From Erigeron canadensis (Eukaryota > Streptophyta > Magnoliopsida > Asterales > Asteraceae): 64,000 nucleotides of DNA. The stretch lies in assembly GCF_010389155.1 (NCBI RefSeq), contig NC_057767.1:8787765-8851764 (forward strand), read 5' to 3'. The position numbers and the translations under genes are program-made. Positions within the stretch are counted from its first letter, which is position 1. Every line of letters begins with the position of its first letter. Below are positions 1-64,000 of the stretch, piece by piece. Under the pieces are notes generated by a model that saw only the letters and a list, made by a program, of their open reading frames with translations, searched no databases and was not told the origin of the DNA.

Positions 1-47
1 TCTTTGTAGTCTCTTGGTAGTTTGGGCTCCCATATTTCATGATCCAA
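1..47 (-). CDS. Gene 1, linker exon (partial, runs off the left edge)
   Basis: This is the first 47 nt of the exon that follows kinase II. It starts after a TGCAG acceptor (48-49) and reads LDHEIWEPKLPRDYK. Gene 2 has the same exon at 13845-13985 (DDLELWEPRLPRDYK). In gene 2 it links the kinase to the first PP2-like domain, so gene 1 probably has PP2 exons to the left of the window. It is in frame with the kinase II exon (phase 0). Confidence 0.8.
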   Translation of the reverse strand, partial: MDHEIWEPKLPRDYK

Positions 48-251
48 CTGCATATTGAGTAAAATAGTTAAATTTAATATATTATTCAGTCCATATATGA
101 TATAAGACATGGCTTTCAAAGTATCAGTTATCAACCTTTCTTAGTTTCTTTATAGGTCTCAACGAAAACTACTGTTTAAATTTAGTGGGAAATTTCGATT
201 ATTCAAACTCACTTGAAGTAGCCAACTAAATATTTGCTTATTTAAACTCAC

Positions 252-1148
252 TTGAAGTTCCAATGCTTGCTTAAGTTGTAAGACTACTTCACCCGTTGTG
301 GGCCGATCTTCTCTATCTGGACTTAAGCACTGAAAGGCAATCCTCGAATATGTAGTCAATGAATCTGGCACAATTTGCTCCTTTATATCCACAAATACTA
401 TATCCCAAAGATTTCCTTCATACATGTGTTTTTTAACCAATTTGATTAGATACGCGTCTTTATGGTTTTCGTATACAAGTCTACCACACAAGATCTCAAA
501 TAAAACCACGCCGAAGGAGTACATATCAGATTCTTTGGTTAATATACTAGTTTGTAAATAAAACGGGTCCGCATATCCACGTGTGCCCATACCACTGTCG
601 ATGACATAGTCCATTTCCTGACTTATTGGTGATATTAGGGAAAGCCCAAAGTCAGTAATCTTTGCTTTCGCGCCCGCAGTTAGTAGAATGTTTGCACTTT
701 TAATGTCTCTATGTATCACCACATCTTGTGTTACAAGACCTCCATGTAAGAAGTCCAACCCAATTGCTACATCAATGCATATTTGAAGTCTTTTTGTCCA
801 TGTAAGATAAGCACTGCTCAAGTGGAGATCGAGACTTTTATGAGCCGCATACTCATAAACAATGATTTTTTCGCCAAATTCATCACAATAGCCTACAAGG
901 CCAATCACATTATCATTTTTGTATTCCAAAAGAATTTCAAGCTCTTTCAAAAATTCAGCATCTCCTTGACCAAGCTTCCTATTCAATCGTTTTGCAGCAA
1001 TGACGTGATGTTTATTAGCATGAGTAACTTCTCCTTTGTATACTTTACCGAATCTCCCTTTTCCGATAATATTTTCATGAGCGAAATCTTGAGTGGCTAA
1101 TTGAATTTCTTTGAAGGACATTTGGAGGGCTACCCTGTCTTTATTTGC
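252..1148 (-). CDS. Gene 1, kinase II exon (Ser/Thr kinase domain)
   Basis: This 897-nt exon (299 codons) carries a complete receptor-like-kinase-type Ser/Thr kinase domain. It starts after a CACAG acceptor with ANKDRVALQMSF. Visible motifs are the glycine loop IGKGRFGKVYKG, the ATP-binding Lys in IAAKR, HRDIKSANILL, ITDFG, and MYSFGV in subdomain IX. All catalytic residues are present, so activity is expected. Phase is 0 at both ends and the length equals the gene 2 copy (14228-15124). The 3' end has two possible donors: GTGAGT after codon ELQ (position 251), and a second GTGAGT 39 nt further on (212), created by a local duplication of CTTCAAGTGAGTTT. The shorter form matches gene 2. The usual partners of such kinases cannot be told from sequence. 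Confidence 0.9.
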
Positions 1149-1378
1149 CTGTGAACGCCGTGAACACTTTAATCAACGTTACAACTTACAAGTGAAAAGT
1201 AAATTCAAAGTCTAGTCTAAAACTATATATATTTTCAACTTCACACTCACAAACTCATCTCAACTTTTTGGTACAATTATAAATTAGTAATAATTTACAC
1301 TCACAAACTCATTAAATTATGTTATGTCTGGACTTACTTTTTTTGGAAAAGGAAAATTTCATTGATGTATGGACTTAC

Positions 1379-2330
1379 TTGAAGCAATAATGCTTTCTCA
1401 AGCTCCTCAAGGGTCTGTTCTGCTGAAGGCCGTTCCTTTTGAGTTTTTGACACACATTTATGTGCGACTGCTAAAAAGGTTTTCAAACAATCTTGATCTA
1501 CCTCTTTCATGATTATTGGATCAACCATTTCATGTAATGTTTGATCATTGAAGCGTTGCCTAGCAATGTGTGCAATTCCATCTTTATGCTCCCTGATGTA
1601 AATTTTATCATAGGCAAGCTTCCCAGACAAAATTTCAAAAAAAACCACCCCAAAGGAATATATATCTATTGCTCTTTTAAACTTACCGTTCTTCAGATAT
1701 GCTGGACACACATAATAAGGGGTGCCAGCAACATTATTAGAAATGTGAGTTTTTTCTTGTTCATCTACATGATGGAATTTTGAGAGTCCAAAGTCAGCAA
1801 TCTTTGCCCCCCAATTTTTGGTTAACAAAATATTTCCGCTTTTTATGTCACGGTGAACAATGCTTTGTTTATCCTCTGTCTTAGTGGTGTGGAGATATTT
1901 CAGCCCGCGTGCAATGCCAATACAAATATTTAAACGTCGCCTCCATGTAAGATTAGTCAACTTGTGGTTATCTCGCAAATGATCATCTAGGCTCCCATTA
2001 GATACATGCTCGTATACAAGGATTAGCTTATCACTTTCATCACAAAAACCATGTAGGGTGACTATATTGTCATGCTTACAACGAGTAAGCAATTTAATTT
2101 CTGCATCAAATCCTTCTTCTCCATTTGCCTTTATCCATTTTATTGCTACCGCTCTATTCTGTTTCTTGGAAACTTCCCCTTTGTTTTTCGTTTCTATTAG
2201 CACGTCAAGTTTCGCTTCATATACCTTGCCCTGTCCACCTTTTCCAATACGGTATTGTTTGTCAAAGTTTTTAGTGGCTTTTATTATATCAGTTAGTGGG
2301 ATCCTCAGGTCTTTCAATTCCGCTGCATGC
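1379..2330 (-). CDS. Gene 1, kinase I exon (Ser/Thr kinase domain)
   Basis: This 952-nt internal exon (1 nt + 317 codons) runs from an ATCGCAG acceptor to a GTAAGT donor. It encodes a kinase domain with IGKGGQGKVYEA, VAIKWIK, HRDIKSGNILL, IADFG and IYSFGVVFF, so every catalytic motif is intact. There is no ATG at the 5' end: the open frame begins with non-ATG codons that join in phase 2 to microexon 4584-4612, which marks it as internal. It ends phase 0 and joins kinase II across a 230-nt intron, giving two kinases in tandem in one protein. A loop of about 12 residues (KNKGEVSKKQNR) precedes VAIK. The gene 2 paralogue (15892-16843) has exactly the same length, with tracts that are nearly identical. 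Confidence 0.9.
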
Positions 2331-3215
2331 CTGCGATAATGTTATTAAGGGTAAAATGTTAAAGCCTTATGGATTGGTGCGTAGATACAAATCTCTCGTC
2401 TAATGTACATCTTGATACCAAGAGAGTATATCGCATAGATTTTATGTCTAGCGACTCAACATTCTCTTCTCTCATATAAATCATCAGTTATAGTTTCTCC
2501 ATTTGTCATTGACAAATTCAACATGTAATCTTGTAACCTTCATCTGTAGGTCCATATTATTACATGATGACTGTACCATTGAGATTTCATCCCATTGGTT
2601 AGATTAGTGTTCTATACAATAAACTTAGTTGGCTTCTTCTTTTGGTTATCCGTAAAATGAGTCACTTAACTCAAATGTCTGCACATATGTGACACTTTGC
2701 GGCGCATTTGGTTTTCGAAACTACATGCCCACCCCCTACTACATAAAATGAAATAAAATATACGTTGTTTTATAATTAGATTAATTTATTCTATTTTATT
2801 TACATTCTTTGCTTTTTAATTAACAATTTGCTTTTCTATATTTAAATTTAAGTTTTTAAATTTTTTGTGTACATTAATTTAATCATTTATTTTATTTTTA
2901 AAATGTCGTTGATTACATATCTAACAATGGACTACATTTAGTTATTAGAAAGGTTAGAGCGTAAGACATTTTATCAAGATATCAAGTATTCTAACCACTA
3001 GGCTGCGCCCCTTGGTGGTGGTTTTCTAGGGTAAGGGGCTGGTTGTCGCATGAACCAAAAGGATAACGGTTCGGACCATCTAAAAAGTTAGACAACATTA
3101 TGAAAGGACGATTGCTAACAGGGAATTAGTTGAGCCTAATCATGTTTTACCATAAAGAACAGCTATCTTGTATATGTGACAATTAACTAACACAATACCC
3201 GCGCAAAGTGTAATT

Positions 3216-3460
3216 AGAAAGATTTTTAGGAGGATTGGCTAGGAGGATTCAATCATTTTCCTATGAAAAGGGTAATGATCAATCCTCCTAAGTTATTAAC
3301 CCACAAATCCTCCTAATTAATAGGATTGTGACATATGGAAAATCAGGGGGTGAGATTAGGAAAGGGAATTAGTGGATTACATGTGTTAACAAGTGTATAT
3401 ATTAAGAGGATTTTTATGAGGATTGGTTAGGAGGATTTATCATTTTCCTTATGAAAATAA
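3216..3460. repeat. Pair of direct repeats (GATT..AGGAGGATT)
   Basis: Two similar stretches of about 50 bp, at roughly 3216-3272 and 3405-3460, share GGATT, GGCTAGGAGGATT or GGTTAGGAGGATT, and ATCATTTTCCT in the same orientation. The interval holds several more AGGAGGATT or AATCCTCC motifs on both strands. This looks like a small non-autonomous insertion with repetitive ends. Family not identified. Confidence 0.45.
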
Positions 3461-4317
3461 GAACTTGTGTAAGCTAACTCATTAAGGATAAAATGGTCAT
3501 TTAACATCAAACTCTTTGTAAAAGGATGTTCATTAAGGTTTTTTTAAGCAACTAACTTTTTTATAACTCTTTCTAAAAAAGGTGGATAATATTGACGGGA
3601 TTATATTTCAATCAACCCAGCTTCCGTTTTTCTAAAATAAACTAAACCCAAGAGTTGCATAAATAACTATTTAATATTTCTACTAGCGATGATAGTTAAT
3701 TATTATTTTGAAATAGATAATCATAACATTTCAATACAAAATTTAGAAAACTTATATAAAACATTAGTTATTTTTTATACAATAATAAATAAATTTTGTA
3801 CTTTAGCAGTGCTTTTTAAGAAATAAAGAATTTTTAAAAAATATAAATAATAAATTATTTTAAGATAGTAATAATTTTTATAAAATACAAATTTATTGAT
3901 AAATAATTAGTGTAAATTACACGGATAACACCTATGGTTTTTTAAACTATATGTTTCATACCTCACATATAAGGCACATAAGACTACTTAACAGCACAAC
4001 TAATAATCGTCAGCTCCAGTGATGGTCAGAGTGTTAATTTTTTAATTATGGGTATAGTTGACGTAATTTTGATTTTGCATGTTAAATACCATTAATTTTG
4101 ACTACCATGTGCAACATTTCAGTAATTTACTCTAAAAGTTTATCGAAGAAAAATTTGACTATTAAAGAAACTAAAGCATGGAATTCTGATGGACACAACC
4201 CAATACAAGTTTTTGACATATTAGTCTATGGCATATAACAACTTTTCTTTATTTTTTATTTCCGATCTGTATCAAGATTGGATTCAAACAAATATATGGT
4301 TAGAGAATTATACCAAC

Positions 4318-4397
4318 CTAGCCTAGCCTAGCCCAGCCCAACTCCGCTCCGCTCCGCTCCACTCAACTTAACTTAACACAACTCAACTCAACTCAAT
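4318..4397. repeat. Drifting 5-bp tandem repeat
   Basis: About 80 bp are built from pentamers that change along the tract: CCTAG, CCCAG/CCCAA, CTCCG (three times), CTCAA, CTTAA, then CTCAA again. It lies in the gene 1 intron and has no coding role. Confidence 0.7.
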
Positions 4398-4583
4398 TTA
4401 TTTAAGTCTTTTTAGATGCAAATTCATGACTTATCAATCCTAATTGTTAGGGAACCTAGTTGAAAATTTCTTTAAATACCTCTTAAGATTTGATAGTGGG
4501 GCACCCACTTAAAAAAAACTTAATTTTATCATATTAAAAAAGAAGGAAAAGCAAAAGCTATACAGAAAACAAATATTAATTAC

Positions 4584-4612
4584 CTTGTGACTTTTCCATT
4601 GGCAACTTGGTC
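4584..4612 (-). CDS. Gene 1, 29-nt microexon joining the linker to kinase I
   Basis: A 29-nt exon lies between an AGCAG acceptor and a GTAATT donor and reads DQVANGKVT plus two nucleotides. Its phase (0 in, 2 out) fits kinase I exactly. Gene 2 has the same exon at 27870-27916, 18 nt longer (DQVVNGNEKRRPIAT). The length difference is a multiple of three, so both keep frame. Splice sites and frame support it. No expression data. Confidence 0.7.
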
Positions 4613-6362
4613 CTGCTCTTGAATCTACAGAATATAAATTATTAAAATTATTAATAAAGATAATCTCTATCTATCTCTATCTTTAACTCTATCTACCAAT
4701 ATACGAGTATTAAAATAAAATTGAATAGATTTTGAGACGATATGTCACACAAATCTTTTATGGCACGTGTAGTGTTTGACATAAGTTAACAAAACTCTAG
4801 ATTTTTATAGATATAGTGTATCATAATCTTTGACTTTTAGAATATAGATTATACTTTTATTCCTGAAGTATAACATTTTGTAAAAGTTTTTAACTCTTGT
4901 TAATCAAAACAAATCTTATCAGTATTTAAAAGGGTATGTGACATATATGTTTTGTATGTGTAACATCCGTATTTTTTTATTTAATAATTGATTTGAATCG
5001 TTAAGCAATACTTGTTAAGTCTTTAGATGATTTAATGTTTACGTGTGATTAACGTGCTATATGTGTATGGTGTTAATGCCTTAATGATGTGAGTGTTAAT
5101 GTGTTTAAGATAGTCAAGAAGTAGTGTTTAATGATCGGTAAGTATTCCCGTTACCAAGTTGGGTCCCAAGTGTGAGTTGTAGAAGATATGTCTAACAGAT
5201 TAGGGGGTAATTAGACCCTAATCCTTTCCACAATTCAGTTCCTAAAAGGCCAAAATCATTTTTTAAGCCTTAGGCCGCGCCCTTGCTCGAAAGCAATATT
5301 CTTCCGAAAAACCTTTCGAAATGTTGTGATTCGAGTGTGTTTGATCAAGCTTTTGCGTCTTTTTTGTAATCTTAAGGTATTTGAGGTATTATTATATTGA
5401 TTTCATGTCATTTCAATCCCTTGATTCATTTCATAACTGCTGTAGGTCATAAGACGGTTGTTTGATGTCGAAGTCATGCGTTTTACATGAGTCCTATCAC
5501 ACACAACTAAGGAAATTACGTGAGTCCGATCACACAGACGAGCTTAAGAGCAGACACATGTGATACATTGAAAGATACCCTAGAACACTCGTAATTGTCC
5601 AACACTGTGACCGAGATTTCATGTGATGCCCTAGAATACTAGGAGACTGATGCTCCTACATTGTGATTGAGATTCATGCCATATCCTAGGACACTAGGTG
5701 TTTGATGCTCCTATAATGTGATTGTGAGCCATGTAGTGTAAATGAGTAAGATAATGTGTAAGGCATATCATGTTGTGTGCACGTCATGTTATGTACTGCG
5801 ATTCACTGTGAAAGCAAGTCATTGAGACAACGTTCATTGTATGAATCATTGGTCTAGATTTTGATCATTGTGGAAAGTCATTGATGGGACCACTGGGCCG
5901 AACTTCTGTTATTCATGGAGCCACTTGGCCGAACATCAATTATACAGGGCCATTGGGCCGATCATAAATTATTAATGAGGCCGATAGACTGAACATCAGT
6001 TATTATTCATGGGGCCACTAGGCCGAACGTCAGAAAATTCATAGGGCCACTTGGCTGAACATCAGATATTCATGGGGCCACTTGCCCGAACGTCGGAGAA
6101 TTCATAGGGGCACTTGGTCGAACATCAGATATTCATGGGGCCACTTGCCCGAACGTCACATAATCAAATAATCACCTTAATCCAAAGACCTTCTAACATT
6201 TTTTGGTTTAAGATGAGTTAATCCCCTGTTTTGTAATTTTAGTCTTTTATGAAGACGTTATGTTTGTTGCTTTAGAAAAGAAGAACAATTTAAAAACAAT
6301 TCTACATCGCAATTCTGATTATACTTGATTAATCAGGTGACTATGATAAATAGACGAATTAC
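4613..6362 (-). other. Gene 1 intron between its microexons
   Basis: This 1.75-kb intron holds a possible Ty3/gypsy LTR remnant. Around 4975 the sequence TGTAACATC begins a stretch whose flank (GGGTATGTGACAYATAT) also occurs at 30,280 in the matching gene 2 intron. The 31-bp minisatellite at 5883-6165 follows. No copy of the QPLVA microexon family was found here, unlike gene 2. Confidence 0.5.
5883..6165. repeat. Minisatellite, unit about 31 bp, about nine copies
   Basis: Units follow the pattern CATGGGGCCACTTGGCCGAA then CATCAGATATT. The last four copies alternate between a CATAGGG...ACATCAG form and a CATGGGG...ACGTCGG/ACGTCAC form, so a dimer of about 63 bp has itself been duplicated. It lies in the gene 1 intron, possibly inside an old LTR. 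Confidence 0.75.
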
Positions 6363-6410
6363 CTGGAGGTGGTTGGGCGACGTACCAAAAGCTGGAGGTG
6401 TTAACTGTGC
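6363..6410 (-). CDS. Gene 1, 48-nt microexon after the pseudokinase
   Basis: This exon reads AQLTPPAFGTSPNHLQ, phase 0 at both ends, between a TTCAAG acceptor and a GTAATT donor. Two homologues with the same length, phase and splice context lie in gene 2: 38179-38226 (ALLEPPVFGTSPNQLK) and 41876-41923 (AKLQPPAFGTSPNHVK). Only this frame is open in all three, which supports coding. The GTSPN(H/Q) core resembles GTSSNR of the array microexons, suggesting one ancestral exon. Confidence 0.75.
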
Positions 6411-6518
6411 CTTGAATATCAAAGCGCAAACAATTGATTAATGATTTGACATATATATACGAGTAGTTTCTTAATACCAATGGGTTGAAAAAGGAAAAGG
6501 ACATGATGGGCTTCTTAC

Positions 6519-7436
6519 CGGATTTTCATGTTTCCATTGAAGTTCCCAGGCGTTCTCAAGTGCTTCCGCAACCTTGTCCATATCTGGTCGTTGTTCTCGG
6601 TCTTTCTTCAAGCAATGATACGCTGTGTCAGAGAAGATTTTAAATGACAGTGGGTGCATTTGATTCCTTATATGAGGATCAATGATCTCATCCAACTTTC
6701 CCTCTTCATAGTGGCTCATTGCCACTGAAGCTAGATATCTACCTGCGCCGTCTTTAGCATATGCTCGTCTCCCGGAAAGGACTTCAAACAATACAACACC
6801 AAAAGAATAAACATCAGATTTCTGTGTCGCAGTTTGGGTTTCTACATATACTGGGTCTGCATAGCCCAATGTGCCAACAGCTTTGTCGAAGACACGGTGA
6901 TGTCTCCGAGTTGCAGGAACTTTTACCGAAAGTCCAAAACCAGATACCTTGGCATCCCAGTTTTCATCTAACATAACCTTACCGCTCTTGATGTCACGGT
7001 GTATGACATCATAACCGTGACTTGTATCACAATGGATGTACGTCAAAGCCCTGGCCACACCAATACATATGCGTAATCTTTGCAACCATGTGAGGTTTGG
7101 GTTTCTTAGATTGTTTCCAAGACTTCCATTGACTTCAAGCTTGGTTATGATGATCTTCTCATCAGCCTCATCACAAAACCCAACAATAGAGACAATATTT
7201 ATATGCTTGAGATTAGAAAGCATTGCTATTTCGGTCCAAAACTCTGTGTCTCCTTGCCCAAACTTCCGATCTAACCTTTTTATATCAACATCGATCAATT
7301 TTCCGTGTCGCGACAGTTTTCCTTTGTAAACATAACCAAATCCACCACTGTCAATGATACGTTTAACAGAAAACTTGTGGGTGGCTGATATAATCTCTTG
7401 TAGTGGGATGCGTAACTCTTCAAGTGGCGACGACAT
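6519..7436 (-). CDS. Gene 1, first exon: predicted pseudokinase domain
   Basis: This exon has 306 codons from ATG 7436 to a GTAAGA donor. I chose the ATG because all three paralogous exons have one at this position, just before LEEL/AHL-RIPLQE. The kinase fold is complete: DSGGFGYVYKG (29-39), K53, E69, HRD 146-148, and the APE-region equivalent (GYADPVY). However, DFG is replaced by GFG (166-168) and the catalytic-loop Asn is Lys (K153). Loss of both metal-binding residues predicts little or no phosphotransfer. An in-frame open stretch upstream, after TTTGCAG (7482), could be a 5' UTR or an earlier coding exon. The role is probably regulation of the downstream active kinases (inference). Confidence 0.85.
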
Positions 7437-7914
7437 ATGTGCGAATGGAATGGGATGATCTGTGCTATCTACGGGTTTGGGCTGCAAATGAACAAATTTC
7501 AAGGAAGGAAGAGATCAAGATGATATTATTCAACGCACAAACTAATTAGATGAAAGTAATGTACTCGTAGATTATAAATGACAACGTGACGGTCAACGCT
7601 GGTAAAAAGACAAAAGGGTTGTTAGAAATTTAGCAAAACTATACGTTATAAAAACAATTCAAAAACTATATTATATAATCCATATTAAAACCCACCTCTA
7701 AATTTAATAATAATAAGCATCCAATTATTTCATGAACTTTAAAAACATTTTCTAAGGTCGTATTTAGAAAAAAATTAAAATAACTTGGTTATGGTAGACA
7801 ATCAGTTTTGTTTTTTATATCTAGCCGACAGATTAAATCGTGAAAGTTGACCTAAGGTTCTTACGTAACAGAGGAATCCTTACGAGTTGCATATATATAT
7901 ATATATATATATAT

Positions 7915-8104
7915 GGAAATGAAAATATAAGGTTGTCCGGCACTTAAGTTTAGATGTGGAACCCCTCACATACTAATATTTTATTATTTCTTGTTTAATG
8001 AATAAATGCATGGGCCCCCATGGATTTTTATGGATTAAAAAAACAATATGTGAGTGTTCCACATTTAAGCTTAGATACCTGACAGCCTTATATTCTCATC
8101 CCCC
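7915..8104. mobile_element. Foldback MITE with long terminal inverted repeats
   Basis: The left arm (ATATAAGGTTGTCCGG ... GATGTGGAACCCCTCACATA) pairs with a right arm of about 55 bp (TATGTGAGTGTTCCACATTTAAG ... CAGCCTTATAT) around a centre at 8015. Both ends are embedded in (TA)n tracts, 7890-7913 and 8105-8127. The centre (AATGAATAA...GGGGCC/CCCCATG...ATAGATTAAA) is shared with the element at 29277-29410, suggesting one family. No transposase. Confidence 0.65.
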
Positions 8105-8133
8105 ATATATATATATATATATATATAGGAAAG

Positions 8134-8420
8134 ATACTACAAGAAAATTGTCATTTAGCGACACATTTAGTGACTCGTTTAGCGACATATTTTAAGCTAG
8201 CGACACACTTAGCGTTCTCAAGTGAGATGTCTCTAGAAAAAAGTCGCATATTTTTGCGTCATTGAAAGGTAAAACGCAATATCAGTGTTGCCCTACACAT
8301 GTCGCTAATTTTTTTTTTGCGACGTGACCACTCTGACGGTAACCTTGTCGCTAATTTTAAGCAAGTCTCTATAGATGTCGCTATCCGTGACGCTAAAAAA
8401 AGCAAAAATTTCATGTTTGA
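8134..8420 (+). mobile_element. CACTA-like transposon end or fragment
   Basis: ACTACAAGAAAATTGTC resembles the plant CACTA terminal repeat (CACTACAAGAAAA). It is followed by many TAGCGACA/GTCGCTA words in both orientations over about 280 bp, typical of CACTA subterminal arrays. I found no matching opposite end, so this is probably a truncated copy. The right boundary is uncertain. Confidence 0.45.
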
Positions 8421-9599
8421 ATATCATTTGTGTGGTTATACATACCAAATATTTGCTTATATCAAAACGAAACTTCTTTGAGCTAAATAAGTGGATCTCA
8501 TTTATATTCAAACTATTATATATTAAATTAACAAATTAATGTCATTTAATATTCAAAGTAACTTCTACAAACAACTAAACATGAAAAAGTATTCTAAGTT
8601 TAAACCAAAGATCTAATGCTTAGGTTGAAGCGCATCTCGTATTCTCGTCACAAATTATCATAGCATGTTCACTATTGAAGGGATAGCATATCCATTTTTG
8701 CACTTCTTGAGCATGACCTTTCCGGCTTTCATGAGCAAATGCAACGAGTTTGAACTGAAAAAATAAGAAAATAACGGTTAGTTAGTAACAACAATCGCCA
8801 AATCTGCACAAAACATCAATAAAAATAGCTTTAAACCAACTTTCAAATACGTACAAAACAGTCTCAAAAAAGCCGCCAAAAACAGTAGCAAAATAACCTC
8901 ATAATAACCATGAAAATATGCACAAAACAGCCTTCAAACAGCATCTAAACCACCCTTTAGACAACCCCCTAAACATCTAAAACAACAACAAAAAAACAGC
9001 TATAATGCAGCTTCTAAACAGCCCCCAAAAAATCTGCAAAAGACAATAAAAAAAACTACTATATTGCAGATTTGAACCGATCAAGTTCAGGCGTATGAGA
9101 AGGTGACAACAGCTATATATGAGAAGGTGACAACAGCTAGTGCAGAGGTATATGCTATATATGAACCGATCAAGTTCAGGCGTGGACTACCCTGGGTGTT
9201 GGGGGTATTGTTCTACCCTGGTGAGGTGGCTCTATCAACCACAACCATGATTGCAAAGTTTCAACCTAGACTCTGAAACCCAGGCATGGACCAGATGAAT
9301 ACGGATCAATGCTATAGAACAATAGAGGCCTTGGCAGAGCCTGAAAAAACAAATAGAAAAGAAGATAGGAATTTTAGGAAAAATACCTTTTTTTCTTTTT
9401 TTTCTTTTTCTTTAAAGGTCAACTAAATGTTTCATTTTGCTTTCAAGAGTTCCATGTCAAGTTAACATTCACAATTTAACTCATTCGTAACAGTTCATGT
9501 TCCACGTACATGATCAACAAGAACCTTTTACCAATACCGAAAGTGAACACTGATTATTTGGAACACAAAAGCAAGAGATCTTGTCATATAAATATATTC

Positions 9600-10011
9600 T
9601 TACATCGGTCGAAACTCAAGACCATATACAATAAGGCCTGACATAGTTCCTTCATAACTTCTAAATTTCAAATTCACCCGAAGAAGATCATTCGTAAATG
9701 CTTTATCAGAGTTGGTTTTCCACACATTAAGCTCCATCCATCCATCTTCTCTTTGTTTTGGAACCTGAGTAATAATATCATGTACATTCCATGGGCTTGG
9801 GGTTTTAAAGTAAACAATTTCAGCCTCTTTGTTTCCTCGGTCGAGTAGATCTTGTACTTCCAAAGGACAATGAAATCCTTGACATTCTTCTGAGAGCTTG
9901 AACACAAGGTAACACCCATATATTGTATCTGGTGACAACATTAATTGAGCATCAATGGTGCAGTTGATAAGAACTACTTGTTGTGGTAGAAGCTCAACTA
10001 CCTCTTCCAAT
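9600..10011 (-). CDS. Gene 2, last exon: second PP2-like domain and stop
   Basis: This 412-nt exon (1 nt + 136 codons + TAA at 9600-9602) begins after TATACAG and joins the previous exon as ESR|LEEVVELLPQQ. The fold signature is that of phloem protein 2: SPDTIYGCYLVFKLSE, DGWMELNVWK, LKFRSYEGTMSGLIVYGLEFRP. PP2 proteins are lectin-like sieve-element and defence proteins; fused to kinases they probably recognise ligands or partners (inference). There is no signal peptide or membrane segment. The exon is complete and undamaged. Confidence 0.9.
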
Positions 10012-10398
10012 CTGTATATGATATATGTTATGTGATTACATTGAAAGCATTAAAACATGGAAAATGACATCCAATGAATTGAAGGAAACTTCTGTCAGAT
10101 ATCATATCTGTTGACACATCCGTGGAAGACAACTAAAATTAACCACACAAATCCACAGATATTTACATTTTGTTATAGAAATATCCACTAGAAAATGATC
10201 TTGAGTTTATCATGAGAAAGTTACGACCGTTTTGCCAATATTAGTCAACACATTGAACTTTGACATTGATCAATATACGAACACGATTGAAAGCTGATGG
10301 TGACTTAAGTGTTTATATAACTCTGGAATTGGCTAAAGTGTTCAAATGCTATGAAAGCTATTTGGAGGTAAACTTTAGAATATTATATATGGGATGGG

Positions 10399-10713
10399 TT
10401 AGATTATGGAATCCTTATTTAAGGAACCATTAGGGACATGCAACTTTCAAATGTGCAAGTTATAAATTACACATGTGTAAGTCGTGGTGGCGGTGGTCGC
10501 CGTCGCCGGAAGATCATGGTGATAGTCGGAGATGGTGGTGGTGGTGGTGGTGGTGATGGTGGTTGTATAACTTACACATGTGTAAGTCGTGGTCGTGGTA
10601 GCGGTGGTCGCCGTCGCCAGGGGATCATGGTAGTGATGGTGGTCAGAAATGATGAAAAATGAATGATTGAAAAATGTCCCTAATGATCCCTAAAATAAGG
10701 AGTCCCTAATTTA
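10399..10713. mobile_element. Inverted-repeat element with internal GC-rich duplication
   Basis: The ends TTAGATTATGGAATCCTTAT and (reverse complement) TTAAATTAGGGACTCCTTAT match over about 45 bp, continuing through CATTAGGGACAT on both sides. Inside is a direct duplication of about 105 bp, each copy carrying ACACATGTGTAAGT followed by GTCGTGG and GGTGGTCGCCGTCGCC. The second copy contains a perfect 18-bp palindrome (ACTTACACATGTGTAAGT). It is probably a non-autonomous DNA transposon. The 74-codon open frame inside it is a by-product of (GGT)n. Confidence 0.6.
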
Positions 10714-10750
10714 ACTTTTCTCTATTATAATATATATATATATATATATA

Positions 10751-10785
10751 TTAGTCCTAATACCCGTACGATGTACGATAGTTAT
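10751..10785 (-). mobile_element. Helitron-like 3' terminus
   Basis: On the minus strand a short hairpin (CGTAC-ATC-GTACG) is followed by GGTATTAGGA and CTAA, then T. A GC-rich hairpin about ten bases before CTRR, with insertion in front of a T, is the Helitron 3' signature. The matching 5' end was not found. Confidence 0.4.
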
Positions 10786-11367
10786 ATAGATTGTATCATG
10801 AAAAATTTGAATGATTTGCATGAAATAACTTGTGGTTAAGGTAAACTCATAATCGAATCTAAATTATAATAAACAATAAATATAATATATATTTAGTTAA
10901 AGTTTTAATTAGATTTACCTAAAAATTTTAAAATCACATCAAAACCGGAACTTGTAAGCATAAAGGATGACAACAAATAACTTTGTGACTTCTGATCATA
11001 AACTCAATTTTTTGAAGTTTTCACGCTATTAACTTATTATAAGTAATATAAGTAATAGGATTTTAAGAATTGAGAAAGAAAAAGAGACAATTTTATTAAA
11101 TGGGAAAGTGATCAATCAAATAAGATTATAATGTGTTTTGCATTTATAAGCTAAGAGTCAGAGTTTAATTCTAAGTCTAATAAGGAAATTGAATTTATAT
11201 ATAATTAAAAAAGCTAATTTAATAAAATAAATTAATTAATGACACGTGTCGATTAAAGATTACACCACGTGTCGTTTCAAAAATATCTCAATCCTGTTTT
11301 AGTTTATTGGTAGATAATCCTCGTTTATCACTTTGCATCTTTTGCTTTATATATAAAAAGTCTTTTT

Positions 11368-11542
11368 TTTTGAAAGGCAGTAACGGATAAATGGCTAACA
11401 CCCCCCACGCGGATGCGCCCACGCCGGTTCATCTCCTGGCAATGCCCTAAAGGGTTTGCTCCTCATGTGTTAGATGAGTATAGCATTGCTAAGGCCCCCT
11501 CACCACATTTGCATGTGGCAGGATTCGAACCTGAGACCCCCC
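11368..11542 (-). mobile_element. SINE-like (tRNA-derived) insertion, 5' truncated
   Basis: Read on the minus strand, the insertion begins near a perfect pol III B box, GGTTCGAATCC (11519-11529), and ends in nine A residues. It is flanked by an 8-bp direct repeat, GTCTTTTT (11360-11367 and 11543-11550). No A box is present, so the copy looks 5'-truncated. It lies in gene 2's last intron. It is not a tRNA gene, since no cloverleaf can be drawn. Confidence 0.6.
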
Positions 11543-11893
11543 GTCTTTTTATATTTGTAAATATATAAAATCGTTTTATGTCTTTTTGGTGTTTTGGACG
11601 GGTTCTTTTATATAACAAAGATTACATACGTGCATCTATTCATATTTTTTTTTCATCTCTTCTTCTTCTTCTTCTTCTCTGATTAAAAACATAATAGAGA
11701 TAGATTAAAAAGGTTGTTTAATTTTTCTGTTTAGGGGTGAATCCAACGTTCTTATAGTGGCGGCTAATATTCCTTAAGGATAGTGATTATCACGTCCTCA
11801 ATTCGTTTATACGTATTCTGTTTTTCTAATTTTCCGTATTCACAAATACAATTTACTAACAAAAACGTCTTGAAGTTATATTGGAAAGCAAAC

Positions 11894-12009
11894 CTGGACT
11901 CGGCTGATGGTGTAGACTTATAGCGCGTCAAATCAGAAAGGTTGTAGAGTGCTTCCCTTGCCGAAAGCATAAGATGTTTCTTTCTGCTCATTTCACTTAA
12001 TGACAACAC
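11894..12009 (-). CDS. Gene 2, exon opening the second PP2-like domain
   Basis: A 116-nt exon (phase 0 in, 2 out) reads VLSLSEMSRKKHLMLSAREA and continues to PSAESR. Acceptor GAACAG, donor GTTTGC. The SAREALYNLS...SAESR pattern parallels the first PP2 unit (SAREFSYSNHS...SESR in exon 13009-13115), showing that the two C-terminal PP2 units arose by internal duplication. Confidence 0.85.
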
Positions 12010-12103
12010 CTGTTCATGATTCAAAGACGCATATTGTTATATAACCAAAGGGGATGCATTTAATCGCCTAATCGATAAATCTTGTTAGATATAAAATATG
12101 GAC

Positions 12104-12241
12104 CTTTTGACCATCATTGGATTTCTTAATTATCTCTTCACTTTTAGATGGAAATTGTGGCACCTGATCCACATTCCTCATGTTCAAGTCTAATGATACT
12201 TGTTGGACTTCCTTTGACATCTCAATTTCTTTATGATCCAC
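12104..12241 (-). CDS. Gene 2, spacer exon between the two PP2-like domains
   Basis: A 138-nt phase-0 exon (46 codons) reads VDHKEIEMSKEVQQVSLDLN and ends in KKSNDGQK. It is charged and probably helical or disordered. The acceptor is TGTGCAG and the donor is GTCCAT, which fits the consensus weakly. Upstream it pairs with the GC donor of exon 12381-12741. Confidence 0.8.
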
Positions 12242-12380
12242 CTGCACAAAAATTGAAAGATGATGTCATAATTATGTAACTTAGAACATAAAAATGTTCT
12301 TCATGCATCAAAACCATGATTTTCGAAATATATATATAAAGGGATCTGGATTGAAAGGCAAAGGATATATTCAAACTTGC

Positions 12381-12741
12381 ATTGTTAATGGCTCGAAATT
12401 CAATGCCTTCAACATAGATGTCATCAACTGCGTAGTAGCTTGGCGAAAGATTCTCTAATAAACACTCAAAAACGACCTCTTCTTTCTGATTAATGAATCG
12501 GTCCAACTCAATCATCATCCAGTTTTTGTCTCTCCATGTTGCAAAGTATGAACGAAATGTTTCACTCCCCTTTCGGTATTTCAGGTTAACATACATAGGT
12601 TTACTTGAGACTTCTTTCAGATTGCAAAATTTGAAGACTAAATAAACTCCATAAGCAACATATGGTGATAAATATTTAGTTGTTGTCTTGATAGTGATCA
12701 TCAAATTTGAAATATCTAACATATCTGCTACTTCCAAAAAC
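12381..12741 (-). CDS. Gene 2, main exon of the first PP2-like domain
   Basis: This 361-nt exon reads FLEVADMLDISNLMITIKTT ... YVAYGVYLVFKFC ... MYVNLKYRKG ... YFATWRDKNWMMIELDRF ... IYVEGIEFRAINN, a PP2 fold. The acceptor is TTGCAG. The only donor that keeps frame with the next exon is AAT|GCAAGT, a GC-AG intron. The nearby GT (4 nt downstream) would bring a stop within four codons of the next exon. The remaining consensus (GCAAGT) is strong, as is usual for GC donors. Confidence 0.85.
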
Positions 12742-13008
12742 CTGCAAGATATTGTAGTCTAAATTAGTCATTATCTTTTCGCCATATACACCCTTATGTT
12801 TCCTAAAATGTAACATTTATCTCATAAATTTTCAAGGACGAGAGTTAGGTTTCACAGTAATGTTTTTAGAGGGCCCTTTAACGAGCAAACCCGCTTAATT
12901 AAATCCCTCGAATAGGGAAACTCTTTTGCCAAGATTGAAAGTACACCTAACTTGCATGCATAAATGATAAATCCACACAAACAGAGAAAATGGGAAAGAA
13001 AGAGGAAC

Positions 13009-13115
13009 CTTGATTCTGAAACAGATTGCCACATATGTGGACTATGGTTGCTGTATGAAAACTCTCTTGCTGATATCATCGCATTTTTTTTGTCATTACT
13101 TCCTAGCCAAAACCA
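13009..13115 (-). CDS. Gene 2, exon opening the first PP2-like domain
   Basis: A 107-nt exon (phase 0 in, 2 out) reads WFWLGSNDKKNAMISAREFS ... VSESR. Acceptor ATCACAG, donor GTTCCT. It joins the linker exon as DEV|WFWLG and the next exon as ESR|FLEVADM. It carries the N-terminal strands of the first PP2 domain and parallels exon 11894-12009. Confidence 0.85.
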
Positions 13116-13844
13116 CTGTGATGTTAAACAAAACAAATCAGGGCCAAATTTAATTGTGTGCAAGTGCATGTGTTATTTTAGATCACCCTGCACTATAATT
13201 GCGATATAAAACTTATATGTCCATATGTAACATTTAATTAATGTTCCATTGAAACCAAAAGAATCCACGCACAAACCATGAATCAATGAACCCTAAACTA
13301 ATAGAGATGGAAGTGGGGTGGTAGTGGCAGCGGCGGATGGTGGTTGTTGTTACATCAATCTTAGCCATTGATTGAAATGATCCGGCTAAGAATTGTTCCT
13401 TGATTTTCAACTTAATAATATGAATAGTTTTCAAATGAACAACTACCTATATACAATACTTGAAGACATGTAATAAACTCAACGAGTGCGTGACTATTTA
13501 CCCCGATACATAGCAATCACTAAACATGGATTTTGCTCCTAACAATTAACAAACTACCCTATTAGTATACTAGAATAGCACCAGCGTGATGTGGCGATGG
13601 TGGCGGCGACAAGTAGTATATGTTATTGATGTAATTAATGCGGTTTTATTGAATTGTAGAATAAATTTCAATATTAAAAATTGAAACTTGAATATCAATC
13701 AAAAACCCAAATTTACTTTTTATAATATATATAGATAGATTTAGCCTATTTGTCCATATTCAATAATAAGAAAAGATTCAAGTAACACAAAATAAAATAA
13801 GATACAGTATTAGAAAGCAGAAAATATAATACAAGGCAAATTAC

Positions 13845-13985
13845 CACTTCATCTTGAAGGAGAATTCCTTGGCAAAGCATGTCGTGAAGATTCTGTTTGC
13901 TCGTAGCGAGAACAGGAGATTTTGACATCCCGACTATTTCTTTATAGTCTCTTGGTAATCTAGGCTCCCATAGTTCAAGATCGTC
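13845..13985 (-). CDS. Gene 2, linker exon between kinase II and PP2
   Basis: A 141-nt phase-0 exon (47 codons) runs from DDLELWEPRLPRDYKEIVGM to GILLQDEV. Acceptor ATGCAG, donor GTAATT. The WEP-LP-DYKEI segment and the GILLQ end are, from memory, typical of the kinase-PP2 junction in Asteraceae kinase-PP2 proteins. Gene 1 begins the same exon at 47. Confidence 0.88.
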
Positions 13986-14227
13986 CTGCATATGGATTAA
14001 ATAGTTAAAATTAATAATTTAGTCCATACATGATACAAGAAATATAACAAGAAAGAGTTTTCAAAGAGTTATCAACCTTTCTTTATTGGTCTCAACAAAA
14101 ACTATTATTTAAAATTTAGTGGGAATTTTGGATTACTTGGTTCCTTTAATTGACATATTCTAGTTTCAATGTGCATATACTAATTAAAAGAAGCCAGCTA
14201 AATATTTGATTATTTATTTAAACTCAC

Positions 14228-15124
14228 TTGAAATTCCAATGCTCGCTTAAGCTGTAAGACTAGTGTACTCGTTGTTGGCCGTTCTTCTCTAGCTTCAGTT
14301 AAGCACTGAAAGGCAATGCTGGAATATGTAGCCAATGATTCTGGCGCAATATGCTCCTTTATATCCTCAAATACTATATCCCAAAGCTTTCCTTCATACA
14401 TGTGTTCTCTAACCAATTGGATTAGAGACACATCTTTATCTTTTTTGTATGCAAGTCTACCGCACAAGATCTCAATTAAAACCACACCGAAGGAGTACAT
14501 ATCAGATTCTTTGGTTAATATACTAGTTTCTAAATATGACGGGTCAATATATTCAAATGTGCCCACAGCACTGTCGATTGCATAGTCCATTTTCTCACTT
14601 TTTTGTAATATCAGGGAAAGCCCGAAGTCAGTAATCTTTGCTTTCCAGTTCGCAGTTAGTAAAATGTTTGAACTTTTTATGTCTCTATGTATCACCATAT
14701 CTTGTGTTACAACACCTCCATGCAAGAAGTCCAACCCCATTGCTACATCAATGCATATTTTAAGTCTTTTTGTCCATGTAAGATCAGCACTGCTCAAGTG
14801 GCGATTTAGGCTTGTACGAGTCGCATACTCATAAACAATGATTCTTTCGCCCAATTCATTACAATAGCCTACAAGACCAATCACATTATCATTTTTGTAT
14901 TCCAAAAGAATTCCAAGCTCTTTCACAAATTCAGGCTCTCCTTGACCATGCATCGTATCAAATCGTTTTGCAGCAATGACGTGATGTTTATTAGCATGTG
15001 TGACTTCTCCTTTGTAGACTTTCCCAAATCTTCCTTCTCCAATAATATTCTCACGAGCGAAATCTTGTGTGGCTGATCGAATTTCTTTAAAGGACATTTG
15101 GAGGGCTAGCCTGTCCTTGTTTGC
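14228..15124 (-). CDS. Gene 2, kinase II exon (Ser/Thr kinase domain)
   Basis: This 897-nt exon is the same length as in gene 1 and starts ANKDRLALQMSF. The motifs IGEGRFGKVYKG, IAAKR, HRDIKSSNILL, ITDFG and MYSFGV are complete. Phase is 0 at both ends, with CACAG acceptor and GTGAGT donor. It follows kinase I in the same reading frame (LLLQ|ANKDR), so the product has two catalytically competent kinase domains in a row. The activation segment differs from gene 1 (GTFEYIDPSY against GTRGYADPFY), which may change regulation or substrate choice. Confidence 0.9.
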
Positions 15125-15255
15125 CTGTGATCCCCGTGAACACTTAATCAACTTTACAAGTTAAAAATAAATCTTAAGTCTTGTCTGAAGTTCGAGAAAA
15201 GGTTTAACTTTACACTCACAAACTCATGTCAACATTTTGGTACAATTATAAATTA

Positions 15256-15830
15256 GTAGTCCGAGTTGTTGGAATTAATCTTGATGGTTCGGGTTTTGTC
15301 CATTTGTTAAGCGGGTCAGGTCAGTGAGTAAATGGGTTAACCATTCACTACCGGGTCATGAGTGAAGAATTAGTCTAAATTGACCATGTATTTGTGGAGT
15401 AATACTGGAGAATGCAAAACTTGGAGAGGTGGTTCCTACTAATATGGAGCTAGTTGATTTAGATTTATTTAATTTGCAATGTCAACGTGGGCTTACTTGT
15501 TTCATTCATGTGCTTATTTAATGTCTAGTATAAATAGGTTGCTGTAGTTTTATTTTCATGTACCCACTTTGAATTTAGTAAAATATATCGGTTTAAGTGA
15601 GTTTGTTATTCTACTACTCTCTACATATTATCGTATATATAATTGTGAGCGTGTCTCGAGTGAGTTGAGCGGGGCCTGAAACCTACACGAGTATGTGAAA
15701 ACCATACAATATATAAATACTAGTTGAAGAATTGTGCTTGGTTTATGTGATGATTGATGTCGCTGCCGTTAGAAAGATGTAGAAATTTAGCGGATATCTA
15801 TCTCCACCCTTTTTTTTTCCAAATACATAA
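15256..15830. mobile_element. Insertion in the kinase I-II intron, perhaps a solo LTR
   Basis: Gene 2's intron here is 767 nt against 230 nt in gene 1. The flanks align and the extra block lies roughly between 15,256 and 15,830. It begins near TGTTGGAATTAATC and holds a good TATA box (TATAAATA, 15529-15536), as LTRs do. I could not find a clear CA end or a target duplication, so the class is uncertain. Confidence 0.45.
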
Positions 15831-15891
15831 TTTGTGTTGTGTGTGCACTTACTTTTTTTGAAAAAGGAATTTAATCAATGTATGGACTTAC

Positions 15892-16843
15892 TTGAAGCAA
15901 CAAAGCGTTCTCAAGCTCCTCAAGGGTCTGTTCCGCTGAAGGTCGTTCCTTTTGAGTTTTTGACACACATTTACATGCGATGGCTAAAAGAGTTTCCAAA
16001 CTATCTTCATCTACTTCTTTCTTTATTATTGGATCAACCATTTCACGTAATGTTTGATCATTCATGCGTCGCCTTGCAACGTGTGCAATTCCATCTTTAT
16101 GCTCATCGGTGTAGATTTTATTATAGGCAAGCTTCCCTGACAAAATTTCAAAAAGAACCACCCCGAAGGAATATATATCTATTGCTCTTTTAAACTTACC
16201 GTTCTTTAGATATGCTGGACACACATAACAACTGGTGCCAGCAACATTATTAGAAATGTGAGTTTTTTCTTGTTCATCCACATGATGGAATTTTGAGAGC
16301 CCAAAGTCAGCAATCTTTGCCACCCAATTTCTGGTTAACAAAATATTTCCGCTTTTTATGTCACGGTGAACAATGCTTTGTTTATCCTCTGTCTTGGTGG
16401 TGTGGAGATATTTCAGCCCGCGTGCAATGCCAATACAAATATTTAAACGTCGCCTCCATGTAAGATTAGTCAACTTGTGGTTATCTCGCAAATGATCATC
16501 TAGGCTCCCGTTAGATACATGCTCGTATACAAGGATTAGCTTATCACTTTCATCACAAAAACCGTGTAGGGTGACTATATTGTCATGCTTACAACGAGTA
16601 AGCAATTTAATTTCTGCATCAAATCCTTCTTTTCCATTTGCCTTAATCAATTTTATAGCTACAGCTCTACTCTGTTTCTTGGAAACTTCCTCTCTGTTTT
16701 TCGCTTCTATTAGCACGTCAAGTTTCGCTTCATATACCTTGCCCTGTCCACCTTTTCCAATACGGTATTGTTTGTCGAAGTTTTTAGTGGCTTCTATTAT
16801 ATCAGTTAGTGGTATCCTCAAGTCTTCCAATTCCAGTGTGTGC
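15892..16843 (-). CDS. Gene 2, kinase I exon (Ser/Thr kinase domain)
   Basis: This 952-nt internal exon (acceptor ATCGCAG, donor GTAAGT) is the exact counterpart of gene 1's 1379-2330. It starts HTLELEDLRIPL in phase 2 from microexon 27870-27916. Motifs: IGKGGQGKVYEA, VAIKLIK, HRDIKSGNILL, IADFG, IYSFGVVLF, all intact. The intron in front of it is about 11 kb because of a copia element and a MITE. Parts of the exon differ from gene 1 at only about 1-2% of sites and other parts at more, so gene conversion is possible. Confidence 0.9.
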
Positions 16844-17334
16844 CTGCGATGATGTTATCAAGGTTAAAAAGTTAAAGCTTTATATATTAGTGTATAGATA
16901 AAAAAAAAAAAAAAAAATAAGTGGGTGGAAACTCTCTCGTCTCATGTACATGATATGAAGAACGTACGCCGCATAGATATTACATCTACTGACTCATTAT
17001 TTTCTCATATGTATTATCAAATATAGTTTCTCCCTTTGTCATTGACAAGTTTTAAACCCGTGATCTTGCGATCTTCATTAGTGGGTTCGTGTTGTCACAT
17101 GGTGACTGTATCATTGAGGTTTCGATCACCTCATTTGTAGGATTGCTGTTCTATATAATAAATCGAGTTGGTTCTTGTTTAGGTTATCCAAAAATAAGTT
17201 TCTTAACCCAAATGTCTCTTTTCCTTTATATATTTAAATAAATCTTAAGAGTTATTTATTTGCATTAATTTAATCACTCATTTTGACTGTATATTAAACA
17301 AGAGAATAACTATAGTTGTATTTAGGGGGTGTTT

Positions 17335-17716
17335 GGCCTAGCCTTTTGTCAACGAATTTTACTTTTTTTTTTTACCTTTTTTCTTTACAAATAGCTATTT
17401 TAGCTTTTTTCTTTACAAATATGGCTTATGCTTATTAGCTTACTTAAGCCAATTTTGAGAAGGCTCCCCACCAAAGCTTTTGTAACAAAAGCCTTAAGTT
17501 TTTTTAATAAAAGCTATAAGCTAAATCCAAACATTAGAGTAAAGCTTATAAGCGTATAATTTTTATTTTTTTTTTTAAAGTGAATTTTGTTGGAAACTTC
17601 GTGTTGCAATTCGACAGCAAAAAGTCTAGCATCCGTTATCTTAACCGGGTCTGCGCTAGATGTTGTTTATAAAATAAAAACATAAGCCAAAAAATAAAAG
17701 CTTGGCCAAACACCCC
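17335..17716. mobile_element. MITE with GGGGTGTTTGGCC terminal inverted repeats
   Basis: The ends are GGGGGTGTTTGGCCTAG and, inverted, GGGGTGTTTGGCCAAG. TTTAG lies on both sides (17331-17335 and 17717-17721) as a candidate target duplication. The matching position in gene 1 (about 2938-2955) lacks the element, so it inserted after the gene duplication. About 380 bp, AT-rich, no coding capacity; probably a non-autonomous hAT or Harbinger derivative. Confidence 0.7.
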
Positions 17717-17743
17717 TTTAGAATGGTTAGAGCGTGAGACCTT

Positions 17744-18203
17744 TGTTGGAATAAACATGATTCAATTTGAGTGATAAAACATCCAAGATCGTCATGTGGA
17801 ACCTGTAAGAGCATAAAGCATAATTGCTATTGATTTCGGGTTCCCATAACAAGATGATTGAGTAATAATGGGATGAGTAATTCGGCTGTAACATGATGCA
17901 CGAATTTAGAGAGGAGTGGCTCACGAATTTTGGGTTTTGTGAGTGATTAGATTAACTTTAACTTAGGGTTAATGACTCTCTATTTATAAGGAGAGTATTT
18001 ACACATTCAATCCCTTTGGTATTTAATGTGTGCACCATTAGTCCTTTTAGTTTACAATCACCTAATGAGAAACCCTATATTACGTCTCTAAGAGTAAATA
18101 CACCCATTATATATTTACTAGACATAGGGATTTTAGTTATCGTCAGTTATCATATCAGGAATGATAAATGATCAGTGACGGTCACACTAACGTGGTTCCA
18201 ACA
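17744..18203 (-). repeat. 3' LTR of the minus-strand copia element
   Basis: 460 bp, TGTTGG...CCAACA. It pairs with 23705-24150 and is about 14 bp longer through an indel. A purine-rich tract (AGTAGGAGAA on the minus strand) borders its inner edge, as expected for the polypurine tract. Confidence 0.9.
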
Positions 18204-19294
18204 TTCTCCTACTTGACCAAGCGATCATTTATCTATGAGTATTCAAATAAGTTCTGGAATAATACTCATTTTGTTTTAAACCGAAATCATAGCCAATAAG
18301 TATAGTCGTAGAGAAGAACATCAACTCAGGACCCCCACTAGTCAAACTATGACTCAAATTTAAAACTAATAAGCAATGATCAATTGACTAAGACAAATTT
18401 TGTTACATAATGTCTTTACACTATTATGAGCTCAAAATGTAACTAATAGACAAACAAAATCTGAATAAGGAGGAAAAGTTTTCATTAATAATAATGACCT
18501 ATAAGTACAACATGCTATCATAATGGGTCTTTTAGTAAGCCTCATCTTGACACGTGTCCTACGAAGATTTTAGGAGGAAGACCTTCGGTCATTGGATCCA
18601 GTAGCATATTATGTGTACTTATGTACTCAATACAAAGAACATTTTCCTCCATCCGTTCAAAAACAGATACTTTGTATCGAGATACATCTCAGCGCCAGTT
18701 GAACTGTTACTGTTCAAGCAAGTTACGGTAGCTGAGTTATCACAATAAAGCTTCAATGGTCTGGTGATAAAGTTGACGACTTTCGAGTTCACTGACCAAG
18801 TTCTTTAACAACATCTCATGACATGAAATTATGAACGTTCTACCATCATGGTATACGTTGCAGTCAGTTTCTATTTATGACTCCATCAAGAGATAGGTTT
18901 GCCAGCTAATCATAAATATACATTTAGAAGTAGATTTCTTATTGGAATGAGAACATCCTACTACTTCTAAGTTGTTACTTCTTCTATAAGTTAGTATGTA
19001 GTCTTCGGTCCTTTACAGATATCGTAGAACCTTTTAGCCGCTTTTCAGTGTGCTATTCTGGGATTAAATAAGTAACTCCCAAGCATACCGGCGATATAAG
19101 CGAGATCTGGAAGAATAAGGACCTGAGCGTACGTAATGCTCCCGACTATTTATGAGTAAGGTATCATCCTCATTTTTAATCTCAATGTTCGGACTTCGGA
19201 AACAATTACATATGTCTCCTTTTATTAATAGATCTATAGTGGGTGTGTAGTGTTGCATGTTATGGCGTTCTAAGATGTGTTCAATATAAGTCTT

Positions 19295-20786
19295 TTAAGA
19301 AAGAAACAGAACATCATTACGCCTGTCTCGATGTATTTCGATACCTATGACATAAGAGGTATCGTCGAGATCTTTCATGTCGACATTATGCGAATAGTAA
19401 ATGCTTCGACTCACGCAACATATCCAAGTTGTTACTTGCAAGTATAATATCATCCACGTGCAAAACAAGGATTGTAAATTTACTCCCACTGATCTTGAAA
19501 TAGGTGTATTAATCCACTTGATTCTTCAGGAAGTCTTGTCCTTTTATGACTTCATTAAACTTAAGGTACCGTTTTAATGATACTTGCTTCAACTTGTTTA
19601 TAGACTTATATAACTTGCAGACCATGTGCTATTTACCTTATGGAATTTTAGGTTCACATGCATACGTCTCATTGCAAGTTTCCATTCAGGAAAGTAGTCT
19701 TGACATCCATCTAATGTAAATCTAAATCATAATGAACTATGAATGCCATGATGATCCTTAAGGAATCTTTATGAGACATGAGATAATGTCTCTTAATAAT
19801 CGATTCCTTCCTTTTGAGTAAAGCCCTTTGCGTAACTAGTTATGGACTTATAGCGTTTGACATTTCCATTCAGGTCTAATTTGGTTTTGAAGATCCATAA
19901 ACAACTTACAGGTTTGGACTTTTCAAGAAATTCAACCAAGTCTCAAACATCATTATGCTACATAGAATTTAGATCTCAAGTTATGGCTTCATTCCACTAA
20001 TTGGCCCGATCGATATTAATGGCTTCTTAATAAGAGATAGGATCAGTAAGTTTTCCAATGTCCTCAACTTCAGTTAAATAAGTTATGAAATCATCAAAAG
20101 TTATGGCCTTGCATGACCTAGATGATCTCCTGAGTTGATTTTCAGGTTTAGCAAGGAAGATGCTTTAGCATCAGCATTATTTAAGATTCTTTATCATTAG
20201 TAGTATCATGATTAGGAGGATTAGGATTTTGATTAGGAGAAGGCAGATCAATGACATTAGGAGCAGCGTTGCGTACAAGAGGAGTTATCAGAGGAGTAAT
20301 AATAACCGACGAGTGGTTCCCCCCGCTTCTTGTACTTATTGCAAATCTTAGGTTATGATTTGTCGTGCTCCCACTGATCTCTTAGTTCTCAAGAAATGTG
20401 ACATGTTACGTGTCAATAATGTTAGTAGTGTAAAAAAGACAGTAAGACTAATAACCGATAAAGAAACAAGTAAGGGATTTAGGATCCAGTTTCTTTAAGT
20501 TAGGGTTATAGAGTTATGCCTTGGCAGTACAGCCTCATATGTTCATATATTTTAGACTCAGCTTTCTTTCTGTCCAAGAGTCTTAAGGACAGATTCTAAT
20601 GGTACTCTTATTGAGTATATGAACAGTTGTGCATAAAGCCTCAGTCCAAAGGAAAGTAGGTAAGTTAGTGTTGACAATCATACTTTTCACCATGTCCGTT
20701 AAGGTTCTATTTCTCCTTTTAGCAACATGAATTCGTTGAGGAGAACCTGCATGGTGTATTGGTTTATTATGCCATGTTCCTTTCAA
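19295..20786 (-). pseudogene. copia pol remnants (integrase and reverse transcriptase)
   Basis: Two recognisable islands remain. At 20583-20786 the C-terminal side of integrase shows AKRRNRTLTDMVKSM and FLWTEAL. At 19295-19489 reverse transcriptase shows DDTSYVIGIEIHRD. The order on the minus strand (IN before RT) is that of Ty1/copia. Stops and frame changes interrupt everything between them, so no product is expected. Confidence 0.8.
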
Positions 20787-22984
20787 AAGTTATGGAAAGG
20801 ACCATGAGCTTGACCAATATCAATATATCAACCATAATACTTACCTCCTCTATCTGACCTCACAACTTTTATAGATTACGATCAAGTTGGTTTAAAACCA
20901 AAGGTTTAAGATCAATAAAAGTTTGTAAGGATTCGGATCAGAAATAGGTGCATATAACGTGAATAATCGTTAATGAATGTAATAAATGATGTATGTCCTG
21001 AAATGAATGCGGGATAGGGGTCACTTAATGTCAGAGTGAGTTATTTCCAACAAGTTGGAACTTCTAGTGGCTCATTTCTTATTCCCTTTAGCCATTTCAC
21101 CTTAGAGCCAGTAAATACATGTTTGAAAATCACTAAAGTTAAGAGAATGTAATATTCTATCCTTTATGAGTCGTATCATGCGAACTCGTGAAATGTAGCC
21201 AAGATGATTATGCCACATTATGGAAGAATTCTCTAATTATTTAGGTGATTTTGTCTTTGTTTTAGTTATGTCATCAATATTAGAAGACAACAAAGCTGTG
21301 AGAAATTATGATCTAGCTCTGACTTACACAATAATTCATCAAAGAAACTATGACCAAGAAATTCATTATTATGAGTAATGGCAATCTCGTCATAACCATG
21401 AATTATTACATAACTTTCAAGGTCTTAAACTAGAGAAATAGATACAAGGTTCCGAGAAATTCTCGATACACGTAAGGTATCTACTAGTCTAATATACTTT
21501 GAAGTATATATGTAAATCATAAGTCTCCATGGTTTCAACATATAAGAGATCAACCCTTCCAACTCTAAGCTTTCTTTGGTCATTTGATAGCTTATGGGTT
21601 ATTTATAACCATTGTATTGATTTGGTCACATGAACCATAGAACCAGAGACACTCACTCATGTATTAATAAGTACATCCAAAAATAAAAAGAATCAAATAT
21701 TACATGAAATAAGTTACCTTTATAAGCTAGCTACTCCTTGATTTTAGGGCAATTTAGGCACAATCAGAATTGGCAGTTAGTATTACTCGTCAAGGACTCG
21801 AAGCTAGAGATAAGAGTACCTTGATTAGCCTTTTGAACTTTATTTCCATTATTATTATTGTTATATATTTCCTCTTAATGGAATTAGCAGTGGTAGTAAG
21901 GTGGACAACTTAAGGTTGGCCCAACTTAAGGCGACCATTTTCTTGCACACACATTGCTATTTAGTTCACTCATCGACCATTTATCCTTCATAGCATTATA
22001 ACTAATTATGTGTTCACAAATAATGTTATTTCCTTTGTACTTAAGTTACTTGCATACGCTTTATACATTCCCTCAGATACTATGATTGATGAAGTTTCTG
22101 ACCATCATTAGTGACAAGTAATTCGCCCTTTCCCACTTTCTTAAAATTCGCTTTCTGAGCTGCGGAAGAGATAGCAGTAATAGTAGTGGGTTCATTATGG
22201 CGAATGACATAGTCAAGGTCTAGCATCTTCAGAGTTAGAGGTATTTAATTTTTTATAAAGAAAAGTTTACATCAATAAGTGGCTCAATGCCTAAGTTATG
22301 TATTATATTGGAAATAAAGAGGATATGTATTTATGATACAAAGAATTGAAGATTATAATAGTAATGCCAAAAATAAGTAGGCCTAATAGTAATAAAATTA
22401 TAGTGACATGATTAGCTATCTAAGGCAAACTAACTAATTTCTAACAGTAATGGAACTAGAATAATGCCTAAAATAAGTAGACCTAATAGTAATGTTCCTC
22501 ATAATGACATAATTAGATAAACTAAGGCAAATTAAGTAATATCTCTAAACATAATGGAACTAAAGTAATGCCTAAAATACGTAAGAGGCTAAAGTAATGA
22601 ACCTAAAAGTAATGAGACTAAGACCATTATACTAATGAAGCTAGTGATAAGTAAACCTATTGTAAACACCAAAACAATAAGTTAACATAAGGCTCTACTT
22701 AGAATTTACATTACCTTTGGGCAGAAGTAACTAATATCTAAGTACAAATGAGCATTAGGTCATGCAACACAACGCTTGTCTTTTGACCTTTGGGCACAAA
22801 ATTCAGAAGCGTGTATATTATACATGAAAATAGTCCTTTTAAGCACACAAAGTATATTAAATCACCTTTAGGGAGAATCAATAGACTAAGTGTTCATTAT
22901 ACAAAAAGGAAAGGAACGCACCATGAGAATCACATTTGACCTTTGGGCACAAATGATAAAACCATGTACATTAGTGTGAAACCC

Positions 22985-23050
22985 CTACACATTACGGGTG
23001 TCCGGGGGCAGCGCCCCTGCAAGCGGGGTCCAAGGGGCTGAAGCCCCTGG
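22985..23050. repeat. GC-rich hairpins in the copia leader
   Basis: Two nested inverted repeats stand out from the AT-rich surroundings: GGGGGCAGCGCCCC, and AGGGGCTGAAGCCCCT about 15 bp further on. They lie between the leader repeats and the gag remnant of the minus-strand copia element and may be RNA structures of the genomic transcript (inference). Confidence 0.55.
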
Positions 23051-23149
23051 CTGAGATCGAGCTTAAGGTCCTATGGCAAAAATGTCTTAGAAAAAATTAT
23101 TTTTGAAAAATTAGAGACAAATTTAGCCACAAAATTATAGGGTAAAATA

Positions 23150-23620
23150 GTAGGCACGAACACATTCATCAGCTAAGATCATCTTCACTAAAACATGAAC
23201 GTAAGTAATAACTCGTGATAAAGTAAGCACGAAGTTGTCTAAAAGTTCGTCATAATTTAAGCACGAGGACATCAGTAAATCGTGATGACATAGGCACGTA
23301 AACATCATGTAAGTCGTGAAGAAATAAGCACGAAGATATCATAAAGTCGTGATGATGTCATCGCGAAGATGTCATACACTCATGATGATGTAAGCACGAG
23401 CTTGTAGCTAATTCGTGTATAGAGATAAGTTGAAGTTCGTGATGACGTAAGGGCGAAGAAGACATAACTGCGAAGATGATGTAAGCGCGAATAAAAGTAG
23501 CAATTATGATGACACCAGCACGAAGATGACATTAGTGCGAGGATGACATCAGCGCGAAGTGAACATTAATACGTGATGACGTCAGCACGAACTCGTGATG
23601 ACGCCAGCACGAATTTCTTA
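23150..23620 (-). repeat. Degenerate repeat array of TGACG/GCACGAA words in the copia leader
   Basis: Between the primer binding site and the coding region are about 15-20 imperfect repeats of a unit like GTGATGACGTAAGCACGAAG, including a perfect TGACGTCA at 23577-23584. TGACG is the core bound by plant TGA-type bZIP factors (established). The array may be a transcriptional enhancer of the element, or a run of structured leader repeats. It has no ORF. Confidence 0.7.
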
Positions 23621-23686
23621 TTCTGCAGATTTTTTAGATCGCGAAATTCATCAAATTCGAACCAAATCATGACTGATCGTTCGTAA

Positions 23687-23702
23687 CGTGGCTCTGATAC
23701 CA
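23687..23702 (-). other. Primer binding site of the minus-strand copia element
   Basis: On the minus strand TGGTATCAGAGCCACG begins two bases inside the 5' LTR. It is complementary to the 3' end of initiator methionine tRNA, the normal primer for plant Ty1/copia elements. Confidence 0.85.
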
Positions 23703-23704
23703 CA

Positions 23705-24150
23705 TGTTGGAATAAACGTGATTCGATTCGAGTGATAAAACATTTCAGATCGTCCTGTGAAACCTGTAAGAACATAAATCATAATTGCTATTTATTTCGG
23801 GTTTCCATGACAAGATGATTGAGTAATAATGGGATGAGTAATTCGGCTGTAACATGATGCACGAATTTAGAGAGGAGTGACTCACGAATTTTGGGTTTTG
23901 TGAGTGATTAGATTAACCTTAACTTAGGGTTAATGACTTTCTATTTATAAGGAGAGTATTTACACATTCAACCCCTTTACACCATTAGTCCTCTTAGTTT
24001 ACAATCAACTAATGAGAAACCCTATACTACGTCTCTAAGAGTAAATACGCCCATTATATAATTTCTAGACATAGGGATTTCAGTTATCGTCAATTATCAT
24101 ATCAGGAATGATAGATGATCAATGACGGTTACACTAACGTGATTCCAACA
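23705..24150 (-). repeat. 5' LTR of the minus-strand copia element
   Basis: 446 bp with a TATA box (TATAAATA on the minus strand, 23942-23949). It points along gene 2's transcription direction, so it could in principle start transcripts reading into kinase I, about 7 kb downstream. Confidence 0.9.
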
Positions 24151-25624
24151 ACATTTTATCAACATGTCTAGTAAATTAACCACTAGGCTGGCCACCTTGG
24201 TGGTGGTTTTCTAAGGGTAAGTGGGTGGTTGCTGGTATAAACCAAAAGTATAAGGGTTCAAAGCATCTTAGATGTTTGGCGGCATCATCTATATCTTTAT
24301 ACTATCTATATATCCATATACGAGTACTAAATTTAAACCCGTCCTTTGGACGGTAATATAATAATAAGTAGACGTGAATAATAACTCATACATGTAATTA
24401 TTTAATACTCTCATAGAAACACTTGAATCTATTATATAAATAAAACAAATTTCAATTACATAATTATTTTTAGAAAAAACCTTATTTGCCATAGATAGAC
24501 TTTATCTTATCAGTTAAATTTTTTATATAATTGTATTTATCCATCATATTAATTTTGGTTTTTAATCTATCATTAAAAAGTTTCTTACAAATAAGAAAAC
24601 TTAATGTAAAATAACATTATTTTTTAAAGATCTAATAATATATCATTTTTTTAGAATAACATCTCATTATTTTTATTTTCATTTTCTTTTCAATTTGATC
24701 ATTATCATTTTTTGCAATTTAAATTTGATTTCGGAAAACATTACTTAATTTAGTTTAGTTTCTTAATTATCTTTATTTATTATTCTCTTAGTTTAGTTTT
24801 CTTAATAATGAGTTCAATAATGATAGTTAAACATTTGTATACTAAAAGAAATATAAGATGTATAATTACTATCTATTTCATAACCACTTTTACGTTTTTG
24901 TTCCACGTAAAAAATAATTTAGTTTGAGTGTTAGTCACCTATTTTAGAATTTTCAATTGTAGCATGATAACGGTTTATGATTTTTATTTTTATGGTCAAC
25001 TTTTATAAAGATGTAAGTAGTGTTATATTTTTGTATACATATTTTGTATTCTCATCATTTAAATATCTTTGATATGTCCGGGTATCATCCAAGATGATAA
25101 GCTAGTTTAATGAATAGAACATAAAATATTATCGAAAGGTTACTAAATTATTTTTCTATTAGACGTATGGCTAATCAATACAATTAATAAAACAATAAGA
25201 ATCCTAGCTTTATAACGCCATCCAACTCAACTTAAAAATATTTTTAGACTTTGCCACGTAGGAATTTTCTTACGTGTCGCCTCCATATTTTTTTCGAATA
25301 TTTATATACAATATAATTAAATAATAATATAAATATATTTTAAAAATATTTTTAGACTTTGCCACGTAGGAATTTGCTACATTATCGATTTACATTTGAT
25401 TTATTTTTACACAAATGGTGTTGATGATATCAAAATATCTTAGGGTAAATGTTATCAAAAGAAGTGTTTAATAACTACGGTAGGTTGAGTGATTGTAATA
25501 TTGACATGTCAGAAAAGTCAAAAGGTGACCAGAATTTAACCATGAACTATAACATAATCAATTTCCACATAATAAACTTATAGAATACCTATTTACTAAT
25601 GTATAAAATAACCTTTATAACTAG

Positions 25625-25653
25625 CCGCGCATCGCGCGGGGTAAAATACCTAG
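25625..25653 (+). mobile_element. Helitron-like 3' terminus
   Basis: The hairpin CCGCGC-ATC-GCGCGG is followed by GGTAAAATAC and CTAG, then T. It fits the Helitron 3' rule (hairpin, then CTRR, insertion before T). A TCTATATCTTTATAC stretch near 24,288 is a possible 5' end, which would make the element about 1.37 kb; this is tentative. Confidence 0.5.
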
Positions 25654-26069
25654 TTGTTGTATATAAAATTCAAAAGAATTTGTTTTAATATTCACAATAA
25701 GCTATTCACTAATTAATATAAAATATAAAGTTTTGTAATAATCTTTCTTCACACACAAAAAAAATCTTCTACCGAAAAAAATCACAAATATATAAAGATT
25801 CTCATCACTAATGAGGTATCACAATTTGTTACCTAATGAAGTTTATTCGCGCGGAGGTTGGATAACTAAATTTGAGCCGACTTGTTATCATGCAATTTTT
25901 TTTTTTTTTACTTTTTATTTTTTTTATTATTAATTAATGATTATTAGAATAAAGAATAATTTTTAAATAACTGCTTAAAATTAAGAAATTAATGTAACTA
26001 TGACACATAATGAAAAATCTTATATGACATTCTCTCATAATTGTCAAATAATCATAAAACTATCATCTC

Positions 26070-26320
26070 CTAGTTATACTATCATGGTACCCGCGCTATG
26101 CGGCAGTGTTCGTGGCGGCGAAAGTGTTGGTGGGGGACGACTGTTGGTGGTAAAGGCGACGTCGAGTAGTATAAATAATTGATGTAAATAGTTAATTGAG
26201 ATATTCTAAAGGATTAAAAAGTAGTAGTGTAATATATCATTAAGGGTATTTTGGACATTTCCCCAGGTAACTTTCAACATGGAAGGCTATTCTTTTTATA
26301 ATATAGTATAGAAGTATAGA
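26070..26320 (-). mobile_element. Short non-autonomous Helitron-like element
   Basis: On the minus strand it begins TCTATACTTCTATACTATAT after an A (a typical Helitron 5' end). It ends with a hairpin around CCGCATAGCGCGGG followed by about 17 bases and CTAG. The 3' flank is G, not the expected T, so the end may have mutated. About 250 bp, no coding. Confidence 0.5.
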
Positions 26321-27869
26321 TTTAGATAGAGAGACTACTCTATAAAGCAAACCATCCATTCCCTTTAAGTAATTAAGATTTGAAATAACCATATTACCCT
26401 TTCTTCTTTGTTCACTAATTTAAACATATTAACCAATTAACCTATAATACCCTTATTGAAATAAGTTAGAACATAAATCCTACAACCCTTAAATAACCAT
26501 ATTAACCTCTCTTACATCAATTAATTTACATTCACCACCACCGCCACCTCCGCTCATCAACGCCACCACTGCCACTATCGCCACACCTTCGTTGCTATCA
26601 CCATTACCGTCATATCGCGCATGCATCTGTCTAGTTATAATATATATTATATATAATAATAACTTAGGAAGCTCTTAACTACGGTAAAAATTTCAATTTT
26701 TAGTTATGAAATAATGGGAAGGACGAAAAGTGGAAAAAAAATTAACGAATCTGGGCAAATTAACGGAGAAAAACTAACAAAGTTGACGCAGTGACCAAAA
26801 GTGAAAAAATGTGTCAAGTTCAGTGTATAATTTGCAGTTTTTGAAGTTTAGTGACTAAAAGTAAAAAATGTGTCAAGTTCAGGGACCAAAAGTGTAATTT
26901 TCCCTATTTAATATAATATATTTTAATTTAACTTAAATACATATTGTTTCAAACTCCTGTTTACATATTATTCAAATAAAAGCTTTTGCATGTTTATATG
27001 TATTTAATATAATATAGTTTAATTTAACTTAAATACATATTATTATATTTGACCAACTATATAAATTAGAATGATTAATGTTGTGTTAACCTAATAATTA
27101 ATTTGAAAATAATACAATTATAATGTTCTAAAGGTTTTTATAAACATTTGATCATATCCTTTATATTCATTCAAATCTAAATCTATGTCTAATATTAAAA
27201 ATTAGCGACTATCATAAAATCATCACGGTAATTATCTTTTTCCCCTCTTCATGAAATTGTTTATGTATCAAGTTTTTTTTTCCCTATGTTTCCTAAACCT
27301 ATTATTATTTGTGTATTGTTTACTCATTAATTTCTCATAACAAAAATGATATATAATTATTATATGTCTCCCATGTTTGATTCTCCAACTTATTTTTACA
27401 TTAACTTTTTTCATTTCAATTTCTTCAACTACTTGAATATTATGTGTAGTAAATGATATATTATTGGTTCACACTTAATTAAGGTTTCGAGTCGTTATCA
27501 TTTGTGTTTATCATAGGTGTGTGTTGAAATGCACAACGTACGTGTTCTTTCCAAAGTGTTCAGTAAGTTTTTTTTTTTTTTTTTGTTTAACATTATAAAA
27601 CCACCCTATGTGTGAGAGTTTTTATATTTGTGATCAAAAAAAAGCACGTATATTTGTATTGCTATAACTTTTATTTATTTATTTTAGATTTTCGGTTGTA
27701 TATATAAGAAAAATCATAAATATATAATTACATCCGAATTGTACCGTATTTCATTTGTATATTCATAAGATTGGATGCATGGGGCGTCATTTAGTTGAAA
27801 AAACTTATTTTTTTTTATCATATTTAGAAAAAAAAGCAAAAACAATACTGAAAAACAAAGATTAATTAC

Positions 27870-27916
27870 CTTGTGGCGATCGGACGACGTTTTTCATTTC
27901 CATTGACAACTTGGTC
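27870..27916 (-). CDS. Gene 2, 47-nt microexon joining the array to kinase I
   Basis: The exon reads DQVVNGNEKRRPIAT plus two nucleotides, between an AGCAG acceptor and a GTAATT donor. Phase 0 in and 2 out fits kinase I (R|HTLELEDL). It is the counterpart of gene 1's 4584-4612, with 18 additional nucleotides. Its donor side, CGATCGCCACAAG|GTAATTAAT, resembles the array microexons, so it is probably a diverged member of the same family. Confidence 0.75.
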
Positions 27917-30900
27917 CTGCTCCAGAGTCTATGGGATATAAACTATTAATAATAATAATAAAGATAATCTCAATTTTTATTTCTATCTCTATTTTTATTT
28001 TTATCTCTATGTATCAATACTAGTCTTCAGCCCATCCGATAGATGGATAGTCTCAATTTAAATATACATATATATCAAAGGTAAAATCAAAATAATAAAT
28101 AACAAAACATGGACAAAACGAATTTAAAAGAATAAACCCTTTTGTAGTAGACGAAAAAGTCATAATCAAACTAAGATTGACAACAAACTAAATCAAAATA
28201 GATGAAAAATAAAAATTAAAGTGATATAGAAAAACACGAACAAATACCAAAAATAAAATTAAAATGATATAAAAAAACTGTATGTTTTTTTTATTAATAA
28301 AATTTACTGAACTTGATTTGTTATTAAAGTGGGAAGGATATGAATAATATGAATATGAATTATTAATAAAAATTTAGGTTATATGTAATAATAACTTATT
28401 GGGAGAGTTTTAAGGATATTATATATCTTTAATATTCAAAAGATTTTTTTTTGATATAAAAAAATTATGATAGAGTTTTAAATACAATTATCGATTAAAA
28501 AGTAAATAAACATAAAAAAAATATTGAGAAAAAAAGAGAGATCAAAGGTGAATATCAAAATAAAAAATAGCAAAACGTGAGAAAAATACCAAAACATGAA
28601 CAAAACAAATTTAAAAAAAATAAAAGATTTTTGTAGTAGAAAAAAAAACCATAATAATCAAACACGAATAAAATACCAAAAATAAATTTAAAGTGATATA
28701 AAAAAACTGAGAAATTTACTGAACTTTATTTGTTTATTAAAGATATGATAAAGAGGATTAATATGAATGAGGATAATTCATAAAAATTTATGTTGTATAT
28801 ATAATAATTCCTTGGAAGATTTTTAATATATATCTTTTAAAATTTAATAAGATTTGTTTTGATTAAAAAAGATTTATGGTGTGGTTTTACATATAATTAT
28901 TTATTAATAAGCAAATAAAAATTTAGAAAAATCTAGAAAAAAAAGGGAGATCTCTAGAATAATTATGAGAGAGTTCTAGACCTAAAAAAAAAAAAGCTTG
29001 GATTGAGGTCCTCTAAAATTATTATTAACTTCACCTATGAAGTTGAAAAAATCTTGATCTTTGAACTAAAATCAAAGGTTAAGATTCAAAGTTGATATTT
29101 GAATCTTGACCCTTGATTTTAATCCAAATGTCAAAATCATTAACTTTACCTATAAATTTAATAATAACTTTAGAGGATCCCAATCTAAAAAGCTTTAAGG
29201 GGTGTCAAGTGTACATTAACTTCCTTTTTTAGCTATAAGATATATAATAAAGAGAAAAAGTGAAGGTGATATTGTTATGCACCCAAGTTGGGTGAAATCT
29301 CTATCACATGCTAATTTTTTCATATTTAATGTATAATGAATAAGTAATTGATGCCCCATGTTTTTTTATAGATTAAAAGAAATTTCACCCAACATTGGTG
29401 TATTACCGCCACCTTCACTTCCCTACTACTACACTAAAATAAGATTGAATAGTTTTTGAAACAATATGTGCCACAAATTGTTTACAGTCGTATTTGACAT
29501 AATTAATAAAACGCTAAGCTTTTATAGATATAATACTAGATTTTAGGCCCGTGTATAATACATGACATTACAATATTAGATGCTAATTTCTTATATTTTA
29601 AAGTTTAGTTTAAAATTTTTATAAAACTTTGAACGTTATATTGAAATATTTTTTAAAAATATTTTCATCGAAGTTGGTTACTATGATATAATTATCGATA
29701 TTTAAATATTACAAAATCGTAATATGTTTATTGATGACGTAGACTGTAAAATACTTAGCGATAATTGAATATAAAAATTTATAATAAGCCAATGTCATTT
29801 TATTTGTTTTATGATTACACTTGGCGTATCACATTCTTATTTTGCACTAATAAAAAATAATATCTTATGCTGAGTTGAAACATATCATAAATATATGAAT
29901 TAGATTATGATAATGTTATAGGAGTTTCCTATGCAGATAATTTTTTATTAAAAAAAAACTTCAAAAAAAGATAGTTGTACAATTACTTTGAAAATATTAA
30001 TATATTTACATTAAATTTTATTTTTTAAATTAATTTTCTATTTATGAGATAGAACGTAATATTAGGACATACATTCGTTTATATTTTATTGAATATATAT
30101 TAGTTATTATTCTATTGGATATATATTTTATTATTCTTTATTTATTGTATTAAAATTATTAGGTAAAAAGTGTAAATTTATTATGGAGAACAAAAAAGTG
30201 TAAATTAAAGTCAAAATTGAAAACAAGAGTCAACATGATAAATTTATTTTAATCAAAAAAATTTAATCATGATTTAAACGGGTATGTGACACATATATGG
30301 TTTGTAGGTGTAACATCTCAAACTTTTTTATTGAACGGTTGACTTGAGTCATTAAGTTAAACTTCGCGTTTGTATAAGGTTCCAAACCTTCGCACCCTAA
30401 TGAAAAAGCCCTTTCTTTTTTATCCTTTAGATGTTTTAAGGCTTAAATGTGCTTAACGACTTAGGGTGAACAAAAATCAAACCGGAAACCGAAAATAAAA
30501 AAAACCAAAAAAATCGAACTGCCAAAACTAAAAGCAGAACCAAGCCAATAGTTTGGTTTTTAACTTTCTAAAAGCCAAACGGATTGGTTCGGATTTCGGT
30601 TTCATATGTATTAATTGACCTTAAAAACTGAACGAACCGAAACAATATATATTTTAATTTATTTTGCAATCTATATAATCTTAATGTTATATACATCTAA
30701 GATTACGTAAACTATTTTTGAAATAGTGATCTTGTTTATGAATAAAAAAGCATATACTTTGACAACTTGCATTTTGGTTTCGCTTTTAGTTTTCAAAAAA
30801 TCGAACGCATTGGTTCGGGTTTTAATTTAATATGTTAAACCTACCTAAAAACTGAACTGAACTGAAACTTGGGGTGTTCAAAGTTGGATATCTGAAGCTT

Positions 30901-31094
30901 CGGATATTCGAATTTCAGATAGTGGATTTCAATATCCAAACATATATCCAAGTTTTTTGGATATCCGAACTATCCGAAGTAGTTTAATTAAGAAATCATC
31001 TACTGCCGCTTTAGAATTACTGTAGATTTAGGTATTGCAATATTCCTTGTGAACAATCCTGTATATACCAACAAACTAACTAAAAGTTAATTAC
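27917..31094 (-). other. Gene 2 intron between the array and microexon 27870
   Basis: AT-rich, no exon found. It holds two similar blocks of about 350 bp (28,080-28,420 and 28,550-28,830, sharing AAACACGAAYAAA and AAAGTGATATAAAAAAACTG), Helitron-like minus-strand 3' ends near 28,032 and 29,532 (CTAG followed by T, each after a short hairpin), a MITE at 29277-29410, a TGTAACATC remnant at 30,310, and FERONIA-unrelated AACCGAA/TTCGGTT-rich DNA (30,480-30,870) of hAT-MITE type. Confidence 0.5.
29277..29410. mobile_element. Short inverted-repeat MITE
   Basis: The ends GCACCCAAGTTGGGTGAAAT and, inverted, ACACCAATGTTGGGTGAAAT match at most positions. The centre (TGTATAATGAATAAG...GATGCCCCATG) resembles the MITE at 7915-8104, suggesting the same or a related family. 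Confidence 0.55.
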
Positions 31095-31145
31095 CTTGAG
31101 GCGATTGGATGACGTTCCCTCATTTTCACTAGCCACCAGGGGTTG
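31095..31145 (-). CDS. Array microexon 1
   Basis: 51 nt, reads QPLVASENEGTSSNRLK. TTGTAG acceptor and GTAATT donor intact. It is the most 3' member in transcript order, so it would splice to 27870-27916. Confidence 0.65.
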
Positions 31146-31791
31146 CTACAATAAAATGAATTGAATCAACAGAATATAAATTACTCAAAAGTTCTTTCTC
31201 CACCTTATATTCAATTTCCAGTTTTGACTTGTTAAGTATTCAACTTTCAATAGAACTATATGAAAATAATACTTATAATGTCTAAGGAGAGCTAATAGCA
31301 TGGGCACACGCACTAGATCATCGTTGATAGTTAATACCAAGTGATTGATTTAAAATCTGAGTATACAAATAGGTAAATAATGAACAGAGTCTTAAACTAA
31401 ATAATGATTGACGGTGAATCTAGCGAGAATCTAGTTAAAGGGTAGAGAGAATCTAACAAGAATCTCTACTAGATTTGTTTAGTAAATTTAACGAAAATCT
31501 AACCTGTGAAAAAGTCTTCCAACAAATTAACTAACACAATGTAATGAATGTCATTATGCATGTGATATATGTTTTTGATGTTACCGTTCTCGAAATTTAG
31601 GACTAGACTAGATAATCTTTCTCACTATACCAAGTGGTTGCGGCCTTTAATTAGCTTTTATAGTAGTTTAATTAAAAAATTGTAACAACCTACAGCCTTT
31701 TTAAAATTACACACATTAGTAGATTTAGGTATTTCATGTGTCTCTGCGAATGATCCTTTATATACGAGCTAACTAACTAAAAGTTAATTGC

Positions 31792-31842
31792 TGTGATGCG
31801 ATTGGATGACGTTCTTTCATTTTCATTGGCCACCAAGGGTTG
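31792..31842 (-). CDS. Array microexon 2 (GC donor)
   Basis: 51 nt, reads QPLVANENERTSSNRIT. The acceptor ATGCAG is good. The donor position is GCAATT, GC in place of GT, with a weak consensus, so it may be skipped or poorly used. Confidence 0.45.
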
Positions 31843-32486
31843 CTGCATCAAATTGAATTGAATCAACGTGATATAAATTACTAAAAAGTTATTTCTCCAC
31901 CTTTTATTAAATATCCAATTTTGACTTGTTAAATCTTGAGCTTTCAATTAAAACTAGATGAACATGATGCTTATAATGTCTAAAGAATGCTACTGACGCA
32001 GCCACACGCACTAGGACATCGTTGATAATAATACAAAGTGATTGGTTTAAGATATGATTATACATATAGGTAAATCATAAACACATGCTTGGACTAAATA
32101 ATGTTTGACAGTGAATCTAGCGAGGATCAAGTTAAAGGGTAGAGTGAATCTAACAAGAATCTCTACTAAATTGGTTCTATAATTCTAATGAAAATCTTAC
32201 CCGTGAAAAAGTCTTCAAACAGACTAACAAACACAACCTAATGAATGTCATCATGCATGTGATATATATTTTTAATATACTGTTTTCGAAATTTAGGACT
32301 AGACTAGCATATCATTCTCACTAGACCAAGTGGTTGCGCCCTTTAATATGCTTTTATGGTAGTTTAATTAGATAATCGTAACAACCTACAACTTCTTTAG
32401 AATTACACACACTAGTAGATTCAAGTATTGCAAGTGTCCTGCAAACGATCATGTATATACTGACTAACTAACTAAAAATTAATTAC

Positions 32487-32534
32487 CTTGTGGCGATTGG
32501 ATGTTCCTTTATTTTCATTGGCCATTAGAGGTTG
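32487..32534 (-). CDS. Array microexon 3 (48 nt)
   Basis: 48 nt, reads QPLMANENKGTSNRHK. One codon is lost relative to the others, so frame is kept. Acceptor ATGCAG and donor GTAATT are intact. Confidence 0.65.
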
Positions 32535-33185
32535 CTGCATTAAAATGAATTGAATCAACGGGATATAAATTACCAAAAAGTTCTTTCTACACCTTATGTT
32601 AAATATCCAATTTTGACTCGTTAAGTTTTTAGCTTTCAAAATTTTCAATTAAAACTAGATGAACATGATACCTATAATCTCTAAGGAGAGCTACTGACGC
32701 GGACACATGCACTAGACCGTTGATATTAATACAAAGTGATTGGTTTAAGATATGAGAATACATAAAGGTAAATCGTAAACACAAGCTTGGACTAAATAAT
32801 GTTTGACGGTGAATCTAGCGAGGATCGAGTAAAAGGGTAGAGTGAATCTAACAAGAATCTCTACTAGATTTGTTCAGTAAATTTAACGAAAATCTAACCC
32901 GTGAAAAAGTCTTCCAACAAATTAACTAAGACAATGTAATGAATGTCATTATGCATGTGATATATATTTTTGATGTTACTGTTCTCGAAATTTAGGACTA
33001 GACATTCTTTCTCACTATACCAAGTGGTTGCGGCCTTTAATTAGCTTTTATAGTAGTTTAATTAAAAAATCGTAACAACCTACAACCTTAGAACTACACA
33101 CATTAGTAGATTTAGGTATTCAAAGTTTCACTGCTAACGATCCTGTATATACGAGCTAAGAGCTAACTAGCTAAAAGTTAATTAC

Positions 33186-33236
33186 CTTGATGTGATTGGA
33201 TGACGTTCCTTCATTTTTATTGGCCACCAAGGGTTG
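33186..33236 (-). CDS. Array microexon 4
   Basis: 51 nt, reads QPLVANKNEGTSSNHIK. Acceptor ATGTAG and donor GTAATT are intact. Confidence 0.65.
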
Positions 33237-33875
33237 CTACATTTAATCGAATTGAATCAACGTGATATAAATTACTAAAAATTAATTTCTCCACTTGATA
33301 TCAAAAATCCAATTTTGACTAGCTAAGTCTTCGACTTTCAATTAGAACTAGATGAACATGATGCTTATAATGTCTAAGAAGAGCTACTAATGTGCGGACA
33401 CACGCACTAGACCATCGTTGATAATTAATACAAAGTGATTGGTTTAAAATATGAGTATACATATAGGTAGAACATAAACACAAGCTTGGACTAAATAATG
33501 TTTGACGTTGAATATAACGAGGATCGAGTTAAAGGGTAGAGGGAATCTAACAAGAATCTCTACTAAATTGGTTCTATAATTCTAACGAGAATCTAATCCG
33601 TGAAAAGGTCTTCTAAGAGACTAACAAACACAATGTAGTGAATGTCATTATGCATTTGATATATATTTTTAATATTATTGTTCTCGAAATTTAGGACTAG
33701 ACTAGATAATCTCTCACTAGACCAAGTGGTTGCAGCCTTTAATTAGCTTTCATAGTAGTTTACTTAAAAAATGGTGACGACCTACAACCGTTTTAAAAAT
33801 ACACACATTAGTAGATTTAGATATTCCAAATGTCCTTGCGAACAATCCTGTATATACCAAGTAACTAACTAAAAG

Positions 33876-33926
33876 TTCGAGGCGATTGGATGACGTTTCT
33901 TCATTTTCAATTGCCACCAGGGGTTG
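33876..33926 (-). pseudogene. Array microexon 5 (donor deleted)
   Basis: The exon body QPLVAIENEETSSNRLE is intact and the acceptor ATGCAG is good, but an 8-bp deletion across the exon end has removed the GTAATT donor; the sequence runs straight into ACTTTTAG. It is probably skipped, unless a downstream donor is used. Confidence 0.7.
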
Positions 33927-34550
33927 CTGCATTAAGATGAACGGAATCAACGAGATATAAAATACTAAAAGTTTCTTCCTTCACCTTATATTCAGTATCC
34001 AATTTTGACTTCTTAAGTTTTTAAGTTTCAATATTAAGTCTATGGAGAGGTACTGACGCGGACACACACACACTAGACAATCGTTGATAATTAATACAAA
34101 GTGATTGGTTGAAGATATGAGTATACATATAGGTAAATCAAAAACACAGGTTTGAACTAAATAATGTTTAACGGTGTATCTAGCAAGGATCGAGTTAAAG
34201 GGTAGAGTGAATCTAACAAGAATCTCTACTAAATTGGTTCTATAATTCTAACGAGAAACTAATTCGTGAAAAGGTCTTCCAAGAGACTAACAAACACAAT
34301 GTAGTGAATGTCATTAAGCATGTGATATATATTTTTAATATTATGGTTCGCGAAATTTAGGACTAGATTAGATAATCTTTCTCACTAGACCAAGTGGTTG
34401 CGGCCTTAATTAGCTTTCATAGTAGTTTAATTAAAAAATCGTGACGACCTACATCCGTTTTAAAAATACACACATTAGTAGATTTAGATATTCCAAATGT
34501 CCATGCGAATGCTCCTGTATATACCAAGTAACTAACTAAAAGTTAATTAC

Positions 34551-34601
34551 CTCGAGCCGATTGAATGACGTTCTTTCGTTTTCAATTGCCACCAGGGGCT
34601 G
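34551..34601 (-). CDS. Array microexon 6
   Basis: 51 nt, reads QPLVAIENERTSFNRLE. ATGCAG acceptor and GTAATT donor intact. Confidence 0.65.
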
Positions 34602-35246
34602 CTGCATTAAGATGAACTGAATCAACGGGATATAAATTACTAAAAGTTTCTTCCTTCACCTTATATTCAGTATCCAGTTTTGACTTCTTAAGTCTTCAAG
34701 TTTCAATTTTAAGTACACGAACATGATGCTTATAATGTCTAAGGAGAGGTACTGACGCGGATACACACTAGACAATCGTTGATAATTAATACAAAGTGAT
34801 TGGTTGAAGATATGAGTATACATATAGGTAAATCAGAAACACAAGTTTCAACTAAATAATGTTTGACGGTGTATTTAGCAAGGATCGAGTTAAAGGGTAG
34901 AGTGAATCTAACATGAATCTCTACTAAATTGGTTCTATAATTCTACCGAGAATCTACTCCGTGAAAAGGTCTTCCAAGAGACTAACAAATACAATGTAGT
35001 GAATGTCATTATGCATGTGATATATATTTTTAATATTATTGTTCTTGAAATTTAGGACTAGACTAGATAATCTTTCTCACTAGTCCAAGTGGTTGCGCAC
35101 TTTAATTAGCTTTTATAGTAGTTTAATTAAAAAATCGTGACGACCTACAACCGTTTTAAAAATACACACATTATTAGATTTAGATATTCCAAATGTCCTT
35201 GCGAACGATCCGGCATATACCAAGTAACTAACTAAAAGTTACATAC

Positions 35247-35297
35247 CTCGAGGCGATTGGATGACGTTCCTTCATTTTCAATTGCCACCGGGGGTTG
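35247..35297 (-). CDS. Array microexon 7
   Basis: 51 nt, reads QPPVAIENEGTSSNRLE. Acceptor ATGCAG; donor GTATGT, still a good plant donor. Confidence 0.65.
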
Positions 35298-35892
35298 CTG
35301 CATTAAAATGAACTGAATCAACAGGATATAAATTACTAAAATGTACTTCCTTCACCTTATATTAAGTATTCAATTTTGACTTCTTAAGTTTTCAAGTTTC
35401 AATTTTAAGTAGACGAACCTCATGATTATAATGTCTAAGGAGAAGTACTAACATGGACACACAATTGGTTGAAGATATGAGTATACATATAAGTAAATCA
35501 TAAACACAGGTTTGAACTAAATAATGTTTAACGGTGTATCTAGCAAGGATTGAGTTTAAGGGTAGAGTGAATCTTTGGTTCTATAATTCTAACAAGAATC
35601 TAATTCGTGAAAAGGTCTTCCAAGAGACTAACAAACACAATGTAGTGAATGTCATTATGCATGTGATATATATTTTTAATATTATTGTTTTTGAAAATTC
35701 AGGACTAGACTAGATAATCTTTCTCACTAGTCCAAGTGGTTGCGGCCTTTAATTAGCTTTTATAGTAGTTTAATTAAAAAATCGTGACACCTACAACCGT
35801 TTTAAAAATACACACGTTAGTAGATTTAGATGTTCCAAATGTCCTTGCGAACGATCCTGTATATACCAAGTAACTAACTAAAAGTTAATTAC

Positions 35893-35943
35893 CTCGAGGC
35901 GATTGGATGACGTTCCTTCATTTTCAATTGCCACCTGGGGTTG
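35893..35943 (-). CDS. Array microexon 8
   Basis: 51 nt, reads QPQVAIENEGTSSNRLE. ATGCAG acceptor and GTAATT donor intact. Confidence 0.65.
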
Positions 35944-36469
35944 CTGCATTAAAATGAACTGAATCAACGGGATACAAAGTACTAAAAGTTTCTTCCTTCA
36001 CCTTATATTAAGTATCCAATTTTAACTTCTTAAGTCTTCAATTTTAACTAGACGAACATGATGCTTATAATGTGTAAGGAGAGGTACTGATGCGGACATA
36101 CACACTAAATACAAACAGATTGGTTAAAGATATGAGTATACATATAGGTAAATCATAAACACAGGTTTGAACTAAATAATGCTTGACAGAGTATCTAGCA
36201 AGGATCTAGTTAAAGGCTAGAGTCAATCTAACAAGAATCTCTAATAAATTGGTTCAGTAAATCGAACGTGTATCTAAACAATGAAAAAGTCTTTCAACAT
36301 ACCAACAAATACAATGTAATGAATATCATTATGCATGTGATCGGATTTCCAAAAAATTATATTTTTAATAAGACTGTTCTTGAAATTTAGGACTAGACTA
36401 GATAATGTTTCTCACTAGACCAAGTGGTTGCTTCTATAGATACCAACTCACTAACAAAAATTTAATTAC

Positions 36470-36517
36470 CTTGAGGTGATTGGATGTTCCTTTATTTTCA
36501 TTGGCCATCAGGTGTTG
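36470..36517 (-). pseudogene. Array microexon 9 (acceptor lost)
   Basis: 48 nt, body QHLMANENKGTSNHLK, donor GTAATT intact, but the acceptor reads ATGTTG in place of ATGCAG. Like microexon 3 it lacks one codon. It is the most 5' array copy in transcript order and is probably not recognised as an exon. Confidence 0.65.
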
Positions 36518-36901
36518 CAACATTAAAATGAAATGACTCAATGGGATGTAAATTACTAAAAAGTTTTTCCTCCACCTTATATTAAATATTCATATTTTAC
36601 TTGTTAAAGTCTTCAACTTTTAATTTTGACCATAATATTTTGCCTTTGTATTATATAACACTTCAAATAAAGTATATGGATGGTTGAGTTTTAAGTATAC
36701 TTTTCATTCATATAACTTTTATCAAATAATATGTAACACAGACACACACAAAAAAAAATTTATGGTCAAAATTGGAAGAAAGATACTACACTAGTCAAAT
36801 GGAAAAAAAAAATTGGTTTAAGTTTAGTTAATCCCCTCTTTGGTATCACAATTCTGATTATACTTTGATCAATCAGGTGACTATTATAAATGGGGAATTA
36901 C

Positions 36902-38170
36902 TAGGGATTACAAATAAACCCGTACCCGATGGGGAAAACTGAAACCCGATATTTTTGGTTCGGGTTTGGGTATGAGTGTCTAGGGCCGGGTATGGGTATG
37001 GTTTAGACTTTTTAGCGGGTCCGGTATTTGAGGAAGACCTGCCCGAACCCATATACCCAAACCGTATATTACAATCTATTTAATTTTTTTTTGCGTGATC
37101 AGTGAAGTTAGCTGGCAGGCAGCTGACTTAGCTATCTGCCTGCTTGCTCACTTTTTTTTTTTTTTCCAGTTTTAGTGTTTAAGTTAGTATGTTGTGTGAA
37201 TGTTACTTTAACTTCTTGAGTTTTAATTTTTTCCTTTATTTAGGGTGAAGTCAGCTGCCTGCCTGCTTGCTTACCTTTTTTTTTTCCTTTCAATTTTAGT
37301 GTTTAAGTTAGGGTGTTGTGTAAATGTCACTTTAACTTCTTGAGTTTTTTATTTTTTTCTTTATTTAGGGTGCTAATATTTTAGTTATTCACACTTTAAC
37401 CACTAAATCCTTTTAAGACTTCTTATTTTTACCATTAAAGTTTTATGTTTAATAATTCATGTGATACAACTTTAGTCTATTTTAATTTTCACAATCAATG
37501 TTTTTAGCTTCTTATATTTATCTTCCAAGAACATCGCAATTTTATATTTTGCCACCAAAACTTTATGGTTTAAGATTAACGGTGCATTTTTTAACGATGT
37601 GTATTTTTGTATAATGGTAATGGTTGACATGTTAGAATTAATTACCCGCATTCAAGTCTATGTTCGGTTGGTATCCCCGACCAACGGGCGGGTATAACAC
37701 TAGTATTACATAGTAATGAAATGTTTACATATGAATCATAATATTACTCTCTGTTATTAAATCAAATATTCAGACCATGATTTATTCAATTTAGGGAATT
37801 ATAGTATTTTCATCATTCTTTATAATGGATACATGTTAGAATCTGCTGGTAATATTGTATCGTTATTAAAAATGAAAGCTCCTCTAATATAAGTATATGG
37901 CAGTGGATTGAATTTTTTAAGTGATGTAATATAGATTCTCTAGCAGAATAGGTGATGTATAATTTGTATAATGTAATGAATAATCCTAACTTCAAAAAAT
38001 TTATAGTAATAAAGGATCCTCGATTACCCGTGGGAAAACCCGTTATCCGATGGTTAGTAAGCAAACGGGGACCCGTCGGTTCCGGGTCTGGGTTTGGGAC
38101 GGGGATTTTTATTCAGGTCCGGGTCCGAGATTAACTAAACACGGCCTATACCCGACCCATTGCCATCCTA
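36902..38170. mobile_element. hAT-like non-autonomous transposon next to a splice donor
   Basis: The ends are TAGGGATTACAAAT and, inverted, TAGGATGGCAATGGGTCGGG, with CCCGTACCC/GGGTCGGGTAT-rich subterminal DNA, typical of plant hAT elements of the TAGGGATGGCAA type. Target duplication: GGAATTAC (36894-36901) and CGAATTAC (38171-38178), 7 of 8 matching. Gene 1 (6354-6361) and 41,867-41,874 show the empty site CGAATTAC. Inside are two similar stretches of about 120 bp (GCTGCCTGCCTGCTTGCT region, 37,100-37,380). No transposase ORF. Confidence 0.8.
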
Positions 38171-38178
38171 CGAATTAC

Positions 38179-38226
38179 CTTAAGTTGGTTGGGCGACGTA
38201 CCAAAAACGGGAGGTTCTAACAGTGC
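38179..38226 (-). CDS. Gene 2, 48-nt microexon after pseudokinase B
   Basis: Reads ALLEPPVFGTSPNQLK, phase 0 at both ends, acceptor TTGAAG, donor GTAATTCG. The donor lies entirely inside the 8-bp target duplication of the hAT-like element, so the splice site survived the insertion exactly. Homologues at 6363-6410 and 41876-41923. Confidence 0.75.
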
Positions 38227-38354
38227 CTTCAATATTAAAAGCGCAACCGAATAATTAATGATTCGACTCATAATTTCTTAATACTAATAGATAGAAATAC
38301 TTAAAGTTCGAAAAAAAATAAAATAGAAATACCAATATATAGGATATGACTTAC

Positions 38355-39281
38355 GGGATTTTCATGTTTCCATTGAAGTTCCCAGGCGTTCTCAAGTGCT
38401 TCCGCAACCTTCTCCATATCTGGTCGTTGTTCTCGGTCTTTCTTCAAGCAATGATAGGCTGTGTCTGAGAAGATTTTAAATGATTGTGGGTGCATTTCAT
38501 TCCTTATATGAGGCTCAATGATCTCATCCAGCTTTCCCTCTTCATAATGGCGTGTGGCCACTAAAGCCAGATATCTACCTGAGGCGTCTATAACATATGC
38601 TCGTCTCCCCGAGAGGACTTCAAACATTACGACACCAAAAGAGTAAACATCAGATTTCTGTGTCACAGTTGCGGTATCTACATATACTGGGTCTGCATAG
38701 CCTATTGTGCCAGCAGGATGATCGATAACAAGGTCATGTCTCCGAGTTGCAGGAACTTTTACCGAAAGTCCAAAACCAGATACCTTGGCATCCCAGTTTT
38801 CATCTAACAAAACTTTAGAGCTCTTTACGTCGCGGTGTATGACATCATAACCGCGACTTGTATCACAATGGATGTAAGTCGAAGCCCTGGCCGCACCAAT
38901 ACATATGTGTAATCTTTGCAACCAAGTGAGGTTTGGGTTTGTTAGATTGTTTTCAAGACTTCCATTGACTTCAAGCTTGGTAACGATGATCTTCTCGTTA
39001 GCCTCATCACAAAACCCAACAATAGAGACAACATTTGTATGCTTGAGACTAGAAAGCAGTGCAATTTCGGTCCAAAACTCTTTCTTTCCTTGCCCAAACA
39101 TCTGATTTAACCTTTTTATATCAACATCGATCAGTTGTCCGTGCCGCGACAGTTTTCCTTTATAAACATAACCAAATCCACCTTGGTCAACGATACGCCG
39201 ATTAACAGCAAAGTTTTGGGTAGCCGATATAATCTCTTGTAGTGGGATGCGTAAATGAGCTAATTCTTCGAGTGATGACAT
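38355..39281 (-). CDS. Gene 2, pseudokinase exon B
   Basis: 309 codons from ATG 39281 (MSSLEELAHLRIPLQE) to a GTAAGT donor. The kinase fold is whole: VDQGGFGYVYKG, DIKRL, HRDVKSSKVLL, VSGFGLS, VYSFGVVMF. DFG is GFG and the catalytic-loop Asn is Lys, as in gene 1's pseudokinase, so it is predicted to be inactive. Upstream of the ATG the acceptor-like TTTGCAG present in the other two copies reads TTTCCA, so this exon is probably a true first exon with its own promoter. A minus-strand gene starting here would run to 9600. Confidence 0.8.
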
Positions 39282-39423
39282 ATATGGGATGATCTGTGTA
39301 CTCAACGGGTTGGAAATGAATTAATTTAAAGGAAGGAAGAGTTAAAGATGCTACGAGCATTATTTAGCACAAACTTTGATGAACGTAGTGTAGATTAGAT
39401 ATCACGACGGGACGGTCAACGTG

Positions 39424-40014
39424 AATGTTTTAAAAACGAAAATGATATTCTTACCGTGATTTTTATGGATGTATTACGATGTACAAGGTTGATAACTGAC
39501 TATACAATTAGTATTGTACAATTATAGTAAATCTATCAAAATAAATGGTACTAATATCACTTTCTTTATTTTTCAAAATTTGCACAAATCTTTTTAAAAA
39601 CCGGTATTTTAGTTATATAGTTGTGAAATTTCTTTCCAATATTTTGTTATTATCGAAAATATCGGCCGATATGACTATTTTAATTTTTTTTTATAGAAAT
39701 CTTACTAAAGTTGTTACAATGTAACAAAAATAGTCAAAATATAAATATAATCAACTCAAAAATAATATCCAATAAGTATTTCATAATAAAATATAAACTT
39801 TAAAGTTCATAAATAACAAAGAATAACATTAAAGTATCACAAAAATAATTTTTTAAAAAACTCAACTTCTTTTTTGAAATACCGGAAAGATATTACGAGA
39901 AAATACAAGAAATATCGACCGATATTGAATAGTGAAGATACCAGGAAATTACCGGGCTTAAAATACCGGTAGTACCGGTAATACTAGCCGGTGTATGCTA
40001 GTCTTTAAAACATT
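39424..40014. mobile_element. Inverted-repeat insertion upstream of pseudokinase B
   Basis: The ends AATGTTTTAAAAAC and, inverted, AATGTTTTAAAGAC border about 590 bp containing many ACCGGTA/TACCGG words (39,880-39,990). The equivalent place near gene 1 (about 7595) lacks it, between GGTCAACG and TGGTRAAA. No clear target duplication, no ORF. Confidence 0.5.
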
Positions 40015-41239
40015 GATGAACATTGGTGAAAGGTCTAAGGGGTACGGTTGTTAGAAAATAGGCACTTTAATTTTATTTCAATATGGAAAATGATTAATTC
40101 TTCTAAATATTACTTTAAAAATTCTCTTAAAACTTTAAAAAGGTGACATGTGGTATCCACTAATTATTTTTCTTAATTCTACTCCTTGATTTTTATTTCA
40201 CATGTCATCATCTAATGGTTAGGAGGATTTTTAAGCTATATTGTTAAAAGGATTAATCTATAAAACTACTTATTACTGAGCATTATTACTGAGCATCAGA
40301 ACTAAAAAATGGTGATAAAAAAAATTGAAATATAAATACGAAAGTTTATATAAAATTACTTACCAAAAAAAGTATTGCCTACCTATGTGGCGTTGTACAG
40401 GCAAAGGGATTAGTTTCCTGGAATGTAACTATCTCTTTGACCGAATGTCTATAGTAGGGAAAAACTAAAGTTATGTGTATTGTATGTAAGCAACTTGAAA
40501 AAATGTTTATTGTATGTAAGAAAACATACGTGGCAACCATATAGAGAACCACTTGTCAGATTTTAATTGGTTGAAACGAAATTCTTATATACAATAAACA
40601 TTATTTCAAAGTTGTTTACATATAATACACACAACTTTAGTTATTTCCAATAATAAACATTTGTTCAAAGTTTCTTACATTCGAGGAAACTAATCCCTAC
40701 AAGCAAATACACGACGTATGGGCCTTGGGTTGATAAACTTAGCCAAATAGGGCTGGAATTATTTTACCTATATTTATACGTGATGATAGGTGATGTGTGG
40801 GTAAAAATAATGGTCGTGTAGTCGTGTAGATTGTAAGACCCTGATTGTAATCAGGGTAATTGTGTTAAAATTAGTAACTTTCATTTTGGGTTCAGTATGA
40901 TACATGGTACGTTTTATTATTCACCTGATTAATAATTTTTACTAACAATTAATTAACAAGATACCTGTGCAATACGTCGATAATGACAGAAATGACGGTT
41001 TAATGGTGGTGGCAAAATTTAATGTAATTGTGATTAATGTAAAAGTGGTGGTAAAGATATTTTAGAAAATAAGTATTTAGGGTGTAAAATTCGTTTATTA
41101 AGGGTAATTAGTTAATATTTATAAGTAGTAACGAATAAGGGTTCATTAAAGTTAAATTAATTTTCAAATTTTTTTTTTTTTTAACTTTTCAACAAGATAA
41201 TGTAATTTTTATTATATAATAATAAAAAAAAGTAATTAC
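40015..41239. other. Region between pseudokinase B and microexon 41240
   Basis: AT-rich DNA without supportable exons. It includes the promoter region expected for pseudokinase B. An inverted pair near 40,480-40,690 (AAACATACGTGG and GTTGTTTACATATAATACACA-like words on opposite strands) looks like another small foldback insertion. If a transcript starts at 42932 this is an intron. Confidence 0.4.
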
Positions 41240-41290
41240 CTTGAGACGATTGGATGACGTTCCTTCATTTTCATCGTCCATTAGGGGTTG
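41240..41290 (-). CDS. Microexon of the QPLVA family outside the array
   Basis: 51 nt, reads QPLMDDENEGTSSNRLK, phase 0 at both ends. ATGCAG acceptor and GTAATT donor intact. It follows pseudokinase C and its microexon (41876-41923), in the same order as in the array, and shows that each pseudokinase unit in gene 2 originally had its own copy. Confidence 0.7.
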
Positions 41291-41875
41291 CTGCATTAAA
41301 ATAAAATGAATCAACGGGATATAAATTATTAAAAAGTATTCTGTCCGTCTCATATTAAATATCAAATTTTGACTTGTTAAGTTTTCTACTTTTAACTTTG
41401 ACCGTAAAATTTTTTGTTTGTATTATTTAACACTTCAAATGAAATATATGGGTGGATTGAGTTTTAAATATATTTTTCATTGATATAACTTTTAACAATT
41501 ACTATTTAACATAAATTTTTTTGTTCATTAAGAAAAAGACTTCATAAGTCAAAATTAAACATTTAATATGAGATGGATGAAGTATTAATTGGTAACAAAT
41601 TATATATTGAATATCTTAAGCCAATATATGAGGGGTATTTGGCGTTGCGTTTACATAATAAATTTTGGGTTTTTAAAACTGCGTTTTGAAAATGTTTACA
41701 TGCTTATTCAAAACTGCTTTTTCATAACATATAATCACTTCTACATCCAAATGTTGTTTAAGATTATTTTTACTTTATAAACATAATAATCAAATAATTA
41801 TCATAAAACGAAATCCCAAACCCCCTTTTAACATTCTTTGATCAATCAGGTGTTTATGATAAATGGACGAATTAC

Positions 41876-41923
41876 CTTGACGTGGTTGGGCGACGTACCA
41901 AAAGCTGGAGGTTGTAACTTTGC
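41876..41923 (-). CDS. Microexon after pseudokinase C
   Basis: 48 nt, reads AKLQPPAFGTSPNHVK, phase 0, acceptor TTGAAG, donor GTAATTCG. Homologous to 6363-6410 and 38179-38226. Confidence 0.75.
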
Positions 41924-42005
41924 CTTCAATATCAAAAGCGCAAACGAATGATTAATGATAAAACCAACGGGTTGAAAAAAGAAAAGGACATGATGAGCTT
42001 CTTAC

Positions 42006-42932
42006 CGGATTTTCATGTTTCCATTGAAGTTCCCAGGCGTTCTCAAGTCTTTTGGCAACCTTCTCCATATCCGGTCGTTGTTCTCGGTCTTTCTTCAAGC
42101 AATCATAGGCTGTGTCAGAGAAGATTTTAAATGATTGTGGGTGCATTTGATTCCTTATATGAGGATCAATGATCTCATCCAACTTTCCCTCTTCATAGTG
42201 GCTCGTTGCCACTGAAGCTAGATATCTACCTGCGCCGTCTTTAGCATATGCTCGTCTCCCGGAAAGGACTTCAAACAATACAACACCAAAAGAGTAAACA
42301 TCAGTTTTGGGCGTCACAATTCCGGTTTTTACATAAACTGGGTCTACATAGCCCATTGTGCCAACAGGTTCATCGAAAACAAGGTCATGTCTCCGAGTTG
42401 CAGGAACTTTAATCGAAAGTCCAAAACCAGATAGCTTGGCATCCCACTTTCCATCTAACATAACATTAGAGCTCTTAACGTCTCGGTGTATGACATAATA
42501 ACCGTGACTTGTATCACAATGGATGTACGTCAAAGCCCTGGCCACACCAATACATATGTGTAATCTTTGCAACCATGTAAGGTTTAGGTTTTTTAGATTG
42601 TCGTTAAGACTTCCATTGACTTCAACCTCGGTAACGATGATCTTCTCGTAAGCCTCGGCACAAAACCCAACAATAGAGACAATATTATTTAGATGCTTGA
42701 GACTAGAAAGCATTGAAATTTCGGTCAAGAACTTTTTCTCTTCTAGCCCAAACATCCGATCAAACCTTTTTATATCAACATCGATCAATTGTCGGTGGTG
42801 CAACACTTGCCCTTTGTAAACATGACCATATCCACCGCTGTCAATGAGATGTTTAACATTAAAGTTTTGGGTGGCCAATCTAACCTCTTGTAGTGGGATG
42901 CGTAAATGAGCGGACTCTTTGAGTGGCCACAT
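42006..42932 (-). CDS. Gene 2 (or separate unit), pseudokinase exon C
   Basis: 309 codons from ATG 42932 (MWPLKESAHLRIPLQE) to a GTAAGA donor. Motifs: DSGGYGHVYKG, DIKRF, HRDVKSSNVML (catalytic Asn present), LSGFGLS (GFG in place of DFG), VYSFGVVLF. The DFG Asp is lost, so it is predicted to be catalytically weak or dead. A TTTGCAG just upstream could be an acceptor for a 5' UTR exon. Its downstream partners are unclear: its microexons could splice past pseudokinase B into the array, giving an alternative first exon, or this may be a partial duplicate. A stretch near 42,150-42,310 is almost identical to gene 1's pseudokinase (6648-6813). Confidence 0.8.
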
Positions 42933-44085
42933 TCGTGTTATCAACGGCTTTGGGCTGCAAATGAATAAATTTGAAGAAAGATGACATGCAACATACAAAC
43001 TTAGATGAAAGTAATGTAGAATACAAATCAAGACGGGTAAACCATCACCAAATGATCTAGTAACAAAGAGACTAGTTTCGTTATAAGAGGTCTCGATCTA
43101 GTCCAAGTTCAATCTTTATATCTGGGGATGACTCCTTGTACTTAATTTCTACTTATAGTTGGATTACAAGAGTTTTCTCGTCTAAGTCTCTAGTTGACAA
43201 GGGTTTCTCATTGAGTTGTTTAGATTAGGGATCTATTATACGAAATGACTTTTTAGCACAGTCCGGGTTAAGCCAACATATATATGTAGACTTTCTACCA
43301 TTATCATTAACGAGTAACTCGTACCTTTTACTCAATGAACATGACGGGTCATTCAACGTAAGTAAAAGCCTACAATAAACATTGCAATTATCCACAATTT
43401 TAGTTAATATAAACAATTTGTCATTTTTTTTTATGTAAAATAATGAAATTCATGATAGATATGTTATATATATGAAAGAATATGTAAATGTAAGTGAACC
43501 TTTGTACGGTATATGTGTGTTTTAAGGAGAAAAAAGATAAAAGAATGATTGGTATTATTAAGTGACAAAAATTATAAAATAAGTGAAGTGAGTGGGTATA
43601 TATACTTGTCTATAAAACCAAATTACATCTAGACCCCTTCACAATTTCATATATACAATTATATTAAAACATACAAATCTAGCACTATATTAAATTCTAA
43701 CAGTATATAAGACTAAAAGTGTGTGAAATTTTATTCAAATTAAAAATTGTGAACTTTTAATATCTATAAATTTAGATATGAACTTTCATTTTAAAAAATT
43801 TATAAAAAATGTGTAGAACTTTAATTTGTCATACCACCTTCACGCATATCTCTCAATAATTATAAAAGAGTTCCTTTAATTCATTTGTGAAAAACTCATA
43901 CACAATTTGAAATTATGACCTTTGGATTAATTGCATGACCTCATTATCTTAAACAAGATTTATTAAATTAATAAATGTAATTTACGTTCTTTACTAGTAA
44001 TATATACAAATTACATTTCTTATGATAAAAAACAATAATTTCCTATCTCTTAACACTAGCTATAGCTATTCAAACTACAGTAATC
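42933..44085. other. Upstream region of gene 2
   Basis: About 1.15 kb of AT-rich DNA between pseudokinase C's ATG and the Sirevirus insertion. I see no ORF of value and no promoter element that I would defend. The Sirevirus points away from gene 2. Confidence 0.5.
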
Positions 44086-44090
44086 GATAT

Positions 44091-44755
44091 TGTTAAGTCT
44101 GGGATTCGCTGACGAAGACTTGTTGGCTGACACACGTCGTCAGCAAGTCTCTAACAATTCACCAGCAACTAAAGAGACGTCTTCAGCAAGATGCATACTG
44201 ACCTAAGTTTGTCTTGGCGGGAAATATTCAAACTACATAAAGACAAAAAGGTCACATGGTGGTTAACTAACTGTAATTTGCCCTGAATGGTAAATGTACA
44301 TGTTGGGACCAAAGCAAGGGTTCTCTCTCTCTCTTACCCGATTTGGTATAGAAGACAATAGGCACATGATTCAAGTACCATGAGCCAACTGGAAGTCGAC
44401 AACCACCATCAAGTCACAATCAAAGCAGGCTGTGTTGACTCATGTCTTCCCCTATATAAAGCAACACAACCACATTGTGCTAAGTGCGTCTGGCCGTCTA
44501 GAAAGTGTGTATCACTTGTAATTGCTCAAGGTTTTCTTATCTGTCTAGACTTAGCAATTATCTTTGTTCTTTTGTATTCTTGTAAGTCAAGTGTAAGATC
44601 AACCATGTATTCATCGTTTAATCAATGATACATATGATTATCCTTGCATTGATGTATTGCAATTGAACTTTACATTGTTCTTGTTGTTTACTTGCTTGCT
44701 TATTTTCTTTCTTGTATTCTAAATTAAACATAAGTTGTGCATTCGTGGACCATCA
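44091..44755 (+). repeat. 5' LTR of the Sirevirus
   Basis: 665 bp, TG...CA. Near its start an imperfect hairpin forms between AGACTTGTTGGCTGACA and TCGTCAGCAAGTCT. The 82-codon frame starting at 44380 is present in both LTRs and is not a gene. Confidence 0.95.
44453..44460 (+). promoter_or_regulatory. LTR TATA box
   Basis: TATATAAA in the middle of the LTR, repeated at 57341-57348 in the 3' LTR. Position and sequence fit the U3/R promoter of a plant copia LTR. Confidence 0.65.
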
Positions 44756-44757
44756 AG

Positions 44758-44770
44758 TGGTATCAGAGCC
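44758..44770 (+). other. Primer binding site of the Sirevirus
   Basis: TGGTATCAGAGCC two bases after the 5' LTR, complementary to the 3' end of initiator methionine tRNA. Confidence 0.9.
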
Positions 44771-44871
44771 ACCGTTCCTAAGTCATTGGAACAAGATCTG
44801 TTTGCCTTCTTTTGTTCATATTTAAAATTTCTGTTCTTTAATTCCTCTTAAATCTTTTTTTAACAAGAACC

Positions 44872-47800
44872 ATGTCTTCTGTTCCCAGCCTTGTGAACAC
44901 ACGTGACTTTGGTTACGTGTCAACACCTCCTAAGTTTGAGCCCAAAGATTTTGGATCTTGGAAGGAGAGAATGCTTCTTCACATCGCTGGTGTGGAGCCC
45001 TATTTAATGACCATATTAACTGAGGGTCCATACGTACCGATGTATGTCCAAAGGACTCCAGGAGCTACACCTGAAGCTCCTAAAATAGTCACTGACCTGG
45101 TTAAACCAGAAGTCCAATGGACAGATGAAGAAAGAAAGCTGGTAAATCTTGATGCCAGACTTAAAAACATGATTATAGTTACTCTTCTTACTGAAATCAT
45201 GAAACTGGTCATCAAGTATCCCTCTTCAAAGGAAGTATGGGATAGACTTGTCAGCATCTATGGAGGCTCTGCTGACCTCATTAAAATCAAGAAAATTGAT
45301 TTAAAAAAAGCCTATGAAAATTTCTTCTCCCTCCCCGATAAAAGTCTTGAGAGCACCTACACTCGCTTTAAAGGGTTGCTCAATGATATGACAAATGTAG
45401 GCATTACCCATGATAACTTTGAGGTATGTCACAAATTCATTGATTCTCTTCCTCTTAAGTGGCAAAACTTAAGACAAACTCTTCGCACAACAAAGAAAAT
45501 CCAAGACTTTGATCTTGAAGAACTTTTTGGTACTCTTCAATTTGAAGAAAGAGCATTGGCTCAAAATATTCGAGCTTCTGCTGATGTCAAAAGGCATGCT
45601 GGCTCTTCCTCTTCTTCTGTCAGCATCTCGTCTCATCCTATTTCTGACCCTGTTGCTCTTGTCTCTACTGAGCCCATCGATCTCTATGATGGTGCCAGTA
45701 TCTCTAATCTTCCAGCATCAATTCAGACTCTCATTAATGAGCCGGATGATGAAGAAAAACAAGAAATGTTTAATGACTTCATGGGATTTGCCCTGGTTGC
45801 TGGAAGAAAATACTCTAGAAGGTGGAATAATCGAAAAACGATTACTCCCCTCAAATCTCCTGTTGATAAATCACAGGAAGAGTGCTGGAGATGTGGCAGG
45901 AAAGGCCACTATCAGAAGGAGTGTAGAGTCTCCTTGCCCAATCCTGCTGCCTCCAAAACTAATCCTCCCAAACCTGCTGATGATTATAGGAACAAATATT
46001 ATCAGCTGAAGGCCAAGGTTGCTGAAACAGAGGATAAAGTCCCAGCAAAAGGACTGATTGCTGAGGAACATGATTGGGCTGACTCAGATGATTCTGATGA
46101 TGACGATTATGTTGATGCTATGTGCCTTATGGCACTTGCTGACAGTGATGCTCTGACCAAGGATCAAGTCTCCTCTAGTCAGTGGGTGAACGTCACTGTT
46201 AAAAAGGTACACTCTCTTCTCTCTTCTTCAAATCAAGACAAGACCAAAATCATTGAGTCTTTGTCTTGTGATCTTCAGTTCGTAGAAAGTCTACGTGCTG
46301 AACTTCAATCCAAACTTAACTCTGCTGGAGTAGAGTTGAGTGAAAAATCTGAAAAACTTATGAAATTGAAGAATGTTCATGTTGAACTTCAATCTCATGA
46401 GTTGATGACTCAAAAACTTCAACTTGAGAATGAATCTCTCAAGGCTGAAGTTTCTAATCTAAAGAAGATTGTGACCTCCTGGTCAAAGGCTTCTAAATTC
46501 CATCATCAATGCTTGAGCGAACAAGTACCTGCTCAAGTACAAGCAGTAATTGGTGGCAATTTTGATGCTGCTGCCTCCATTGCTGACTCCTTTAAAGATG
46601 ATGTAAAGCCTGAAGTATCCATTCATCCACCTTGTTCGTCTTCCATCTCACTAGATGAAATGAAAAAGCGGTATTTTGTCAAAGGACATAATGACTATCA
46701 TGCTGAGATGGACACTAAAGCTTCAGCATCTTCTAGTGATCCCTCTTCTCTAAATGCTAAAAGTACTAGTACTTCTACCAGTACTTTTAACATGTTCTCC
46801 CATCTCCCTATTGTTGGCATGTTGCCACACGAAGGGAGAGTTCAAAATTCTCCTCCAAGAACCTTCAAAGGAGATATCTCGAGTGATGGGTATGTGCCTA
46901 TTGCTCCTCAACCTCTATCTTCAAAAGGTGCTGAGCCTTTCAAAAGAAGCACCATTGCTGCTCCATATGACTATGGTATCCCTCAGCAGGACCATCATGT
47001 CTATCAGCAAATTTCTGGTGCTATATCCTCTCAACTTGAACCTTCTCATACAAATTCCATGTCAGAACAAGTAAATAGAAAGGTCAGGTTCGCTGATGAA
47101 AAACACCAGCAAGTACCTCCCACAAAGGGTGTACATGCTGATGTTGTATCTCATTCCTTACCCTCAAAATCAAATCTAAGGCATGTCACTCCAAAAAGGG
47201 GAAGACAGCCTTCTCAGAATAGATCTGACACTCCTCAGCGAGGACACTTCCCTCATCAGCAGATAAGGCCTATAACTCCTCAGCGAGGATATTTGCCTCA
47301 TCAGCAAACAAGGTCTATTACTCCTCAAAGAGGACATGTGCCCTCCCAGCACTGTCAATCCTCTATTTTCAACAAGGAGTATCTACCTCATAGACAAATG
47401 AGGTCGATCACTCTAAAGCGGCAAGTCAGATCCACTACTCCTATTCGTGAGAATCTGCCTCAGCAGGGTAACTCCTCTTCTCATCCTGCTGGGAAGCAAG
47501 CATGGACCATGATAAGAGGACATCAACCGCCTCAAAATCATCATGGTGAATCCATACTTGGCCCTGTTCCTCAAATGCCCCCTCCTAAGCTTAGACAAAG
47601 GAATAAATCCAAGTCTAAGCAAAAGAGCAAGGCTTCCTCTTCCTTATCTCCTCAAATAAATGAACTCACTCAGCGAGTGAATGATCTTTCATCTCAACTG
47701 AGGGATTTTCTCATTCAAAGTCAAGGCAATTCCTCTGAAAATAAATGCTATCTCTGTAGCAGTAGAGGACATGTTGCTTCTGAATGTGTTCTATTCTGTC

Positions 47801-48228
47801 CTAAAGATGCTCCAGCAGTTGTATGTGTACCTAAAATCCCTACAGCTGCTGAAACATCTTCCTCTTCTAATAGAATCAGTGAGAACCTCTCTACTGAACC
47901 TGTTATCAGTGACTCTTCCTCTGTCACTAATTCAAGTATTGCTGACTCCATTGCTGCTCAGCGCATTGAAATTCCTCATTCTCAAAGAGTTGTTTCAAAT
48001 GCTTGGGGGCAACCCTCAATGCTGGTTGAATTCAGTGCTCCTGATGTTGTGAGCAGCTTTGCTTACTTTCATAGTAATGAAACCAGCATTCTGCCCACAA
48101 GTGAAGAAAACCCTATCCCCGTCTCTGTGGGAAATCACCTCACTCTGGTAGAAGCTCTCTCTGTAGAGCCTACTTCCTCCTCTGAAGTACCTCCAGAAAA
48201 TCCTGCTGACATAGGTTTGGATGAATAA
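44872..48228 (+). CDS. Sirevirus gag, 1118 aa, open
   Basis: The frame is open from ATG 44872 to TAA 48226-48228. Residues about 70-230 form the copia-type gag (UBN2) region, with VWDRLVSIYGG, YTRFKGLLNDM and FIDSLPLKWQNLR. A first CCHC knuckle (CWRCGRKGHYQKEC, 338-351) binds RNA. Residues 450-550 are a probable coiled coil, and 770-870 a basic Ser/Thr/Pro-rich stretch with repeats of about 15 residues built on ITPQRGxxPxQQ. A second CCHC knuckle (CYLCSSRGHVASEC) lies at 959-972. The protein is far longer than usual copia gag, as in Sireviruses. It forms the virus-like particle in the cytoplasm. This is the only intact ORF of the element. Confidence 0.9.
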   Translation: MSSVPSLVNTRDFGYVSTPPKFEPKDFGSWKERMLLHIAGVEPYLMTILTEGPYVPMYVQRTPGATPEAPKIVTDLVKPEVQWTDEERKLVNLDARLKNMIIVTLLTEIMKLVIKYPSSKEVWDRLVSIYGGSADLIKIKKIDLKKAYENFFSLPDKSLESTYTRFKGLLNDMTNVGITHDNFEVCHKFIDSLPLKWQNLRQTLRTTKKIQDFDLEELFGTLQFEERALAQNIRASADVKRHAGSSSSSVSISSHPISDPVALVSTEPIDLYDGASISNLPASIQTLINEPDDEEKQEMFNDFMGFALVAGRKYSRRWNNRKTITPLKSPVDKSQEECWRCGRKGHYQKECRVSLPNPAASKTNPPKPADDYRNKYYQLKAKVAETEDKVPAKGLIAEEHDWADSDDSDDDDYVDAMCLMALADSDALTKDQVSSSQWVNVTVKKVHSLLSSSNQDKTKIIESLSCDLQFVESLRAELQSKLNSAGVELSEKSEKLMKLKNVHVELQSHELMTQKLQLENESLKAEVSNLKKIVTSWSKASKFHHQCLSEQVPAQVQAVIGGNFDAAASIADSFKDDVKPEVSIHPPCSSSISLDEMKKRYFVKGHNDYHAEMDTKASASSSDPSSLNAKSTSTSTSTFNMFSHLPIVGMLPHEGRVQNSPPRTFKGDISSDGYVPIAPQPLSSKGAEPFKRSTIAAPYDYGIPQQDHHVYQQISGAISSQLEPSHTNSMSEQVNRKVRFADEKHQQVPPTKGVHADVVSHSLPSKSNLRHVTPKRGRQPSQNRSDTPQRGHFPHQQIRPITPQRGYLPHQQTRSITPQRGHVPSQHCQSSIFNKEYLPHRQMRSITLKRQVRSTTPIRENLPQQGNSSSHPAGKQAWTMIRGHQPPQNHHGESILGPVPQMPPPKLRQRNKSKSKQKSKASSSLSPQINELTQRVNDLSSQLRDFLIQSQGNSSENKCYLCSSRGHVASECVLFCPKDAPAVVCVPKIPTAAETSSSSNRISENLSTEPVISDSSSVTNSSIADSIAAQRIEIPHSQRVVSNAWGQPSMLVEFSAPDVVSSFAYFHSNETSILPTSEENPIPVSVGNHLTLVEALSVEPTSSSEVPPENPADIGLDE

Positions 48229-51200
48229 AGTAATCCTTATCCTCTTTTCATCCATGCAGGGCTCGCTAGGTAAAGGAGTGTAGTATTTGGACAGCGGCTG
48301 TTCAAAACACATGACAGGTTCAAAATCCCTGCTGGATGACTATACTGAGGCACCTGGTCCTACAGTGGTGTTCGGTGATAACTCTACTGGCCAGACTGAA
48401 GGATACGGACTTATTTCTAATGGCCTCATCAAATTCTCAAAAGTTGCTTATGTAAACGGATTAAAGCATAATCTCATCAGCATAAGTCAACTATGTGATG
48501 CTGACTACAAAGTAATCCTTGATAAGCATCAAGGCACTGTAGTAAACATCAACAAGGAAGTCGTCTTGGTTGCTCCAAAATAAGAGATGTATATCTTGTA
48601 GACTTCACTCCTATCAAAACTGATAGTGAGACTTGTTTCTTTGCTAAGTCAGCATCTGAGTTAAATTGGTTATGGCACAAGCGTATGTCGCATGTGAATT
48701 TCAAAACCATAAACTCATTGGCCAAAAAGAACCTTGTTCGTGGTCTTCCTCCTCTCTCTTTCGAAAAAGATAGACTTTGTGGTGCTTGTGAAAAAGGCAT
48801 ATGCCATAGAGCTACTTTTAAAACTAAACAATCCAACTCTGTTACGGGTTGCTTTCACCTTCTTCACATGGACCTTTTTGGTCCAGTGAATGTCCAAAGT
48901 CTAAAGGGTAGCAGATACACTTTAGTAATTGTGGATGAATATTCACGATATACTTGGACAATCTTCCTAAATTCTAAAAGTGATGCTGCTGATGAAATCA
49001 TCAAATTCATTAAGAAAATGGAAAATCTCAACAGCATAAGGGTCAAAGAACTCAGAAGTGATCATGGCACTGAGTTTAGAAACCACACTCTTGAAACCTT
49101 TTGTGCTGATCAAGGGATCTCACAAAACTTCTCTTCCACTAGAACTCCTGAGCAAAATGGTGTTGCTGAAAGGAGAAATAGAACTCTTATAGAGGCAGCA
49201 CGCACTATGCTCAGTGAGTCCTCTCTTCCAAATAGGTTTTGGGCTGAAGCAGTCAACACTGCTTGTCACACCAAAAAAAGATGCCTCATTGTCAAAAGAC
49301 ATGACAAAACTGCATATGAAGTTTTAAGAGGAAAGAAACCTCAAATCAAATACTTTCATGTATTTGGATGTCCTGTCTTCATTCTCAATAATAAGGATCA
49401 TTTAGGGAAATTTGATCCTAAAGCTGATGATGGTTACTTTGTTAGATACTCTTCTATTAGCAAAGCTTTTAGAGTATTCAATACTCGTCTTCAAAAAGTG
49501 GATGAATCAATTCATGTCACTTTTGATGAGAGCTCTTCTGCTCTTAAAGATATCCGGCCATCTTCCACTGAAGAAATCTTCAATGGGTTTAGTGACCCCC
49601 CTATGGAGGATGCTGACTCGTATGTGGATGCTTCTTGCTCGCCTCCTCTTGCTCAGCAACTCGCTGAGGATAGTTCAGTAGATCCTGAGCAGGAGCAAGT
49701 TGCTGCTCATATCTATACGATTGAGCCAGTTGAGCCTATCTTAAGGTCAATCCATGCAGCATCAGCCAAACCTAGATCACTGGCTGATGATGTGCAAGTT
49801 GATGACTCTGCTGATTAAGAGTTTCATGATGTTTCAGCTTACACTGAAGACATGGTGCCTGCTGAGGACCCCATTATTGAAACCTTAAATCGGCCAAATT
49901 ACTCCACTGATCAAGCTTCTCTTGATCCTTCAATTACTATTGATTTCTCCTCTTATTCTTCTGCTGATCCCATGATAATATCTTCCGCTGCCCCTCTAGG
50001 TTCATCAAGTGTTCCATCACTTAAATGGACTTCTAGTCATCCTGCTCACCAGATTATTGGTGATCCTCAGCAGGGCATTGTGACTAGATCAGCGACTAGA
50101 AACACATGTCTATATGTTAATTTCTTGTCAATAATAACTCCTAAGAATATTGGAGAAGCCATGGTTGACCATCTTGGGTCGCTGCCATGCAAGAAGAACT
50201 AACTCAATTCCAAAGACAACATGTTTGGTTCTTAGTTCCTCTTCCTCTTGGCAAAGAACCCATTGGAACTAAGTGGGTTTATAGGAATAAAATGGATGAA
50301 GATGGTGTTGTTATTCGCAACAAGGCTAGGTTAGTAGCTCAAGGGTACCTTTAAGAAGAAGGAGTCGACTATGACGAAACCTTTGCACCAGTGGCTAGAC
50401 TTGAAGCAATACGCTTATTCCTGGCACATGCTGCTTATCGAAACTTCACAGTATATCAAATGGATGTCAAGAGTGCCTTCCTAAATGGAAAACTCGAAGA
50501 AGAAGTTTATGTGGAGCAGCCACCTGGTTTTGAAGATCTAACCAAGCCAAACCACGTCTAGCGTCTTTACAAAGCATTGTATGGTCTTAAACAAGCTCCC
50601 AGAGCTTGGTATGACACTCTCTCTGAATTTCTTCTTTCTCATGAGTTTCAGCGAGGATCTATAGACTCCACCCTTTTTATCTATAGAAAGGGTGTTCAAG
50701 TTCTCTATGTACAGATATATGTCGATGACATCATATTTGGATCCTCTAGTAAGAAACTTTGCAACAAATTTAGCTCACTAATGTCCTCTCATTTTGAAAT
50801 GAGCATGATGGGTGAGCTAACCTTCTTCCTTGGTTTACAAATTCGCCAGCTCACTGATGGCATCTTCATAAACCAAGAAAAATATATCCGAGACATGCTG
50901 GCCAAATTTGATATGTCTAATATAACTACTAAGTCAACTCCCATGTCTCCTCCTAACAATCTCCATGCTGACCCTGATGGTAAGCATGTGAATCCTACAT
51001 TCTATCGTGGAATGATTGGCTCTCTAATGTATCTTACAGCGAGTCGTCCCGACATTATGTTTGCTACTTGCCTTTGTGCAAGGTATCAAGCATCCCCAAG
51101 GGAGTCTCATCTTCTAGCTGTCAAACGTATCTTCAAATATCTCAAAGGGACCTCCTCTTTAGGTCTCTGGTATCCCAAGGATTCTTCCATTGACTTAGTT

Positions 51201-51677
51201 GCGTACTCTGACTCTGACTATGCTGGTTGCATGTTAGATAGGAAAAGTACCAGTGGTGGATGTCAACTGTTGGGGGGAAGGCTGACCAGTTGGTCTAGTA
51301 AGAAACAGCATACAGTTTCCATCTCCACTGCTGAAGCAGAGTATGTGTCTGCAGCAAGCTGTTGTGCACAAGTCCTTTGGATAAAAAACCAACTTGCTGA
51401 CTATGACCTAAATTTTTCCAAAATCCCCATTATGTGTGATAACACAAGTGCTATTGCTATCACACATAATCCTGTTCAGCATTCCAAAACTAAACACATT
51501 GACAATAGGTATCACTTCATTCGTGATCATGTCATGAAAGGGGATGTTGAAATTTACTTCATCCCCACTGATGACCAACTTGCGGACATCTTCACTAAAC
51601 CTCTAGATGAAAAGAGATTCAAGGATCTCGTCAGCAGGTTGGGTATGTTAAATGGTGATTTTACAAATTCAACATGA
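48229..51677 (+). pseudogene. Sirevirus pol (protease, integrase, reverse transcriptase, RNase H), broken
   Basis: Pol follows gag. Protease: stop at 48281-48283 just before the active-site DSG (48290). A frame change near 48,575-48,585 separates protease from the integrase part. Integrase 48,660-49,500: HHCC zinc region (WHKRMSH...CGAC), first Asp in HMDLFGP, second in RSDHGTEF, Glu in EQNGVAERR. Stop at 49816-49818 in the spacer. Frame change near 50,170-50,190. Reverse transcriptase: stops at 50352-50354 and 50559-50561; YVDD active site at about 50,719. RNase H: AYSDSDYAGC, AEAEYVSA, DNTSAI. The end, LADIFTKPL near 51,600, is typical of copia. Domains are well preserved apart from these breaks. 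No functional polyprotein is expected. Confidence 0.9.
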
Positions 51678-51723
51678 TCACTCATGTTTTGCTGCCCATA
51701 TTCCTTTTATGAAGATGAGCAGC

Positions 51724-52166
51724 GACTTCTTAAGTCAAATTTATCAGCGAGCTCTTCATTCTACTCGCTGATCCCTGTTGCTTTGGGAAAAAGCAAAATA
51801 AAGGCAATGGAAAGCCAAAAGTTTCCATCTAGTCCAGCAGCAAACGCGTTTGCTGCTGGTAAAGACGTCTAAAATCCGTTGATCCCTGATGCTTTGGGAA
51901 AAAGCATAACAAAAGTAATAGGGTGCTGAAAGTCCCTATCTAGTCCAGCAGCAAACGGCTGCTGGTAAAGACGTCTAAAATCCGTTGATCCCTGATGCTT
52001 TGGGAAAAAGCATAACAAAAGTAATAGGGTGTTGAAAGTCCCTATCTAGTCCAGCAGCAAACGGCTGCTGGTACAGACGTCTAAAATCCGTTGATGGCTG
52101 ACAATTTGCCAAAAATTGTTTAATATTCATCAGCATCTACCTCTTTTATTTTGTTAAGATGCTGAT
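51724..52166 (+). repeat. Chain of stem-loops with a 3-copy structured tandem repeat, between pol and ORF3
   Basis: Stems, in order: 51724-51736 (GACTT/AAGTC); 51743-51751 with 51764-51772 (ATCAGCGAG/CTCGCTGAT). Next come three tandem units (51770-51880, 51881-51986, 51987-52092; 111, 106 and 106 bp), each with three hairpins and the palindrome AGACGTCT. Unit 2: ATGCTTT/AAAGCAT 51889-51907; ATAGGG/CCCTAT 51918-51939; CCAGCAGC/GCTGCTGG 51945-51965. In unit 1 the same three stems differ in sequence yet still pair (TTGCTTT/AAAGCAA; ATGGAAA/TTTCCAT; a perfect 26-bp palindrome at 51834-51859). Last are ACAATTT/AAATTGT 52101-52119 and ATCAGCATCT/AGATGCTGAT 52129-52166. Function unknown; perhaps RNA packaging or control of ORF3 expression. 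Confidence 0.9.
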
Positions 52167-52730
52167 TAAAACTTGGTAACCATTTCTTTAAATCTATACA
52201 ACCCTTCAGTGGATACCTCTAGATATCTGAGTGTATTCCACTACTTATTTTTATTAATATTATATTATATATATCTCAAACGGTTACCTCGATTTTCTCC
52301 CAAATGGGCTACTTGTACACTGTATAGCCGTATACACTCGAGTATAGTCGGCGTATAGGTACATGTCTCATCAAACTACCTGTTTACGTTACTCACATAC
52401 GTATTTGTAATAAATAAATAAAAACGCTTCCTTGCACGATCATTGGTACAACATAGAAATTTTTTCTAGTTTTACTTTTTAAATTTAATAAATATCTTCA
52501 CACTACGTATGTGAGAGAAAAAATGACGGTTCACTTTTACAGACATAGGACCCACTCCCATACCACATATATTCCCAATCACGTCTATATCCATACTCTT
52601 ACGTTTCATTTCTCTCTAATACTTATCTCTCTAAACTGCTCAAATCTCTCAATCTCTCTTTCAAATTCATCTAATCTTTCATTCATCTAATCCTTCATTC
52701 ATTTAATCATCCTCTCTCATAACTTCTCTA

Positions 52731-55700
52731 ATGGCTTCTTCTTCTGCTCAAACTCCTCATGAAAACATTGTTTCTGGAAGTGTTCCTACTTATCTCACTT
52801 CCAAAATATTTGATCCTGAAGGGATTTCCTCTTCTCCTCATGTTTCCTTTCAAGCTTCTAAACTTACTGTTAAAGCAAACAACTATCTTGGATCTCAAGG
52901 AGTACCCAAGAATGTAGAAGGGTACTACTCTATGATGGATTTCATCATGGGGTGTGATGTCAGAAGGGCTCTGTACAGAGACCCTGGTGAGATGCCTCTT
53001 CATCTCTTACGAGAATATTGGTGGACATGTACATATGATAAGGTGAATGATACAGTTACTGGCACTGTACTGAAGGGAAAGTACAGCATTGACATCACTG
53101 TTAGTTCACTGAGAAGGGCTTTTCGCCTTCCTCAACAATCTGAAGAGCGTCCATTCGTTGGTATGGTTCCAAACCAAGTATGGAAGGATTGGCTGGCCTC
53201 CATTGGATATGGTACAAATGTGGAGCCAGTGCAAGCTGTGCACAGCAATCCTCAAAAGAAGTTTTTACCGGGGGTATGGAGGTTGCTGTTCACCCATGTC
53301 ATACAATGTCTAGGTGGAAACAGTGGCTCATTCGATCAAGCCACTGCTGGCCAGATGCAGATCATTTATGCACTGGCACATGGACGTTTCTTGGACTTTG
53401 CAGCAGTTATTTTTGAAGATCTTAAAGGCAAAGTCTCCATCAAAATAGGTCAAGTTCAGTGCCTTTCGCTCGATTCCTCTCACTTATCTTCAAAAGTGAG
53501 TTGGGAAATGAATACATCATCGCTGGAGCAAATTACATCAATTCTCCAAGGATCGCCAACACTATCTATAAGACTCCAGCATGCGATCCTGAATTATTTG
53601 AAGCAAAATATGCTGAACTCACTCCTGCTATGCATCAGGTACTACTTTCTGTCTATCCTGAGCAGTATGCTCCTAACCCTGCTGGAGCTGGTGTGCTGGT
53701 AATCCCCCCAGCAGCCTCCAAAGCTCCCAAGAAAACCAAAAAGAAATTACAAAAACTCTCTTCCATCTCACCTCCTGCTATTGTCCCAACACAGCAGCAG
53801 CGAGTATCAAAGGGCCCAACCACTAAGGTTAAGAAGTCCTCACGGCCCAAGGACATTTCAGCCAACCCATCAGCAGTCTCCCAACAGACTGCTGACGAGA
53901 ATAAGGGAAACAGTGATCAGCCACCTCAAACTTCTGTAGGCGAGGTTGGTGTCGATATTGGGTCAACCCAGCCCACTAGAGTTGAGTCAACCACCCCTAT
54001 AATTCCTCCCTCTTCTCAACCTTCTGAGTCGCTGACAGCAGCCAGATCACAGGTGTTGCTAGAGTCAGCAAATTCTACGGCCGATAATGAGTTGGTGCAA
54101 CAACACACTGACTTTGAGGCACCCGGTTCCCCTACACCATTAAATCACTCTATTGAAGCAGCATTGGTTGAAGGTGAAGGTGGTGCTGATGTGGTTAGAG
54201 GTGAAAATGTTGTTGCAAGTGAGGGTGCTGGTGTGATTGAAGGAGAAAATGTTGAAGGTGGTATTGTTGCTAAACCACATGATGAAACAATCATTGATGA
54301 AAACCCTAAAGGACCAAATGACCATATGAATGAGGGTGAAACGTGTGAAGTAGAAGGTGCTGGATTTGATGAGCCGGATGATGAGATGGTTGATGTTGAG
54401 GGAAGTGAATTCGAACTAGAAGAATTCACCATTGATGAATTCCAGCTGGACTCCTCCACCCATGCTGATGAACAAATTGCTAGTGACCTAGAGGAGGATG
54501 ATGACGAGGACACTGCTGCTGATACTAATGATAATGCAGTTGTCTCTCCTGAAATGGCTGCTGATGATGACAATGCAGCAGCCTCTATGGAAGTTCAAAT
54601 AGAAGCAGCTGTGGAGACAAGCACTGAGGCTCTGGTTGATGCACCTGCTGGTGAAACCACACCAGCAGTGAGGGCACTTGATATGACTGCACTGAGGATG
54701 CCTTCCTTCAGCATGCCTTCTTCCTTCCCCAGCATGTTTGAAAGCCAAACTGCTAGAAAATCTGCCAATATTCCACTGACTGCCAAAGATCTGGGCATTA
54801 CCTATAATACTCACTCTTCTGAAAGGCTTGCCAGAATTGAAGAAACTTTGAATGACATATCCAAGGCTGCTCATCTAGCCATTGAAATAAAAGATACTGA
54901 AGATGACGCCTTGGTACGAACACTAAAAAGCTGGTATGTCAGGCAGCAGGAAAACAGTGCCAGCATCGAAAGCATCAAAGAAAAATCCATCTCCCTAGCT
55001 GTTGATCAAGAAAAACTGCGCACATCTATCTCCTCTATCAAAAAAGATCAGCAAATTATTCTGGGGACAAGTCGATCGCTGTGCAAATCTGTAAACGCCA
55101 CCAAAGTCATGGCTATGAAGGCATCTACCAGCAGCTCCTCAGCAGCTGCTGAACTTAAAGATCTTGCTGATCTTGTCTCTCCACTTATCACCAAAGTGGA
55201 AGACAACAACAAGGCTATTCATGCCTTGGATACTCGTGTGGCCAGTCTTCCTCCTCCTCAAGCTTCATTCACTGAGGAAGATCGTAAGTGCCAGCAAAAG
55301 TTGGAAACAGAGGTTGCTGAGATTAAGAACCTTCTGACCCAACTTCTGAACAAGAAAGATGCCCCAGCAGCAGTAGTTGAGGTAGTTATCAATGATACTA
55401 CCTCCAAGGGGGAGAAACTTGATGCTGCTCTCGATGATCTTGTCTCTGAAGCAGTTAAGAAGGCTGCTAATGATTTCATTGAAGAAACTGCTGATAAGCT
55501 CATAGATGAAAATGACAACACTTGTACAGCCACCGAAACTACCAATAATGAAAGGGCAATAGTGGTTGTACAAGACGTGGAAAGTAATGTCGTTCCCCCT
55601 GCTGATGCTGAGGGGGAGACAAATACTATGGGGGAGCGACAGTTAATGGTGATCGATGCTCCCCAAAAGGATGCAGTTGCTGAAGAAATGCTCAGCCCTC

Positions 55701-56860
55701 ACATTATTGCAGCAGGTCAGGAAGCTGCCAGGCAACAATTGTTAGAAAGAATGGGGGCTGAGGCTACAAGGGTTCCAGCAAGTAGAAGGCCAGAATATTA
55801 TCTTAATGCTGACAATCTCTCCATCATCTCCCCAGCAGGCAATCAATTCCAAGTGATTGACATTCTCGCTCTAACTGTTGAGGGAAAAACTCAACAAGAG
55901 GCACTGGAGGAGCTTGATAGAAGAAAGCTGAAGAAAGAAAATTAAAAGAAAAAACTTAGAGCTCATTGCCAGTATGGCCCTTGCTGAAAAAGATGAGATG
56001 GATGGTGAGCAGAGAATGTTACTACTTACTGGTGGGCCTGAAGCGCTGTACAGACAAAAACAAGCAGATGTTGAGCAGATGGTTAAGGAGAAGAAGGAAA
56101 GGTTTGAAAGGGAGAAAGCCAGATGGTTGGGAATTATGGAGGAAAGAAAAAGGCCTGAAAAGATTATTGCTGTGGAGGTGAGAAAAGTTGCCATGGTACA
56201 CAAACTAATTTAAAATTCAGGAGGGAAGGTCTTCCCACTCCAGTAAAACTTGTGAACGTGAAGCTGAAGAATCTTGGGGTGTCTGAATGGTTTGAAGTTT
56301 ATATGTTGATCAAAGATAAGAAGGCTGCTAGCTATGATCACCTTCAAAACATGCTCAAGAAATTTTTCGAAAGGATTCTGGAGTATGAAACTAAGTTCAA
56401 GGAAGATCTTCCCCTTCTAAGAACTATATTTGGCACTCCAGCAGCTGTTACTCAGACAGTAGGCAGAAGGGTTCCAAAAAGAAAGCATTCCAGCAGATCT
56501 CTGCCTGCTGACCTCCCTCCAATTCCCACTGACGCTGGTTTGAACCTAAGGCTTCCTCCCAGGGCTCATTTTGAAGAAGGAAGGGTACTGGAACAACCTG
56601 CTGGCATCTTCTTCAGCAATTTCGCAAATGATCAATTATTCTTTCGCCTTGAAGAGATGGAGAGGGCTTCTACTGGATTTCTGGTTGGGCTAAGGAAAAG
56701 ATTTGCAAAAATGGATTGTGCCAGACCAGTAGTCAGCAGGATTGAAGAAGAACTGATGAAGCCCCACAGGTTGAATGATCCAGTACTGAGGATAGCAAAG
56801 CAAGAAGAAGCTTTTGAGATTGAAGCTGCTATGGCGTCCTCCAGCACTTTTAATATGTAA
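52731..56860 (+). pseudogene. Sirevirus third ORF (env-like position), three frame changes
   Basis: A long reading frame of about 1370 codons starts at ATG 52731 (MASSSAQTPHENIV) after an AT-rich, CTCTCT-rich leader (52,600-52,730) and ends at TAA 56858-56860. Frame changes lie near 53,455-53,460, 55,940-55,965 and 56,205-56,215. The N-terminal 240 residues are the most ordered (YYSMMDFIMGCDVRRAL, LREYWWTCTYD, SLRRAFRLP). The middle is very acidic (EEDDDEDTAADTNDN). The C-terminal third is rich in heptads and probably a coiled coil. I see no signal peptide or convincing membrane segment, so env-like describes position only, as in other Sireviruses. Confidence 0.8.
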
Positions 56861-56967
56861 ATTGTAAATGATGTAACTTGTCTAGTTTATGAAATAAAGA
56901 ACCTTCTTCTTCCAATTATTTCTATGTTTTCTCAAGAAATTTTCATCCAGCAAGTCTCCTCAGCTAA

Positions 56968-56978
56968 TAGGGGGAGAT
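56968..56978 (+). other. Polypurine tract of the Sirevirus
   Basis: TAGGGGGAGAT directly before the 3' LTR, the expected primer for plus-strand DNA synthesis. Confidence 0.8.
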
Positions 56979-57643
56979 TGTTAAGTCTGGGATTCGCTGA
57001 CGAAGACTTGCTGGCTGACACACGTTGTCAGCAAGTCTCTAACAATTCACCAGCAACTAAAGAGACGTCTTCAGCAAGATGCATACTGACCTAAGTTTGT
57101 CTTGGCGGGAAATATTCAAACTACATAAAGACAAAAAGGTCACATGGTGGTTAACTAACTGTAATTTGCCCTGAATGGTAAATGTACATGTTGGGACCAA
57201 AGCAAGGGTTCTCTCTCTTTCTTACCCGATTTGGTATAGAAGACAATAGGCACATGATTCAAGTACCATGAGCCAACTGGAAGTCGACAACCACCATCAA
57301 GTCACAATCAAAGCAGGCTGTGTTGACTCATGTTTTCCCCTATATAAAGCAACACAGCCACATTGTGCTAAGTGCGTCTGGCCGTCTAGAAAGTGTGTAT
57401 CACTTGTAATTGCTCAAGGTTTTCTTATCTGTCTAGACTTAGCAATTATCTTTGTTCTTTTGTATTCTTGTAAGTCAAGTGTAAGATCAACCATGTATTC
57501 ATCGTTTAATCAATGATACATATGATTATCCTTGCATTGATGTATTGCAATTAAACTTTACATTGTTCTTGTTGTTTACTTGCTTGCTTATTTTCTTTCT
57601 TGTATTCTAAATTAAACATAAGTTGTGCATCCGTGGACCATCA
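56979..57643 (+). repeat. 3' LTR of the Sirevirus
   Basis: 665 bp, 7 transitions and no indels relative to the 5' LTR. It is followed by the GATAT target duplication. Confidence 0.95.
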
Positions 57644-57648
57644 GATAT

Positions 57649-58494
57649 AACATGAGATATGACATGATTAAAACTATATGATTTCAACATTGTTCATTAT
57701 ATGGGGTTTTTAATTTTTAAGCAACTAGAACATTTTTTTAAGCAACACTAAGATTAACATTAGATTGAAACAATTATTGTTACGAAGAATTCATGGTATA
57801 TCTTGTTATGAAAAAGGTTATTTTCTCTCTATATATTTTTAAGCAATTTGATAGTTTTTAGTTTGTTTTTAGGGTTTGTTTTCTTTTACTTTTTGTTTAT
57901 TACCTTTGTAAAAAAATAATCAAATAATCTTCTTCATTTTCTTTTTAAGCAATATCGGTTTTTCTTTCTATTATTTTGGTTGCCTAATAATCTTCTTCTT
58001 ATTTTTTAAGCAATAGCAGCCTTTCTTTCTTTTATTTTTGTTGCCTTACAAAAAAAATCTATGAAAATATTATAATTAGTAATGATATATATATATATAT
58101 ATATTTGAAACAAAATAGAGACAAAATTTGAACTATCAATTTCGACTTTTAAAGTCCAATCTTTTTTTGAAAATCTTGAAGGAGTTGTTAGAGTAACAAG
58201 TAATTTTGCAGTGGGTTCAAACTTTGAAATTATATGATGTTTAATCACCCATGCAAGCTTAACTTTTATGGGTAACAAAAGTCAAAATATCTAACAGATT
58301 TGCTGATAGTGTCGATCCCTATATCTTTCCGTGTTTCTTTGATTTGTTGATGATAACCTGGATATACGTGTTGCATTTGGTATTTTCTTTATGTTTTTAT
58401 ATTTCAAGTTTATTCTCATAATTTTTTTTAATTTATATCATTTATCCATGTGATCATTGCTTTAGATGTTGTTGATAGTCTCCGTTGATGCTAT
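57649..58494. other. Intergenic AT-rich DNA right of the Sirevirus
   Basis: No gene found. A (TA)n tract lies near 58,087-58,104. The 90-codon minus-strand frame at 58006-58278 has low-complexity composition and no recognisable domain. Confidence 0.5.
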
Positions 58495-58792
58495 CACTAC
58501 TACAAATTTAGGGCAATAGAGACCGGTAAAATAAATGAGACCGGTTGTTTTCTAAAACAATGGTCTCTATACTTATACAACCGGTCTTTATGGGTTTGGC
58601 GGGAAGATATTATATAAGCGGGAACAAAGAATAGAGACCACTTAATTAGAATTAAACTGGACCCTATTCTTAGAATAGAGACCGGTTGACAATCGGTCTC
58701 TATTAGAAAGATCAATAGTCATAGAGACCGATTTTTAGACAGGTCTCTAAAGTCATTTTAACAGATCTCTATTGTATTATTTTGTACTTGTG
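58495..58792. mobile_element. CACTA-like MITE, 298 bp
   Basis: The left end is CACTACTACAAATTTAGGGC and the right end, inverted, is CACAAGTACAAAATAATAC, matching at most of the first dozen positions. Subterminal words GAGACCGGT/ACCGGTCTC occur in both orientations. A perfect 3-bp target duplication TAT (58492-58494 and 58793-58795) is the size made by CACTA transposases. No ORF, so it is non-autonomous. Confidence 0.75.
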
Positions 58793-58795
58793 TAT

Positions 58796-61308
58796 GTAGT
58801 TTATTAGAATATAAATGTTATACTTACTTTGTTATTTATTTGCATCTCTTGTAAAAGTTAATTATAGATAATGTGAAAAACTAATAACTAATGAATGAGA
58901 TGATTATAAGTTTAATCTTCATAAAAATGTTTTTTTTACATATACATTTAAAGGTTTCGTCTAAATTCTTCCTCTATTGAAACATTTTGAAAACTAATAA
59001 TTGAGTTAATCTGACAACAATTTTAGCATAAAAAGTAAACTTAGTAAATAATAGAAGAATAAATAAACCCATATTACCATTTATTGGTTGTGAATAGTTA
59101 TCCAAGATACAAGCATGATATTTTCATCGTTTATAATACCCGAATAATCATAAGGAGTTATGTATAAAGTATTGTGATAACATATGCCATTATGATTTTT
59201 TAGATTTTTTTAGCTGAAAACTGGATCTATAATAAAAAAAGGTTGTTGTTATTATTATTATTTTGAAGATCGAGTTAGTAATTAGTACTTAGTAGTTAGT
59301 ATTTGAGAGACCATAATGACATCAAATTGGGTAATATACGAAACTTGAATCATGTATGCCAGGGATAAAACCAATTCAAAGGCTCTCAAAAACCCCCCTA
59401 ATAATCCTTTCTACAAATGTAGATTGTGAGATTCGTAGCCTGGTGTATTTTCTCAAGGTTTAAGATCTTACCAATGGATTACCAACCTATTAGCTAAAAG
59501 TTAATATCATTTATTTTAGTCAATGTAGGGTTAGCCCATTGTGTAAATCTTTTACCTTTTAGAGTAAAGAGGAAGATTTCATCTTTGATAATGGTATAAA
59601 TGTAGGATTATTTGATGTATTTAGGGGGTAGGGGGTGGTCTGTTTTTTCAAAAGAGATTTTCCCTTTTCAAATTAGGATTGTGGTTTTTTGAAAAGCATA
59701 TATGTATTCCATAAATGTGTTTTCATAGTAGATAATCATTTTTTCTTCAAATACTTTTTTAGTTTTTTTTGTTTTACAAATTTAATAATCAAATAATTAT
59801 TTTAAAACATAATCTCAAACACTCTCTATGCGTGATAAATTTATTACAAATATTGTAAATTTCTTCAATTCAATCTTTATATGTTATTATGATATCCATA
59901 ATTATGTAAATGATATATGTGAACAAATTCATTCATATATGAGACATAATATTCCTAACAAATTCTCTTAATAGTCCTTATAATATCATAATTATATGTC
60001 TATGTAATTACATGTCTTAAGATCGAAAACTAATTTTAATATATTTTTAAATATGTTCCTCGCATATTACACAAGTCAATAATTTAGTATTTATTAAAAG
60101 GCAATTGACCTAATTTTATTTGACCAATCACAGTCCTCAATTTCTTGAAATTAGTTAATTCAACACATGTCTAAATTAATTTACACTTTACACTATTTAG
60201 TTTTTTATCACCAATTTACACTTTAACCAAAAAAATAATTAATACTTTATTTCATAATTTCTATCTAATAACAAAATATAGCTAAAAGTTTGAGATGTTA
60301 CAACATTTGAATTAACACGAATAATTATTTTTATCAATGTTTTTTTTTTATATTATTTGTAATCAAATTAATGTAATATTGTTGTTATTAATAATTGTAA
60401 TTAGACTATAATTAGGATAATCATTCATATAATTAGTAATTGGAATTAACTATATATATTTAGGATATAGATTTTTTTTATATAAACTGAATACTACATA
60501 TAAAATCACAACAAACGAAATTATTGAAAACCCCACAAACCAGTTGCTACTTTTATTGTTCTTAATAATCATGACTAAGGAAAATAAAATTACTTTTCTG
60601 CAAGACATTAATGAGAACTTGATCAATTGTGTAATCAAAGTTAAGATATTGATTATCTGGAAGAGTTTGTATAAAAGAAACCCTGTTGTACCAACCATCT
60701 TTAATATGATTTAGCATTCAGTATTAATATTTGAATATCTCAAATTCTTTTTAAGTATACTTTTTCATTTAACGTATAAGTATATTTTTTGTTCAATATA
60801 CTAAATCTTATATTGATAATGTTGTTAATTCCATGTATCTGATTCTGCCTAAAATCTAGTTAGATATTAAAGTTAGTGTATACAAAAATTTATTTTCAAA
60901 AATTAATAACATCCATACCTTTTTTTAAACTCGTAATGTCAAATAGCACATATGCTGTGTTCCTTTGAAATAGTAAAACCGAGACACCGTTACCAAGCCA
61001 CCAACATGAGCAGCATCACAGCAAACCTTGAAATCACAGCAGAGACCGACGATGAAGAGGGTATATTATGTTTTGATTTTTTTGTTGCTTTTAGTTTAGA
61101 GTTTAGACGAGAAATCCAGCGAGAGAGAGCACGCTATTATTAGCTTATCATAAGCAGAAACTGCAGGAATTAAATAGAAAAACCTTTGAGAAAATTTCTC
61201 TATAAATTAATTAGCTTATCATTCATGACCTATGACTCTCCAGATAAAATTGAATAAAAAAAAGACCAAAATGGTTAGTGGACTAATTCCTTAACTAACA
61301 CGAAGTAA

Positions 61309-61310
<2 letters not shown>
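58796..61310. other. Intergenic AT-rich DNA
   Basis: No supportable gene. Two short exon-like stretches deserve mention. (1) About 60,590-60,715 on the minus strand has an open frame containing WYNRVSFIQTLPDNQYLNFD that ends near a CAG. (2) 61,005-61,058 on the plus strand reads MSSITANLEITAETDDEE after an ATG, followed by GGTATAT, like a first exon with a donor. Neither has a recognisable family or a partner exon nearby; they may be captured gene fragments. Confidence 0.35.

Positions 61311-61313
<3 letters not shown>

Positions 61314-61351
<38 letters not shown>
61314..61351. repeat. (ATT)n microsatellite
   Basis: About 12 units. On the minus strand it follows the end of the coding fragment at 61,430-62,160 and could be the tail of a non-LTR retroelement. 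Confidence 0.85.
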
Positions 61352-61353
<2 letters not shown>

Positions 61354-61429
61354 AATACACTTTAATTAAATTTTCATAAAACTTACTAGAAATTAGTGGA
61401 GAGTCGCGATACTATCTGGGCTACCACAC

Positions 61430-62163
61430 CTAGCTATTAAAAGATAATCCTATGAAAAGTATGAGTAGAAGCAGGTGCCCCAATAATGTCTTGAGTCACA
61501 GAGAACGTTCGGATCCGTTTTAGTAAGGCTAGCGCATCATTCTCAAGTTCTCCAAAGGAAGAGAAAGCAAAGGGAAGAAACCCTTATCCAATGTCAGTAC
61601 ACTTAGCCTCATACTTAACACGCTTACGTTGCGCTGCTTCAGTTACCGCACGACCAGGTAAAAAATCAATCATACCCATTTGCGTCAAAGGAGTTGAGCA
61701 TGTCAAATCAACACTTACATTAAGACCCCTATCCCACGAGCACAACAACATGTCGGCAGGACGTAAGCGTGTGTCTCTTTCTCCACTAAGCCCGATATCA
61801 ACTTCTTTACGAACTGAAATCCCCGTACGAGTGCATATGTCAACTAGGGTATCGCGAACTATGTTATGTCGACGTTTAATACCATCTAAACCAGCACAAG
61901 ATACAACATGGTCCCCATAAAGACCCTCGAACAAGCTGAACACGACATCTGCACAGAGAAAAGAGGAATACCAAGTCGATGACATAGTACACGTCGATAG
62001 GTCATAGCATTCATAGTCTGGCCTAACCTACAGATAGGAACCACCCTAAACTAGTCCCAAGTATGGTCCTCCTTTTGAGTTTTCCATAGCGCCATCTGCC
62101 GAGTAGATAAAGAATACATAGATTCAGCCTTCTGAGTGACAAGTGTGACATATAAATCTGCCA
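61430..62163 (-). pseudogene. Decayed coding fragment, retroelement-like C-terminal region
   Basis: On the minus strand a reading frame can be followed with breaks from about 62,160 to 61,440. The best part (61584-61985) has GDHVVSCAGLDGIKRRHNIV, then LRPADMLLCSWDRG and VSVDLTCSTPLTQ, then KRVKYEAKCTDIG. I remember this pattern from repetitive plant proteins annotated as reverse-transcriptase related. The H-C-RHN cluster followed by RPADM..VDLT resembles the zinc finger plus restriction-like nuclease at the end of R2-type elements, but that is inference. Stops lie at about 61,581-61,583 and 62,054, and a frame change near 61,985. Not functional. Confidence 0.55.
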
Positions 62164-62180
62164 ATTTCTTCTTCTTCGTC

Positions 62181-62181
<1 letters not shown>

Positions 62182-62260
<79 letters not shown>
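62182..62260. repeat. (ATT)n microsatellite, about 26 units
   Basis: Pure run. A direct repeat of about 90 bp lies outside each of the two (ATT)n tracts: 61,225-61,310 and 62,280-62,400, sharing ATTCATGAC, CCAGATAAAA, GACCAAAATG and CTTTAACTAA-type words. Confidence 0.9.
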
Positions 62261-62400
62261 CATAGGGTGGTCAGCCTACAATTCATGACTATTGAGTCAT
62301 TCACCAATGACCCTCCCAGATAAAACGAAATTTTTTTATAAAAAAAAAGACCAAAATGATCGGTGGATAATTCTTTAACTAATACAGAGTTATTCAATGG

Positions 62401-63530
62401 TTCAAATTGGTTAATTGTCGGTATATCTGCGCCTTCGGCCAATCTCCTCATCTGGCATCGCCGGTTTCGACACGTGCTCAATTGGGAAGGTTCCAATACT
62501 TAGTGGGCATCAAATTATTATATATACTAAATCTAATCAATAGAGCTACAGTAGCTTTTGATTAATTCTAACTAACTTGGTTAAGATATATCTATATAAT
62601 TATTAAAACAGTAAGAATTCGAATAATTCTAGAACTTGTAAAAATCAAACCTATTTTATAAAATTGTCACGTAAGATTATAACCTATGTGACATTTCCAT
62701 GTATTTTTATACAATATTTATCTTATAACCTCTATTTAAACATTATAAAATAACAATAGTATAATATAATTCATAGATTTATTCATATCCTGTATAAATA
62801 AAAATAAACTATTTTGGCAAAAATCTTTCAAATCACACAAACTCTTATTAATTATTGACAAATATTTACTTCTTGAATTATTTTTTTTGGTAGATATCAT
62901 ATGATCAGATCTCTACTTCATAAATATAATCAAATATCAACATATCATATATTACCTAGCTATCCGATAACAAAAAGAAAAGAGAAAAGGAGACACGAGA
63001 AAATGTTATTTAATTTAATATTTAATACGAGAAGCCAAACAGGGAAACAAGCAAAAGAAAATAGTTAATAGCCTTTGTGCTTAATGTAAGGGTTAATTTA
63101 ATATTACGTTAGAGTTTGTTTTGCAAACAGACAAAATAGTTTTTAATTATTATGCATATTTACTATCAAAACTCATTTTTAAATAAAAACAAGTACCATT
63201 TTATTTAGTTAATAAAACCACAACTGCAATAGAGTTTATTTCTTAAAGTTATATTCTTTTAAGTAATGTATGTTTAGTTAAAATGATACGGCCTTATCCA
63301 AAGGGTTTTAATATTGTAAAAAATTTGCTACAAGCTGATAAATTATCATCAAGAATTACAAGTCCACAATCAAACGTATGAATACATGATGTTACCACTT
63401 AAAATTTAGATGAATTTTTATCAGTGTATATAAAGTTAGAAAAACAAATTATTAATAGCCGTTGACGTATACATTCTAAACCTTTAGCCAACTTAATTTA
63501 ACTATATTTTTTAACTATATTTTTTAACAG
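62401..63530. other. Intergenic AT-rich DNA
   Basis: Nothing identifiable: no ORF with a domain, no clear repeats beyond short AT runs. Confidence 0.5.
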
Positions 63531-63558
63531 CCGCACATCGTGCGGGTAGAAGACCTAG
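63531..63558 (+). mobile_element. Helitron-like 3' terminus
   Basis: The hairpin CCGCAC-ATC-GTGCGG is followed by GTAGAAGAC, CTAG and TATATA. It is nearly the same as the terminus at 25625-25653 (CCGCGC-ATC-GCGCGG ... CTAG|T), indicating one family. The 5' end was not identified. Confidence 0.5.
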
Positions 63559-64000
63559 TATATATATATATATTGCCGATATAGCAGAGAGAAAAAAAGA
63601 ATAAATTCTCTCGCTTCTGATTGACTGAGAGTTTTATTTTCTTGTATTCTGATTGGTTGGATTATATTTAGAAACTATTAAATGTCATTTTTATATTTGG
63701 TAAAAATTGAATTTAAAGAAAAACTATATAAATAAAATAGATTCAAATTCTTAATGAGTTGGAAATCTTTTAACATAACTTAACATTCATAAATTTATAC
63801 TTCTGTAATCCATTTATACATTAAAAAAATCAAAAGGCTAATTATATTTGGTTTGTAGCTAAGAAATTTATCAATTTATATATACTGTTTATTTATCAAC
63901 AATGATTATTTATTTTCCCCCACTAAAATAAACTTTAAATGAACTAATATTAGATACATTTTTTTCTGTTTAATTAAAAAGCCTTTAATCTAATACGGTA

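Follow-up and report, generated by a model that had tools for sequence, protein, structure and literature searches.

How does a plant kinase gene come to hold nine copies of one short exon within a single linker, and does the gene make any use of them?

Structure of the array

The window, by which we mean the whole stretch of 64,000 nucleotides of DNA from the weed Erigeron canadensis that was analysed, contains nine units in tandem, each about 0.7 kb long, on the minus strand (36517-31095), spaced 574-702 nt from start to start and bearing one exon each. A sequence-only reading of this DNA had proposed nine exons of 48 or 51 nt, all of phase 0-0, and the description holds with one exception. 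The exon is 48 nt long in a9 and a3 and 51 nt elsewhere, save in a5, where a deletion has clipped it to 50 nt; all nine copies begin in phase 0, and all except a5 end in it. Both AG and GT are kept in six of the nine, namely a8 (35893-35943), a7 (35247-35297, donor GTATGT), a6 (34551-34601), a4 (33186-33236), a3 (32487-32534) and a1 (31095-31145). The damage in the other three agrees copy by copy with what had been reported: a2 (31792-31842) has a weak GC donor, ACA/GCAATT; a5 (33877-33926) has lost its canonical donor to an 8-bp deletion that also removes the last exon base or bases; and a9 (36470-36517) has TTG where the acceptor AG is expected. In a5 a second in-frame donor, GTATAT, lies downstream, and its use would yield an open 69-nt exon of phase 0-0. 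Read in frame, none of the nine exon bodies contains a stop codon, so that the bodies are indeed open even where a splice site is broken. The three codon-sized indels that had been counted come down to one distinct event, a 3-nt deletion common to a3 and a9; the other indel touching an array exon is the 8-bp deletion in a5.

When a single unit is compared with the window, the other units match it at 74-89% over 191-717 nt, and for units of about 0.7 kb matches of this kind exclude chance similarity. The units share intron as well as exon sequence. The adjacent homologous exons that mark tandem exon duplication are therefore present in the DNA, and their place within one transcribed gene is our model.

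The gene around the array

What kind of gene holds the array? The window reproduces annotated proteins of Erigeron canadensis, and one of them, P0121, is reproduced letter for letter. P0121 starts in the K_A exon (42006-42932, minus strand, as are all features given here), a first pseudokinase recognised by identity to P0121, by motifs and by a Pfam kinase match, in which GFG stands where DFG is expected. The protein continues through E2a (41876-41923), a 48-nt linker exon of phase 0-0 with the sequence AKLQPPAFGTSPNHVK, and through ExA (41240-41290), a 51-nt single-copy sister of the array exon with the sequence QPLMDDENEGTSSNRLK, for which it uses the same AG and GTAATT sites. In the upstream pseudokinase unit (42932-41240) the exon occurs just once, at 41290-41240. 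The K_B exon (38355-39293) encodes the second pseudokinase and is internal in P0121, with the acceptor cacag/ATC. The gene had been thought to start at the ATG at 39281, in K_B; because P0121 joins the two pseudokinase exons in one gene, 42932 is the more probable start of the array gene. Within K_B, P0121 uses a 70-nt intron (38618-38687) that shifts the frame, and the protein ends at 553 aa.

Beyond K_B lies E2b (38179-38226), a 48-nt linker exon of phase 0-0, ALLEPPVFGTSPNQLK. The array follows, and then T (27870-27928), the last linker exon, 59 nt long and of phase 0-2, which is by homology a diverged relative of the array exon; its start is set by analogy with the gene 1 exon in P0001. 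Two kinases are recognised by Pfam and motifs, K2 (15892-16843) and K3 (14228-15124). A domain search places a first phloem protein 2 (PP2) domain exon at 12377-12741, where the frame agrees, and an open frame with a second PP2 domain at 9600-10049. By motif, GFG replaces DFG in K_A, K_B and gene 1 K1, and HRD and DFG are both present in K2 and K3. Motifs and Pfam kinase matches accordingly bear out the proposal that the array lies between a pseudokinase, with AKVSGFG where DFG is expected, and two kinases, kinase activity being predicted. PF07714 stretches number three in P0001 and two in P0121, as in a tandem kinase, and the motifs give a combination of kinase with pseudokinase in which activity is again only predicted. 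Conceptual chains that include 0, 1 or 6 array exons remain in frame and free of stops.

Gene 1, the neighbour, was said to have no such exon. The array exon itself is absent, as stated, but P0001 includes two homologous neighbours, E2 (6363-6410) and the 41-nt T (4584-4624), a homologue of gene 2 exon T. Nor is the build that of a receptor kinase, as had been supposed, since the only domains that Pfam finds in P0001, the protein annotated for gene 1, are kinase and phloem-protein-2 domains. Pfam finds no malectin-like extracellular domain in P0001 or P0121, and a rough test finds no transmembrane segment in either: the highest 19-residue Kyte-Doolittle means, 1.54 in P0001 and 1.37 in P0121, lie within kinase sequence. 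The cut-off for a transmembrane call is 1.6.

Divergence of exons and introns

Do the array exons evolve as coding sequence? Divergence among a1-a8 is 0.148 in the exons and 0.148 in the introns, with an exon/intron rate ratio of 0.93 (2 delta lnL 0.11); for a2-a8 the ratio is 1.21 (2 delta lnL 0.73). The sequence-only reading had held that exons diverging as fast as their introns across accessions would refute its proposal, and such equality is what a1-a8 display, among copies rather than accessions. With a9 added the ratio becomes 0.59, the exon being slower (2 delta lnL 7.4). In our judgement this value should be discounted, because a9 has an upstream flank of a different, founder type, which makes the intron rate too high.

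Coding retention was set against neutral simulations that start from a consensus ancestor on one tree (600 runs for pN/pS, 4000 for stops and splice sites, 20000 for working copies). The observed pN/pS, 0.50, lies below the neutral median, 0.84 (P 0.077). Under neutrality the absence of stops in eight copies has P 0.22, the loss of AG or GT by substitution in at most one copy has P 0.31, and the survival of at least six working copies in eight has P 0.098. All four single measures lean toward constraint, although 17 codons give the tests little power, and the retention of open frames and of splice sites exceeds the neutral expectation only marginally (single-measure P 0.08-0.31). With tests this marginal, we do not regard it as demonstrated that the array exons are under strong purifying selection. 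A value of P 0.036 for all eight bodies remaining open was set aside, since the deletion in a5 reaches into its exon, so that the bodies are not all intact in that sense.

Linkers of related proteins

Protein searches gave the best 120 of 2813, the best 120 of 1337 and the best 120 of 1273 matches, from candidates of limited length, and 593 inter-kinase linkers were taken from 295 of the 316 relatives listed. Of 109 long linkers, at least eight contain tandem peptide repeats, each matched by 0 of 2000 shuffles. The count is a lower bound, as 13 linkers reached P <=0.02 with 100 shuffles, of which eight were retested with 2000 and five left out; the repeat in P0121, which on retest was matched in 53 of 2000 shuffles, stands outside it. 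Two or three repeat units occur in the linkers of different sunflower proteins, and linkers with peptide repeats come from sunflower, Mikania, Rutidosis and wild lettuce (P0006, P0297, P0066 and P0120). From these repeats we conclude that duplication of linker units recurs in the daisy-family multi-kinase clan, a conclusion that is new here. A loose regular expression for a GTSSNxLK-like motif hits 35 of the 593 linkers, some of them with no more than a similar sequence. None of the nine array peptides was found among the 316 relatives listed.

Two pairs of isoforms were considered as well. P0007 and P0018 (X4 and X3, one locus by name), taken as candidates for alternative linker exons, show no linker gap of five residues or more. 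P0028 and P0030 (X3 and X2) are set apart by one linker unit of 23 residues; with identity at only 1412 of 1691 columns, they were rejected as products of one gene.

Relation to known systems

Tandem exon duplication as such is not new. In grass CENP-C (PMC549713, 2004) pairs of exons known from cDNA have been duplicated recurrently, to a few copies, with signs of positive selection. As here, the gene is a plant gene, and the exons of its poorly conserved middle region have been duplicated and deleted repeatedly, with protein sizes that vary there; in our case, by contrast, one short exon is present nine times, its evolution is near-neutral, and the evidence is genomic sequence. Dscam-type arrays (PMC1397879) and, in Drosophila, the hydra array of nine exons (PMC9013439) likewise gather many homologous exons in tandem within a single gene, but there one copy is chosen per transcript, whereas phase 0-0 exons would fit in any number. 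Yr15/WTK1 (PMC6170490) joins kinase and pseudokinase domains within one protein; our model differs in having two pseudokinases, two kinases, PP2 domains and an exon array in the linker. The sunflower OrDeb2 interval (PMC8866362) has clustered CrRLK1L-1-like kinases with one or two kinase domains and no extracellular domain. These resemble the present proteins in being CrRLK1L-1/FERONIA-like by name, the subfamily being inferred from names and not from a tree, and differ in that the portion of that paper describing them has no linker exon array. For K_B the best solved-structure match is FERONIA (E 5.2e-64), which places its kinase domain with the FERONIA-related ones by match, not by tree. Plant microexons in the small sense, 15 nt or less where PMC8831610 defines them, do not include the array exons of 48-51 nt. 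In the literature searched we found no nine-copy array of a short frame-neutral exon in a plant pseudokinase-kinase linker.

Origin and possible use of the array

How, then, did the array arise? We think it reasonably probable that a frame-neutral linker exon, tolerated by the gene, was multiplied by unequal exchange, and that the copies have drifted near neutrality since. The founder would have been a single linker exon of about 17 residues ending EGTSSNxLK, in a multi-kinase plant gene, and it may have been amplified with its intron flanks into nine tandem units. Since the exon length is a multiple of three and the phase 0-0, gain, loss or skipping of a copy would keep the frame; extra copies would for that reason be tolerated and drift, some losing splice sites. 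Should transcription pass right through the gene, as many as six copies could be spliced in, seven if a5 uses its alternative donor, and their inclusion would lengthen a probably flexible linker from the pseudokinases to the two kinases. Exchange among units, or duplication of blocks of them, would suit the tree of the copies, which pairs the non-adjacent a4 and a2, a3 lying between them, with bootstrap values of 99 on all intron columns, 100 on the downstream intron, 77 on the upstream intron and 88 with a1 included. The earlier suggestion that the array tunes the linker thus stands as to frame-neutral gain and loss and a tree that fits exchange; use of the copies for tuning finds no support. 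Against near-neutral drift of tolerated copies stand the lean of the retention measures toward constraint and the slower exon when a9 is counted, and with no array peptide among the 316 relatives listed, tolerance within a working mRNA is itself a supposition.

Might the 5' half of the gene instead be decaying, with transcripts that end or break frame in K_B and an array that is inert behind a premature stop? P0121, the one listed protein recognised as covering K_B, does end there, none of the matches listed equals the half of gene 2 that encodes K2, K3 and PP2 (gene 1 is the best, at 83%), and exon T is split from K2 by an 11-kb intron that holds an LTR pair 90.4% alike (17744-18203 and 23705-24150). 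However, the conceptual chain from K_A to K3 runs for 1307-1408 codons without meeting a stop, K2 has a dN/dS of 0.36 against gene 1, and long genes may escape gene prediction, the searches having covered certain lengths with 120 matches listed for each. Of the alternatives decay is the least unlikely, though unlikely it is.

Selection for a ladder of linker lengths, in which copy number, through exchange or alternative splicing, adjusts the distance from pseudokinase to kinase, would suit the in-frame chains, the six intact copies with no stop in any body, and the linker repeats of relatives, sunflower proteins included. It sits poorly with the equal divergence of exons and introns in a1-a8 and with the absence of the array peptides from the relatives listed, and we find it decidedly doubtful. 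A bolder version would have the whole daisy-family clan set its inter-kinase spacing by frame-neutral duplication of linker exons, the nine units being an extreme case whose mRNAs hold varying numbers of 16-17-residue units; we rate this as rather doubtful. Tandem repeats are difficult to assemble, and the number of units might be wrong, but neighbouring units in a1-a8 differ by 5-17% in their introns, indels distinguish the units, and the array spans only about 6 kb, which makes an artefact very improbable.

If the copies are used, unequal exchange alone could alter the length of the linker between regulator and kinases with the frame intact, which would give a kinase group built like the tandem kinases of plant immunity a simple way to vary. 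If they are unused, amplification of a tolerated exon offers a clean example of exon copying that a gene can bear.

The edge of the array has a structure of its own. Copy a9 adjoins a founder-type flank, and the flanks of ExA and a9 are 82.6% alike over 288 columns. Near the founder-type flanks are inverted repeats, 41344-41391 with 41530-41577 and 36617-36641 with 36754-36778, which we take to resemble a small transposon; the array edge would then fall inside it.

Structure of the array and its gene

On the minus strand, from 36517 to 31095, gene 2 carries nine tandem units spaced 574-702 nt start to start. Every unit contains a single short exon, numbered a9 to a1 in the direction of transcription. 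The exons are 48 nt long in a9 and a3 and otherwise 51 nt, all of phase 0-0, with a5 clipped to 50 nt by deletion. Both AG and GT are intact in six of the nine (a8, a7, a6, a4, a3 and a1); the a2 donor is ACA/GCAATT, a5 has lost its donor through an 8 bp deletion, and the a9 acceptor is replaced by TTG. None of the nine exon bodies holds a stop codon, and an alternative GT 19 nt downstream would give a5 an open 69-nt exon, likewise of phase 0-0. The array is real and striking: the sequence-only reading, which described nine copies with one 48- or 51-nt exon apiece, six with both splice sites, one with a GC donor, one without its donor, one without its acceptor and the bodies open, is borne out.

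What gene contains these exons? When gene 1 is spliced from the window, its residues 1-653 agree exactly with the beginning of protein P0001 (LOC122606497 isoform X2, Erigeron canadensis). A second E. canadensis protein, P0121 (553 aa, named FERONIA), is matched letter for letter by five stretches of the window, in the order K_A, E2a, ExA (QPLMDDENEGTSSNRLK) and K_B, the last as an internal exon, so that the array gene probably begins at 42932 with two pseudokinase exons. P0121 uses a 70-nt intron within the K_B kinase exon (38618-38687), which shifts the kinase frame and terminates the protein. ExA (41290-41240), an exon of this predicted, annotated protein, has the same AG and GTAATT sites as the array exon; the annotation thus counts the single sister of the array exon as a real exon. 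The start of linker exon T is given by P0001 in gene 1, and was placed by analogy in gene 2.

GFG replaces DFG in K_A, K_B and the K1 exon of gene 1, while K2 and K3 have both HRD and DFG and are followed by two PP2 domains. Pfam assigns three kinase and two PP2 stretches to P0001; it finds no extracellular domain in the protein, and there is no clear transmembrane stretch. The closest solved structure to K_B is FERONIA; for K2 the closest are chains 2qkw and 3hgk ('Protein kinase'), which we take to be Pto, and then FERONIA.

Three protein searches of length-limited candidates (best 120 of 2813, of 1337 and of 1273) gave as top matches P0001, P0121 and P0001, in that order. Among the matches listed, no protein has exactly the sequence of the K2-K3 half of gene 2, and none of the nine array peptides is found in the 316 listed proteins, where only P0121, via its ExA, shares an exact 8-residue word with a8, a7 and a1. 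These absences among the matches listed count against the full gene model, with a weight limited by the length windows and by prediction quality.

Origin, upkeep and possible role

Judged by sequence, the array exon is homologous to two other short exons, E2 and T: the E2 exons of gene 1 and of K_A are 80% identical to the array exon over 30 nt, E2b 77%, and T 73% over 63 columns. Aligned with the array, the ExA flank matches the a9 flank over 288 columns (82.6%) and those of the other eight copies over 146-176 columns (80-84%), so a9 adjoins the founder-type flank. In trees of the copies, a4 and a2 are sisters despite a3 between them (bootstrap 99 with all intron columns, 100 with the downstream and 77 with the upstream ones, and 88 when a1 is added), and a5-a8 form a second group with bootstrap 100 in every tree. 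Such branching fits either block duplication or exchange between units.

How constrained are the exons? Mean exon and intron differences are 0.148 and 0.148 in a1-a8, 0.153 and 0.122 in a2-a8, and 0.152 and 0.207 in all nine; intron windows as conserved as the exon number 403/572 in a2-a8 and 0/311 in the full set. Under a partition model the exon/intron rate ratio is 0.93 for a1-a8 (2 delta lnL 0.11) and 1.21 for a2-a8 (0.73), and with a9 included the exon appears slower (0.6135 versus 1.0484; 2 delta lnL 7.4). We ascribe this slowness mainly to a9 having a different flank upstream, and in part to an older constraint predating the array. Other measures lean toward constraint, none reaching 0.05: pN/pS is 0.50 against a neutral median of 0.84 (P 0.077), and the neutral probabilities are 0.22 for the lack of stops, 0.31 for substitutions having cost no more than one copy its AG/GT, and 0.098 for at least six of eight working copies. 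For scale, dN/dS is 0.36 for K2, 0.70 for K3 and 0.50-0.84 in three K1 comparisons, so the kinases are likewise fast-evolving. The best-supported mechanism is that a frame-neutral exon was amplified by unequal exchange, with near-neutral upkeep thereafter; that the array tunes the linker between pseudokinases and kinases is a candidate reading.

Relatives and literature

Among 593 inter-kinase linkers from 295 of the 316 listed proteins, 35 have a GTSSNxLK-like motif; the plants concerned include Tanacetum, Artemisia, Helianthus and wild lettuce. Of the 109 linkers with 50 or more residues, 13 show internal repeats at P <=0.02 (100 shuffles), and in the eight retested (P0006, P0297, P0066, P0120, P0063, P0052, P0099 and P0053) 0/2000 shuffles scored as high. 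The peptide units are 16-30 residues long, and most cases differ from one another in unit sequence; of the sunflower proteins, P0006 has three units and P0052 two when counted by eye. These repeats, seen at the protein level and mostly in gene predictions, indicate that the clan has undergone several duplications of short linker units, at lower copy number.

Duplicated exons that can be set beside the array are the recurrently duplicated exon pairs of grass CENP-C (PMC549713) and the tandem exon duplications of animals, including a nine-exon hydra array (PMC9013439). A study in sunflower (PMC8866362) reports CrRLK1L-1 kinases of the daisy family that lack extracellular domains, some of them having two kinase domains. 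No report of a linker exon array in a gene of this sort turned up in the literature searched.

A 124-nt repeat is present in about two copies in the intron immediately preceding the array (37136-37372), and inverted repeats at 41344-41577 and 36617-36778, perhaps a small transposon, lie next to the founder-type flanks of ExA and a9. The 11-kb intron from T to K2 holds an older LTR-like pair (17744-24150; 17744-18203 and 23705-24150, 90.4% alike), and a linker intron of gene 1 holds a tandem repeat of about 31/63 nt (5876-6164). A young LTR retrotransposon occupies 44086-57643; its LTRs (44086-44755 and 56974-57643) are 98.8% alike. It has gag, integrase and reverse transcriptase domains of copia type, as well as a long additional ORF at 53426-55945 that has no match in Pfam.
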